A stretch of DNA of 49,902 nt from Terriglobales bacterium (GTDB lineage Bacteria; Acidobacteriota; Terriglobia; Terriglobales; Acidobacteriaceae). Each line of letters opens with the position of its first letter. The stretch's first letter is position 1. A model generated the notes under the pieces. The model was not told the origin of the DNA. It ran no database searches and was given only the letters and a program-made list of their open reading frames with translations. Where the stretch lies: assembly GCA_015655195.1 (NCBI GenBank), contig JAATFM010000217.1:1-49902 (forward strand). Direction: 5' to 3'. This document shows positions 1 through 49,902 of the stretch, piece by piece. Position numbers and translations under genes: made by a program.

Positions 1-590
1 AGCACATCTACGCACTATTCTTTTACGCTCTATTTTCTCTCGACTATATTTTTTTGAGAGACTTTGAGTGCTTCTTCTTCCCCTCGCATGGATATCTGAA
101 ACGCACCAGACACCCGGCGCGGGAATACGCCATCCTCTTTGCGGGTAAAGGATTCTACCTCACCTACATGCTGATTTTGCCGGTCGTGTTATTGGGGAAA
201 TCGCCTCTGCTGGTCGTTTTGGCTTTCCTGCTGACCCATATGATTATCGGGTTGACGGTAGCGCTGGTATTCCAGACCACGCACACCGTCGAAAGAACTT
301 ACTTTCCCTCAAGCCGCGCCGAGTTTGACAACGGCGTGTATCACATCTTCGCGACAACCGCCGACTATGCGACGAGTAGCCCGCTCGTAGGTTGGCTTGC
401 AGGCGGGCTAAATCATCACATAGCCCACCATCTGTGCCCCTTCGTATGCCACACTCACTACGCGTCGCTGACCCGGATTGTGAAGCAGACCGCCGAAGAG
501 TTTGGCGTTCCCTATCGGCAGCATCCCACCATGACGCGGGCCATTTGGCATCATCTGATACTTTTGAAGCAACTGGGAAATGAAGACTGA
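1..590 (+). CDS. Membrane fatty-acid desaturase, 5'-truncated by the window
   Basis: The reading frame is open from base 3 with no stop, so the start lies upstream; the TTG at 54 is internal, not a start. About 195 C-terminal residues are visible. They include a hydrophobic pair of segments, a QTTHTVE stretch and the late histidine cluster NHHIAHHLCP, which matches the third histidine box of the linoleoyl-CoA/delta-6 desaturase-like family (usually QIEHHLFP). These di-iron integral membrane enzymes insert a double bond in acyl chains using O2 and a reductant. The first histidine boxes lie outside the window. The P450 gene follows after about 108 bp on the same strand, suggesting joint lipid oxidation, but this is inference. 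The exact substrate cannot be read. Confidence 0.8.
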   Translation, partial: HIYALFFYALFSLDYIFLRDFECFFFPSHGYLKRTRHPAREYAILFAGKGFYLTYMLILPVVLLGKSPLLVVLAFLLTHMIIGLTVALVFQTTHTVERTYFPSSRAEFDNGVYHIFATTADYATSSPLVGWLAGGLNHHIAHHLCPFVCHTHYASLTRIVKQTAEEFGVPYRQHPTMTRAIWHHLILLKQLGNED

Positions 591-698
591 TCCCGAGCGC
601 TTCATCCTTGTATCTATGCCTACTCGACCGCTTCCGGAAGACCACAGCATGAAACGCCCTGAAGTTCCGGTTCAGCGTTCGCGCGGCGAGGCCTGACG

Positions 699-2075
699 TT
701 GCCGACACCCATACCCGCTGTCTCCAGATTTCGCTCCTTTGCCGATTCGCGCGCCATGGCCCGCAATCCCGTGCAGGTTTTGTCCCAGTACACCGAGGAC
801 TTCGGCGACACATTCCGCTTCTATCTCGGCGGGCTGAAGGAAGCCATTGTCACGACGAACCCCGCCGTCATTCAGCATGTGCTGAAGACCAACGCGGAGA
901 ATTACCAGAAATCCGAAATCCAGGTAAAGCGCATGGGCCACTTCCTGGGCAAAGGTCTTCTAACCACGCACGGAGAAGCCTGGCGCACGCAGCGGCGTCT
1001 CATCCAGAAGGGCTTCGACAGGAAGCAGCTTGAGGCACTGTCGGCGATCATGCAGGATTCGCTAGCCGAGTCGCTCCGGGATTTCGACAAACAGATTCAG
1101 GGCGGCCCCGTCGATATTTATCCCCACCTGATGAAAATGACCTTCGCCATGGTCGCCCGTTCGCTCTTCGGCGCGCGGCTCAAGGACGAAGACATCGATC
1201 TCGTGAGCCATACCATCTCGACCGTTCAGGAATTCATCGTTAAGCAGACCATTCAGCCCTACCTGAACCCATGGTTTGAGGTATCGGGCGAGCTGCGCCG
1301 ACATGAAGCGATGCGCGCCCGCGCCGACAGTATCTTGATGGAATACATCAAGCAGCGCCGCGGACAGGAACCCGGCCACGATCTACTGCAAACCCTCATG
1401 GATGCGCGCTACGCGGACGGCGAAGGCATGAGCGATGAACTGGTGCTGAGCGAAAGTATGCAACTGCTGGTCGCGGGGCATGAAACATCGTCCAACAGTC
1501 TCTCGTGGATTTTGTATCTCCTGAGCTCGCGTCCGGATTGTCTTGAGAGGGTGCGGCAGGAGTTCGATTCCGCGCTGGGAGATGCGCCTCTCAGCCACGG
1601 TGCTCTGGGCAGACTCGAATACACTACGCAGGTCATTCAGGAGGCGCTGCGTCTCTACCCGCCGTTCTGGATGATCGACCGCATGGCCGTCGCGGATGAC
1701 CGCATAGGCGAGATTGCGATACCGCGAGGCTCGATGGTGATTGTCTACGTGTATGGTGCGCACCATGCGCCGCGCTATTGGCCGGATACGGAGAGCTTCG
1801 ACCCGGAGCGCTTCACCAAGACGAACGCGCAGCAGCAAGCGCCCTTCACCTATCTGCCCTTTGGAGGCGGACCACGGGGCTGTATCGGCGGCAACTACGC
1901 GATGCTGCAAATTCTCATGATTCTGAGCGACCTGCTGCGGAAATACGATTTCCAACTGGTCCCCGGCCAGACGATTGAAGCGCGCCCGATGGTGATTCTG
2001 CGGCCGAAGCACGGAATCCGCATGACCTTCACGCAGACAACCGCGCGCGACCATCATGCAGTAATGCAGCAATAG
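699..2075 (+). CDS. Cytochrome P450 monooxygenase
   Basis: This is a 458-residue soluble-type P450 of normal length. It shows WRTQR of helix C (W95, R99), the I-helix oxygen-activation motif AGHET (259-263), the K-helix ExxR (E315, R318), a PERF element, and the haem-binding loop FGGGPRGCIGG with cysteine ligand C395. P450s activate O2 on haem to hydroxylate substrates with electrons from partner redox proteins; none is encoded here. The start is TTG, with GCGAGG about 7 bp upstream; the first ATG in frame lies after the first conserved residues. No membrane anchor is visible. The overall pattern recalls fatty-acid or terpene hydroxylases, and the upstream desaturase makes a lipid substrate plausible, but it is unproven. 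Confidence 0.93.
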   Translation: MPTPIPAVSRFRSFADSRAMARNPVQVLSQYTEDFGDTFRFYLGGLKEAIVTTNPAVIQHVLKTNAENYQKSEIQVKRMGHFLGKGLLTTHGEAWRTQRRLIQKGFDRKQLEALSAIMQDSLAESLRDFDKQIQGGPVDIYPHLMKMTFAMVARSLFGARLKDEDIDLVSHTISTVQEFIVKQTIQPYLNPWFEVSGELRRHEAMRARADSILMEYIKQRRGQEPGHDLLQTLMDARYADGEGMSDELVLSESMQLLVAGHETSSNSLSWILYLLSSRPDCLERVRQEFDSALGDAPLSHGALGRLEYTTQVIQEALRLYPPFWMIDRMAVADDRIGEIAIPRGSMVIVYVYGAHHAPRYWPDTESFDPERFTKTNAQQQAPFTYLPFGGGPRGCIGGNYAMLQILMILSDLLRKYDFQLVPGQTIEARPMVILRPKHGIRMTFTQTTARDHHAVMQQ

Positions 2076-2114
2076 CGACCTTCCCATTCCAGAATTGGTC
2101 TTAATGGAGCGCCG

Positions 2115-3506
2115 ATGAGCACAATTCTCGCCGACGCCTGGCTGATTACCATGAACAGCCGGCGCGAGATTCTCGACGAAGCCAGCGTTGCAGTCGATGG
2201 CGGTCGCATCGCCGCCATCGGCACACGGGCGCAGCTAGCCGGGCGCTACCCACAGGCCGAAGTGATTGACTGCCGTGGCCGCATCGTGATGCCGGGCATG
2301 GTGAATACGCACACGCACCTCTTTCAGACGCTGCTCAAAGGCCTGGGCGACGACATGGTGCTGAAGAAGTGGTTTACCTGCATGACCGGCCCCTCCGCCG
2401 TGCACCTGACGCCCGAAGACGCGCACGCCGCCGCGCTGCACGGCTGCGTCGAATCCATCCGCTCCGGCGTTACCACCGTTGTCGATTTCATGTACGCCCA
2501 TCCGCGCCCCGGCATGATTCCCGCTGTCGTTTCCGCGTTTCAAGCTACGGGAATGCGCGGCTTTGTCTGTCGCGGATTTATCTCGATGGGCCGCGAGTAC
2601 GGCGTCCCCGAGGCGCTGATTGAAGCGCCAGAGGCCGCGCTCGCCGACGCGCGCACGCACATCCGGAGCTACAACTCGCCCGGCGCTCGCGTACAGGTCG
2701 GCCTTGCGCCGAACATGATCTGGGCCGTGGATGAAAAGGGCTATCGCCTCACGCGGAAGCTTGCCGACGAGGAACATGCGCTCATCACGGCGCACGTTGC
2801 CGAGACCGACTTTGAAATTGAGACTGCGGCATCGCTTTACGGCCAGACCGACACTGAATTCCTCAGCGAGATCGGCTTCCTCGGCCCCGATGTGCTTGCC
2901 GTCCACTGCGTACAGTGCCAGTCGCACGACATCCGCATCCTGCGTCATCACGATGTGAAGGTCTCACACAATCCGTGCAGCAATCTTTATCTTGCCTCCG
3001 GCATTCCGCCCATTCCCGCGATGCAGCTTGCCGGCATCACCGTAGGTCTGGCCTCCGACGGGCCAGCCAGCAGCAACAACCACAATCTCTTTCAGGCGAT
3101 GAAATTCGCCGCTCTCATGCACAAGGGCTTTCATCGCGACGCCACGATCATGACCGCCGAGAAGGTTCTCGAAATGGCAACGATCGACGGCGCCCGCGCC
3201 GTGGGCCTCGAAAACGAGATTGGCTCGATTGAGCCGGGCAAGAAGGCCGACCTCATCGTCCTCGACTTCAACAATCCCTTCATGACGCCGATTCACCACC
3301 CGGTCTCAGCGATTGTTTATTCGGCTCTCGGCCACGAAGTCACATCGGTAATGATCGATGGCGAGTTTGTAATGCGCGACGGGGTTGTGACGCACGTGAA
3401 TGAGGTTGATGTTCGCCGCCAAGCGCAATTAGCCGCCGACGCACTCACCGCCCGCGCCGGCACTGACCGCTTCAAGCGCAGAGAGTGGCGGTCCACAGCA
3501 ATCTAG
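2115..3506 (+). CDS. Amidohydrolase of the TRZ/ATZ / aromatic deaminase type
   Basis: This 463-residue enzyme of the metal-dependent amidohydrolase superfamily is similar in length to 8-oxoguanine deaminase, TrzN/AtzB and S-adenosylhomocysteine deaminase. Visible metal ligands are NTHTH (H66, H68), the beta-5 histidine in TAHVAE (H227), HCVQ (H264) and the late aspartate in ASDGPASSNN (D315). The C-terminal SIEPGKKADLIVLD segment is the usual beta-sandwich return. The fold hydrolyses C-N or C-Cl bonds on purine- or triazine-like rings. The convergent neighbour is a BMP-type nucleoside importer, which favours a purine or purine-derived substrate. This is contextual inference; the exact substrate cannot be assigned. 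Confidence 0.9.
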   Translation: MSTILADAWLITMNSRREILDEASVAVDGGRIAAIGTRAQLAGRYPQAEVIDCRGRIVMPGMVNTHTHLFQTLLKGLGDDMVLKKWFTCMTGPSAVHLTPEDAHAAALHGCVESIRSGVTTVVDFMYAHPRPGMIPAVVSAFQATGMRGFVCRGFISMGREYGVPEALIEAPEAALADARTHIRSYNSPGARVQVGLAPNMIWAVDEKGYRLTRKLADEEHALITAHVAETDFEIETAASLYGQTDTEFLSEIGFLGPDVLAVHCVQCQSHDIRILRHHDVKVSHNPCSNLYLASGIPPIPAMQLAGITVGLASDGPASSNNHNLFQAMKFAALMHKGFHRDATIMTAEKVLEMATIDGARAVGLENEIGSIEPGKKADLIVLDFNNPFMTPIHHPVSAIVYSALGHEVTSVMIDGEFVMRDGVVTHVNEVDVRRQAQLAADALTARAGTDRFKRREWRSTAI

Positions 3507-3542
3507 AGCAGTTCTCCTATTGCTGTGGAGGGAGCTTTGTAT

Positions 3543-3588
3543 CCCACCCTAGCCGGAAAAACAAAGACCCGGCGAGGGTGGGGCACCC
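3543..3588. repeat. REP-like palindrome, family A, copy 1
   Basis: CCCACCCT at 3543-3550 pairs with AGGGTGGG at 3575-3582 around an AACAAAGA centre, with extra CGG/CCG pairing inside. The tail GGGCACCCG follows. It is one of four clear copies in the window, plus one variant, and lies between convergent genes, where a stem-loop could act as a bidirectional terminator. Confidence 0.75.
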
Positions 3589-3647
3589 GAGACTCTATAC
3601 CGTCCCACCTCCGACACTCCATACCATCCCACCAGAGACTCTATACC
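3589..3647 (+). repeat. Three near-tandem 13-bp direct repeats
   Basis: GAGACTCTATACC occurs at 3589-3601 and 3635-3647, with the variant GACACTCCATACC at 3613-3625. The first two are followed by GTCCCACC and ATCCCACC. The period is 24 then 22 bp. The repeats follow family-A copy 1 directly and sit between the ends of the amidohydrolase and permease genes. Confidence 0.7.
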
Positions 3648-3662
3648 AGCACGAGAAAGGCT

Positions 3663-4586
3663 CTAATCTCTGCTGTATGGCTGCATCAACGCAGCCGGTT
3701 TGCCGGCGCGGCCAAAGATTCCCGAGATTGCGAGAATCGTCACCAGATATGGCAATGCCAGCAACAGTTGCGGCGGCACGGAGCCGCTGGACAGTTGCAG
3801 CGAGAATTGCAGCGCGTCACAAGCGCCAAAGACCAGTGCCGCTCCGACGGCCTTCCATGGGCTCCAGCGGCCAAAAATCACAATGCCGAGCGCGATGAAC
3901 CCCTGCCCCGCCACCATGCCTTCGCGGAAGAACCCCACCTGCGCCAGCACCATGTACGCGCCCGCCATTCCCGCCATTGCTCCGGAGACCAGCACGCCGA
4001 GGTAGCGCATTCGCTCGACGGAGATTCCCGCCGCGTCCGCCGCGCGCGGATTCTCTCCCGCTGCCCGCAGTGCCAGCCCGGTGCGCGTACGAAAGAGAAA
4101 GACATGCGCCCCGGCAGCCGCCAGCAGCGTGAGATAAAGAGGCGCGGTCTGCGCGAAGAAAACCGGCCCAATGATGGGCAGCGAGCTAAGCCACGGAATC
4201 GCAACCGGAGGAAAGGTGGGAATCGTCCGCTGCGCCGTCTCGCCGCCCAACGCGAGGCGGTAGATTGCGCTTGCCGCTCCCACTGCCAGAACGTTAAAGA
4301 CAAGACCTGCGACCACCTGGCTGGCACGTACCGTCACGTACATCCACGCGAGGAAGAGATTCACCAGCACGCCCGCCGCAATCGCTGCAACGAGGCTCAG
4401 CGTGAGGCTCCCGGTCGCCTGTGCGGTGAGAAAGCTCGCCAGTGCGCCGAGCAGGATTGTACCCTCGATGCCGACATTCAGCACGCCGGCGCGCTCGCAC
4501 ACCAGCTCGCCTTCTGCCGCGGCCAGCACCGGCCCGGCCAGCCGCACGCTGGCTGCGAGCCATGTTACCCAGAAGGCTGTGTTCAT
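3663..4586 (-). CDS. Nucleoside-type ABC transporter permease, second subunit
   Basis: This 307-residue integral membrane protein of the branched-chain amino acid/ribose permease superfamily has about eight hydrophobic segments. ERAGVLNVGIEGTILLGA near the N-terminus and RAAGENPRAADAAGIS around the middle are typical of the BMP-associated nucleoside permease pair (NupQ/YufQ type). The start is ATG at 4586, overlapping the stop of the first permease by four bases (ATGA), which indicates translational coupling. An in-frame extension upstream to 5384 is arginine-rich shadow sequence and was not used. It forms a heterodimeric channel with the neighbouring permease. Transport of a purine nucleoside or related base is inferred from the family and from the facing amidohydrolase. 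Confidence 0.92.
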   Translation of the reverse strand: MNTAFWVTWLAASVRLAGPVLAAAEGELVCERAGVLNVGIEGTILLGALASFLTAQATGSLTLSLVAAIAAGVLVNLFLAWMYVTVRASQVVAGLVFNVLAVGAASAIYRLALGGETAQRTIPTFPPVAIPWLSSLPIIGPVFFAQTAPLYLTLLAAAGAHVFLFRTRTGLALRAAGENPRAADAAGISVERMRYLGVLVSGAMAGMAGAYMVLAQVGFFREGMVAGQGFIALGIVIFGRWSPWKAVGAALVFGACDALQFSLQLSSGSVPPQLLLALPYLVTILAISGIFGRAGKPAALMQPYSRD

Positions 4587-5719
4587 CGCTTCGCCTCCTT
4601 GGCTTCGGTGGCTTCGCGCGAAAACGGCAGCCGCACGCGGTAGCGCCGCAGCAGCTCGGCGGCCAGCACGAAGAGCACAATCAGGCTTTCGAGAATCAGC
4701 GTGATGGAAGTGGGAACCGTCGTGCGCCGCTCGATCGCGTCCGCGCCGACGCTCATGCCCGCGTAAAGAATCGCCGTTGGCAAGACGGCTAGTGGATTGA
4801 GCCGCGCAAGCAGGGCCACGATCAGCCCCAGAAAGCCCACGCCGCCGCTGATGCCGTCCATGAGCCGATGCTGCGCGCCGAGCAGCTCCGTCATGCCGGC
4901 TACGCCGCCGAGACCGCCGCCGATCAGAGCGGCCGCGACCATTCTGCGACCCGCCGGAATCCCCGCATAGCGCGCGGCGCGGAGGTTCGCGCCCATTACC
5001 AGCATCTCGAAACCCAGCCGCGTCTTTTTCAGCAGCGCCCATACGGCAAGCGTGGCGGCAACGGCCAGCAGAATTCCAGCGTGAGCCCGCCCTCCATGCC
5101 AGAGGAATGGCAACCACGTGGCGCGCGGCATCTGCGCCGTCTCCGGCAGGCTCCCCGGCGCGCGCATCGGCCAGGAGACGAGATACTGCACGAAGAAAAT
5201 TGCCACATAATTCGCCATCAGCGAGATGAGAACCTCGTTGCCTCCGGAGCGAACGCGGAGCAATGCCGTTGCCGCGGCCCAGATTCCGCCCGCCGCCGCG
5301 CTCGCAAAAATTGCCAGCGCAAGGAAGAATGGGAACGGCAGGCCGGCGAGCCATCCGCCCGGCGCTGCCGCAAGCGCCAGCCACGCCGAAGCTGCCGCGC
5401 CCAGCACAAAGCAGCCTTCAAAGCCGAGATACTCGAAGCCCGCCCGCCAGCAGACAATCGCGCCCAAGGCAATCAGGCTCAGCGGCGCGGCTCCGGCAAG
5501 CGTGTAGCCGAATCCGCGCAGTGTGCCGAATGGCTCGTGGAAAAGCTCGTAAAATGCGGCCAGCGGGTTGGCCCCGTAAGCAAGAAACAGCACGACCGTG
5601 ACGGCCAGCGCTGCGGCAACGGCGAGAACGACCGATGCGGCGACGGCAGCGGGCGAGTCCGCCGGTTCCAAACGTTTTTCCAGCCATCGCGGTTTCAGCC
5701 GCTGAAGCAGCTCACCCAT
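4583..5719 (-). CDS. Nucleoside-type ABC transporter permease, first subunit
   Basis: This 378-residue permease has multiple membrane spans and the conserved GAIVCWRAGFEYLGFEGCFVLG region and RAARYAGIPAGRRM cytoplasmic loop expected of NupP/YufP-like subunits. The start at 5719 (MGELLQ) is chosen because GGAG lies 8 bp upstream and the ATG overlaps the ATPase stop by eight bases. A start at 5755 would add an odd arginine-rich tail. It pairs with the next gene to form the membrane channel of the importer; the two genes overlap by four bases. It belongs to the same operon as the double ATPase. Confidence 0.92.
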   Translation of the reverse strand: MGELLQRLKPRWLEKRLEPADSPAAVAASVVLAVAAALAVTVVLFLAYGANPLAAFYELFHEPFGTLRGFGYTLAGAAPLSLIALGAIVCWRAGFEYLGFEGCFVLGAAASAWLALAAAPGGWLAGLPFPFFLALAIFASAAAGGIWAAATALLRVRSGGNEVLISLMANYVAIFFVQYLVSWPMRAPGSLPETAQMPRATWLPFLWHGGRAHAGILLAVAATLAVWALLKKTRLGFEMLVMGANLRAARYAGIPAGRRMVAAALIGGGLGGVAGMTELLGAQHRLMDGISGGVGFLGLIVALLARLNPLAVLPTAILYAGMSVGADAIERRTTVPTSITLILESLIVLFVLAAELLRRYRVRLPFSREATEAKEAKR

Positions 5720-7295
5720 TCGCTTTCTCCGCTTGCGTGCCGCCCTTTTTCGCACCCGCCATGCTTAGCCCAATCTCCGTCCGCAGCGCGGCGATTTCAT
5801 GGCCCTCGCCCGCGCCTTGCAACTCGCGCACAATCCGGCCCTCGTAGATCACCGCGATCCGGTCGGCCAGGTTCAGCAACTCTTCAAGCTCCGCCGAGAT
5901 GAGCAGAATCGCCTTGCCCTCGGCGCGCGCCCGCAGCAGCTCGCGCCATATCGATTCGACCGCACCGGCATCGAGGCCGCGCGTGGGTTGTTCGACAATC
6001 AGGACCTTCGCTCCGACTGTCATTTCGCGGCCCAAAATCAGCTTCTGCAGGTTGCCGCCGGAGAGCTTGCCCGCTTGCTGGCCCAATCCGCTCACACGAA
6101 TCCCAAAGCGCTCGATGAGTCCGCGCGCTGCGGCTTCCTCTGCGGTGCGGCTGCGGAAAAACCGCCTTCGCGCTGGCGCAATCAGGCTGGCGTTTTCGCT
6201 CACCGTCATCTCGGTCACAGAGCCAATACCGCGCCGATCCGCGGGAATGTATGCTGCGCCGGCAGCACGCAATTCCGCGACGCTCCTCCCGCGCAGATTG
6301 CGCACGGCTGTGCTTGCTTCGCTTACGCCAGTGCGAAGCCATATCTCTCCACTTTGCGCCGCGCGCAGCCCCATCAGCGCCTCGGCCAGCTCCTGCTGCC
6401 CGTTGCCGTCCACGCCAGCAATGCCGAGAATCTCGCCGGCATGAACCTTGAGGCTGATGCCGCGTATGGCGTTGCCGACCCGCAGGTTGCGGGCTTCGAG
6501 CAGCGGTTCACCCTGCGCCGCACCGCGCTCCGTTGTGGTTCGCTTTACCTCAAGATCCACCTCACGCCCGACCATCATCCGCGCCAGCTCGCGCTCGGAG
6601 ACATCCTTCGCCGCAACCGTCGTCAGGGTGCGCCCGTCGCGCAGAATCGTGACCCGATCGGCCAACGCGATAATCTCGCTGAGCTTATGCGTCACGATGA
6701 CAACCGTGTGGCCCTCTGCGCGCAGCCGGCGCAGCGCCGCGAACAACTGCTCCCGTTCGCCCGGAGTCAGCACCGCTGTTGGCTCGTCGAGAATCAGTAG
6801 CCGTGCATCGCGGTAGAGCAGCTTCAGGATTTCCACGCGCTGCTGCACGCCTACCGGCAGATTCTCGATGCGCGCGCCGGGATCGACCGCCATTCCGTAG
6901 CGCTCGCTCAAGGCGCGCACCCGCTCGGCCACGCCCGCCAATCCCAGCCACGGCCCTTTACCTTCGCGCAGAACTGGCTTCAGACCTAGCGCCACGTTTT
7001 CCGCCACAGTGAAGCGGCTCACCAGCAAGAACTCCTGATGCACCATCCCGATGCCGAGCCGGATCGCGTCCGCCGTGTTGCGAATCCGCACTGCGCTGCC
7101 ATCCACGCGAATCTCGCCCGCGTCCATGCGGTGCAGCCCGTAGAGAATCTGCATTAGCGTGCTTTTGCCCGCGCCGTTTTCGCCCAGCAGCGCATGAATC
7201 TCACCCGCCTCAAGCGTGAGATCGGCGCGGTCGTTCGCCGTCACGCCGGGAAAGCGCTTCACGATGCCGCGCATTTCAAATGCCGGTGCTGTCAC
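5712..7295 (-). CDS. Double-domain ABC transporter ATPase of the nucleoside/sugar type
   Basis: This 527-residue protein has two fused nucleotide-binding domains. The N-terminal half has Walker A GENGAGKST (38-46), a Q-loop HQEF, a degenerate signature LPVGVQQR and Walker B LLILDEPTAVL. The C-terminal half has a degenerate Walker A (GVDGNGQQEL), a canonical signature LSGGNLQK and Walker B VLIVEQPTRGLD. This asymmetry is usual for RbsA/XylG/NupO-type ATPases. It powers the two permeases encoded immediately downstream with overlapping stops and starts. The binding-protein gene is upstream on the same strand, separated by 218 bp of repeat-containing sequence. Confidence 0.95.
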   Translation of the reverse strand: MTAPAFEMRGIVKRFPGVTANDRADLTLEAGEIHALLGENGAGKSTLMQILYGLHRMDAGEIRVDGSAVRIRNTADAIRLGIGMVHQEFLLVSRFTVAENVALGLKPVLREGKGPWLGLAGVAERVRALSERYGMAVDPGARIENLPVGVQQRVEILKLLYRDARLLILDEPTAVLTPGEREQLFAALRRLRAEGHTVVIVTHKLSEIIALADRVTILRDGRTLTTVAAKDVSERELARMMVGREVDLEVKRTTTERGAAQGEPLLEARNLRVGNAIRGISLKVHAGEILGIAGVDGNGQQELAEALMGLRAAQSGEIWLRTGVSEASTAVRNLRGRSVAELRAAGAAYIPADRRGIGSVTEMTVSENASLIAPARRRFFRSRTAEEAAARGLIERFGIRVSGLGQQAGKLSGGNLQKLILGREMTVGAKVLIVEQPTRGLDAGAVESIWRELLRARAEGKAILLISAELEELLNLADRIAVIYEGRIVRELQGAGEGHEIAALRTEIGLSMAGAKKGGTQAEKANG

Positions 7296-7433
7296 TCCGC
7301 GCCTCCCATCTCACTGGTGTCCTGTCTCTGAAATTCCTAGCATAATTGCGAAAGGCAAAAGCAGATCCTTCCCTCCGCCTGAAATACGGCTACGGTCAGG
7401 ATGACACCGCATTGATGGTGCGGACTTTCTTGC

Positions 7434-7470
7434 CAGGGATAAATCCCCGGCCTACCAGCCGTGCCCTGTT
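7434..7470. repeat. Family-B palindrome remnant
   Basis: GGGATAAATCCC (7437-7448) followed by CGGCCTACC and then CGTGCCCTG resembles the complete stem-loop at 31421-31452 and the GTGCCCTG arm at 37461-37483. It lies between the BMP binding-protein gene and the ATPase gene, where it could change the downstream expression of the operon. Confidence 0.55.
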
Positions 7471-7513
7471 ACAAAACTGCTCGACAAGCGGTTCGTCAGA
7501 CACTGCCTAGTCC

Positions 7514-8569
7514 CTAACTCGGCACTGCAATCTTCCTCGCCGCCAACTCTCGCCAAACGCGCTGAAAGCCGCTCCACGCCTCGGCGGAAACCAGCTTCGG
7601 ATTGTGGTCTCCGTTCGCGCCCGCCCTCGGCAGCCACATCTCATCTACCGTCGGTTTCCACTCCCTGCCACCGGTAAAACTGCCCGCGGCAACCCACTTC
7701 GCTACCGTTTCGACCGCTCCCCTGATGTTCAGCTCAAAGCTCGTTGCCATGTTGCGCGGCGCAAGGCTTGTCTGGTCGCTGTAGCAGCCCATTACCTTTA
7801 TCCCCGCCGCCGCCGCGCCCTCGATAGCGCCCAGCCCGGTCACATCCGCCCCATGCCAGATCACGTCCGCACCGTGGCCGACAAGCGTTGCCGCAGCCTC
7901 CCTGCCCCGAGCCGCATTGTCGTAGTCGCCGGTGATAATTCCCAGCCCGCGAATTCCGGGCACAGCGTATTGCGCCCCGGCAATGAAGCAGCGGCGGATG
8001 CGCTGCTGGTTCGGGTCGTCCTCGCCGCCCACAAAACCCACGGCGAACTTCTTTTCCGAGATCAGAGCCGCCAAGGCCCCCGCGCCAAATGCCGCCGCAT
8101 AGTATTCGAGATCGATAAACAGAATGTTCGCCGGAACTGCCTCGTGCGGCTGATAGTTGGTGACGAAATACTTTTGTGCCGGGTAGTCGGGCGCCACGTC
8201 AATCAGCGCGCTCGCAAACTCGAAGCCGTGGCCGATAATAAGGTCGAAGCCGTCATCCGAGTAGCCCCGCGCCACCTGCTGCATCCGCGCCAGCGTAATG
8301 TTTTCCATGTAGGCGGTTTGGAAGCCCGGCGTCCGCGCCAGCCCGCGCAGCCCGCCGTAGGCCAGCGCGCTCCACCCGCCGTCCGTTATTACGCCGGAGA
8401 GCAGCAGCGCTACTTTTGTTACGCGGCCCTGAACTAAATGGCTCTGGCCCCACGCAAAGCCGCTGGCCAGCGTGCCGGTCGCCGCGCAGGCCGCCAGCCG
8501 GCAGAAGTCTCGCCTCGAAATGGAAGAGTCCACGGTCCGGTCAGTAGTAGTCACGCGTATTCGCATCAT
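7514..8569 (-). CDS. BMP-family substrate-binding protein of the ABC importer
   Basis: This is a periplasmic or exported binding protein of the basic membrane protein (BMP/PnrA) family, about 351 residues. The N-terminus carries a twin-arginine signal, ISRRDFCRLAAC, then a hydrophobic stretch ending near GFAWGQ. Mature-domain landmarks are VALLLSGVITDGGWSALAYGG, IIGHGFEFASAL, FVGGEDDPN and DVIWHGADVTGLG. The start is ATG at 8569 or 8566, with GGAAG just upstream; the longer reading to 8605 has no such site. LAAC looks like a lipobox but sits before, not after, the hydrophobic region, so lipidation is uncertain. It delivers ligand, probably a nucleoside, to the permeases downstream. Only about 50 bp separates it from the divergent DUF1501 gene. 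Confidence 0.92.
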   Translation of the reverse strand: MMRIRVTTTDRTVDSSISRRDFCRLAACAATGTLASGFAWGQSHLVQGRVTKVALLLSGVITDGGWSALAYGGLRGLARTPGFQTAYMENITLARMQQVARGYSDDGFDLIIGHGFEFASALIDVAPDYPAQKYFVTNYQPHEAVPANILFIDLEYYAAAFGAGALAALISEKKFAVGFVGGEDDPNQQRIRRCFIAGAQYAVPGIRGLGIITGDYDNAARGREAAATLVGHGADVIWHGADVTGLGAIEGAAAAGIKVMGCYSDQTSLAPRNMATSFELNIRGAVETVAKWVAAGSFTGGREWKPTVDEMWLPRAGANGDHNPKLVSAEAWSGFQRVWRELAARKIAVPS

Positions 8570-8620
8570 AACTTCCGGGCCTGAAATCCCTTTCCGCCGT
8601 GACAAAATCAGTTACGCGCC

Positions 8621-9802
8621 ATGCCGCTTCTCACGCCGCAATCCATTCCATGCCGCGAGACACTTTCGCGCCGCGAAGCGCTCAAAAGAATCGGCGGATT
8701 CACTGCCCTTCTCAGCGGACAAATCGCCGGTGCGGCGGTCGCGCGCCCGCTTGTCAAGCCCCACGTTCTCAGGCCCCGCGCCAAACGCCTCATCCTTCTC
8801 GTAATGAACGGCGGCCTCTCGCAGATTGATAGCTTCGACTACAAGCCCGCGCTCGCCCGCTACCACGGCACGCCGATACCCGGTCTCAGCCCTGCCCGCC
8901 GATACACCACTGGCCCGCTGATGCAGTCGCCCTTCGCCTTCCGACGCTATGGCCCGAGCGGCGTTGCCATCAGTGAACTCTTTCCGGAGATCGGCTCCTG
9001 CGCCGGTGAAATCTGTTTCGTGCACTCGGTTTATACGGAGAGCGCCTGCCACGAATCCGCGCTGCGGCTGCTTACCAGCGGCTCAACCGCCTCCGATGCT
9101 TCTCCGCTTGGCGCATCGATTGCTGCTGCCCTCGACACAGGAAACACAAATCTGCCGGGCTTCATTCGCCTCTGCCCACAACCGTCCGCGATGGCCGCGA
9201 GCGAAACGACTCACCGCTTTCCAATCGACATTGCTGAATTCGCCGGCCACATCTTCGACCCGCGCCGCGAAAGCTCTGCGACGATACGCCTCTATGGCGA
9301 AGGCCCGCAGGCCCGCGCCTGCCTTGCTGCCGCACAGCTCATCGAGCGCGGCGTCCGCGTTGTCGAGCTGCATCAATCCACCGGCCACCCCTGGGACGCG
9401 CACCACGAGATCCGCTCCCATCGCCGCGCCGCGAGAGAAATCGACCTGCCTTTCGCCGCGCTCGTCCGGGATCTCAAATCCCGAGGCCTGCTCGACGAAA
9501 CTGTGATTCTCTGCGCCTCGGAGTTTGGCCGCACGCCAACGGCGGAGCTAAGCGGCAGCGGACGCGACCACAATCCACGCGGCTTTACCATCTGGCTTGC
9601 CGGCAGCGGCATCCGCGACGGCTCCGCATACGGAGCAACGGACGAGCTGGGCCTCCGCGCCGTCGAAAACCCCGTGCATCTTCGCGACATCCACGCGACG
9701 ATCCTTCATTTGCTCGGCATCGACCCTGCCCGCCATACAGGCAGCAGCCCCCTGAAGCCCGCCGCCCCTCCCAGCCGCGTCATCCACGAGATTCTTGCCT
9801 GA
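8621..9802 (+). CDS. DUF1501 family protein with Tat signal
   Basis: This is a 393-residue protein of the DUF1501 family, a branch of the alkaline phosphatase/sulfatase-like fold. The N-terminus has a twin-arginine motif SRREALKRIGGF, followed by a hydrophobic segment. Family features seen are VMNGGLSQIDSFDYKP, the H-rich STGHPWDAHHE, LCASEFGRTP and GRDHNP, and the late LRDIHATILHLLGID. In Acidobacteria and Planctomycetes the gene usually follows a DUF1549/DUF1553 (PSCyt) partner; none is present here. It is probably exported folded. Biochemical function is unknown in the family. The start at 8621 has only a weak ribosome site. Confidence 0.85.
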   Translation: MPLLTPQSIPCRETLSRREALKRIGGFTALLSGQIAGAAVARPLVKPHVLRPRAKRLILLVMNGGLSQIDSFDYKPALARYHGTPIPGLSPARRYTTGPLMQSPFAFRRYGPSGVAISELFPEIGSCAGEICFVHSVYTESACHESALRLLTSGSTASDASPLGASIAAALDTGNTNLPGFIRLCPQPSAMAASETTHRFPIDIAEFAGHIFDPRRESSATIRLYGEGPQARACLAAAQLIERGVRVVELHQSTGHPWDAHHEIRSHRRAAREIDLPFAALVRDLKSRGLLDETVILCASEFGRTPTAELSGSGRDHNPRGFTIWLAGSGIRDGSAYGATDELGLRAVENPVHLRDIHATILHLLGIDPARHTGSSPLKPAAPPSRVIHEILA

Positions 9803-9862
9803 TTCCAGCTACATGCGCTTCCATGCCGCGGCTTTTTGGAAGGCTTCTCGCACAAGGCTCCA

Positions 9863-11161
9863 TTAGGCAGGCAAATGCGGCTGCACATCAACCTTGGGGC
9901 CGCTCTTTTGTTCAAAGAGAGTCCATAGGAACGCAAGCACACAAGGATGAAGAACGCCCATCAGGAAAAAGAGCGGGGTGTAGCCATGATGAGTGACAAT
10001 CGCGCCAATCACCTCACTGGAAATCATTCCACCAAGGCCGCTGCCGGAGGCGATAAGGCCCGCCGCGGTGCCTACCTGCGGCGCGGGATATAGCTCAACG
10101 ACAATTGCCGTGAGCGTTACAAGCCAGTTCATGTGAGCAAAGGCGATGATGGACGCGATGAGAATAGCCAGCGTGCTGTTGGATACAATCGCGGTGAGCG
10201 GGCTCACCGGCAGCATCACAGCGGCGACGAGCATGGTCCAGCGATAAGCGATGCAGACACGCATCCCGCGGCGAATAAGCAAGCCAGCGAACAGGCCGCC
10301 CGTAACCGCGCCAATTCCCGCGCCAAGATAGACGAACCAGGCAAAGTGCGCGACCCCATCAATCGTGAGGCTGCGCGAAGTCATAAGATACTTCGGAAAC
10401 CAGAAGAGATAAAAGTACCAGACGGGATCGGTAAGGCCGCGCGCTGCCACCAGCTTCCAGGTTGTAGCCCTGGCAAGCACCGCGCGCAGGTTGGGCGCTA
10501 TGCTGGACGCCGCTACGCGCGCATCATCCGGCCGGCCGGCTCGCCCGATGCCGCCGGCAGCTTCACGGCTGCGAAATCCCCAAAGCCAGAGCGGAATCCA
10601 GAGCAGGCCGGCCACTCCATCAATGAGGAAAACCGAGCGCCATGGAAGATGGCTAGTGAGAAAGACAATGGCCGGAAGAGCAACCACCGCGCCAAGCGAA
10701 GACCCCAGAGAATAGATACCGATGGCGAGCGCGCGCATCCGCTCGGTAAGAACCTCGCCAACCGCTTTTGGAGCGGCAACCCACAGACCGGGCTCGCCGA
10801 GTCCGAGACAAAAACGGGCAGCACTCAAAGACAGCGTGCTGGTAGCAAACGCCGTAGCCGCCTCCGCAAGCGACCATACGCTGACAAAGAGAGCCATCGA
10901 GCGCCGCGTTCCCAGCCAATCCGAGAGGAAGCCGGCAAGCGCATAGGCAATGGCGGAAGCCAGCAGGAAAAGGCTGACGACATGAGCGTAGTCCAGATCG
11001 CTCATGTGCAGCTCTGCCTGGAAGCGCGGAGCGACTACCGACAGGCTTTGTCGGTCGAAATAATTGATGAAGGCGACAAAAAAGAGCAGCACCACGAGCA
11101 GCAGTGGCCTGAACCTTGCCAGTCCGGTCGCTGCGTTTTTCATTGTGGCCATTTGCGGCAA
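9863..11161 (-). CDS. MFS transporter, anion:cation symporter (ExuT/GarP-like) type
   Basis: This 432-residue major facilitator has twelve predicted helices. NYFDRQSLSVVAPRFQAEL near the N-terminus, the loop GFLSDWLGTRRSM between helices 2 and 3, and LGLGEPGLWVAAPKAV are characteristic of the ACS family that imports hexuronates and other organic anions. The start is TTG at 11161 with GGAG 8 bp upstream; ATG codons at 11152 and 11143 are alternatives. It ends the minus-strand run with the GH30-like glycosidase and the FAD enzyme, so it probably imports the released acidic sugar. That is inference from context. Confidence 0.9.
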   Translation of the reverse strand: MPQMATMKNAATGLARFRPLLLVVLLFFVAFINYFDRQSLSVVAPRFQAELHMSDLDYAHVVSLFLLASAIAYALAGFLSDWLGTRRSMALFVSVWSLAEAATAFATSTLSLSAARFCLGLGEPGLWVAAPKAVGEVLTERMRALAIGIYSLGSSLGAVVALPAIVFLTSHLPWRSVFLIDGVAGLLWIPLWLWGFRSREAAGGIGRAGRPDDARVAASSIAPNLRAVLARATTWKLVAARGLTDPVWYFYLFWFPKYLMTSRSLTIDGVAHFAWFVYLGAGIGAVTGGLFAGLLIRRGMRVCIAYRWTMLVAAVMLPVSPLTAIVSNSTLAILIASIIAFAHMNWLVTLTAIVVELYPAPQVGTAAGLIASGSGLGGMISSEVIGAIVTHHGYTPLFFLMGVLHPCVLAFLWTLFEQKSGPKVDVQPHLPA

Positions 11162-11287
11162 ATTCTTCGCTCCGACTATGCGTTTCTCAGATATGTTTTT
11201 CAGTGGGATTTCCAGAAGATGCGGAACCTGCCCGTGTATTTCGTTTCCATGCGCCGATGATTTGAGCCTGCGAAGACAGGCATTGCG

Positions 11288-12796
11288 CTAATGCACGGCT
11301 ACAGGTTTACGGGCAATCCAGAATTCAAAGGATTGCGGCTGAACCATAATTGCTATGTCTTTGCCTCTGCGCTTTGTTCCAAGGGGCCGATCTAGCGCGG
11401 CAAGCGTATAGCTGTGGCCTGCCAGTTCCACATCCTCGGCGCTGTGCAGATGAAAGGTAAACGGCACAGCTCCGCGATTGGAAAGCGCAATTCCCAACAC
11501 GCCATCCTTGCTCTTCCAAACAAGGATGCGCTGATCGTGGCGCACCACATCCTCATCGACCTGAAGACGCGTGGAATCCCAGGGCAAATACTTCACGAAC
11601 CCGGCAATCGCATTCCAGTTTTGCGGATTGAACTCCCAGTGTCCGGCTTCGAGATTCGGCCTGAGATTCTGCTTAAGCTCTCCGTAGGGACGCCAGAAAC
11701 CGAGCGCATAGTCGCCCGCTTCCATGTTCGTGACAGGCTTGAGCGCATGAAGCCAAAACCATGTCGGCGAGTTTTCAAACACCATCCAGTTCATAAGGCT
11801 CTGGCCGGTATTCATAAAGTAGGAATTGAATTTGGGCTTATCCCAGGGCTGGTATTCGAACTCGTTCTGATAGACAGGCTTTCCGCCGGCGCCATTAAGA
11901 TACTGGTCTCTCTTGTCGATCTCGTCGTTGGAATCATGCCCGATCTGATGCCAGGTCCAGGCATTGATATTTTTCAGAAGCTCGGAGTCGCCTCGAATGG
12001 CCGCTGCAAATTCTCCTGCCGGCCCATCCCAGCTTGGCGCATGAATCTGCACATCGGGCAGCAGCGCGCGCACCTTTGGGGCTGTGACCTTGAGCGTTGC
12101 GGCATAAACCTCCGGCGTATAGTAACAGGCGCCATAGGATTGCTTTGCGCTGTCACTCGGCTTGCCGGCCGTTTGCCGCGGATGCCCGACGACGGGCTCG
12201 TTCTGCAAGCCCCACATGGCCACGCGCAGACCGTGCCCCCGCAGGTAGCGAAGATCCTGCACCATGGTATCGGAAAAATCATTCAGAAAAGCGGGATCGC
12301 TGCCGGCAATGGTGCCACCGTAGTAGGTTTTATTCTGTTTCCAGAATGGAGCCGGCGACCAATACTCCACATCGAATCCCTGGATTCCGGAGGCATCCTG
12401 CATCTCGCGCAGGTCGTCCATCTGGTGTGGATAACGCTCCACGATGTGCTTTTGATCGGCATCCGTGCCGCGCAGATAGAGGCCCATCGCCAGCCGCGCA
12501 TAGCGAAAACCATGCAGCATCTGCGTGTAAAAGCGCGCGCGTTCCGAAGGAGTGAGGTCATGCGGAACCGCGACGACTTCATCCGGCATTCCGGCATTGC
12601 CGGAGCCGATGCTGTCGCTCTGTATCTCGAAGCCCAATCCCTGAATGACTTGTTGTGGACGATCGTAGCGGATGGTGTAACTGCCGCCGTCCTGCGCTGC
12701 CAGAGATGCGGCCGCAATCAGAATTGCAAAGAGCGTTGCGCGGCACACACAGTGCAAAGCGCCAGTGCGGAAATTCATTCGGTTCTGCCTCATCAT
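11288..12796 (-). CDS. Secreted glycoside hydrolase, GH30-like (clan GH-A)
   Basis: This is a 502-residue secreted enzyme with a signal peptide (LFAILIAAASLAAQ). After a short N-terminal strand (QVIQGLGFEI) comes a TIM barrel with the acid/base motif WGLQNEP (E200) and a likely nucleophile in VYQNEFEYQP (E312, possibly E314). A C-terminal beta domain follows (LVWKSKDGVLGIALSNRG). The arrangement matches GH30 enzymes, which cleave beta-1,6-glucans, beta-1,6-galactans or glucuronoxylans; the subfamily cannot be told by eye. The ATG at 12796 has GGGGGA 5 bp upstream. It lies between a FAD enzyme and an MFS transporter, consistent with extracellular depolymerisation followed by import. Confidence 0.82.
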   Translation of the reverse strand: MMRQNRMNFRTGALHCVCRATLFAILIAAASLAAQDGGSYTIRYDRPQQVIQGLGFEIQSDSIGSGNAGMPDEVVAVPHDLTPSERARFYTQMLHGFRYARLAMGLYLRGTDADQKHIVERYPHQMDDLREMQDASGIQGFDVEYWSPAPFWKQNKTYYGGTIAGSDPAFLNDFSDTMVQDLRYLRGHGLRVAMWGLQNEPVVGHPRQTAGKPSDSAKQSYGACYYTPEVYAATLKVTAPKVRALLPDVQIHAPSWDGPAGEFAAAIRGDSELLKNINAWTWHQIGHDSNDEIDKRDQYLNGAGGKPVYQNEFEYQPWDKPKFNSYFMNTGQSLMNWMVFENSPTWFWLHALKPVTNMEAGDYALGFWRPYGELKQNLRPNLEAGHWEFNPQNWNAIAGFVKYLPWDSTRLQVDEDVVRHDQRILVWKSKDGVLGIALSNRGAVPFTFHLHSAEDVELAGHSYTLAALDRPLGTKRRGKDIAIMVQPQSFEFWIARKPVAVH

Positions 12797-12866
12797 TTAT
12801 TCCCCCATGGCAGCGCAGTCCCGCGCTTGCGGCAATATGAATTGTTTCGCGGATTGAGCCGGGCGC

Positions 12867-15161
12867 TCAATAGACCCGCATCTCGTAGATGGCCGCGGAA
12901 GGATCGCCATTTGTCGCCAGCACCACTATGCGGATTCGCCGCGTCTGAACCGGCTGTTCGAGCCGGTGTTTCCGTTGGCGTTGATAGTTCTCGCGCACTG
13001 CAAGCAGTGTTTTCCAGCCGCCTTCGGCTTCGTACTTGATGTCGTAATCGCGCACGCACTGCGGGTCTCGATAGAACGGCGCATAGGCGTGATACTCGCG
13101 CAGCAGATGGCCGGCAAATGTGATCTCGACTGCATTGATCGATTCCGGAGCAGTCCATGCAAGCTCAAGCCACTGCGGCAGAGGCTCTTCCGGATCGGAG
13201 CGCCAGAGATTGGTTCCGTTGTGCGGACGGGTTTGCCCGCTCAGGACATTCTTTGCTGCAAAGCAATGTTGCGGCGGATCGACAAGCATGGACAACGTGA
13301 CTCCGCTGGAATAACGCCTCATTTTCCCCGGCGCCATTTCAAAAGCGGAAACATGGCCTGGCTCGATCGCACCGGCAACGTGCCACAGAAGATCAGGATT
13401 TGCGTCGAGATCGATGCGTATATAGCCCTCGGAAGGAAGAAGCGCGTCCTGCGGCAAGGTCCACTCTACCCATTGGCGCTCGCCCGGAGCAACGTCCAGT
13501 TGCCCCTTGGCAAGCTCCATTGCTTCCTCCACGCGATAATCCCAGACGTGCAGCACCTGCATCACGCGCACGGCAACGCTCTGCACAGCGCCGCTGGTAT
13601 TCGACAGGCAGAAGCGAACAAGCCGGACAGGCTCAGGCCCCACGGCAACCCACTGTCCGCGCCGCTGCAAGAGTTCTTCGCGAAGCGGCACGGCTTGATC
13701 GCGCCAGAAGCCGAGCCCCTCATGCACGCCGACGGATTCGGGAGTCAGGCCGCGGAAACGCGCCTCACTGGAAGCGGAAGCCTCCGCGCTTCTTGTCTTG
13801 TCCGCCTCATCGGCATTGCGAACATTCGGCAGAAAGCATCCGTCGCGAAGCAGCCGCTGCTGCACTGCACGATATTCCATACGGCAGACCTCGGCTGGCG
13901 GGATCGCCTTGGCCACGGCCATCCCGGCAGCAACGCCGGCAGCCTGGCCCATCAGCGCCGTGGTTGCCATCACGCGAACAGTTCCCAGAGCACAGTGCGT
14001 TGCGCTCACGTTGCGCCCGGCCATCATCAGGTTGTCGATGTCCCTGGATACAAGTATGCGAAGCGGAATGCCATACGGTCCGGCATAGGAGCGGGCAGCA
14101 TATTCGCTGGTTTCCGAGTAGCCCTCCGCGCTTGCGGGCTCGCTTCTGTCGGCAAGCAGGCCACCGGGAGTGTGGATGTCGATGAACCAGCCGCCGAAGG
14201 CAATCTCATCTTCATGCGCAGTGCAGCGGAGGATGTCCCACTCGTTCATCAGATAGAGGCCCATCACGCGGCGGCTTTCGCGCTTGCCGGGAACCTGGCC
14301 AATCCAGTCGAGCGCGTAGTTTTCAGCCAGCTTCATGGTCTTCGGATCTTTGTTCTTGATCCAGTCCCAGACGCCGAGGGTATGCCGGGTGAGTTCGTGG
14401 CGAATAGACTCGGCCTGGTGAATGGTGTCATAGGGAACGCCGATTTCAATCCACCAATATCCGCCTCGCATATCTTTCGGCAGGCGGCCCTGATCGTAAA
14501 AATAGCGGCCATCCTTATGCTCAATGGCCCACGGCGGCAGCTTGAAGGGAGACGGCCTGCCCATGTCTCTCGTCTTGAAGTGAATGGAATTCCCCATGAT
14601 GTCGCCGTTTGCCTTTTCCGGCGCATGCGGCTCATTAAACTCGTTCCTGCCTTCACTGCCCATTCTCCACTCGCATCCCGCCTCCGATGCGACAATGCCG
14701 TCACCGGTGCAGTCGATAAAGACCTTTGCCGAAAGCGAGAGGTTCACCTCCGCGTTCGACACGCGGCACTCCACGCTCTCGATGGCGCGCCCGCGCACTT
14801 TGACGCCAAGGATCGAAGTGTTGAGATAAAGAGTGAGATTCTCCGTGCGCTGCACGGCGTCATAGATAGTCATGTCCCATACCGAGTTCGTCCAGCCATT
14901 CTCGAATATGGTTTCGTGATTAGCCGCCCGCTCCTCGATAAGGAGCTCGGAGATGATTCCGGTCTCGCGCGCGTAGGCATGAAATGCGGCTGCTCCGTGC
15001 GGAGTAACGCGAATCTCCGACGAGCTGTTGCCGCCGAGCACGGGCCGATCCTGTACCAGACAGGTTCTTGCGCCGGATCGAGCCGCAGCAATGGCCGCGC
15101 TTACGCCTGCCAGTCCCCCACCACACACCGCTACGTCATACTCGCCGGAGATGTTTTTCAT
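12867..15161 (-). CDS. FAD-dependent oxidoreductase (FAD_oxidored type) with C-terminal beta domain
   Basis: This 764-residue protein opens with a Rossmann FAD-binding fold, VAVCGGGLAGVSAAIAAARS, an acidic-end strand and VLGGNSSSEIRVTP. It also has the second flavin contact FIDCTGDGIVASEAG and the late MMAGRNVSATHCALGTVRVM. Residues from about 480 onward form beta-rich modules; the last (WTAPESINAVEITF to IRIVVLATNGD) resembles a discoidin-like carbohydrate-binding sandwich. No signal peptide is visible. Members of this family occur in polysaccharide-utilisation clusters, but their substrates are mostly unknown. The gene is 70 bp upstream of the GH30-like gene on the same strand. Oxidation of a sugar or glycoside is inference. 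Confidence 0.82.
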   Translation of the reverse strand: MKNISGEYDVAVCGGGLAGVSAAIAAARSGARTCLVQDRPVLGGNSSSEIRVTPHGAAAFHAYARETGIISELLIEERAANHETIFENGWTNSVWDMTIYDAVQRTENLTLYLNTSILGVKVRGRAIESVECRVSNAEVNLSLSAKVFIDCTGDGIVASEAGCEWRMGSEGRNEFNEPHAPEKANGDIMGNSIHFKTRDMGRPSPFKLPPWAIEHKDGRYFYDQGRLPKDMRGGYWWIEIGVPYDTIHQAESIRHELTRHTLGVWDWIKNKDPKTMKLAENYALDWIGQVPGKRESRRVMGLYLMNEWDILRCTAHEDEIAFGGWFIDIHTPGGLLADRSEPASAEGYSETSEYAARSYAGPYGIPLRILVSRDIDNLMMAGRNVSATHCALGTVRVMATTALMGQAAGVAAGMAVAKAIPPAEVCRMEYRAVQQRLLRDGCFLPNVRNADEADKTRSAEASASSEARFRGLTPESVGVHEGLGFWRDQAVPLREELLQRRGQWVAVGPEPVRLVRFCLSNTSGAVQSVAVRVMQVLHVWDYRVEEAMELAKGQLDVAPGERQWVEWTLPQDALLPSEGYIRIDLDANPDLLWHVAGAIEPGHVSAFEMAPGKMRRYSSGVTLSMLVDPPQHCFAAKNVLSGQTRPHNGTNLWRSDPEEPLPQWLELAWTAPESINAVEITFAGHLLREYHAYAPFYRDPQCVRDYDIKYEAEGGWKTLLAVRENYQRQRKHRLEQPVQTRRIRIVVLATNGDPSAAIYEMRVY

Positions 15162-15291
15162 ACGGATGCAGCTTCTCCCTGAAAGTTCGTCCGATGGTTA
15201 TCTTGAAATGCGGCCGATTGCGTAATCCCAACGCCTGCGGAAGAAACTCGGGCAAAGAGAACTTCCTGCCCGAGTTTCCGACGCGCAGGAA

Positions 15292-18200
15292 TCAAAAGTG
15301 AAGCTTCGCGCCAAGCTGAACGGTACGAGCGGCATTGGCTCCGGTGACTACGCCAAAGTTGGAGTTTGTGTTTGTGCCTCCTTCGGCATAGGGATTGGAT
15401 GGGTCCGCAGGCGGGCCCGCAGTGAAGGACGTATTCGGATTCTGCAGGTTCGTCCTGTTCAATGCGTTGTATGCCTCGATGCGAAGCTCCAGCTTCGTGC
15501 GATCTTTGATATTCACAGTTCGAAAGAGCGACATGTCAAAGTTGGCCTGTGCCGGTCCACGGAGATGCGAGTAGGTGCGCGGCACATTGCCGAAGCTATA
15601 GTCCGGCGGATCAATGAAGGCCATAGGATTGAACCACTCGGCCTTGCTCTGATGTTCGGTCTTGATGCTGGCTTCAGGATTGAAGTTCGGGCGCGTCGCG
15701 ATTCCCTGATTCGTGGCGCCGGTAATAAGAAGCGGACGTCCCGACTCCAAAGTCATAATCACGTTGTACTGCCAGCCGCCGGCGATAGCCGCGAGAACGC
15801 TGTTGTGGTTCAGGAAGCGCTCGCCTCTGCCAAAGGGCAGGTCGTAGAGAGCCGCAACGGTTGCCCGCTTGTTTACATCGAAGGTGTCCACGCTGTAATC
15901 GCCCCACAGATTGTAAGGATTCTGCGGACCGTTGGACGTGGACGCACCTCCGCCCGGCGCTGTGGAGAGATCGGTGAAGATGGGCAGGTCTTCCAGCCTG
16001 CCGTATGTGAAGGAGGCCGTCACCGCCAGTCCGTGAGCCGCACGGCGCTGTGCCGTGAGGTACAGATAGTTGCTGCTGAAAAAGCCATTGCGCGGGTAGC
16101 TTGGAAGCACGCTGGTGTAGTACGGATATGGCTTGAGCAGAGTGGCGTTGGTGAGCGTAGCCGCTCCCAGGCTGCCGGGCACGACTCCCGCGTATGGATT
16201 GGGCGCGGAAGCATTCAGGAACGCTGTTCCAAGATTGTAATAGCTTGGATTCAGAACATTTTCGTTGTACTCATTCAGCGTGTAATGACGCCCGATGTTA
16301 CCGATGTAGGTTGCATCGACAACCCACTGGGCTGGAAACTCCCGCGAGAGCGTGAGCGTGAACTGCTGCGAGTTGGGGTCCTTCTGCGAGCGGTCAATCG
16401 TATAAACAGCTTGCCCGAGGAAGCCCGTCTGGCCAAGGGAGCGGCCTGCAACGGGCGCGATTGTTCCAGGCATGCCGCTGGAGAACTGCGAAAGTACGCC
16501 GTTTGAAGTGGAGGAAGTAAACGAGGTCGTCAGGCCGGTGAACCCATTTGGGTTTCCATCCGACTGCATGTACTCCTCGCCAGAGGTGGAAGCGTAATAA
16601 ATCGCAGCACCGCCGCGGAGAACGGTGCGGTTATCCGGCGTAAGCGCGTAGGCGAATCCGATACGCGGGCCGAAATCGCCGAAGTTTTCCTTGGCAAAGT
16701 TTCTGCCGTAACCGTCGATGCCGGCAAATTGAACAAGCCCCATCAACGCGGGATTGGAACCATTCGGCTGGCTCAGGTCGACATTGTCGAACATATCCTG
16801 CTTGGCATACGCATTCGCCATGTAGTCATAGCGAAGACCGACATTAATCGTCAGCCTCGGCGTAGCCCGCCAGTCATCCTGCATATATCCGGCATACATC
16901 ATGTGCCGCCACGCGGAACCTGCCACTGGAGTCGAGCTGGCGCTATTCACCGCGCCGATGAGATAGCTGGCATACGTGCTTCCCGTGCCCGATGTCACGG
17001 AAGTATTGTTCCCTGCCGCAGTAGTGCCGGCTATGAAATTAAAGACGCCCGACGAGCTGTTGTCCTGGTAGTTGTAGGTTTCCGTGAAGCGCGCGCTGGC
17101 GCCGATTGTAAGTGTGTGCTTGCCGTGGATCAGCGTTGCGTCATCGATAAGCTCTCCGATGGTATTGGCACGGAATCCTACAGTTGCGTAAGGCTCCGCC
17201 ATGCCGTTGCCGATTTGCAGCGCGGTCAGGCCGCTGTCAAGAAAGGGCGGCATGCCGATAGCGCCTACATTGTCCTTGTTGGCCTGCGCGGAAGCGAAGA
17301 GAAAATCCGTACGCACCAGCCCGAACCGCACTTCATTCACCACAGTCGGAGAGAAAATGTGCGTCTCCGAGAGAAGCGCATTCTGTTGCTGGTCACTGTC
17401 GTTGCGGTTGAACTCCGCGCTGTATCCCTGCGCGTTATTCTGCGTGCTCTGGTAGTAGCCGTACCTGGCCACAATGCTGTCCGTTGAATTCAACCGGTAA
17501 TCCACGCGCGCAATGCCCAGCTTGTCGCCCACAATCAGTTTCGGGCTTTCGACATAGTTATTCGCATGGGTGCATGGGTTGTAAGGGCCGGAGGTATTGT
17601 TCGGCTGAGGATAAAACAATTTCTGGTATGCCACCGCAGCCGAATCGAGACGGCTAGGCGGAATCACATTGTCAACGCCGTTGTAGCTGAATTGCGTTCT
17701 CGATCCGGTATTCGATGCAGTGGCCGGGTCGTAGATCGGCACCGGGGTACAGGCGCCGCCGCTGCTCACCACGCCAAGGTCGCTGAAGTCCCCCTGATAT
17801 TCCTGCGCCGTGGGAACGGTCGTATAGGACGGCGTATCGGAGATGTATTTGTACTGCTCGTAGTTGACGAACAGGAAGAGATTTTTGGTGTGAGGAATGG
17901 GCCCACCGAAAGTTCCGCCGTAGTTGTTAAAGCGCGTCTCCGGCTTGCCGAAGGCAGGCTTCGGGAATGCGATCTCGGCATCGAGAGCGTCGTTGCGGAA
18001 GAACTCGTAGAGGCTACCGTGATATTTGTCGCCGCCGCCGCGCGTAATTACGTTCACGATGCCGCCGGAGGTGTAGCCGAACTGCGCCGGAATCACTCCG
18101 GACATGATGCGGTATTCCTGAATCGCATCCGAGGTAATGTTGATTCCTATTTCACTGGTAAAGGTTGTCACGTTTGTCACGCCGTCGATCATGTTATTGT

Positions 18201-18843
18201 TCAAGCCCATCACGCCGCCGGAGATGCGGATGGACGAGACGGCGGTTCCGCGGTTCGCGAAGCCTTCACTGACCGCGCCTACGCCGGAGGTTACGCCAGG
18301 GCTCAGCGTGGCCAAGGCAAGCACGCTTCGTCCATTGACCGGAAGCTGCTGCGCGTTACGGGTGTCAATGGTGCTGCCCACGGTAGCGTCCGTGGTGTTC
18401 AGCGCGGGCGGAATCGCCTGCACCGCGATGGTGGCAGTGGCAGCGCCAATCTGCAACGCAACATTTTCCGTCACGTGGGCCGCCGCATCCACCGTAACAT
18501 TGGTTGCGCGCCACGGCTTGAAGCCGTCGACCGCAATCTCTACGGTGTATTCCCCTACCTGCAGCCGCTCAGCCTGGTAGTATCCGGTGCCATCCGTAAC
18601 CACGTCCACGGCCAGCCCGTTGTTCTGGTTTGTGATGTGCACTTTCACGCCGGCGAGGCTGGCGCCGCTCGGGTCCGTCACTGTGCCCACGATGTAACCG
18701 ACATCCTGCTGCGCCCATGCGACCATGCCGCCGGCGAAGACCATCAGCAGCAATGACGCAAAAAGCCGCGTAATTCCCGCGCGCAGCCCTCTCGATCTGA
18801 GTTGTAGCTTGACCACTGGACTAACCTCCAAATCAATTTCCAT
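15292..18843 (-). CDS. Oar-like TonB-dependent outer-membrane protein with CarboxypepD_reg domain
   Basis: This is a 1183-residue outer-membrane protein. After a signal peptide (LFASLLLMVFAGGMVAWAQ) comes a carboxypeptidase-regulatory-like beta-sandwich (YIVGTVTDPSGASLAGVKV to GFKPWRATNV). Then come a plug-like domain (QLPVNGRSVLALATLSPGV, NNNMIDGV) and a long barrel rich in aromatic and Asn/Thr strands. It ends in a terminal phenylalanine (VQLGAKLHF), a typical outer-membrane sorting signal. The start at 18843 is preferred because AAGGG lies just upstream; the GTG at 18894 has no proper site. Such proteins are very numerous in Acidobacteria and are thought to take up oligosaccharides or bind surfaces. 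The partner two-component system lies directly upstream. Confidence 0.92.
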   Translation of the reverse strand: MEIDLEVSPVVKLQLRSRGLRAGITRLFASLLLMVFAGGMVAWAQQDVGYIVGTVTDPSGASLAGVKVHITNQNNGLAVDVVTDGTGYYQAERLQVGEYTVEIAVDGFKPWRATNVTVDAAAHVTENVALQIGAATATIAVQAIPPALNTTDATVGSTIDTRNAQQLPVNGRSVLALATLSPGVTSGVGAVSEGFANRGTAVSSIRISGGVMGLNNNMIDGVTNVTTFTSEIGINITSDAIQEYRIMSGVIPAQFGYTSGGIVNVITRGGGDKYHGSLYEFFRNDALDAEIAFPKPAFGKPETRFNNYGGTFGGPIPHTKNLFLFVNYEQYKYISDTPSYTTVPTAQEYQGDFSDLGVVSSGGACTPVPIYDPATASNTGSRTQFSYNGVDNVIPPSRLDSAAVAYQKLFYPQPNNTSGPYNPCTHANNYVESPKLIVGDKLGIARVDYRLNSTDSIVARYGYYQSTQNNAQGYSAEFNRNDSDQQQNALLSETHIFSPTVVNEVRFGLVRTDFLFASAQANKDNVGAIGMPPFLDSGLTALQIGNGMAEPYATVGFRANTIGELIDDATLIHGKHTLTIGASARFTETYNYQDNSSSGVFNFIAGTTAAGNNTSVTSGTGSTYASYLIGAVNSASSTPVAGSAWRHMMYAGYMQDDWRATPRLTINVGLRYDYMANAYAKQDMFDNVDLSQPNGSNPALMGLVQFAGIDGYGRNFAKENFGDFGPRIGFAYALTPDNRTVLRGGAAIYYASTSGEEYMQSDGNPNGFTGLTTSFTSSTSNGVLSQFSSGMPGTIAPVAGRSLGQTGFLGQAVYTIDRSQKDPNSQQFTLTLSREFPAQWVVDATYIGNIGRHYTLNEYNENVLNPSYYNLGTAFLNASAPNPYAGVVPGSLGAATLTNATLLKPYPYYTSVLPSYPRNGFFSSNYLYLTAQRRAAHGLAVTASFTYGRLEDLPIFTDLSTAPGGGASTSNGPQNPYNLWGDYSVDTFDVNKRATVAALYDLPFGRGERFLNHNSVLAAIAGGWQYNVIMTLESGRPLLITGATNQGIATRPNFNPEASIKTEHQSKAEWFNPMAFIDPPDYSFGNVPRTYSHLRGPAQANFDMSLFRTVNIKDRTKLELRIEAYNALNRTNLQNPNTSFTAGPPADPSNPYAEGGTNTNSNFGVVTGANAARTVQLGAKLHF

Positions 18844-19254
18844 TTCCCTTGTCAGCCGCGTTTCCGCAGAAGATTTCCTGCCTCTCTGGCACACTCCAGC
18901 GAAAGCCGCAGCGCCACAACATCAGCCTGGCTCCGGGTATATTGTGTCGAGCTCCCGGTAGACATCGCTGCGCACGGGCAAAATGACATTGCAGCGAATC
19001 TATGCTCCATAAATAAGAGTTGCCATCTGCCGAAAGTCAGATTGGAAGAAAATTTTTGCGAAGGCATTTTCAGCCGGAAAGCAGGCGCAGAAATCCCAAA
19101 GCTCACACTCCAAAAGGCTCTTTTTCAGCAGGCTGAAGAATCGGGGATATAGGAAAAGCGCAACCTTGCGAGTGACTCACCGGCCTCACAAGATCATCCA
19201 TCCGCTGCCGAAGATACGCCGAGGCGCAGTACGATTCGCGTGGTGAAGTGCTTT
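18844..19254. other. 411-bp intergenic region upstream of the Oar-like gene
   Basis: No convincing gene is seen. Read on the minus strand it is A/T-richer than its surroundings between about 19000 and 19110 and is the likely promoter region of the Oar-like gene and the downstream island genes. A short palindrome, TTCAGC-CT-GCTGAA, lies at about 19123-19136, without a T tract. A weak promoter-like pair (CTGACT, then TTATTT) lies around 19009-19038 on the minus strand. I do not call it firmly. Confidence 0.4.
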
Positions 19255-19875
19255 CTAGATATGGATCAGACCGCGCTGCAGCGCAGTAACCACCGCCTGC
19301 GTGCGATCACGGACGCTGAGACGATTGAGTATCACGCTGACGTGGCACTTTACCGTACCCTCGGTGATTCCCAGATCGCCGGCGATCTCCTGATTGGACC
19401 TGCCTTGTGCGACCAGCCGCAGAACATCGCACTCGCGCCTGCTGAGCGATGAGTCCGGGGCGCGGGATGCGAGAGTTTTGGAGACAGGAGAAGGCAGATA
19501 GCGCCCGCCGGCATGAACTCGCCGAACAGCATCGAACAAAATCTCTTGCGGCATGTCTTTGATGAGATAACCGGAAGCGCCCGCCTCCATTGCCTGATAG
19601 ATGTCCTCATCGCCGTCGTAAGTGGTGAGGACAATGAAGCGTGCCCGTGGGCTCTGATTGCGAATTCGCCGAATGGCTTCCACGCCGTTGATGCCGGGCA
19701 GCCTCAGGTCCATCAGCGTAACATCCGGCTGGCGCTGGAAATGCAGGATGACGGCCTCTTCTCCGTTCCTGGCCTGCGCCACAACATTCATTTCCTTGCT
19801 GGATGCGAAGAGGGCGCCGATCCCAACCAGAACGATGGGATGGTCATCGACGATAAGGATACGAATAGCAGGCAT
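19255..19875 (-). CDS. LuxR/NarL-type response regulator
   Basis: This 206-residue regulator has a receiver domain with the acidic pair D10/D11, the phospho-acceptor D56 (TLMDLRLPG), a T in VLTTYDG and K106 (LIKDMP). A C-terminal LuxR helix-turn-helix follows (SLSRRECDVLRLVAQGRSNQEIAGDLGI; EGTVKCHVSVILNRL). It is encoded 83 bp after the propeller sensor kinase on the same strand and is its obvious phosphorylation partner. It probably activates the Oar-like gene and the enzymes downstream; this is inference from gene order. A promoter-like element sits so close to the ATG that the mRNA may be nearly leaderless. Confidence 0.95.
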   Translation of the reverse strand: MPAIRILIVDDHPIVLVGIGALFASSKEMNVVAQARNGEEAVILHFQRQPDVTLMDLRLPGINGVEAIRRIRNQSPRARFIVLTTYDGDEDIYQAMEAGASGYLIKDMPQEILFDAVRRVHAGGRYLPSPVSKTLASRAPDSSLSRRECDVLRLVAQGRSNQEIAGDLGITEGTVKCHVSVILNRLSVRDRTQAVVTALQRGLIHI

Positions 19876-19883
19876 GGCAATGG

Positions 19884-19913
19884 ATTATAGGGTGAGCCGC
19901 GCACCAGTGTCAG
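19884..19913 (-). promoter_or_regulatory. Sigma70-like promoter for the response regulator
   Basis: On the minus strand CTGACA (19913-19908) and a perfect TATAAT (19889-19884) are separated by 18 bp. Transcription would begin around 19877, about two bases before the ATG at 19875, implying a leaderless or nearly leaderless message. No Shine-Dalgarno sequence is present upstream of this ATG, which agrees. It would let the regulator be expressed independently of the kinase gene. Confidence 0.5.
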
Positions 19914-19958
19914 CCCTCGTCCGGATTCCTTCGATAGATCTCCCGTCCAGATCGCACA

Positions 19959-22900
19959 TCAGGGAGCGATTGCATCGCGCGGAATCCTTACATCCACGCG
20001 CGTCCCCTGGTGCAGAGAGCTTTCAATCTCAAATTTTCCATGGAAGCGATGAATACGCTCCCTCATTCCACGCAGGCCGAAGTGTCCCTCCGCAAAGGCG
20101 TCGGAGGCATCAAAGCCAATGCCGCTGTCCTTCACCGTGAGCGATAGCATATCCACCAGATAGGCTATCTCGACTTCGATTTCATGCGCATGCCCATGAA
20201 GGATGGCATTGAAGACCGACTCTCTTGCGACCATCAACACTTCATGCGCGGCCTGCAGGCTGATCGGGAAGGGCTTTCCGCGCGAACGGTTATTTACTTT
20301 CAATCCGTGCTCATGGCTTATGCGCTCGGCCATGCGCTGCAAGGCCGTCAGCAGGTCCACGGACGCGCGCTCCTCGCCACGCAGATCCCAGACAGCCTGG
20401 CGCGCTTCATCAATAGTGGCGTGAATCTGCGTAGACGCGAAATCGATCATATGCAGCCGCGATTCCGGATCGCCGGCTTCCCCGCTTGAAGCAGCCTTGA
20501 GCAGTGCGGAGACCGCAATGCAGCCCTGAATCAGCGTGTCGTGCATCTCCCGCGCCAGCCGCGTGCGCTCAGCCAATACAGCCTTGAAGCTGCCTTTTAC
20601 CTGCTGCATACGCACCTGGAAGGCAAACCAGGAGAGCAGCACCAGCCCAAGCGCGCAGAGCACAAGGAACCACGGCGTTTGATAAAAGTGGCGCAGCTTT
20701 ACGACTTCAATGGAAGCGCGAACAATATGTTTCGGGTAAGCCGTCTGCCAGGCTTCGACAAGAAACGTGAACCTGCCGGGTGGGAGATTGGTATAGGTCG
20801 CGAGCCTCTGCTGCGCATTCGTATATGTCCAGCTTGTATCGAAGCCCTCAAGTTTATAGCGAAAGCCAAGGCCCTCCTGCTGCGTGAGCAGCACCGGCTG
20901 ATAGGCGATGTCGACGCGGTTGCTGTCCGCATTGAGGCGCAGGTTTTTCACCAGGGACATCGGCTGGCCATCCACACTCATGGAATCGATGTTCAGGTTG
21001 AACAGAGCGGGACGCCCTGCCTCATCCGGACTGATATTCCATAATCCCTGGCTGGTGGGAAACCATGCGTCGCCGTTTGCGGTAAGCGCGCCGGCTGACT
21101 GTATGCCCCCAAGAACCTGCACCGAGACGTTACCCGTGCTTGCCTCGTAGTAGCGAAGCGAGAAAGGCGGACCTGAGTTTGGAACGTAGGCGATCAGCTC
21201 CGCGCGATTCAGCAGCATGACTCCGGATGGACTGCTGATCCATAGATGATTCTGTTTGTCGCTGAGAATGCAATAGATCGTGTTGCTGGTGAGGCCATCC
21301 GCCATGGTGTAGTGAGCAAGGCGGCCATCGCGATAGTAAAAGATGCCGTCTCCGCGGGTTCCTATCCAGATGCCTCCATCCACGTCGCGGTAAAGCGCCC
21401 ATATCCGCTTGTCGCTCAGCGTTGCCGTAAGAGCGTCATCGACAAAGGTGCCGTTTCTATACCTGCCAAGACCTCGCTCCGAGCCAATCCAGATGGTTCC
21501 ATCCCGATCTTCGAGCAACGAGCGAATGTAGTTGGCGGCCAGGCCGTTTTGCGTTCGTAAATTATGCAGGCCGGCGTGGTCGAGATGGCTCACTCCATAA
21601 TTTGTTCCGATCCACATGGTGCCGTCGTGGGCTTCGAGAAGAGCCTGAACGAAGTTGCTGGACAAACCGGCCTGCGTGGTGAAGTGCTGGTTCTTGTTTG
21701 CGGAAAGGCGGTAGACACCGCCGCCGATCGTTCCAACCCAGAGAGAGCCGTCGCGGCCACGCAGCATATTGCGAACGCGCACGCTGCCTAATTCGGGGAA
21801 ATGAACCGGCTGCGCAGAGTCGCCGCGGACGTGCATGAGTTGATTAGAAGCAAACCAGAGCGAACCATCCGTATCCAGTGCCGCCGTGCCGAAATCGGCC
21901 CCGGCGGCCTCGGGCAGCGCCAGCACACGCATCGTCGTCTGGCTCAGGCACATGATGCCGGTAAGGGTGCCGATCCAGAGGTTCCTCGCGGAGTCAATAA
22001 AGATGGAGTACACAGTGTTGCTGATAAGCGTGGACGGCGCCTGTATCCGCGTTACATCGTTGCCGCGAATCCTGAAGATGCCGGCCCCGATTGTGCCTGC
22101 CCACAGTTCGCCGCCAGGCACGACACGCAAAGTGCGAATGAGTCCGAAGACGCCGGGCATCGGCGTGAGACGATCCGCACCGGGAAGCAGACGATAGAGA
22201 CCGCTCACCGTGCCGACCCAGATCGTGCCGTCTTCCGTTGCGGCCAGGGATTTCACCTGGTTGCGGTTATCGTTGCCCGGCAGAGGATATTCGCGAGGGC
22301 GTCCCTTTTCAAAAGAGTACAGATGAGAACCGCCTGCCCAGATGCGGCCTGTGCGATCTTCCAGCACGGCATGAGTGTCGGAAATGCTCGTTCCCAGCGC
22401 CTTATCGACATGTTCCAGACGACCGTCCCTTGCCCGGAACAATCCGCCATCGGTGGCGACCCATAACTGGCCGCCGCTATCCTGCGCCAGCGCCCTGACG
22501 TAAGCGACGCTCTGGCCTCTCTCCGTGGGGTAAGCGTGAAAGACGCCATTCTGCCATTCAATCAATCCTGCGCCGCTGGTGCCGATCCATAAACTTCCAT
22601 TCCGAGCTGCGAGCAGGCTGAAGACATCGTCTTCCGCAAAGGCTGGCGTATTCACGTGGTTGAACAGGCGGAAATTCGCGCCATCGAAGCGCAGCAGGCC
22701 GCCGGTGGTACCAATCCAGAGATAGCCGTCGGGCGTCTGCGCGAAGGCCTGTATCGTCTCTTCCGGCAGGCCGTTTTGCAACTGCCAGGAGCGGATCATG
22801 TAGTTCAGCTTCCGGCCGTTTTCATCACGCGCCTGCACTGTAAGCTGCTGCGCGGAGAAGCTCACACCAGCCGCGGCATACAGCCACGCGAAAACAACCC

Positions 22901-23000
22901 ATAGCAGAATTCTGCCGGTCCATCGTGAAGCCAGCCGCCGCAGCTTTCGATTTTCTCGAATGGAAACCAGGTTCAGGACCAACCTCCAACGCGAACTCAT
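19959..23000 (-). CDS. Sensor histidine kinase with Reg_prop beta-propeller and Y_Y_Y domain
   Basis: This 1013-residue one-piece sensor starts with a signal or anchor segment (ILLWVVFAWLYAAAGVSFSAQ). It continues with two seven-bladed propellers' worth of Reg_prop repeats; recurrent signatures are DGYLWIGTTGGLLRFD, GTIWVGTVSGLYRL, GTMWIGTNYGVSHLD and GTIWIGSERGLGRY. A Y_Y_Y domain follows (FRYKLEGFDTSWTYTNAQQR), then one membrane helix (WFLVLCALGLVLLSWFAF). The cytoplasmic HisKA_3 domain has phospho-acceptor H820 in REMHDTL, and the ATPase domain has VKDSGIGFD and GHFGLRGMRER. In Bacteroides the same extracytoplasmic architecture senses oligosaccharides in hybrid systems. Here the regulator is a separate gene, 83 bp downstream. 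Confidence 0.95.
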   Translation of the reverse strand: MSSRWRLVLNLVSIRENRKLRRLASRWTGRILLWVVFAWLYAAAGVSFSAQQLTVQARDENGRKLNYMIRSWQLQNGLPEETIQAFAQTPDGYLWIGTTGGLLRFDGANFRLFNHVNTPAFAEDDVFSLLAARNGSLWIGTSGAGLIEWQNGVFHAYPTERGQSVAYVRALAQDSGGQLWVATDGGLFRARDGRLEHVDKALGTSISDTHAVLEDRTGRIWAGGSHLYSFEKGRPREYPLPGNDNRNQVKSLAATEDGTIWVGTVSGLYRLLPGADRLTPMPGVFGLIRTLRVVPGGELWAGTIGAGIFRIRGNDVTRIQAPSTLISNTVYSIFIDSARNLWIGTLTGIMCLSQTTMRVLALPEAAGADFGTAALDTDGSLWFASNQLMHVRGDSAQPVHFPELGSVRVRNMLRGRDGSLWVGTIGGGVYRLSANKNQHFTTQAGLSSNFVQALLEAHDGTMWIGTNYGVSHLDHAGLHNLRTQNGLAANYIRSLLEDRDGTIWIGSERGLGRYRNGTFVDDALTATLSDKRIWALYRDVDGGIWIGTRGDGIFYYRDGRLAHYTMADGLTSNTIYCILSDKQNHLWISSPSGVMLLNRAELIAYVPNSGPPFSLRYYEASTGNVSVQVLGGIQSAGALTANGDAWFPTSQGLWNISPDEAGRPALFNLNIDSMSVDGQPMSLVKNLRLNADSNRVDIAYQPVLLTQQEGLGFRYKLEGFDTSWTYTNAQQRLATYTNLPPGRFTFLVEAWQTAYPKHIVRASIEVVKLRHFYQTPWFLVLCALGLVLLSWFAFQVRMQQVKGSFKAVLAERTRLAREMHDTLIQGCIAVSALLKAASSGEAGDPESRLHMIDFASTQIHATIDEARQAVWDLRGEERASVDLLTALQRMAERISHEHGLKVNNRSRGKPFPISLQAAHEVLMVARESVFNAILHGHAHEIEVEIAYLVDMLSLTVKDSGIGFDASDAFAEGHFGLRGMRERIHRFHGKFEIESSLHQGTRVDVRIPRDAIAP

Positions 23001-23262
23001 TTAAATACATTGCTCGTAGCCCTGTCAGCTATGGCTCGGAAGTCTGTGCGCCCCCGATTCTCCCGCGCTGAAGCCGGCCGGCGTAAAAAATAATTCGTCC
23101 AGTCTTACTTTCAGCAGATTTGTTCTCAGACTCAAGGAGCTTACGATCTATCTGCACAATCAGCAGTCTTGTGCCGATGGCTGGAAGCGCTCGGTCGCTA
23201 CAAGGCGCATACTCCGCTCCCGCCGCATAAGCAATCACGGAAACATCCATGAAAGGGTGCCG
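23001..23262. other. Divergent intergenic region between kinase and secreted-protein genes
   Basis: This 262-bp region separates the minus-strand kinase start from the plus-strand secreted-protein start and must contain promoters for both. I see no gene and no strong sigma70 element. A loose CTGACA lies 15 bp from TATTTA just before the kinase ATG. Confidence 0.35.
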
Positions 23263-24714
23263 ATGCACAACAGATTTACACTTCCTTCTCATCGGTCCGT
23301 CTCCCGGCGCTCTGTGCTGGCAGCGCTCGCCGGCTCAGCCGGCTATGCATGCGCGCAGAGCCTTCTTCCAAAAGTTCCGAATGTGGGCCTGAAGGGCAAC
23401 AGCGATCCGAACCGTACGGAGTGCGGCATTGGCGCGCTGATGCCTTGGGCGGACGGCCTCTATGCTGTCACTTACAACTCTTCCGGCACGGGCGGCAAAA
23501 CCAGCGGCGCGCGCAGCGGCAGCGGGCTGGGTCTATACCGCATCGACGAGACGCTTCAAGCCACCATGCTCGATGAAGTGAATGGAGTCTTTGCCAACCG
23601 CTTCCTCCATCACCACTCCAATCAGTGCATCATCGGGCCATACATCGTTGACGCGGGCGGCAAATGGCGGCGCATCGAGGGGCTGCTGCCGTACCGTCTG
23701 ACAGCCACCATGCCGCACCTGACCGATCCGGAAAATCGCGTCTATTTCCAGACCATGGAAGGACTCTTTCTGGAGATGGATGTTACCGACCTCAAGCCGC
23801 GGGTGCTGTTCAATCTGACCGAGGACATGCACATCACCGAGCAGCCACACTTCAAAGGCGGCTACACCGCGCAGAATCGCGTGGTCGTATCGAACAATGG
23901 ATTCTTTGCCTACGGGCAGACGCAGGCCGGGCTGTTCGAGTGGGACGGCGGCGCAAAATGGCGGCGAATCTCGGATAAACCGCACATGGATGTTGCCGCC
24001 CGCCAGAACATGGGCAGTGTGCTGTTCACTACCGGCTGGGACGAGCGCTCCGTCCTGCTGGATGCGCTGGTGAACGGCGAATGGCAGCATTATCGTCTGC
24101 CGAAGGCGTCGCACGCATTTGAGCAGGGATGGCAAACGGAATGGATGCGCATCCGCGAGATTGAAACCGAACACTACATGATGGACATTCAGGGAATGTT
24201 CTACGAATTGCAGCCGATCGCTTTTGAGAACCATATCTGGGGCGTCAAACCCGTCTGCCAGCACTTGCGAACCATTCCCGACTACTGTAGCTTTCGCGGA
24301 TTGCTCGCCCTGGCCGGCAACGAGACAACACCGAACGAAGACAACAACGCCGTCGTAGGGCAGCCGCAGAGCGGCATCTGGTTTGGCAAGTCGGACGATT
24401 TATGGAGTTGGGGCAAGCCTCAAGGCTGGGGCGGTCCGTGGCGCAACGATCCTGTCACCGCAGGCACACCTTCCGATCCTTTTCTCTTCACGGACTTTCG
24501 CCGCAAGATGCTGCATCTGGTCTCAGAAAAGGCCGCGGAAGTAGAGATTCAGGTGGACTTCCTTGGCAACGGAACCTGGGAGAAATATGAAACCGTCAAG
24601 CTGAATGGCGGCGAATACCGGCCAGTAATCTTTGAGAATGCGTTCAGCTCGCAATGGATTCGCCTGGTGCCGAGCGTTTCCTGCAGAATGACGGCAGAGT
24701 TCATGTTCACGTAA
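23263..24714 (+). CDS. Tat-exported protein of unknown function in the glycan island
   Basis: I do not recognise the family. The 483-residue product starts with a twin-arginine signal (SVSRRSVLAALAGSAGYACAQ). The remainder is beta-rich and soluble. Two similar blocks, GGKWRRIEGLLPYRLTATMP and GAKWRRISDKPHMDVAAR, and frequent W/Y/G turns suggest a propeller-like fold. Residues LWSWGKPQGWGGPWRNDP and a C-terminal beta segment (VEIQVDFLGNGTWEKYETVKL) follow. ATG at 23263 is preferred to GTG at 23257 because GAAAGGG lies 5 bp upstream. It is divergent from the propeller kinase, so it may be part of the same response, perhaps as a glycan-binding or lyase-like enzyme. That is speculation. Confidence 0.75.
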   Translation: MHNRFTLPSHRSVSRRSVLAALAGSAGYACAQSLLPKVPNVGLKGNSDPNRTECGIGALMPWADGLYAVTYNSSGTGGKTSGARSGSGLGLYRIDETLQATMLDEVNGVFANRFLHHHSNQCIIGPYIVDAGGKWRRIEGLLPYRLTATMPHLTDPENRVYFQTMEGLFLEMDVTDLKPRVLFNLTEDMHITEQPHFKGGYTAQNRVVVSNNGFFAYGQTQAGLFEWDGGAKWRRISDKPHMDVAARQNMGSVLFTTGWDERSVLLDALVNGEWQHYRLPKASHAFEQGWQTEWMRIREIETEHYMMDIQGMFYELQPIAFENHIWGVKPVCQHLRTIPDYCSFRGLLALAGNETTPNEDNNAVVGQPQSGIWFGKSDDLWSWGKPQGWGGPWRNDPVTAGTPSDPFLFTDFRRKMLHLVSEKAAEVEIQVDFLGNGTWEKYETVKLNGGEYRPVIFENAFSSQWIRLVPSVSCRMTAEFMFT

Positions 24715-25000
24715 AGCATTTTGAACATAGTTTGCGGCTGGAGCCGGGCCAACCAGCGCGCCGGCATTGCCGATGCGTGCCAACGCGTCCGCCAGGCGCA
24801 GCGCTTTTATCGGGTAGCAGGTCATTCCGTCTCGGAATCTCAGAGCACGGCTGGTCCCTTAGTCCCCTGTTCCCCGTCCCTTACCCGTAACATCAATCTC
24901 TTGGTTGATCTTTTCATCATCCCTTCGGATGGAGACAATGGAATCGGGCATCCGAGAGAATGCCGCGAACAGGAAATCTTCCCTTTGTTGTGAGGTCATA

Positions 25001-26923
25001 ATGAGCTTCCAGATTCGGAGAGCCGGTCTGCATCTGCTGGCAGCAGCCGGAGTTTTCTTGTTGCTGGGCGCTTCCGACGCCGCAACACAGGCCCAGAATC
25101 AGCAGCCCTCCCAGCCGCCGCTCTACGGCGGCAAAGGCCCCGCGGCCACCCAGCAGGGCGGCTCGGCCACGGCAGGCGTCTTTGCGCCGGTTCTCGACTC
25201 CGAAAAGCGCCCCATCACCGCCGGCGGCTTTGTGAAGAACGGGCCGGTTGTCTTTGCGGACATCTCCGAAAAGGCCGGGCTGACCACGTGGAAGCACAAG
25301 ATGGGCACGCCCGAGAAGGCTTTCATCCTGGAGGCGATCGGCTCCGGCGTGGCGCTCATCGACTACGACAACGACGGCTGGTTAGACATCTACCTCGTCA
25401 ACGGCTCTACAAAGGATGCCTTGAGCGGCAAGGAGACTCCGCCGCAAGCAGCGCTCTTCCACAACAATCACGACGGTACCTTTACCAACGTTGCCGATAA
25501 GGCCGGTGTGACGAACGACCGCTGGGGCTTTGGCGTGGCCGTCGGCGACTTTGACAACGACGGCTGGCCCGACCTGTATGTGGCGAATTTTGGCCATAAC
25601 CGCCTGTACCATAACAATCACGACGGCACCTTTACCGATATCGGCGAGAAGGCCGGCGTAACGCTGGGCAACTGGTCCACCGGGCCCAGTTTTGGCGACT
25701 ATGACGGCGATGGACGGCTGGACCTTTTCGTTCCCGGCTACGTGCATTTTGATCTCGATCACCTGCCTGTCACCGGCACGGCCGCGGTGGGCTATGCGAA
25801 CTGCACCTTCCGCGGCACCACCACTTACTGCGGCCCTCGCGGCCTGCCGGGCGAACCCGATCACCTCTTTCACAACAACGGCGACGGCACCTTTACCGAC
25901 GTAAGCGAGAAGGCGGGCGTGAACGACAAGCGCCATTACTACGGCTTCTCCTCCACCTTCGTCGACATTGACAACGATGGCAAAGTAGACTTGCTGGTCG
26001 CGGACGATTCTTCGCCCAACTACATGTACATCAACAAGGGCGACGGCACCTTCCAGGATTCGAGCTTCTTCTCCGGCTTCGCGCTCAATCAGGATGCGCG
26101 CGAGACGGCTTCGATGGGCCTGGCCGTGGGCGATTACGCAAACAACGGGCGCCTCGATTTGTATACGACCACCTTCTCCGACGATTACAAGACCCTCTAC
26201 CGCAACGACGGCGAAGGCAACTTTGTCGACATCACGCCGCAGATGGGGATTGCCGAGGCGACCTATCCCTTTCTGAGCTGGGGAACGCAGTTTTTTGACT
26301 TCGACAACGACGGATGGAAGGACCTGATGTTTGTGAGCGGCCACGTTTACCCGCAGGTGGACGATCACAACTGGGGCACATCCTGGTCGGAGCGGCCGCT
26401 GCTCTTCCATAACGTGGGTCACGGCAAGAAGTTCGCGGTGATGCCGCCGGTCGAGGGCTCGGGGCTTGCCGATGTAATTCCGGCGCGCGGCGCAGCCTTC
26501 GGCGATCTCTTCAATGACGGCAAGATCGATGTGGTCATCAACTGCATCGACCACACGCCGGTGCTGCTACGCAATGTGAACGACGACCACAACCACTGGG
26601 TCGGCCTCCGGCTCATCGGCGGAGCAAAATCTCCACGCGATGCCATTGGAGCTAAGGTCTACGTGACCGCCGGAGGTCAACGCCAACGCGGCGACGTGAT
26701 GAGCGGCGGCAGCTTCGAGTCCTCCAATGATTTCCGCCTGCACTTCGGCATCGGTGAAACGGCGAAGGTGGACAAAGTTGAAATCCAGTGGCCGGACGGC
26801 AACAAAGAGACCGTCACCCTGCCCGGCGTGGACCGCATCTACGCCGTGGAAGAGGGCAAGGGGCTGGTTCCCAGCGTTTACGACAAGATTGCCGCCGAGC
26901 AGGCCGCCGCGAACAAAAAGTAA
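25001..26923 (+). CDS. Secreted FG-GAP/VCBS repeat protein with ASPIC/UnbV domain (CRTAC1-like)
   Basis: This 640-residue protein has a signal peptide (LHLLAAAGVFLLLGASDAATQAQ). The body is a beta-propeller of FG-GAP/VCBS repeats with calcium-loop motifs DYDNDGWLDIY, DFDNDGWPDLY, DYDGDGRLDLF, DIDNDGKVDLL and DFDNDGWKDLM, each followed by an LFHNNxDGTFTDV-like strand. The C-terminus is an ASPIC/UnbV domain (NHWVGLRLIGGAKSPRDAIGAKV; VEIQWPDGNKETVTLPG). The ATG at 25001 has GAGGT 5 bp upstream, which rules out the longer frame from 24905. The family is calcium-binding and extracellular with unclear chemistry. It is the first gene of a three-gene unit with a multihaem cytochrome. Confidence 0.93.
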   Translation: MSFQIRRAGLHLLAAAGVFLLLGASDAATQAQNQQPSQPPLYGGKGPAATQQGGSATAGVFAPVLDSEKRPITAGGFVKNGPVVFADISEKAGLTTWKHKMGTPEKAFILEAIGSGVALIDYDNDGWLDIYLVNGSTKDALSGKETPPQAALFHNNHDGTFTNVADKAGVTNDRWGFGVAVGDFDNDGWPDLYVANFGHNRLYHNNHDGTFTDIGEKAGVTLGNWSTGPSFGDYDGDGRLDLFVPGYVHFDLDHLPVTGTAAVGYANCTFRGTTTYCGPRGLPGEPDHLFHNNGDGTFTDVSEKAGVNDKRHYYGFSSTFVDIDNDGKVDLLVADDSSPNYMYINKGDGTFQDSSFFSGFALNQDARETASMGLAVGDYANNGRLDLYTTTFSDDYKTLYRNDGEGNFVDITPQMGIAEATYPFLSWGTQFFDFDNDGWKDLMFVSGHVYPQVDDHNWGTSWSERPLLFHNVGHGKKFAVMPPVEGSGLADVIPARGAAFGDLFNDGKIDVVINCIDHTPVLLRNVNDDHNHWVGLRLIGGAKSPRDAIGAKVYVTAGGQRQRGDVMSGGSFESSNDFRLHFGIGETAKVDKVEIQWPDGNKETVTLPGVDRIYAVEEGKGLVPSVYDKIAAEQAAANKK

Positions 26924-26992
26924 CAGGAAGCGCACTTCCTCGATCAGAAACGTACCAATGGGCAAGACACGCACAGCCTACAGAGGGACACG

Positions 26993-29386
26993 ATGAAACC
27001 TGTCATCATGGCGCGAATGTTTTTCGCTACAGCGGCGCTGGCCAGTGCGCCGCTTACGATCCTGTTTTCGGCTCCGCTTTTGACCGCGCAGGCGCAGCAG
27101 AAGAGTGTGAACCCCGCCGACCCCGGTTCCAGCGAGCTTGCTCCACCGCCGGCTTACACGCCGCGTGCCAAGGACGCCCCGCCTGCCACGGACACGCAGG
27201 CGCAGATCGATGCGCGGGCTCGCGCCAAGGCCCGCGCTGAAGAAAAAGTCGCGGCGGATCGCAAGGCTTACAACGCGCTCGTGACGCCAGCCTACAACTT
27301 CCACTATGGGCAGAAGAATCCCTTCACGCCGGGCAACGTTCAGGCAGAAGGCGAAGGCTTCTTGCAGCCGGGCGCTTATCCCAGTGCGGAGTATTGCGGA
27401 ACCTGCCACCAGGAGGCTTACACGCAGTGGCGGCAGGCGCTGCACTCAAATGCCTTCCGCACGCCGTTCTATCGCACCAGCGTCAACCTTCTCATCCGCG
27501 ACAAGACGCGCGGCATCTCCTTTGCGCGCCACTGCGACAGTTGCCACAACCCCATCGGCGTGCTGGGCGCGGCGCTCACTGAAGACTCGAAAGTGGATCG
27601 CGCCAAGTTTGATTCCGACGGCCTGACCTGTATGACCTGCCACTCCGTCACCAGCATCGGCACCACGCAGGCCGGCGGCTCCCTCAACGGCAACGCCGCC
27701 GTTACGATAGGCGTTCCCGCCGTAATGGTCGATGAGAAAGGCAATCGCATTCCGGGACAGGTTCCGTTCGACGAGATTCTTCGCCACCCCGAACGCCACT
27801 CGCAGGCCGTGATGCACGACTTTCTGCACAAGCCGGAGTTCTGCTCCGCCTGCCACAAGGCCAATCTTCCCTCGCCGCTCAACGATTACAAGTTTCTGCG
27901 CGCCTTCACGGCTTATGACGAGTGGCAGCAATCGAAGTTCTCGCAGCGCAATCCGCTCACGTTTTATACCGCGGACTTTACCTCATGCCAGGGATGCCAC
28001 ATGAAGCGCAATCCCGTTTCGCTGCCCGAGTACGGCGCGAAAAACGGCACCTTTGCTTCGCATCGCTGGCTGGCCGGCAACACTGCCGTGCCTTTCTATT
28101 ACGGCTTCACCGAGCAGCTCGACAAGACGATCGAGTTCCTCCGCACTGGCAACTACCTTAACGTTGACATCTTCGCGCTCAAGAAGAACAGCGACGAAAA
28201 ACTCATCGCCCCGCTCGGCAAAGTTTCTTACTCGCTTGCGCCGAGCGATGTTGTCGAGGCGTGGGTCGTGGTGCAGAACAAAAACATCGGCCACTCACTC
28301 ATCCCCGAGGTCCGCGACCTCTACGAAGCGTGGGTCGAGTTCACCGTCAAGGATGCAAACGGCAAGGAAATCTACCACTCCGGCTTCCTCAAACCGGATG
28401 GCATGATCGATCCCCGCGCCCACAGCTTTACCAACCGGCCTGTCACCGATGAAGGCGATTTCGTCGACAACCACAAAGTATGGACGATTCACTCGGTAGC
28501 TTACGACAACACCGTGTCAGCCGGCCGCTCGGTGCTGGTGCGCTACCAGTTCCGCCTGCACGCCGACGTGCAAGGTGCGGTCTCCGTTACGGCAAAGGTC
28601 AACTACCGCCATCTGCGCCAGAGCTATCTCAACAACATTTTCGGCAAGGACCACCCCGCCTATCCGGTCGTCGAAATCACCTCGCGCACCCGCACGCTTC
28701 ACATCGGCAGCAACGGGCCTGAGACTCCCGAACCCAACGACAACGCGGATTGGATGCGATGGAACAACCTCGGCATCTCGCTCCTCGATGAGTTCCAGTA
28801 CAAGGAGGCCGTCGACGCTTTCAATGAGGTCGTGAAGCTCCGCCCCGACTATGCCGACGGCTATACCAACATCGGACTCACCGAGATTGTCTGGGAGAAG
28901 TACGACTCGGCTCGCGCCGCCATTGACCGCGCACTGCGGATCGACCCTGCCAGCGCCCGCGCCCGCTACTACGACGGGCTGCTCCAGCGCCGCGCCGGCA
29001 ACACGGACAAAGAAATCGCGGACTTCGAGTACGTTGTCGAGAAATTTCCGCAGTCGCGCGATGCACGGCGCGAGCTTGGCATTACCTACTATCAGCAGAA
29101 GATGGACGCCAAGGCCATCGAACAGTTCGAGGCGCTGCAGCAGATCGATCCCGACGATCTTGCGGCGCACTATAACCTTTCCATCCTTTACCGCCGCGAG
29201 GGCAAGCTCGAAGCGGCCCGCGACCAGCAAGCGCTGTTCGTCGATAAAAAGGTCGATCCCGGCGCGCCGACTTATTCGCTGAACTACCTGCGGGCGCATC
29301 CGGAGATTTCGACCGAAAGCATCCCCTGGCACATGCACTCCGACATGATGGAAGAAACAGGAGGCACACACAATGGCAGCAAATAA
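26993..29386 (+). CDS. Pentahaem cytochrome c fused to C-terminal TPR domain
   Basis: This 797-residue exported protein starts with a signal peptide (FFATAALASAPLTILFSAPLLTAQA) and a charged Ala/Lys/Arg linker to residue 90. Five c-type haem motifs are visible: CGTCH (135-139), CDSCH (181-185), CMTCH (213-217), CSACH (284-288) and CQGCH (332-336). Extra histidines nearby (HSNAF, RHSQAVMH, FLHK) could be distal ligands. This resembles the cytochrome c554/c-prime class. A beta-rich middle region (about 390-560) precedes four or five TPRs (about 585-760), for example WNNLGISLLDEFQYKEAVDAF. It should transfer electrons in the periplasm or on the cell surface. The ATG at 26993 has GAGGG 5 bp upstream. 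The next gene overlaps its 3' end by 14 bp. Confidence 0.93.
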   Translation: MKPVIMARMFFATAALASAPLTILFSAPLLTAQAQQKSVNPADPGSSELAPPPAYTPRAKDAPPATDTQAQIDARARAKARAEEKVAADRKAYNALVTPAYNFHYGQKNPFTPGNVQAEGEGFLQPGAYPSAEYCGTCHQEAYTQWRQALHSNAFRTPFYRTSVNLLIRDKTRGISFARHCDSCHNPIGVLGAALTEDSKVDRAKFDSDGLTCMTCHSVTSIGTTQAGGSLNGNAAVTIGVPAVMVDEKGNRIPGQVPFDEILRHPERHSQAVMHDFLHKPEFCSACHKANLPSPLNDYKFLRAFTAYDEWQQSKFSQRNPLTFYTADFTSCQGCHMKRNPVSLPEYGAKNGTFASHRWLAGNTAVPFYYGFTEQLDKTIEFLRTGNYLNVDIFALKKNSDEKLIAPLGKVSYSLAPSDVVEAWVVVQNKNIGHSLIPEVRDLYEAWVEFTVKDANGKEIYHSGFLKPDGMIDPRAHSFTNRPVTDEGDFVDNHKVWTIHSVAYDNTVSAGRSVLVRYQFRLHADVQGAVSVTAKVNYRHLRQSYLNNIFGKDHPAYPVVEITSRTRTLHIGSNGPETPEPNDNADWMRWNNLGISLLDEFQYKEAVDAFNEVVKLRPDYADGYTNIGLTEIVWEKYDSARAAIDRALRIDPASARARYYDGLLQRRAGNTDKEIADFEYVVEKFPQSRDARRELGITYYQQKMDAKAIEQFEALQQIDPDDLAAHYNLSILYRREGKLEAARDQQALFVDKKVDPGAPTYSLNYLRAHPEISTESIPWHMHSDMMEETGGTHNGSK

Positions 29387-29897
29387 TGGCTGGCTGACAC
29401 GCCGGCTCCTCCGCGTTGCGCTGCAAATCATGCTGCTGCTGGCGCTGCCCGCTGCGGTCCGCGCCGCGAATAACTGCCCGTGGCTCACCGAAGCCACGGC
29501 GGGCGGTCTACTCGGTGGCACGGCTGTCGGCACATTTACCGCGGGTCAGCCCGGTCAGCCCTCAACGTGCAGTTTTGTCGATAAGGAATCCGGCGGCACG
29601 CGCGAGCTTACCATTACGGTCGAGATCAATCCCGACGCTCATACGCAACTCGCGGCTATGATGCACGACTGCGGCGCTTCTGGCTCGCTTCTTCAGGCTA
29701 TCGGTAATGAGGCGGCTGTTTGCGCGATGGACTCGCGCCGCAAGTCGCTGGCCGAGCGCGTGGTCGGGCGAGTGCGCGACCAGATTTTTACCATTGCGAT
29801 TATGACTTCGCTCAAGGATGATCCGGTTCTCGACCACTCCATGCTGATGACGAAGATTTACACCGCATCGGAGCAGGTTGCCGGCAATCTCTTCTAA
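29373..29897 (+). CDS. Small secreted four-cysteine protein coupled to the pentahaem cytochrome
   Basis: This 174-residue protein has an N-terminal signal (VALQIMLLLALPAAVRAAN). The mature part has four cysteines (NNCPW, STCSF, HDCGA, AVCAM), enough for two disulfides. The pattern CPWLTEATAGGLLGG followed by STCSF recalls small lipoprotein-like domains such as DUF3558, but the match is by eye only. No lipobox is seen. The start lies inside the last codons of the cytochrome gene, so the two are very probably co-translated. It may be an accessory or ligand-binding subunit of the cytochrome/ASPIC complex. The assignment is inferred only from position. Confidence 0.8.
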   Translation: MAANNGWLTRRLLRVALQIMLLLALPAAVRAANNCPWLTEATAGGLLGGTAVGTFTAGQPGQPSTCSFVDKESGGTRELTITVEINPDAHTQLAAMMHDCGASGSLLQAIGNEAAVCAMDSRRKSLAERVVGRVRDQIFTIAIMTSLKDDPVLDHSMLMTKIYTASEQVAGNLF

Positions 29898-29943
29898 AAC
29901 TGGCGGCACAAATCTAAATTTGGAAATTCAGGAACATCCCTCG

Positions 29944-29994
29944 GGGGCTAAAGCCCTTGAAAATTGCGGCTCTTTACGGCACGGCTAAAGCCGT
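29944..29994. repeat. Paired family-B palindromes
   Basis: GGGCTAAAGCCC (29945-29956) and ACGGCTAAAGCCGT (29981-29994) are perfect short palindromes with the same CTAAAG centre, 24 bp apart. They lie between the convergent small-protein gene and holA and may terminate transcription from both sides. Confidence 0.6.
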
Positions 29995-30032
29995 TCCCCT
30001 TCAAAACGTCCGGCTCTCTGCTGGAATCGCCG

Positions 30033-31208
30033 TCACGACTCAAAGGAGAGTTGCGCGCTGGCCCACGGCGAGGGCGGCTTCGGCTCCGAGGCCAGGTCGT
30101 AGACCAGCCGCTCCAGTACCAGCCGCTTATCGGGCGGCGAAGAGCGCAGCTCCAGATCGGCCCGCGCAATCAGCCGCAGCGACCGCGTCAGCTCGCGCTT
30201 GGATTTGTAACGCCGCGCCTGCTTAATCAAGTCGTCCGCCGCAAAGGGTGGAATCCGGAAGCCCTGCCACAGCGCCTGCCAGATTGCCCGCTGGTCGCGC
30301 ACATTTTTTTCGAGAACCACCAGCATCTGCCGGAAAGTTCGCGCGAGCATATAGAGATGCCCGATGGCCGAGTCCTCGCCGCCATCCGACGTGTTCAGCA
30401 GTCCGTCAAGCAGCGCCAGCGCCCGCGAAGGCTGCTTGGCGCTGATGGCGTCGGTCAGTTCGTAAAGCGAGCGCTGCTTCGCGCCCAGCACCATGGTTTC
30501 CACATCGCCGAGCGTGATCTTTCCGCGCCCCAGCGTGTAAAGCAGCAGCTTTTCGATCTCGGAGGCAATCAGCATCATGTCCGCGCCCAGCGCGTCTACC
30601 AGTTGCCGCGCCGCTTCGGGCTCCAGCTTTGCTTTGCCGTCCTCCGCCGTTGCGACGGCCCAGCGCATCGCGTCCTCTTCGCTCACACGCGAAAGCTCCA
30701 CCATGCCGCAGTGCTCGCCCAGCGTCTCGCGCAAGCGCTCGTAACGATTCTTGTCGTCCATCTCCATGCGCCGCGCGTCGGCCGGGATGCGGAGAAAGTC
30801 GGCGACGAAGATCAGCAGCGCCTGCGGGTTCGGCGAGGCAAAATAGCGGTTGAGTGCCGCGAACTCTTCCTTCTTTGCGCCGCGCGTGTAGAGCTGCCGC
30901 ACATTGCGAATGAAAATTACCTGGAAGGGCGCCATCAGCGAGGGCGTCTGCGCCTGATCCAGCGCTTCAAAAATGTTGGTCGAAGCGAGGTCGATGTCGG
31001 AAAGGCAGAAATCGCGCAGCTCCGGCGGAACAAAGGCGCGCAGCACCGCCGCACGGCACTTTTCCTGGAGGAATATCTCATCCCCGGCCAGCACGTAGCC
31101 CGGCTTGAGCGGCGCGGCGGGCTGGGCAGAGTTTTGGGCCGCCTCCTCGATTTCGGAGACAAAACGGCCTGCAGCGGCAAATCCCGCACCCCAGCGCTGG
31201 CCGCTCAA
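30033..31208 (-). CDS. holA: DNA polymerase III delta subunit
   Basis: This 391-residue clamp-loader subunit opens the beta sliding clamp at replication. After a variable N-terminus come PGYVLAGDEIFLQEKCRAAVL, the PFQVIFIRNVRQL strand, and the helix MMLIASEIEKLLLYTLGRGKITLGDVETMV with the following block SLYELTDAISAKQPSRALALLDGLL; both are typical of the HolA middle and C-terminal domains. There is no ATG in the open frame before the conserved region; a TTG at 31208 is the best available start, with a weak ribosome site. It is a single gene separated from its neighbours by repeats. Confidence 0.93.
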   Translation of the reverse strand: MSGQRWGAGFAAAGRFVSEIEEAAQNSAQPAAPLKPGYVLAGDEIFLQEKCRAAVLRAFVPPELRDFCLSDIDLASTNIFEALDQAQTPSLMAPFQVIFIRNVRQLYTRGAKKEEFAALNRYFASPNPQALLIFVADFLRIPADARRMEMDDKNRYERLRETLGEHCGMVELSRVSEEDAMRWAVATAEDGKAKLEPEAARQLVDALGADMMLIASEIEKLLLYTLGRGKITLGDVETMVLGAKQRSLYELTDAISAKQPSRALALLDGLLNTSDGGEDSAIGHLYMLARTFRQMLVVLEKNVRDQRAIWQALWQGFRIPPFAADDLIKQARRYKSKRELTRSLRLIARADLELRSSPPDKRLVLERLVYDLASEPKPPSPWASAQLSFES

Positions 31209-31317
31209 AGGACGCGGCTCCGGATTGGCCTCATGGCTGGCATAGCATCCAGAATACCAATGATTTCAGTGGATTTGTGGGCCTGATCTTAACAGCGGTG
31301 CAGTTTGCGGCTGCCGC

Positions 31318-31354
31318 CCCACCCTAGCCGGAAAAACAAAGACACGACAAGGGG
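31318..31354. repeat. REP-like palindrome, family A, copy 2 (right arm decayed)
   Basis: CCCACCCTAGCCGG at 31318-31331 and the AAAAACAAAGACA centre match copy 1. The right arm is shortened to AAGGGGA and the GGGCACCCG tail is absent. It lies between the holA and glycosyltransferase genes. Confidence 0.7.
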
Positions 31355-31390
31355 AACGGCGCGTAATTTGAAGCGAAAAGCATACCGCAG

Positions 31391-31452
31391 GGCCTAAAGG
31401 CCCGGCTCATCTGGCTGGACGGGTAGGCCGGGGATAAATCCCCGGCCTACCC
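31391..31452. repeat. Family-B element with perfect 14-bp stem-loop
   Basis: GGCCTAAAGGCC (31391-31402) is followed by a perfect inverted repeat: GGGTAGGCCGGGGA (31421-31434), loop TAAA, TCCCCGGCCTACCC (31439-31452). There is no T tract on either side. It lies just downstream of the glycosyltransferase stop and upstream of holA. Confidence 0.8.
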
Positions 31453-31483
31453 AATCGGACACCTAACCTCTGCTCCCTGCATT

Positions 31484-33142
31484 TTACTCGTCTTCGTCTG
31501 CATCCACCGTGGCCGTAAACCTGTCCTCCGGCAGCTTGACGCGCAGCTTTTTCCCCACCGCCTCGCGCACTTTGCCGCCCGGCAACGGGTGCAGCTTGAA
31601 GAGAATCAGCACGTTCCGGTCCGGATCGTCGAAGGCCGGCCAGCTTCCCACCTGTTCCAGCGAAAAATGCGAGTGCAGGTCTTCGAGCGTTCCCGCGTCC
31701 ACGCTGTTCCATGTGGCCCACCAGCCGGGCCGGTACGCACCCAGCTTTTCGGCCAGGTCCGCCGTTCCGAAGTCGTCGCACAGCGTGGGAAGGTGCGTTA
31801 TCAACGTAATGTCGTCGCCGCTGATCGAGACCAGCAGCCGCTTGCCATTGGGATGCGCGTCAATGTAGCGCGTCAGATTCTGCGCCGCGTTTACCCACGT
31901 GTACTCCGGGTGCGCCGCGTAGGTGAGCGTGGTGGCCGCATTCGAGGCCGCGCTAATTACGGCAACCGCAACTGCCGCCGCTCCCAGCCGCGGCGCCCAC
32001 TGCCCGCTGGCTTTTACGAGAGCCCCCGCGCCCTGCGCCAGCACGAAGATCGTGAACAGCGCTACCACCGTAAAGTAGCGCGGCTGCGGATGGTTCTGGT
32101 AGGTCATAAAGAGGATGAACCCAGCCGCCGAGAGCAACGACGCGCCGAAGACCGGATCGGCGAGCAACTTCCGCGCCCACTCCGCCCGCAGCGGAGACAG
32201 CCAATAGACGAGCACAAGCAGGAAGACGATTCCGGAGAGCGGCACGAGAATGTGGTCAATCCACAGTCCGCCGTGAAACGACCACCAGAAGCTCACCGCC
32301 GGCCAGTAAAACACCTTGGGCTTCTCCCATTTGTTCACGAGAAACAGGTAGCGGAAGTCGCCCAGCAGCCCGCGCGAGGCGACAAAGCCCATCCACAGCC
32401 CGAACGAAACCGCCGAGGCCGCGCCAGCCGCCAGCACAGCGCGAACCGCCTCGCGCGAGGGCGGCCAGAGCTTTGCTGGACTCGGCGTTTCTGTGCTGCC
32501 TGATTCGGGGTCGGCGCTTGCGAAAGCCGCCAGCATGGCCCAGATCAGGCCGGGAAGCAGGAACGCCGCACTGGTTTTGGTGAGCAGCATCAACGCAAAG
32601 AGCAGGCCAATGGCCGAGGCGGCCACCATGGGCCGCTTGAAGCGCGGCAGGCGAACGGCCAAGTTCAGCGCGGCAAGGAAGAAGGTTGTCAGCAGCGGCT
32701 CCAGAATCGCGAGCCGGCTGAAGGCGTAGAGAAACGGGCTTGTGCAGAGGAGCGTCAGCGCCAGCAGAGCCACCCAGCGGCCGCCGCGCCCCCGCAGCAG
32801 CAGATAGCTCAAAGCCAGATTCACCACAAAGATTGTCACCACCAACGCCCGCACCGCCACCACGCTCACGCCGGTAAAAAAGAAGAGCACCCATTCCAGA
32901 AACGGCCACACCGGCACCGCCGGCGCGGGGTTAAAGTCGCCCGGCATATACCAGTTTCCGAAGAGATGCGCGCGAATGGCGGCGTTGCCGTACCACCCCT
33001 CGTCGGTGTACTTGGCCCAGTCCGAATACCACTCCGTGTGGTTCGGGAAATCTGCGCCCAGATGCAGAAAGTGAACGAGGGCAAAACCGGCGATAAGGAA
33101 GATCCAGCCCGCCAGGGCCAAGCGCTTTATGGGTGCATTCAA
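31484..33142 (-). CDS. Polytopic membrane glycosyltransferase, GT39/ArnT-like (GT-C fold)
   Basis: This 552-residue protein has a dozen or so hydrophobic segments and a soluble C-terminal part from about residue 420. The first extracytoplasmic loop carries the acidic pair in KYTDEGWYGNAAI, the expected catalytic site of GT-C enzymes of the PMT_2 family. The family moves sugars from polyprenyl-phosphate donors to lipids, proteins or glycans outside the membrane. The start is TTG at 33142 with GGGAG 10 bp upstream. The acceptor cannot be read. No linked polysaccharide genes are seen. Confidence 0.85.
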   Translation of the reverse strand: MNAPIKRLALAGWIFLIAGFALVHFLHLGADFPNHTEWYSDWAKYTDEGWYGNAAIRAHLFGNWYMPGDFNPAPAVPVWPFLEWVLFFFTGVSVVAVRALVVTIFVVNLALSYLLLRGRGGRWVALLALTLLCTSPFLYAFSRLAILEPLLTTFFLAALNLAVRLPRFKRPMVAASAIGLLFALMLLTKTSAAFLLPGLIWAMLAAFASADPESGSTETPSPAKLWPPSREAVRAVLAAGAASAVSFGLWMGFVASRGLLGDFRYLFLVNKWEKPKVFYWPAVSFWWSFHGGLWIDHILVPLSGIVFLLVLVYWLSPLRAEWARKLLADPVFGASLLSAAGFILFMTYQNHPQPRYFTVVALFTIFVLAQGAGALVKASGQWAPRLGAAAVAVAVISAASNAATTLTYAAHPEYTWVNAAQNLTRYIDAHPNGKRLLVSISGDDITLITHLPTLCDDFGTADLAEKLGAYRPGWWATWNSVDAGTLEDLHSHFSLEQVGSWPAFDDPDRNVLILFKLHPLPGGKVREAVGKKLRVKLPEDRFTATVDADEDE

Positions 33143-33242
33143 TCTAAATAAACTCCCGTTGCGGGATTAGGGGGATAAGGAAAGTATATAGGCGCGAGGA
33201 ACGAAGGGCGAGGAAAAAGGGATAAAGAACGCAGTACGGCGT

Positions 33243-33530
33243 TTATGCCACCTTTAGACGGCTAATACGCGGACGCTTCTTCTGCTTTGCCTGCCACATA
33301 TCGAACGAAGCCTGCATGTCGTACCAGAAGGACGGATGCGTGCCAAGCGCATCGCCGAGGCGCAGCGACATCTCCGCGCTGATGCCGGCCGATCCGTTGA
33401 GAATGCGGGAAAGCGTGACCCGCGAAATATGCAGGTGCTGAGCCATGGACGTAATATCCATATCTGCCATGTACTCTCGCAGGACCTTGCCGGGATGCGG
33501 AGGGTTGTACATTTCGCTCATCGCCGCCAT
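33243..33530 (-). CDS. higA: HigA-type antitoxin
   Basis: This 95-residue HTH protein of the HigA/VapI family has NPPHPGKVLREYMADMDITSMAQHLHISRVTLSRILNGSAGIS-type features in order. The HPGKVL start, the helix-turn-helix at about 27-50 (SMAQHLHISRVTLSRILNG) and the SFWYDMQASFDMW end are typical. It neutralises the upstream RelE-fold toxin and represses the operon. Its Shine-Dalgarno sequence GGGAGG lies inside the last toxin codons, so antitoxin synthesis is coupled to toxin translation. The toxin-first order is usual for higBA. Confidence 0.93.
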   Translation of the reverse strand: MAAMSEMYNPPHPGKVLREYMADMDITSMAQHLHISRVTLSRILNGSAGISAEMSLRLGDALGTHPSFWYDMQASFDMWQAKQKKRPRISRLKVA

Positions 33531-33532
33531 CG

Positions 33533-33817
33533 TTACCTCCCGTGATAATCCTGATAGTCCGTTAAAATCACATCTTCGCCCTCAAAAGAAAATGTCACGC
33601 GCCAGTTTCCGTTTACTTTGATCGACCGGTGACCGGCGAGGTCGCCTTTCAAGAGATGCAGCTTCCAGCCGGGACGCGCCAAGTCAGAAGCGGATTTTGC
33701 ATGGTCGAGTGCAAAGAGCTGCAAACTCAGCTTGTCGGCATGAGCCGGTTGAATGCCGGCCTTGCTCCCCGTCCGGTAGAACCTCTCCAGCTCGGCATGA
33801 CGGAAGCTCTTAATCAC
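33533..33817 (-). CDS. higB: HigB-type toxin (RelE superfamily)
   Basis: This 94-residue protein matches HigB: IKSFRHAELERFYRTG at the start, a LHLLKGDLAGHRSIKVNGNWR core and the VTFSFEGEDVILTDYQDYH end. HigB is a ribosome-dependent mRNA endonuclease in the RelE fold. The start is GTG at 33817. Two bases separate its stop from the antitoxin ATG. The pair lies between a glycosyltransferase and a repeat-flanked permease gene, a common place for such mobile pairs. Confidence 0.93.
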   Translation of the reverse strand: MIKSFRHAELERFYRTGSKAGIQPAHADKLSLQLFALDHAKSASDLARPGWKLHLLKGDLAGHRSIKVNGNWRVTFSFEGEDVILTDYQDYHGR

Positions 33818-33877
33818 CCGTAAAGCGTATCGTTATGCTTAACGCTGGTCAAATCCCGGCGGATACCGGCGCGATCC

Positions 33878-33899
33878 CAGGTCCGAAAATCCGGACCTG
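33878..33899. repeat. Perfect 8-bp stem-loop downstream of the FtsX-type gene
   Basis: CAGGTCCG, loop AAAATC, CGGACCTG. It lies 45 bp after the end of the permease gene and upstream of higBA. There is no T tract on the minus strand, so it is not a canonical terminator. Confidence 0.55.
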
Positions 33900-33905
33900 A
33901 GCACA

Positions 33906-33940
33906 CGATTCAGTCTGATTTGCATCCCAGCTTGCTCCCT
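33906..33940 (+). repeat. Direct repeat flanking the FtsX-type gene, copy 1
   Basis: This 35-bp copy starts CGATTCAGTCTGA and ends CAGCTTGCTCCCT. It matches the second copy at 35184-35218 at 31 of 35 positions, in the same orientation. The two copies bracket the permease gene. Confidence 0.75.
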
Positions 33941-33943
33941 GCT

Positions 33944-35047
33944 CTATTCGTAAGCCAGGGCGTCGATGGGGTCTTTGCGGGCTGCCATCCATGCGGGGTA
34001 GAGCGCTCCGCAGAGAGCGCCGGCGAAGGCGATGAGCGCGCCCCGCACCGCCCACTCCGCCGTGATCTCAAAGTTCATGGTGGGAAAGAGGCGCGCCAGC
34101 AGCAGCTTGACGCCGAAAACGCCGAGAATGCCGAGAATAACTCCAGCTATGGCGAGGAGCGCGGTTTCACGCAGGACCACGGTCACGATGGTGGACTTGG
34201 AGGCGCCCATCGATTTCAGAATCCCGATCTCGCGGGTGCGCTCCAGCACAGCGGTGTACATGGCCTGGAAGATGACGAGGAAGCCGACGATGACAGCAAT
34301 GCCCGTGACGGTGCCAAGGGCGATGTTGAAACCGGGAAGCTTATCGGGGGTCATCGTCGCCAGCCAGTCGTCAATGGTCTGGACCGGATAATCTTCGAGG
34401 CCTTTTGTGGCGTGAATCTCGCTGACGACGGTTTCAATGTTGGCCTTCTCGTCCACCTTGATGTAGAAGACGGAGGCTTTGCCGGTGGAACCGGTCAGAT
34501 CGCCCATGGTGTCGATAGGAATGAGCTTGCGGCCGCCCTTACCCCGCAGCACGATGCCGCAGATGCGGAAGGGGTGGTCGAGAATCTGGAGGGTGTCGCC
34601 AACGTGATACCCCGGCTTGGAGTTGGCCAGAAGGTCGTCGATGATAACGTCGTTCGGCCCCTGAAACGGCCCGCCGGCGAGAAACGTGAACGGTTTGAGC
34701 GCGTTGAAGCTCGCATAATCGATTCCGTAGAGGACTTCGATCTTGACGTTCGTGGTGAGATGCGAGATGACGGGAGAAGCGGCCTCGACGTGGGGCAGCC
34801 TGCGCAGCACATCTGCAATTTTAACGGGCATCGGCGCGCCGCCGACGCCGTTCATCATGCTGGCCCCCGAGGGCCAGAGCATCAGGTCCGCGCCGGTGCC
34901 GTTGGTGCGCGTCTTCTGGTCGTTCAGCATTCCCATGAAGATGCCGGCGATCGAGAGAATCATCACCACCTCAATGGCGACAGCCAGAACGCTGATGATC
35001 GAGCGAAGCGGGCGGTGAAGCAGGTTGGCCAGGACGAGCTTGTTCAT
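33944..35047 (-). CDS. FtsX/MacB-type ABC transporter permease (orphan)
   Basis: This 367-residue protein has the MacB/FtsX layout: an N-terminal helix (SIISVLAVAIEVVMILSIAGIFMG), a large extracytoplasmic domain (about 50-245), then three C-terminal helices. ERTREIGILKSMGASKSTI between the last helices is the family's cytoplasmic signature. The end PAWMAARKDPIDALAYE is also typical. The partner ATPase is not adjacent on either side, so the complex must draw on an ATPase elsewhere. Its role may be lipoprotein or peptide export. Direct repeats surround the gene. Confidence 0.9.
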   Translation of the reverse strand: MNKLVLANLLHRPLRSIISVLAVAIEVVMILSIAGIFMGMLNDQKTRTNGTGADLMLWPSGASMMNGVGGAPMPVKIADVLRRLPHVEAASPVISHLTTNVKIEVLYGIDYASFNALKPFTFLAGGPFQGPNDVIIDDLLANSKPGYHVGDTLQILDHPFRICGIVLRGKGGRKLIPIDTMGDLTGSTGKASVFYIKVDEKANIETVVSEIHATKGLEDYPVQTIDDWLATMTPDKLPGFNIALGTVTGIAVIVGFLVIFQAMYTAVLERTREIGILKSMGASKSTIVTVVLRETALLAIAGVILGILGVFGVKLLLARLFPTMNFEITAEWAVRGALIAFAGALCGALYPAWMAARKDPIDALAYE

Positions 35048-35138
35048 TGCTATCAGCGTATCAGGAAGCAGGGAACAAGGGACCGAGGGAACAAGGGTTT
35101 ATAGATAAACGACAAGAGCTATAAAAAGCTCTAAATAT

Positions 35139-35184
35139 CCCACCCTAGCCGGAAAGACAAAGACCCGGCGAGGATGGGGCACCC
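35139..35184. repeat. REP-like palindrome, family A, copy 3
   Basis: CCCACCCTAGCCGG starts the element at 35139 and AGGATGGG forms the right arm, with one change from copy 1. The GGGCACCCG tail merges into the direct repeat at 35184. Confidence 0.7.
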
Positions 35185-35218
35185 GATTCAGTCTGAGCTG
35201 CATCGCAGCTTGTTCCCT
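35184..35218 (+). repeat. Direct repeat flanking the FtsX-type gene, copy 2
   Basis: CGATTCAGTCTGAGCTGCAT begins this copy; it differs at four of 35 positions from 33906-33940. Its end runs into the first TTGTTCCC unit of the tandem array. Confidence 0.75.
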
Positions 35219-35281
35219 TGTTCCCTTGTTCCCTTGTTCCCTTGTTCCCTTGTTCCCTTGTTCCCTTGTTCCCTTGTTCCC
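35210..35281 (+). repeat. Nine perfect tandem copies of TTGTTCCC
   Basis: The 8-bp unit TTGTTCCC is repeated nine times without a mismatch from 35210 to 35281. Its reverse complement appears about 110 bp upstream in two and a half units (35074-35098), so a large cruciform or hairpin is possible. Perfect identity indicates recent slippage; copy number may vary between strains. Confidence 0.95.
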
Positions 35282-35445
35282 TATCCCGTTAAAGAATATG
35301 AAAAATCTGCCGATGTATTTGGAAGAGAACTGGACCACGGTGTATCGTTGGGGGATAATCCTCATAGAGAGGCGGAAACCTCTGTAACCGGCGTTCGGGC
35401 TGACGTCATCCGGTCAGGATCGGTCCGGCCGCATAAGGGCCAGCA

Positions 35446-35991
35446 ATGGGCAGCTTCGGTGAAGACCTGCGCATGGAGCGTGTGACACGCGGCATCGCGC
35501 TTGAGGACATCACGGCAGTGACCAAGATCAGCCAGCACCATCTGGTGGCGCTGGAGCAGGGGCGCTTTCGCCAACTTCCCGGCGGCATTCTCAATAAAGG
35601 CATCGTGCGCGGCTACGCGGGCGCCATCGGCCTGGACCAGAACGACTGGACCGACCGCTTTATGCAAGCCTACGCCGCCTCCGGACAGATTCTGGACGAC
35701 GACCGCAACTGGACCGAGTTCGCCTCGAATGTGGGCAAGGCACGCGTGCAGCGCCACGCGTCCGACGAGGCCCGCATCCGCTGGATTGGCGCGGCGCTCT
35801 TGACCATCGCCGTTCTCGCCGGGGCTTTTCTTGCCGTCCGCTACTACGGCCTCCGCGCCGGCTGGTGGTCGAGCTTCATGCCCTTCTCCGCCCCGGCGCA
35901 ATCCGCGCCGAACCAGTCTCCGGACCAGTCGCGTGTGCTGCTGCCCGCTGTGGAATCCGCCTCGACCCATTTGCCGCCCGATCCCGCTTAA
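35446..35991 (+). CDS. RodZ-like helix-turn-helix membrane protein
   Basis: This 181-residue protein has an N-terminal HTH_25 domain as in RodZ: GEDLRMERVTRGIALEDITAVTKIS, then LVALEQGRFRQLPGGILNKGIVRGYAGAIGLD-type features over residues 1-70. One membrane helix (WIGAALLTIAVLAGAFLAVRYY) follows near 110, then a short proline-rich tail. RodZ links MreB to the membrane and guides cell shape. This copy is shorter and lacks the C-terminal beta domain. The metK start lies 200 bp downstream on the same strand. Confidence 0.85.
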   Translation: MGSFGEDLRMERVTRGIALEDITAVTKISQHHLVALEQGRFRQLPGGILNKGIVRGYAGAIGLDQNDWTDRFMQAYAASGQILDDDRNWTEFASNVGKARVQRHASDEARIRWIGAALLTIAVLAGAFLAVRYYGLRAGWWSSFMPFSAPAQSAPNQSPDQSRVLLPAVESASTHLPPDPA

Positions 35992-36191
35992 CCGCTTATC
36001 CTGCCTTTTCAACCCCGGCGAGCGTCCATTCGCTGGCAGCCTTTGGCTTCCCACGCCCTCTGCGATTACCATTAGAGAACGCACAACCGGCTCCTCGCCG
36101 GTGCGGGCTTTTGCCGGGCAGCCGTGTCCGTCGGAATCCCTGTAGTCGCAGGTCACTAGAATAATGCCCTTTACTGGGGAGGAATCTAAAA

Positions 36192-37355
36192 TTGAGCGAC
36201 CGTTTCCTGTTTACCTCTGAGTCCGTCACCGAAGGCCATCCCGACAAGATCGCCGACCAGGTCTCCGACGCGATTCTCGACGCCTGCCTGGAGCAGGACC
36301 CCTACAGCCGCGTCGCCGCCGAGACGCTGACCGCTACCGGCCTCGTTGTGATTGCCGGCGAAATCACCACCAAGGCTTACGTCGATTTCCAGTCGCTGGT
36401 GCGCGGTGTTGTGGCTTCTATCGGCTATGACAACGCCCTCTACGGCTTTGACTCGAATACCTGCGCCGTGATCTCGACGATCAACAAGCAGTCCGGCGAC
36501 ATCGCACAGGGTGTAGACACCGGCGGCGCCGGCGACCAAGGCATGATGTTCGGCTACGCCTCGAACGAGACGCCTGAGCTGATGCCCGCGCCCATCGCGC
36601 TGGCGCACAAACTGACGAAGCGGCTGACGGAAGTCCGCAAGAACGGCAAGCTGCCCTATCTGCGCCCCGACGGCAAGAGCCAGGTTTCGGTGGAATACGA
36701 CGAGAACCGCAAGCCGGTCCGCATTGACGCGGTCGTCATCAGCACCCAGCACGCCGAGAGCGTCTCCAACGAGGAACTGCACGCCGACATTCTCAAGCAC
36801 GTCATTCAGGCAGTGCTGCCAGCCGAGTGGCTCGACGAGCACACCAAGTACCACATCAACCCGACGGGCCGCTTCGTAATCGGCGGGCCGATGGGCGACA
36901 CCGGCCTCACGGGCCGCAAAATCATCGTCGATACCTACGGCGGCGCGGGCCGTCACGGCGGCGGAGCGTTTTCGGGCAAGGACCCGACAAAGGTGGACCG
37001 CTCGGCGGCTTACCTGGCGCGCTACATTGCCAAGAACATCGTCGCTGCCGGCCTGGCCGACCGAGCCGAAGTCCAGCTCGCTTACGCTATCGGCGTGGCA
37101 GAGCCAGTTTCGGTTCTGGTCGACACCTTCGGCACCGGCAAGATCGGCGCGACCGAGTTGACGGCGCTTGTCCGCAAGAACTTCTCGCTCACGCCCAAGG
37201 GCATTATCGAGAGCCTGAACCTGCGCCGGCCGATTTACCAGAAGACGGCCGCCTACGGCCATTTTGGCCGCTCCGAGCCCGAGTTCACCTGGGAGGCAAC
37301 TGACAAGGCCGCCGCGCTCAAGGAGCAGGCTGAGGCCATTGCCGCCGCGAAGTAA
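36192..37355 (+). CDS. metK: S-adenosylmethionine synthetase
   Basis: This 387-residue enzyme makes S-adenosylmethionine from methionine and ATP. It has all the signatures: [20 protein letters not shown], the ATP-binding [12 protein letters not shown] hexapeptide region, and the P-loop-like [19 protein letters not shown]. The start is TTG at 36192 with GGAGG 9 bp upstream. A strong hairpin terminator follows the stop by 22 bp. The 200-bp leader contains a 6-bp stem (ACCGGC/GCCGGT), but I find no SAM riboswitch consensus in it. Confidence 0.98.
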
Positions 37356-37377
37356 GCGGTTGGCGAGACGAAAGTAG

Positions 37378-37412
37378 AAAGGGAACTCCGAAATGAGTTC
37401 CCTTTTGCTTTT
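37378..37412 (+). terminator. Rho-independent terminator of metK
   Basis: AAAGGGAACTC (37378-37388) pairs with GAGTTCCCTTT (37395-37405) around CGAAAT, followed by T-rich TGCTTTT. The stem is perfect over 11 pairs. Confidence 0.9.
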
Positions 37413-37435
37413 GCGAATAGTGTCTAAAGTTTGGC

Positions 37436-37483
37436 TTGTTTTGTATCAGGGCACGACTTCAGTCGTGCCCTGATACAAAACAA
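37436..37483. repeat. 48-bp perfect palindrome before the carbonic anhydrase gene
   Basis: Two perfectly complementary 23-bp arms (37436-37458 and 37461-37483) are separated only by TC. The inner part, GGCACGACTTCAGTCGTGCC, is GC-rich and the outer part is A/T-rich (TTGTTTTGTATC). It lies between the metK terminator and the carbonic anhydrase start and could form a strong hairpin or cruciform. Confidence 0.95.
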
Positions 37484-37560
37484 TTCCCGAACCGGCCCGC
37501 TCCTCTAATCCCATTCCCCATCGTCTAAAATCTGACCTTGGTTTCAGTAAGGAGCACGTA

Positions 37561-38343
37561 ATGCGTCTTTCGATTCTGGCCGTGGCAGCGGTCCTGTCCG
37601 TTACATCTATCGCAACGGCTCAAACTCCAGCCCAAACTCCAGCCCAGCCACCGTCCTCATCCGAGCCCAAGTGGGACTACGTCGGAAAATACGGCCCGGT
37701 CAACTGGGGCAGGCTGGACCCGTCGTACAAGGCATGCTCGGCGGGCAAGGAACAGTCGCCGATCGATATTCGCGGCGCGCATCTCAACAAGGCGCTCCAA
37801 CCCATCGAATTTCACTACATGGCCGGCTCTATCACGCTTGAAAACAACGGCCACACGGTCGTGGCCCACGTGCGGCCGGGCAGCTACATTGTGGTGGATG
37901 GCACGCGCTACGAGCTTGAGCAGTTCCACTTCCACCACCCCGCCGAGGAAGCTGTGAAGGGCAGGATTTCCGACATGGTCGTGCATCTGCTGCACAAGAG
38001 CGCCGACGGCAAGCTCGCGGTCATCGCCGTCCGCTTCAACGAGGACCGCGGCAATCCGAACACAGTGCTTTCGGCGCTGTGGCCCAGTCTGCCCAAGGCC
38101 GGGCAAACCACCGAGATCAAGGACATGATCAACCCCGGCGGTTTGCTGCCCGCAGACAAGGGCTACTGGACCTATACCGGCTCTCTCACCGTGCCGCCCT
38201 GCACGGAAGGCGTGCGCTGGTTCGTCTTCGAGCAGGAACTGAGCCTCAGCCGCAACCAGTTGCGGACATTTGGCGTGCTCTTTCCCATGAACGCCCGCCC
38301 GCTGCAGGACACACATGGCCGCAAAGTCGAGGCAAATGAATAG
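37561..38343 (+). CDS. Secreted alpha-type carbonic anhydrase
   Basis: This 260-residue enzyme interconverts CO2 and bicarbonate. A signal peptide (LSILAVAAVLSVTSIATAQ) leads to the periplasm or outside. The zinc ligands are H123 and H125 in QFHFHHPAEE and H142 in VVHLLH. LTVPPCTEGVRW carries the conserved threonine loop. C59 (YKACSAG) and the cysteine of PPCTEG match the disulfide usual in bacterial alpha enzymes. KEQSPIDI near residue 63 is also conserved. AAGGAG lies 7 bp before the ATG. A 48-bp palindrome is upstream and a variant family-A hairpin follows the gene. Confidence 0.96.
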   Translation: MRLSILAVAAVLSVTSIATAQTPAQTPAQPPSSSEPKWDYVGKYGPVNWGRLDPSYKACSAGKEQSPIDIRGAHLNKALQPIEFHYMAGSITLENNGHTVVAHVRPGSYIVVDGTRYELEQFHFHHPAEEAVKGRISDMVVHLLHKSADGKLAVIAVRFNEDRGNPNTVLSALWPSLPKAGQTTEIKDMINPGGLLPADKGYWTYTGSLTVPPCTEGVRWFVFEQELSLSRNQLRTFGVLFPMNARPLQDTHGRKVEANE

Positions 38344-38379
38344 AGCAGGAACATAGGAAATAGGAAAGAAATTTCCGTG

Positions 38380-38415
38380 CCCACCCTTGCGCCTTCTTTC
38401 CGGCGCAAGGATGGG
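38380..38415. terminator. Hairpin between convergent genes, variant of family A
   Basis: CTTGCGCC (38386-38393), loop TTCTTTCC, GGCGCAAG (38402-38409). The outer CCCACC and GATGGG extend the stem with one mismatch. CCGGGTGCCCC follows, as the family-A tail. It lies between the ends of the carbonic anhydrase and HAD genes, so a bidirectional terminator role is likely, although there is no T tract. Confidence 0.65.
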
Positions 38416-38467
38416 ATAGCACAAATGCCGGGTGCCCCAGTTCCAGTGCACTCTCTCTCCGCTTCCC

Positions 38468-39151
38468 TTACCGCAGCAGCGGCGCAAAGCTCAGTTCCAG
38501 CGCATTTGTCTCCGCCTTCACCCCAACCCCCGTCAGATCGCGGACCAGATAGCGCGCTGCCTTCAGGTCCTCGGCCTCATGCGAGAAGGTGGTTGCGATC
38601 ACCGTGCAGCCGGCAGCCTCGCCCGCCAGCACGCCGGAGGCTGAGTCCTCGATCACGACACAGTCTGCCGGCGCAAAGCCGAGCAGCACGGCCCCGGCCA
38701 GATACGGTGCCGGATCGGGCTTGCCTTTTTCCACCGAGTCGGCGGTGATAATCCGCTCCGGCACCGGAACCCCGGCTCCGGACAGCCGTGCACGGGCCAG
38801 CTTTTCGGTGGCGGAGGTTACGACCGTCCAGCGGTGGGCGGGCAGGCTGCCAAGCAGTTCCAGCACGCCGGGCAGAACCTCGATTCCCTCTCCGTCGGCG
38901 ACTTCGATCTCCTCTATCAGCTTGAGTTCTAGAGCCGAGTCCAGGTCGGGCCGGAGAAACGCCGCGCTCTCAATCGCCCGCCGCCCGTGAATGATGCTAA
39001 GCGCGTAGGCCGGATCGATACCGCGCATATTGGCCCACTTCGTCCAGCTCCGCTCCACCGAGCCGAGCGACGAGATGAGAATGCCGTCCATGTCGAAAAG
39101 CAGGCCCTGGCAGCGAACGAGAACGGGGGAGGAAGAAGTCGGGGAAGGCAT
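38468..39151 (-). CDS. HAD-superfamily phosphatase (sugar-phosphate type)
   Basis: This is a 227-residue HAD hydrolase. Motif I is LLFDMDGILISS (nucleophile D20, acid D22), with isoleucine in place of the usual threonine after the glycine. Motif II is VVTSATE, the motif III lysine lies in KGKPDPAPYL and motif IV is CVVIEDSASGV. A helical cap at about 30-90 is typical of beta-phosphoglucomutase- or GPP-like phosphatases. Small sugar phosphates are likely substrates. It is the last gene of a compact minus-strand run that starts with rnc; 27 bp separate it from the AsmA gene. Confidence 0.9.
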   Translation of the reverse strand: MPSPTSSSPVLVRCQGLLFDMDGILISSLGSVERSWTKWANMRGIDPAYALSIIHGRRAIESAAFLRPDLDSALELKLIEEIEVADGEGIEVLPGVLELLGSLPAHRWTVVTSATEKLARARLSGAGVPVPERIITADSVEKGKPDPAPYLAGAVLLGFAPADCVVIEDSASGVLAGEAAGCTVIATTFSHEAEDLKAARYLVRDLTGVGVKAETNALELSFAPLLR

Positions 39152-39178
39152 AGCTCGATTTTAGCGGTGTTCGCGGAG

Positions 39179-41839
39179 TTAGCGGCGTGGTGAGGCGAGG
39201 GTAAATTTAGGCGCCGGATTCGATCCGGAATCGAAGCTGAGAGAACCCTCTGCCAGCGAGGCTTTCGAGCCGTGGCGTAGCCGGTTCTCGCCGAGCGTTA
39301 CTTTGCCATCGCCTATTCTGGCTGAGGCAGTCCAGCGGTCGAAGCGCGTGAAAGCCGGGCCTTCGCCAGCAATCTCGCCGTGGCGCCAGTCGAGCTTTGC
39401 CTCGCCCTTGGCGCTCGCGGCCAAATCCGCCGCCGTGAATCCGGCGAGATCGAGCTTCAGGGAGCCGTCGAGCGGGCCGCCGCGGGCCTTGACTCCGGCA
39501 AGCTCGCCGGCCAAAGCGGGGTTGACGCCCGTAAACGCGGCCTCGATAGTGTAGGACGGCTTGCCGGCCTGGCTGTTCTGGCCCGCGGGCGCAGCGAGCG
39601 AGCCGGTACCGTGAATCCTGCCGCCTAGGAGCTGCGCCTCAAAGCTCGTGATTTTCGCGCCGGCGGACTTTACGGAAACATCTGCCGAGGCTGCGGCAAA
39701 GGTAAACGTCCCTGCCGTAAACGACCCCGCATCAATCGTTCCTTCGAGCGGCGGCCACTTTGGCGCGGGCGAGGAGCGAAAGCGGTCGAGAAGCGTGGAG
39801 AGCAGCGTTCCCCGTTCGCGTACTCCGAGCAGAGAGGCCTGGAGCGAGGCCGCGTCGAGCGCGGCAAAGTGCAGGGCAAAGTGTGCCGTGCAGGTGCCGG
39901 GCGGATCGCAGGACAGCGGCGTGGTAATCGCCGCCGTGCCTTTGACCGCGGCTGCTGCGGGGCTCAATGCGGCAGGGCTTGACGCGGCAGTTGGGGCGGG
40001 GCTCGATGAGGCGCCATAGCTGAAGCTCACCGGCTCCCAGCGCGCCTCGCCTCTGTCAAAACGCAGCGTGGCGGAGAGAATTTCTACCGGGCCGGCGAGG
40101 AAATCCGGCTTCCACGTTACATTGCGCAGGGCAATCGAGCCAGAGAGTTTCTTCGAAGCGTTGTCTGTCTCTGCGGCCGGTTCAAAGGCGCTGTCCGCGG
40201 GCGCAATCCACGGGCCTTCCACGCGGATGTCAACCGCAGCGGGCTCGCCGGAGAGTTGGCTCATCGCGCCGGCCTGCGCGATTCCCGCGGCGCGAGCCAG
40301 GTCGCGCAGCCGGGCCAGCGTGGCGGGACCACGAAGGCTTACATCAAAGCCGGCCAGGGCCAGATGCGCCGAGGCAGCAAGCGGCACGGGCGCGCCGGCA
40401 GGGACAGAGGCCGTGGCCGCTAGAGACGGAGGTTGATTGGCTTCCTGCGCCCCCGGCTCCAGGGTGAGTTTTGTGACGGTGACCGGCTCGGCAAGCCCTT
40501 CGCCCGAGATTTTCACGCTGTCGGCGGTAAAGCTGCCTGTAAGTGGGCCGGAAAGTGGCTTGGCAAGCGCGCCGTGAGTCTTCTCCGGACGCCGCGCTGG
40601 TTCCGCTGCCGCCTTCGTTGTCTCCGGCGCGTAAGTCATCCTGCCGCTCAGCGAGCCCTCCGCCGTGAGGCTCTGGTCGAGATTGCCGCGCAGCGTGCGG
40701 AGCAGGTCGAGAGGGGCCTGCGCCGGCACACGGTCGAGCCCGAGCGTAAGGTGCGGCTGCAGAGGCGCACCGGGCAGGTTTCCGGTGAGGCGCATCCGGC
40801 CCGGCCCGATCGGCGAGCCGCACTCGATGTTTTCGAGGCTCCGCGCCTTGTAGCGATAGAGAAAAGCACAGTTGGCGTCGAAGTCCAGCGCACCGACGGG
40901 CGGAAACTCGGCGCGGTGCACGCCGCTGGCACGCAGGCGAGCGGTGACTTTTGCCGCCTCGGCGGTGCCGTCCACGTGCATCTCGCCGGTCAGGTCGCCG
41001 CGCCAGTCCTCGTCGGAGCCGAGAATGAGCCGCGAGAGCTGCCCGAGCTGCGCCTCCCGCCAGTCCATGTCCAGATGAATTTGCATCTGGTCGAGCGGCA
41101 TCTGGGTGAGCTCTGCCGCGGGGTGCGCCGTGGCTTCCAGGCGCACGATGCCGGTATCGGCCTGGTTGATGGGAATGTCGGTTCGCATCGGCTGCCCGCG
41201 CAGGCGCAGACGCCAGGCTCCGTTCTCCTGCCAGAGCGAAACATCCGCGGCGGTGATGGAAAAAGGCAGCTTCTCCGCGCCGTACTTGATGTTGATGCGG
41301 GAGTTGGTGGCTTCAAGATACGGCAGGGCGCGCTTTGCGCCGGAAGCCGCTCCGTTGGCCGTCACAGGCCCGGCGGTATGGAGCAAGGAATCGACATTCC
41401 AGAGCCCGGAGGGGATGCGGACCAAGTTGAAGCTGGCCTCGTCCACGCTGATGCGGTCGAGGGCCAGATTTCCGCGCCAGAGCGAGAGCAGGCGGATCGA
41501 CGCAACGACGGTGTTGGCGTGCAGGATCGGCTCGCCGCCGAAGGCTGGATCTTCGTCAACGGTCAGGTCGGTGAGAACGAAGCCGGGGCGCGGAAGCAGC
41601 CGCAACTCGACGGACGAAAGCCGCGCCGGCCGTCCGAAGGAGGACGAGACCAGCTCCGTGATGTGCTTTTTGTACTGGCTGATGCCGATGAACGGCGGCA
41701 CGACGATGAGCAGTAGAACCGCGGCCAGCCCGGCGAACGCCAGCACCAGCCGGTAGTGGCGCCGCAGCCACGGTTGCGTGGCTGGCTCCGAGTCTTGCAC
41801 GGACTCAGGCTGGGAATCTGGCTTTGGTGCTGAGTTCAT
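39179..41839 (-). CDS. AsmA-family inner-membrane protein
   Basis: This is an 886-residue protein with one N-terminal membrane helix (LVLAFAGLAAVLLLIVVPPFIG, about 32-53). Then comes the AsmA start: HITELVSSSFGRPARLSSVELRLLPRPGFVLTDLTVDEDPAFGGEPILHA is represented by its key pieces GRPARL, PRPGFVLTDL and the DPAFGGEP turn. The remainder is an elongated beta-rich domain ending in an AsmA_2-like segment (GRIHGTGSLAAP, LDWRHGEIAGEGPAFTRFD). AsmA-like proteins are thought to bridge the periplasm and move or organise phospholipids. The gene starts 44 bp after the second signal peptidase gene on the same strand. Confidence 0.88.
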   Translation of the reverse strand: MNSAPKPDSQPESVQDSEPATQPWLRRHYRLVLAFAGLAAVLLLIVVPPFIGISQYKKHITELVSSSFGRPARLSSVELRLLPRPGFVLTDLTVDEDPAFGGEPILHANTVVASIRLLSLWRGNLALDRISVDEASFNLVRIPSGLWNVDSLLHTAGPVTANGAASGAKRALPYLEATNSRINIKYGAEKLPFSITAADVSLWQENGAWRLRLRGQPMRTDIPINQADTGIVRLEATAHPAAELTQMPLDQMQIHLDMDWREAQLGQLSRLILGSDEDWRGDLTGEMHVDGTAEAAKVTARLRASGVHRAEFPPVGALDFDANCAFLYRYKARSLENIECGSPIGPGRMRLTGNLPGAPLQPHLTLGLDRVPAQAPLDLLRTLRGNLDQSLTAEGSLSGRMTYAPETTKAAAEPARRPEKTHGALAKPLSGPLTGSFTADSVKISGEGLAEPVTVTKLTLEPGAQEANQPPSLAATASVPAGAPVPLAASAHLALAGFDVSLRGPATLARLRDLARAAGIAQAGAMSQLSGEPAAVDIRVEGPWIAPADSAFEPAAETDNASKKLSGSIALRNVTWKPDFLAGPVEILSATLRFDRGEARWEPVSFSYGASSSPAPTAASSPAALSPAAAAVKGTAAITTPLSCDPPGTCTAHFALHFAALDAASLQASLLGVRERGTLLSTLLDRFRSSPAPKWPPLEGTIDAGSFTAGTFTFAAASADVSVKSAGAKITSFEAQLLGGRIHGTGSLAAPAGQNSQAGKPSYTIEAAFTGVNPALAGELAGVKARGGPLDGSLKLDLAGFTAADLAASAKGEAKLDWRHGEIAGEGPAFTRFDRWTASARIGDGKVTLGENRLRHGSKASLAEGSLSFDSGSNPAPKFTLASPRR

Positions 41840-41883
41840 TCGTTTAATCGTACTTTAGCGGCGAGGGCTTTCTGGTCCCTGCC

Positions 41884-42708
41884 TTATCGCATTACTTTCA
41901 GAGTCCGGCCCCAGCGCGTATCGCTGAAGAAGTGCACCACGACGTGGCCGACCCACGAAACCGTGTTGCCGATGCCGGTCTGTTCGTATTGCCCGTCGGG
42001 CGCTTTGAAGGACCAGTAGTTGAAAACCGGTCTGCCCACGATGTTCTCACGGGGCACAAAACCCCAGAAACGCGAGTCCGCCGAGTCGTGCCGGTGGTCG
42101 CCCATCATGAAGTACTTGCCCGGAGGCACCACCAGCTCACCATTCACGATGTGCGAGGAAAATTCCTGGGCCCACTGCTCGGTCTTGTAGTTGCCTTCCT
42201 GGGGCACGGGCGGTACGGAGGGAAACTCGTCGAGAAAGACCTGTTCCATGGGGTCGGCGGGCGTGTCGGAGCCGGTCTTGGGAAACGGCTGCGCCACGCC
42301 GTTCACGTAGACCACGCCGTCGTGCAGGTGAATGTGGTCGCCGGGAACGCCGATGAGGCGCTTGACGAGATAGAGATACTGCGGCTGGTCCTGGCCTGGA
42401 ACTTCGTCCGCTACGGGCTTGATGAAGACTACGATGTCGCCGCGCTTCGGCTCGCGGTAATGCACGAGCGGCATCCAGTGCGGCCCCGGCGCGAGCGTGA
42501 TGCGGTCCACGAAGAGATGGTCGCCGACGAGCAGCGTATTTTCCATGGAGCCGGAGGGAATCACGAAGTTCTGGCCGATGAAGTTGAAGATGAACAGCCC
42601 GATGACGAAGACGGCCGCGTAGCTGGCAACGGCCTCAAAGAAGGTCTCTCCGGTCTGTTGTCCGGCCTGCTGCGGTGCGTCCTGCTCTGGCGTGTTCGTT
42701 TTCTTCAT
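41884..42708 (-). CDS. lepB: Signal peptidase I, second tandem copy
   Basis: This is a type I signal peptidase, 274 residues from the ATG at 42708; a TTG start at 42756 is an alternative that would lie 3 bp from the previous gene. One membrane helix (AAVFVIGLFIFNFIG) precedes the catalytic serine motif IPSGSM (S54). The lysine is K116 in LVKRLIGVPGD. YFMMGDHRHDSADSRFWGFV is the box E region. An insert of about 30 residues (TPADPMEQVFLDEFPSV) is absent from many family members but partly shared with the first copy. It removes signal peptides at the outer face of the inner membrane. Confidence 0.93.
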   Translation of the reverse strand: MKKTNTPEQDAPQQAGQQTGETFFEAVASYAAVFVIGLFIFNFIGQNFVIPSGSMENTLLVGDHLFVDRITLAPGPHWMPLVHYREPKRGDIVVFIKPVADEVPGQDQPQYLYLVKRLIGVPGDHIHLHDGVVYVNGVAQPFPKTGSDTPADPMEQVFLDEFPSVPPVPQEGNYKTEQWAQEFSSHIVNGELVVPPGKYFMMGDHRHDSADSRFWGFVPRENIVGRPVFNYWSFKAPDGQYEQTGIGNTVSWVGHVVVHFFSDTRWGRTLKVMR

Positions 42709-42759
42709 TCGTCGGGATTTATCGTTCGAATTCGTCGTCAGAAACTGCAATGGCAAAGG

Positions 42760-43590
42760 CTAGCGAACTATGCGGAAAATACGCTCCCAGCGGGCGAATC
42801 CAGCAGGCTTTGCCGTGAGTTCTCTGTTGTGTCCGAGTCTATCATCCATGCCCTGCCCGGCATCATCGCCGGAGGGCTGCAATACGGAGAAGTAAATCAA
42901 CAGCGGTCGGGCGACGATCGCCCGGCGCGGAACGAAGCCCCAGAAGCGCGAATCGGCGGAGTGGTTGCGGTTATCGCCGAGGACGAAATACTGGCCCGGC
43001 GGCACGGTCAACTCGCCGCTTTTCACGAGCGACTGCATCGAATGCCACCAGTCGAGGTCGATGCCGGGGTCGGAGTAGATGGCGGCGGGAAAGTTGTCCC
43101 GCGCCGGGTTGGCCGCGGCGGGGTCGAAGACGGCATAGGGCTCGCTGAGCGGCGCGCCGTTCACCCAGGCGTGGCCGTCGCGGATGCGGATGCGGTCGCC
43201 GGGAAGGCCCACGATGCGTTTGACGAGAAGCGGCGGACGCGGATGGTGAAAGACGATGACGTCGCCGCGCCGGGGCTCGCGGTATGGCATCAACCAGCGC
43301 GTCAGATCGCCGGAGGGCGAAAAGACCTGCCGGTTAACGAGCAGAAAATCGCCGACAAGCAGAGTGCGCTCCATGCTTTCGGAGGGAATCAGATAGGTTT
43401 GCAGCACAAAGGTGAGCAGAAAGAGCGCGACGATGATGGTTCGCATCAGCGAGGCGAAGGCGTCGGGAACGGTGGGGAGATGCAGGCGGAGATGACCGGC
43501 ATTGGCGTGGCTTGCGGGGCCAGCGCCAGTCTGGTTCGCGGCGCCGGGTCCGCTGTCGGACTCGATTCTGCTTTCGGCAGCCGCGTTCAT
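42760..43590 (-). CDS. lepB: Signal peptidase I, first tandem copy
   Basis: This is a 276-residue signal peptidase I with one membrane helix (TIIVALFLLTFVLQTYLI). The catalytic serine is S72 in IPSESM, the general-base lysine is K124 in LVKRIVGLPGD, and box E is YFVLGDNRNHSADSRFWGFV. An N-terminal tail of about 45 Ala/Gly/Ser-rich residues precedes the helix. The start overlaps the rnc stop by four bases (ATGA), showing coupling. The two copies share the overall fold but differ widely outside the boxes, so they are probably an old duplication with distinct substrate ranges. Confidence 0.95.
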   Translation of the reverse strand: MNAAAESRIESDSGPGAANQTGAGPASHANAGHLRLHLPTVPDAFASLMRTIIVALFLLTFVLQTYLIPSESMERTLLVGDFLLVNRQVFSPSGDLTRWLMPYREPRRGDVIVFHHPRPPLLVKRIVGLPGDRIRIRDGHAWVNGAPLSEPYAVFDPAAANPARDNFPAAIYSDPGIDLDWWHSMQSLVKSGELTVPPGQYFVLGDNRNHSADSRFWGFVPRRAIVARPLLIYFSVLQPSGDDAGQGMDDRLGHNRELTAKPAGFARWERIFRIVR

Positions 43591-44402
43591 ACCTGCTCTC
43601 CCGCGCCGTTTGCGGCCAGTTTGGCAAGGGCGCGGCGGGCGGCATCCTGCTCGGCATGCTTCTTGGTGCTGCCCAGCCCGCGAGCCAGCGGCTTACCCGG
43701 TTCACTTGCGCCGGGCTCGCCCGCCGGGGGCTTGAGCCGCACTTCGACGAGGAATCGCTTACGGTGATCGGGGCCGCTCTCGCTCTTGACGCGATAGACC
43801 GGCGTACCGGCGTGGGCGGCTTGCAGGTGCTCCTGCAGCGCGGATTTGTAGTTGCCGAGCGCATCGCCGGAGCGCATCTCGCGGGCTAGCTGCTCGGCGG
43901 CTTCGCCCATCACGTGGCGCCGGATGAAGGCGCGCACCGGCTCCATGCCGCCATCGAGAAAGAGCGCTCCCAGCACGGCTTCCATCGCGTTCGAGAGCAC
44001 GGTGCTCTTGAGACGCAGGCCGCTGCGGTCCTCCCCCTTGCTGAGCCGGATGTAGCTGCCGAGATCGATTTCCGCCGCCACCTGCGCGATATGCTGACGG
44101 CTCACGAGCTGCGCGCGCATCCGGGTCAGTTCGCCCTCGGACCATTCGGGATGCAGCAGAAAGAGCGCTTCGGCAACGACCAGGCCGAGCACTGCATCGC
44201 CGAGGAATTCGAGACGCTCGTTGTCGCCGGAGCTGCCTTCGCCGGGCTGCTCGCGTTGGGTTGTCGCCTGCGGAATGGCCGTTTCCGGAGGCACGGATTT
44301 CTCGTGCAGGAGGGAGCGATGGGTGAGCGCTCGCAAGAGTAGCGCGGGCCGCGAAAAACCATGCCCGAGCGCCGCTTCAAGACCGCTCACCTGTGTTGCC
44401 AT
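43587..44402 (-). CDS. rnc: Ribonuclease III
   Basis: This 271-residue double-strand-specific RNase matures rRNA and other RNAs. The catalytic domain contains the signature NERLEFLGDAVLGL (residues 61-74; E65 and D69 are among the metal ligands) and NAMEAVLGALFLDGG. The C-terminal dsRNA-binding domain runs from GNYKSALQEHLQAAHAGTPV to GSTKKHAEQDAARRAL. An insertion of about 25 residues (EKSVPPETAIPQATTQREQ) lies between the first helix pair and the signature. The gene overlaps lepB by four bases, an rnc-lepB linkage known in many bacteria. Confidence 0.97.
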   Translation of the reverse strand: MATQVSGLEAALGHGFSRPALLLRALTHRSLLHEKSVPPETAIPQATTQREQPGEGSSGDNERLEFLGDAVLGLVVAEALFLLHPEWSEGELTRMRAQLVSRQHIAQVAAEIDLGSYIRLSKGEDRSGLRLKSTVLSNAMEAVLGALFLDGGMEPVRAFIRRHVMGEAAEQLAREMRSGDALGNYKSALQEHLQAAHAGTPVYRVKSESGPDHRKRFLVEVRLKPPAGEPGASEPGKPLARGLGSTKKHAEQDAARRALAKLAANGAGEQV

Positions 44403-44500
44403 GCGCTCTCCTCAACTCCGCGCTTGCCAGTGTACATTCCTTGACGTTTCCGGAATGCAGATAGCCTCACGGCGGTAGTAATGCAGTTTGCAATTGCCAA

Positions 44501-44548
44501 CCCACCCTAGCCGCAAAAACAAAGACGCCGCGAGGGTGGGACACCCGG
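44501..44548. repeat. REP-like palindrome, family A, copy 4
   Basis: CCCACCCTAGCCGC (44501-44514), centre AAAAACAAAGACG, right arm AGGGTGGG (44533-44540) and tail ACACCCGG. It lies upstream of rnc and downstream of the secreted TPR gene in a 281-bp gap that holds no gene I can support. Confidence 0.75.
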
Positions 44549-44683
44549 TCGGGAGGGTTGGGCTGCGGCATCTCACATCTCAAAAGCGAAATGTGGGGCA
44601 GCCGGAACCCGACACCCAGCTATCCCAGATCCCCGAATGCGAGGGACCTGAGGCACCCATGACAGTTGCCAGACCGATAACAG

Positions 44684-46462
44684 TTACCGCGGTTTGGGGG
44701 CGGGAGCTTTGGGATCGGCTTTCGGGTCGGCCTTAGGATCGGTGTCGTCGGCATCTTCATCCTGGCAGGTGTGGCCGTTCACGGCATACGCGGTCTTGAC
44801 GCCACGCTCCGCCGCCAGCCGCGTGTCGAGCTGCCCGTCGCGGTTGGCAAGCGCCAGCTTGTACTGGTCCACGGCGTCGTCGCGCTTGCAGGCAAGGTCG
44901 TACATGCGGCCCATGTAGATGTGCGACCAAGCCAGCAGCCTCGGCTCCTTGCTGGTGTCAACCGTGCTCTGGAAGCGCTCCATCGCCTCGCTTGGATGAC
45001 CGGTCATTACCGCCACGCGGGCCAGCACATAATTGGCGTGAGCGGCGTCGGAGGCGGCCTGAAGGCTGTTCGTGGTGTTTTCAGAGAGGAACGGACGCGC
45101 CAACGATGCTGCGCCGGCCGGGTCGCCGGTCCGCAAACGGGCCTCGGCCAGGTCCAGCCCTTCGAGCTTGCGCGGCTTTGAGCGGCTCAGCACATCCTCG
45201 TCGGCTTCCTTGTCGAATTCGAGATGCTTGGCGCGGTTTACCTGCTGGTCCACATCCATGCTGTAAACCATCTCGCCGATGTCGTCGCGCAGGCTGGCGG
45301 GGTCCTTTTCGAACTGGAGCAGCGACTCGTAGAAATACTGCGTCAGCACATAGCCCTGCGTCATGTCGTGGCGCACGGTGGCCAGGCGCACAGTCTCCTG
45401 CTTGACTTCCACCTGGTGGCGCTCACCCTCGTAACGCGGCAGCTCGGAGCGGTCCACGCCGGCGGGAATCTTGTAGTCGGGAATGCCGGTGTCCATGGTG
45501 CGCGCCTCAATGGCCTTGATGAGGCACTCGATGGTCAGTGCCACATCGTCGTTCCGGTAACGAAAATCAAGCGGCGCGTCGTGGATGACTTTGAGAATCG
45601 GCTGTGTGCGGTCGACGGCATTCGAGCGCGAAAGAAGCAGCGGCTCGATGATGTAGTGCAAGTAGGTGTGGCGCACGTCGTTGATGCGAATCTGGCCATT
45701 CACGGGCGCCAGCACCACAACGTAATCGGTGCCGTAGATGCGCGCATTGACCGTCCGCGGCGAGAGCATTGGCTCGATGACAACGACGAAGCGGCGGCCA
45801 TCGTAGATCGCGGCGGGCATCTTGAGATAGAGGTCCGTATTGACGATCATCTTCGTGAGCGGATCGTGAACCTGCTCGATCTCGCTGTCGTAGGGGCGGC
45901 GAAGGGTGAGCCAGATGCCGTGCAGGTCAATGGCCGCGGCAAAATCCCGGAGCAGCGGCACGATTTCGACGACCTGGGTCGCGTCCGGCGGCATCTCGGT
46001 GAGCTCGACGGCGGTTTCGAGCTCCGGCGGGGGGGTGAGATAGAGAGCCAGCGAGATGTATTGCGAGATGTCGCGCTCGGTGCCCGTCAGGCGGTGCTGC
46101 GTGACGTAAAGGCAGACCGCGTCGCGCTTTTTGCGCGCGTCCTCGCTGGCGGCGAGCGTCTGGTTAATCTCTTCGCGGATTTTCTTGCGGATCGGCGAAC
46201 TCTCGTCGAGCCCTTCGTCGTAGCCACAGGCGTTGAGCGCGGAGGCCATGAAGAAGACCTGCTCGGAGCTGATGAGCGAGATCGTCGGGCCGGCCGGATC
46301 GACCAGCGACGGCGCTTTTTCCCGCTGGAAGCCCGGACCGACGCCCGGTCCGGTGGAGGAAGAACTGCTGGACGATTGTTTCTGGGAGGAAGCTGGAGCC
46401 GCTGCGAGCGCCAGAAGCGCGCCAACCAGAGCGGCGGAAAACGAAAACGAACGCAATGACAT
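44684..46462 (-). CDS. Secreted TPR protein of unknown function
   Basis: This 592-residue protein has a signal peptide (FSFSAALVGALLALAAAPASSQ). A serine-rich linker precedes a helical domain of about 400 residues (from GPTISLISSEQVFFMASAL) with no family I recognise; HTYLHYIIEPLLLSRS in it could be a metallopeptidase-like helix but lacks an HExxH. Two or three TPR-like repeats follow near 440-560 (AHANYVLARVAVMTGHPSEAME; SHIYMGRMYDLACKRDDAVDQY). The end is a DPKADPKADPKA tandem. The ATG at 46462 has AGGG 8 bp upstream; the longer reading to 46510 has no good site. It lies downstream of an ECF sigma/anti-sigma pair on the same strand. Confidence 0.82.
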   Translation of the reverse strand: MSLRSFSFSAALVGALLALAAAPASSQKQSSSSSSSTGPGVGPGFQREKAPSLVDPAGPTISLISSEQVFFMASALNACGYDEGLDESSPIRKKIREEINQTLAASEDARKKRDAVCLYVTQHRLTGTERDISQYISLALYLTPPPELETAVELTEMPPDATQVVEIVPLLRDFAAAIDLHGIWLTLRRPYDSEIEQVHDPLTKMIVNTDLYLKMPAAIYDGRRFVVVIEPMLSPRTVNARIYGTDYVVVLAPVNGQIRINDVRHTYLHYIIEPLLLSRSNAVDRTQPILKVIHDAPLDFRYRNDDVALTIECLIKAIEARTMDTGIPDYKIPAGVDRSELPRYEGERHQVEVKQETVRLATVRHDMTQGYVLTQYFYESLLQFEKDPASLRDDIGEMVYSMDVDQQVNRAKHLEFDKEADEDVLSRSKPRKLEGLDLAEARLRTGDPAGAASLARPFLSENTTNSLQAASDAAHANYVLARVAVMTGHPSEAMERFQSTVDTSKEPRLLAWSHIYMGRMYDLACKRDDAVDQYKLALANRDGQLDTRLAAERGVKTAYAVNGHTCQDEDADDTDPKADPKADPKAPAPKPR

Positions 46463-46536
46463 GAACGGAACCCTGCCTTGAAGTCTAGTTAGACTGCCCG
46501 GCAGGGTCAAACGGAAGTTGGGAGGAAGACGGGCTT

Positions 46537-47217
46537 TTATCCGCGGACGGAGACGCCGGAGAAGGAAAGCACGGCGAGGCCGCGCACCGGCTGGCCGAAG
46601 AAGCGCGCCGGCGCGAATTTGCTCACCAGCAGCATATTTTGCACAATGGCGCGAGTTTGCGGGTCATTGGGGCCGGAGACGATGCGAAAGTCGTAGACCG
46701 CGCCCTGGCCGTTGATATAGGCTTCGACGACCACGGGGCTGGACAACGCGGCAATCTGGCTGTCGCCCGAGCCGCCGATGGAGTAGAGCAGCCGCGGCGC
46801 GGTGGAGTCGCCGAGCGGCTCGTCACCGGCCTGCGCCATGGGCGGGCTGCTTACGATTCCAACCATGACGGCCACCGTGCCGAGCAGCAACACGGCGCTG
46901 GCAAAGCCAGCCGAGGCTTGGAGCACAAACGGTCGCACCGAATTGCGCCAGGCAAGACGCAACGTCTGCGTGTTGCTTCTGCGGCTGCGGGCGCGTTCCT
47001 GGCTCACCGCCACGCGAATCCTGAGCAGCAGGTCCGCCGGCTCTTTGACGGGGCCAAGCGAGGCCATCGATGCCTGCGTCCTGCGCAGCTCCGTCCACTC
47101 GCCTGCGCACTCCCAGCACGCCTCAATGTGAGAGGCAATACGCTGCATCTCGGAACCGGTGAGCCGGCCGTCAAGATACTCGGAAAAAATTTTCTGCATT
47201 GCCGCGCAGCCGTTCAT
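46537..47217 (-). CDS. Zinc-finger anti-sigma factor with TonB-C-like periplasmic domain
   Basis: This 226-residue anti-sigma protein has an N-terminal zf-HC2 domain with H30, C34 and C37 (SHIEACWECAGEW) and C4 as a possible fourth ligand. A membrane helix (AGFASAVLLLGTVAVMVGIV, about 102-121) follows. The outer domain (VVVEAYINGQGAVYDFRIVSG, KFAPARFFGQPVRGLAVLSF) resembles a TonB C-terminal-like beta-alpha-beta fold. The start overlaps the sigma-factor stop by four bases, so the two are made together. It should hold the sigma factor at the membrane until a periplasmic signal acts. No known inducer can be read. Confidence 0.88.
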   Translation of the reverse strand: MNGCAAMQKIFSEYLDGRLTGSEMQRIASHIEACWECAGEWTELRRTQASMASLGPVKEPADLLLRIRVAVSQERARSRRSNTQTLRLAWRNSVRPFVLQASAGFASAVLLLGTVAVMVGIVSSPPMAQAGDEPLGDSTAPRLLYSIGGSGDSQIAALSSPVVVEAYINGQGAVYDFRIVSGPNDPQTRAIVQNMLLVSKFAPARFFGQPVRGLAVLSFSGVSVRG

Positions 47218-47900
47218 CGTGCCTCCTCCCCAAAACCAATCTCCAGCCTGCCAGCACCGGATTTCTTAGCGGCGGGCATCTTGTCGTGCCCGTCCGCCGT
47301 CAGTATCGTCTTGAGGCAGGCCCGCCCGCGGACCAGCCTCGACTTGACCGTTCCCAGGTTCACACCCTGGATCTCGGCAACTTCCTCGTAAACAAAACCC
47401 TCGATGTCGCGCAGGATCAGCGTTGTCCGATATGGCTCCGGTACCCGGGCCAACGCGGCTTCCACACGGACACGATTTTCGGCGTGCAGCGCAAGGTCAA
47501 AGGGCGACTCGGCAGGATCGACGAGCATTTCCCTGACCCGTATCGGCGTGGCGGAATTGCCTTCGCATATCTCCTGCTCGATCGGTACTTCCTGCTGCTT
47601 GTGGCGCATCCACCAGCGGCGCTGGTTCGAGGCTTCCCGCAACGCGATGCGGTAGATCCACGTTCGCAGCGACGACTCACCGTGAAAGCTCGAAACCCCG
47701 CGGAAGACCTTGACGAAGACCTCCTGCGTGAGGTCGGCGGCATCAGCACGGTCGTGCACTGTGCGCGCCAACAGAGAGTAGATGGGCTGGTGGTAGCGCG
47801 CGATCAGCCAGGCAAAAGCATCCTCCGAACCCGCCCGCAACTCCGCAATGAGAGCCACTTCGTCGGATTGGAGCGCCAGCGCGCTGGCCAGATTGCCCAT
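47214..47900 (-). CDS. ECF sigma factor (RpoE-like)
   Basis: This is a 228-residue extracytoplasmic-function sigma factor if started at ATG 47900; a GTG at 47996 is possible but adds an atypical N-terminus. Region 2 is seen in RYHQPIYSLLARTVHDRADAADLTQEVFVKVFRGVSSF-like pieces (DLTQEVFVKVF; SLRTWIYRIALREASNQRRW) and region 4 in RVPEPYRTTLILRDIEGFVY and GVNLGTVKSRLVRGR. It directs RNA polymerase to stress or envelope genes, possibly including the secreted TPR gene downstream. The overlapping anti-sigma gene follows directly. Confidence 0.93.
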   Translation of the reverse strand: MGNLASALALQSDEVALIAELRAGSEDAFAWLIARYHQPIYSLLARTVHDRADAADLTQEVFVKVFRGVSSFHGESSLRTWIYRIALREASNQRRWWMRHKQQEVPIEQEICEGNSATPIRVREMLVDPAESPFDLALHAENRVRVEAALARVPEPYRTTLILRDIEGFVYEEVAEIQGVNLGTVKSRLVRGRACLKTILTADGHDKMPAAKKSGAGRLEIGFGEEAR

Positions 47901-48098
47901 GGTGAGGTCCGCCTGCAAAGTCAGTTTCCTCCACCTTATCGCAATCGGCGCGGAGACCGAAATCCCCGCGCTGCCATATCTATTAACGTTAGACACCGGA
48001 ACCCATCCAAAGTGTTCCCGGAAATCTTTCGGGAAGGTTCTGGATCGGTGTGTTCGGTGGACGGCGTAACGGCTGCGAAAAGTGAAATTCGAATACCG

Positions 48099-49049
48099 TT
48101 AGAGCATGAAAACAATGCGTTTGCCTTTTTCGCCGCGACCCCACGCGGCTTCCACGTCCGAGAGCGGAACCGCATCCACGTCAATCGTCACCGCGCCCGC
48201 CGCCGCTGCCGCAAAGATCGAAGAGATGGCCGTAAAAATCCGCTCAATCGGCACGGCTCCAAAGCCGCTACCCAGCAGCTTGAGGTCGATGGCGCGTAGC
48301 GCGGCGCCGGGCAGGGTGATGTTTGGGCCGGCACTCGATCCCACTTCCACCCAGCGCGTCGAGGGCGACCGGTCGTGATGATAGTTCTTTGCCAGCGCCT
48401 CGATCAGCCACTCCGTGGGTCGGCCCCAGAGGTAATCGATCACAACGTCAACCCCCTGCACGGCTTCTTCCGCAAAGGCCTTGCGAAGCTCATCTTCCGA
48501 CTCGGTGAGTGCGATGATGTTGTCCAGCCCCGCGCCCGCAAGCGCTTCCACATTCCGCCCAGCACCAACGATTCGCTTCGCGCCCAGGTGGCGCGCCAGT
48601 TGAATGGCAAGCTGGCCAGCAACGCCAGTGGCGCCGAGGATCAGGACGGTTTCGCCGGCGGCCAAGCCAGCGCGATCCTTGATGGAAGCCCACGCCGACA
48701 TACCCGGATTGCCGATGGCGGCGGCGTGGGTCTCGTCGAGCCCTTCGGGAAGCGGAATCAGCGCAGAGCGCGGGACGGCGGCGAGTTCCGCCATGGTGCC
48801 CCATGGCTTGCGGACCAGCCCGAAGTAGACGCGCGTACCATCTTCGAGCGTGCCGACGCCATCCACGCCGGGAACGATAGGAACCTCGCCGGTGGAAGAA
48901 TAGTGCGTGCCCGCGGCAACGGACCTTACCAGCGGATGCAGTCCCGCGGCACTCACATGGACGAGCACTTCATTTTCGCCGACAATGGGATCGGCAAACT
49001 CCTGATATTGCGGCGGTTGACCCAGGGTGTTGACGACTGCTGCTTTCAT
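48099..49049 (-). CDS. MDR-family quinone oxidoreductase-like dehydrogenase
   Basis: This 316-residue medium-chain dehydrogenase/reductase lacks the structural-zinc cysteines and resembles the NADPH:quinone oxidoreductase branch. It has a GroES-like N-terminus (GENEVLVHVSAAGLHPLVR) and a Rossmann NAD(P) motif LGATGVAGQLAIQLARHLG. The start at 49049 (MKAAVV) is supported by AAGGAGG 8 bp upstream; the alternative at 49079 would put part of the operator inside the gene. It is divergent from a TetR regulator, with two palindromes between, so it is very probably that regulator's target. Confidence 0.93.
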   Translation of the reverse strand: MKAAVVNTLGQPPQYQEFADPIVGENEVLVHVSAAGLHPLVRSVAAGTHYSSTGEVPIVPGVDGVGTLEDGTRVYFGLVRKPWGTMAELAAVPRSALIPLPEGLDETHAAAIGNPGMSAWASIKDRAGLAAGETVLILGATGVAGQLAIQLARHLGAKRIVGAGRNVEALAGAGLDNIIALTESEDELRKAFAEEAVQGVDVVIDYLWGRPTEWLIEALAKNYHHDRSPSTRWVEVGSSAGPNITLPGAALRAIDLKLLGSGFGAVPIERIFTAISSIFAAAAAGAVTIDVDAVPLSDVEAAWGRGEKGKRIVFML

Positions 49050-49061
49050 CGGAAAGGCCTC

Positions 49062-49095
49062 CTTAACTAAGTTAAGCACAGCTTAACATTGTTAA
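49062..49095. promoter_or_regulatory. Tandem TetR operators between MDR and TetR genes
   Basis: TTAACTAAGTTAA (49063-49075) and TTAACATTGTTAA (49083-49095) are perfect palindromes of the form TTAAC-N3-GTTAA. Their centres are 20 bp apart, about two helix turns, so two regulator dimers could bind on one face. The first is extended to 15 bp by C and G. They lie between the two divergent start codons. Confidence 0.85.
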
Positions 49096-49119
49096 ATCAC
49101 CAATGCTACAATTATTTTG

Positions 49120-49773
49120 ATGCCGCTTGATCGCCAGATCATTCTCCGCGATGCTTTTGCAGTGCTGAACGAGACCGGTCTTGAAGGGCTGACTTTGCGC
49201 CGGCTGGCGGCAAGGCTTGGAGTGCAGGCGCCGGCCATCTATTGGCACTTCAAAAATAAGCAGGAACTGCTGGATGAGATGGCAACGCACGTCCTTCGGG
49301 AGGCGCTGCAGGGCGGCACGGGATGGGATGCCGGGAGTAGTTGGCAGGAGTGGGCCTGCGGCTATTGCACGGGGCTGCGCAAGACACTGCTGCGCTACCG
49401 CGATGGGGCTAGGATGTTCAGTGGCACCTATCTGACCGATGCGGAGCTTTTCTCACCGATGGAAGCCTGTCTGCGTAAGCTTACCGGGGCAGGGTTCACA
49501 CTGCGACAGGCCGTTGTGGGACTGGGCACACTCTACAGCTACACGGTTGGATTTGTGATTGAAGAGCAAGCGACGCAACTGGCTGTGAACCAGACTAATC
49601 CACACTACGATCTGGCTGTGCGCGAGCAGCGGGTGAACAAGGATATTCATCCGCTGGCAGCCGAGGCCGGAACCGTGATGTTCACAAACTACGATTCCCG
49701 ATTTTCAGAGGGCGTGACGGTGATTGTGGCAGGACTGGCGGCGCTGCTGCCAAATGCAGACACGCAGCATTGA
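49120..49773 (+). CDS. TetR-family transcriptional regulator
   Basis: This is a 217-residue repressor with an N-terminal helix-turn-helix: EGLTLRRLAARLGVQAPAIYWHFKNKQELL, split here by its landmarks GLTLRRLA, the recognition helix APAIYWHFKNK and ELLDEM. The all-helical ligand domain resembles the TetR_C group (GARMFSGTYLTDAELFSPMEAC). ATG at 49120 is used; an adjoining TTG at 49117 is possible. The gene is divergent from the MDR enzyme, with two operator-like palindromes at its 5' end. It probably controls both genes. Confidence 0.95.
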   Translation: MPLDRQIILRDAFAVLNETGLEGLTLRRLAARLGVQAPAIYWHFKNKQELLDEMATHVLREALQGGTGWDAGSSWQEWACGYCTGLRKTLLRYRDGARMFSGTYLTDAELFSPMEACLRKLTGAGFTLRQAVVGLGTLYSYTVGFVIEEQATQLAVNQTNPHYDLAVREQRVNKDIHPLAAEAGTVMFTNYDSRFSEGVTVIVAGLAALLPNADTQH

Positions 49774-49824
49774 CGAATCGGCCCGAAGCGGCGAAAATAG
49801 AAAAGTTGTATCCCGTCGCGATGT

Positions 49825-49900
49825 GGGCCTGTGGCGCAGCTGGGAGCGCGCTTCCATGGCATGGAAGAGGTCGTCGGTTCGATCCCGACCAGGTCCACCA
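49825..49900 (+). tRNA. tRNA-Ala (anticodon GGC)
   Basis: This is a 76-base cloverleaf with encoded CCA. The acceptor pairs GGGCCTG with CAGGTCC and has the G3:U70 pair that marks alanine tRNAs. The anticodon stem CTTCC/GGAAG encloses ATGGCAT, giving GGC. The T arm is GTCGG-TTCGATC-CCGAC. Confidence 0.97.
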
Positions 49901-49902
49901 AT

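Follow-up and report, generated by a model that had tools for sequence, protein, structure and literature searches.

The window, a stretch of 49,902 nucleotides from a Terriglobales bacterium (contig JAATFM010000217.1 of assembly GCA_015655195.1), contains three consecutive genes on the same strand, which code for an ASPIC/UnbV propeller protein, a pentahaem cytochrome with C-terminal TPRs and a small four-cysteine protein (Table 1). The ASPIC gene is separated from the cytochrome gene by 69 bp, and the latter overlaps the gene for the small protein by 14 bp (29373-29386). For the propeller protein the start at 25001 was preferred over a longer frame opening with TTG, the alignments of close relatives beginning at residue 1-3. 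By inspection the N-termini of all three proteins are hydrophobic and Sec-like, and a pattern search found no lipobox in any of the three. A preliminary description had put forward three exported products with this overlap between the second and third genes; the overlap is borne out, the products look exported, and the frames lie where it had placed them.

Table 1. Genes, domains and motifs of the three-gene locus, with positions in the window and residue numbers of the respective protein
Feature	Position	Strand	Details
ASPIC/UnbV (CRTAC1-type) FG-GAP propeller protein	25001..26923	+	640 aa, N-terminus Sec-like
UnbV_ASPIC domain, residues 548-614	26642..26842	+	PF07593, 76.0 bits; 80.9 bits in the genome search
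Pentahaem cytochrome, Ig-like domain and C-terminal TPRs	26993..29386	+	797 aa
Five-haem domain of the cytochrome, about residues 110-385, borders approximate	27320..28147	+	5ze8 match
Haem motif 1, CGTCH, residues 135-139	27395..27409	+	Cys and His columns invariant in 70 rows; CX4CH in two rows
Haem motif 2, CDSCH, residues 181-185	27533..27547	+	alignment and motif scan
Haem motif 3, CMTCH, residues 213-217	27629..27643	+	alignment and motif scan
Haem motif 4, CSACH, residues 284-288	27842..27856	+	alignment and motif scan
Haem motif 5, CQGCH, residues 332-336	27986..28000	+	alignment and motif scan
Ig-like beta domain, about residues 386-575, with invariant H434	28148..28717	+	AlphaFold strands 389-574; 5ze8 match spans the domain
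TPR region, about residues 584-768	28742..29296	+	Pfam, AlphaFold model, VIA-align
Small four-cysteine protein, PknH-extracellular-domain fold	29373..29897	+	174 aa, N-terminus Sec-like

The cytochrome has exactly five CXXCH motifs, which account for all ten of its cysteines; on shuffling the protein in 20,000 rounds, more than one such motif was never obtained. Both Cytochrome_C554 and the TPRs score over their Pfam cut-offs. The five haem motifs are present in all 70 rows of an alignment of the window protein with 69 of 76 relatives (A2), counting the CX4CH form seen in two of them. Likewise, 87 of the 93 matched cytochrome frames have five CXXCH motifs, the other six, with fewer, being cut or interrupted. 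An AlphaFold model based on the 70 aligned sequences (pLDDT 90.1, pTM 0.88) comprises a haem domain, a beta domain and the TPR helices, and its top Foldseek match is the pentahaem cytochrome c552 of Thermochromatium tepidum (5ze8; E 1.8e-12, TMt 0.68). VIA-align superimposes the same structure on the model range 126-569 (Z 16.3, 345 residues, 3.9 A), at rank 12 of a list in which the top 11 and most of the rows are TPR or designed repeat proteins. A sequence profile of 48 haem-domain relatives (alignment A3, 48 of the 70) also recovers 5ze8 at E 1e-8, the next matches being the selenoprotein MccSep (1.5e-4) and cytochrome c554 (0.002). According to the available parts of PMC11976967, ExtKL, Gsu2801 and proteins of cable bacteria are grouped as the pentahaem PHC family, whose sPHC members are structurally homologous to the T. 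tepidum protein. Given the fold, the profile matches and this published grouping, the window cytochrome is a PHC-type protein with added TPRs.

The preliminary description would have been overturned by a known nitrite or hydroxylamine reductase at this position, and of this we found no sign. The CXXCK motif of NrfA is present in 0 of the 70 rows, and an NrfA-type nitrite reductase was rejected on this ground; a few of the relatives do match nitrite-reductase profiles weakly (1 of 48 for TIGR03152, 6 of 48 for the NrfB type). The hydroxylamine oxidoreductase family is characterized by an eight-haem arrangement, and it was likewise rejected in view of the five haem motifs of the window protein, which matches an HAO-like chain by sequence at E 0.28 and finds its best cytochrome fold in c552.

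Outside the haem motifs, four histidines of the cytochrome are invariant or nearly so, namely H151 (69 of 70 rows) and H269, H357 and H434 (each 70 of 70). Because this leaves four such residues for five haems, the alignment suggests that one of the haems may be open. This raises the alternative that the cytochrome is itself an enzyme, in which a five-coordinate haem reduces or oxidises a small molecule and the propeller and the small protein are accessory. Such an interpretation can draw on the listing of sPHC and lPHC among the cytochromes with at least one five-coordinate haem (PMC11976967, in the part available) and on the discussion of ExtKL as a candidate for selenite reduction (PMC5877670, likewise in part). 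However, two further conserved histidines, H477 (65 of 70) and H780 (63 of 70), are each candidates for the fifth ligand, and the lack of CXXCK noted above also speaks against a catalytic haem of the NrfA kind; we see an enzymatic role as rather unlikely.

The product of the first gene is a readily recognizable member of its family: FG-GAP_3 is detected at 177.7 bits, the UnbV_ASPIC domain scores far above the Pfam cut-off of 23.4, and the protein displays five perfect D-x-[DN]-x-[DN]-G-x-x-D loops. A PDB sequence search retrieves cartilage acidic protein 1 (CRTAC1, 9etn) with E 2.2e-13. The ASPIC/CRTAC1 family includes a vertebrate member; for its bacterial members no function has been established in the literature searched.

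In the small protein, cysteines 35, 66, 100 and 117 and R135 are invariant across the 62 rows of an alignment (A1) of the window protein with 61 of 63 selected relatives, L040 and L095 having been dropped. Neither Pfam (E<=0.1) nor the sequences of the PDB (E<=10) yield a match to it, and NCBIfam yields a single, chance-level one below the cut-off. Its structural model (pLDDT 90.6) is folded like the extracellular domain of PknH (4esq; VIA-align Z 12.4, 127 residues, 2.8 A), with further matches to TiME (Z 11.7), PsbP (9.5) and Mog1 (8.7), while the best Foldseek match reaches only E 0.011. It is present in 9 of the 297 genomes of the phylum, as a single copy in each, and all 9 genes lie within about 250 bp of the gene for this cytochrome. 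At one related locus (L062) a natural fusion is seen, the small protein being joined by a linker behind the TPRs of the cytochrome.

To judge how widely these genes are kept together we used related loci found by peptides of the window cytochrome, a search that sees near relatives; it yielded 73 named loci, three of them from records with proteobacterial names that are possibly mislabelled MAGs. In 51 of the 73 the arrangement can be judged, there being a cytochrome frame of >600 aa with 2,000 bases before and 2,700 after it. Genes for the cytochrome, the ASPIC protein and the small protein are adjacent in 47 of these 51. The preliminary description had raised the question whether the three families co-occur in order; they do co-occur, but the order is not fixed: ASPIC-cytochrome-small is found at 24 of the 51 loci and cytochrome-ASPIC-small at 23. 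The exceptions are L052, with a split ASPIC frame and no small gene found, L062, with an ASPIC gene and the above-mentioned fusion, L080, where the small gene was not found, and L102, with neither ASPIC nor small gene. The three genes are a conserved unit across many Acidobacteriota relatives. On the level of whole genomes, ASPIC is encoded in 88 of 91 with the cytochrome as against 54 of 206 without it (p 2.6e-33, a value that includes the effect of shared ancestry); the three of the 91 that lack any ASPIC are G051, G063 and G121.

Beyond this set, a same-strand ASPIC gene adjoins 18 of 35 further TPR cytochromes (classified among L110-L149) and is absent beside 17, some of which are on cut contigs. 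Of these 35, 34 are from other genomes, most of them more distant, and one is the second copy of the source genome. L144, L147 and L148, in which no TPR was detected, stand outside the count (ASPIC adjoins the latter two), as do L138 and L139. In the source draft genome itself two ASPIC genes were found, each adjoining one of two pentahaem-TPR cytochromes, the second pair (contig C11) being without a small gene; it offers a minimal system, as the only ASPIC genes found are both in such units.

The 17 cytochromes without an adjacent ASPIC gene, along with the many ASPIC genes that have no cytochrome nearby, would be accommodated by a different explanation, whereby the genes are merely co-regulated and the propeller and small protein act in the envelope or matrix without ever touching the cytochrome. 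We hold this to be improbable, as it is countered by the L062 fusion, by the one-to-one pairing of ASPIC and cytochrome in the source genome and by the replacement of the propeller with retention of the adjacency.

The last of these points emerges from the phylogenetic trees. A fasttree phylogeny of the cytochrome (39 and 26 rows) implies two switches between the gene orders, the long-branch warnings concerning other parts of the tree; it was computed without L010, L099, L103, L104, L106, L108, L109, L138 and L139, which are duplicate, cut or split genes, and without rows lacking a TPR match. The ASPIC proteins of the two gene orders are two distinct subfamilies, separated 100/100 in a tree of 37 hand-picked rows computed without a mixture model. 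The type belonging to the second order is intermingled with ASPIC copies that are not part of such a unit; two more copies of this kind, L093 and L097, group with the first type. Since the ASPIC subfamilies differ and identity between the cytochromes holds at about 60% across the switch, the propeller has probably been exchanged, with its adjacency retained, and not dispensed with. An ASPIC of the second type also lies close by at L053 and L057, both of which have the first order and are possible intermediates of such an exchange. The distance matrices of ASPIC and cytochrome correlate at r 0.91 in one class, but in the other at 0.14, a value that does not exceed those of shuffles; the rows are unequally complete, the discordance perhaps arises from the inclusion of truncated ones, and we draw no support from this comparison. 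The third position also varies in content: at 10 of 17 loci of a related class (L110-L126) the gene directly behind the cytochrome, with gaps of -44 to +103 bp, codes for a mono-haem cytochrome c and occupies the slot of the small protein.

ASPIC proteins are widespread in the phylum, with matches in 142 of the 297 genomes and, among the matches listed (at most about 19 scored per genome), at least 10 of them in at least 53 of the 142. We examined 40 ASPIC sites in other settings, hand-picked and hence non-random, which were taken from the tops of the match lists at positions >70 kb with no listed cytochrome adjoining; 40 controls were placed on the same contigs at a distance of 60 kb. A TPR gene is found within 7 kb of 29 of the 40 sites as against 1 of the 40 controls (p 2e-11). 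At 23 of the 40 sites a TPR gene lies on the same strand within 500 bp, a distance for which the controls give no fair comparison, and ASPIC-TPR fusion proteins also occur. Because ASPIC genes elsewhere sit near TPR genes in this manner, the TPRs of the window cytochrome are a likely dock for the propeller, and the idea of the preliminary description that they hold partners gains support. For genes with three or more haem motifs within 7 kb the difference is not significant (7 of 40 sites against 2 of 40 controls, p 0.15). One site (L194) had an unforeseen PHC directly beside the ASPIC gene; among the controls, L229 contained ASPIC genes and L233 a PHC.

Cytochromes with more haems adjoin ASPIC genes at several of these loci. 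Frames with seven haem motifs do so in L170 and L185, with 4-bp overlaps, and their products also have C-terminal TPRs; frames with ten motifs do so in L167 and L178 (the latter by inspection). The heptahaem-TPR family is found in 42 of the 297 genomes at E<=1e-30. In 30 heptahaem loci taken with flanks of about 1.5 kb, TPRs are present in 28 and ASPIC in 6, the query being included and two of the matches weak.

On both sides the unit appears to end with the three genes. A longer operon was considered and rejected: among the other loci P0004 is without relatives, and holA recurs only in L037, which represents the same region in Terracidiphilus. The histidine kinase, the response regulator and the outer-membrane barrel of the window have relatives in 12, 9 and 13 loci respectively, and it is because the places of these relatives vary that we ended the unit at three genes. 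The barrel is a large CarboxypepD_reg protein encoded at 15292-18894, about 6 kb upstream, and is not of the MtrB/PioB type. In the source draft genome, which is 96% complete, the MtrB/PioB porin family (PF11854), the one porin type covered by the search, has 0 matches, and an outer-membrane Mtr conduit was rejected accordingly; the cytochrome c assembly family PF01578 has three matches.

The affinities of the PHCs invite a further alternative, in line with the surface complex suggested in the preliminary description, that the locus specifies a surface electron-transfer module or a nanowire-like polymer for solid acceptors: PHCs are reported to be structurally related to the archaeal nanowire protein AvECN (PMC11976967, in the available part), and in Geobacter the extHIJKL cluster, which includes ExtKL, supports the reduction of metal oxides (PMC6148476, in part), though for the present locus this is an analogy only. 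We regard such a function as very improbable, considering that the source genome lacks the MtrB/PioB porin, the only porin type searched for, and that the window protein combines five haem motifs with an Ig domain and a large TPR arm, as opposed to the four-haem subunit of AvECN.

Our preferred interpretation, which we consider reasonably probable, is that the three genes encode a single extracytoplasmic multisubunit electron-transfer (redox) complex. Its core would be the PHC-type pentahaem cytochrome with its five-haem and Ig-like domains, the C-terminal TPR superhelix of which would be the likely docking arm of the ASPIC/CRTAC1 propeller, while the small PknH-fold protein would be placed as a third subunit against the C-terminal side of the cytochrome. 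That a mono-haem cytochrome c often fills this slot in the related class suggests that the third place is the side at which electrons enter or exit, taken there by a carrier which the small protein might here gate, stabilise or replace. Electron transfer in the complex is what we infer from the family of the cytochrome, a reasoning that does not extend to its direction, its substrate or exposure at the surface; the binding of the proteins to one another, and the choice of which part would bind which, are predicted.

More tentatively, bacterial ASPIC/CRTAC1 propellers might be general TPR-docked partners of multihaem cytochromes, and an exchangeable third subunit might direct the electrons, so as to form a modular envelope redox platform. 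The propeller would then be carried on the TPR arm of a pentahaem (here) or heptahaem (elsewhere) cytochrome-TPR fusion, the third subunit would be a PknH-fold protein or a mono-haem cytochrome c, and hydrazine-synthase-like clusters would represent other haem proteins with CRTAC1. This generalization, not so described in the literature searched, is possible but doubtful. For the widespread ASPIC/CRTAC1 family, the pairing with a cytochrome supplies a first testable role in bacteria, and a TPR-bearing branch is added to the PHCs, other members of which have been discussed in relation to metal and selenite reduction and nanowires.

The three-gene unit is not described in the literature searched, which was drawn mostly from outside subscription journals and included the available parts of PMC3174227, PMC10376724 and PMC12758564. 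Its individual components can nevertheless be compared with known systems. With T. tepidum c552 and the PHCs (sPHC/lPHC, ExtKL, Gsu2801) the window cytochrome shares a single domain that carries all five haems and precedes an Ig-like beta domain; it differs in its C-terminal TPRs and in adjoining an ASPIC and a PknH-fold protein, and the identity is 17-19%. Against the ExtKL model NF040886 it scores 23.9 bits, below the curated cut-off of 250, although by E-value 35 of 48 relatives reach E<=0.01 against this model. The UGA/selenocysteine codon inside the ExtKL frame is absent from the window gene, which has 797 uninterrupted codons. In its fold the small protein resembles the extracellular domain of PknH, TiME and the Mog1/PsbP-like proteins, at 5-11% identity, and it is predicted to be exported as a stand-alone protein; this likeness gives no function for it. 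The propeller has the FG-GAP repeats and UnbV_ASPIC domain common to the CRTAC1/ASPIC-UnbV family, here in a bacterial member within a cytochrome unit. A comparable setting is offered by the hydrazine-synthase-like clusters of clades I-III, the first of which includes Paludibaculum fermentans: they contain CRTAC1 FG-GAP genes, to whose product section 7 of PMC12758564, in the part available, assigns no role. In these clusters a CRTAC1 gene likewise lies beside genes for haem proteins, whereas the haem subunits themselves are different.

A natural fusion at L062 (2041-4800), one of the loci retrieved from other genomes, joins the pentahaem-TPR cytochrome to the small protein with the predicted PknH fold via a Thr/Pro-rich linker. 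The window's own cytochrome bears a conserved C-terminal E-S-x-P-W-H-x-H tail, whose histidines recur in 63 (H780) and 62 (H782) of the 70 alignment rows, and which possibly acts as a ligand or contact. In two distant cytochromes (L032 and L137), the first haem motif is CX4CH in place of CXXCH.

Upstream of the unit, the two-component genes have counterparts elsewhere: relatives of the kinase occur at 12 retrieved loci (e.g. L047, L050, L112-L114, L118, L119 and L121) and those of the response regulator at nine (e.g. L043, L050 and L069). It is possible that this pair is the regulator of such three-gene units. The genes at 9863-18894, adjoining this pair, look like a substrate-utilisation locus. 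For the 485-aa protein, searches of Pfam and NCBIfam recovered no match at E<=0.1, and no relative was found among the retrieved loci compared.

At L170 and L185, TPR-fused cytochromes with seven haems overlap ASPIC genes, and this family is present in 42 of the 297 Acidobacteriota genomes searched (E<=1e-30).

Features around the three-gene unit and at compared loci
Feature	Position	Strand	Remark
MFS transporter, FAD oxidoreductase with F5/F8 C domain, large CarboxypepD_reg/outer-membrane-barrel protein	window 9863-18894	-	
Reg_prop propeller histidine kinase and LuxR-type response regulator	window 19255-23000	-	~2 kb upstream of unit
485-aa protein, signal-like N-terminus	window 23257-24714	+	immediately 5' of unit
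Conserved cytochrome tail, residues 775-782	window 29315-29338		3' of TPRs
Seven-haem TPR cytochrome	L170:5018-6904		4-bp overlap with ASPIC gene
Seven-haem TPR cytochrome	L185:8625-10433		4-bp overlap with ASPIC gene
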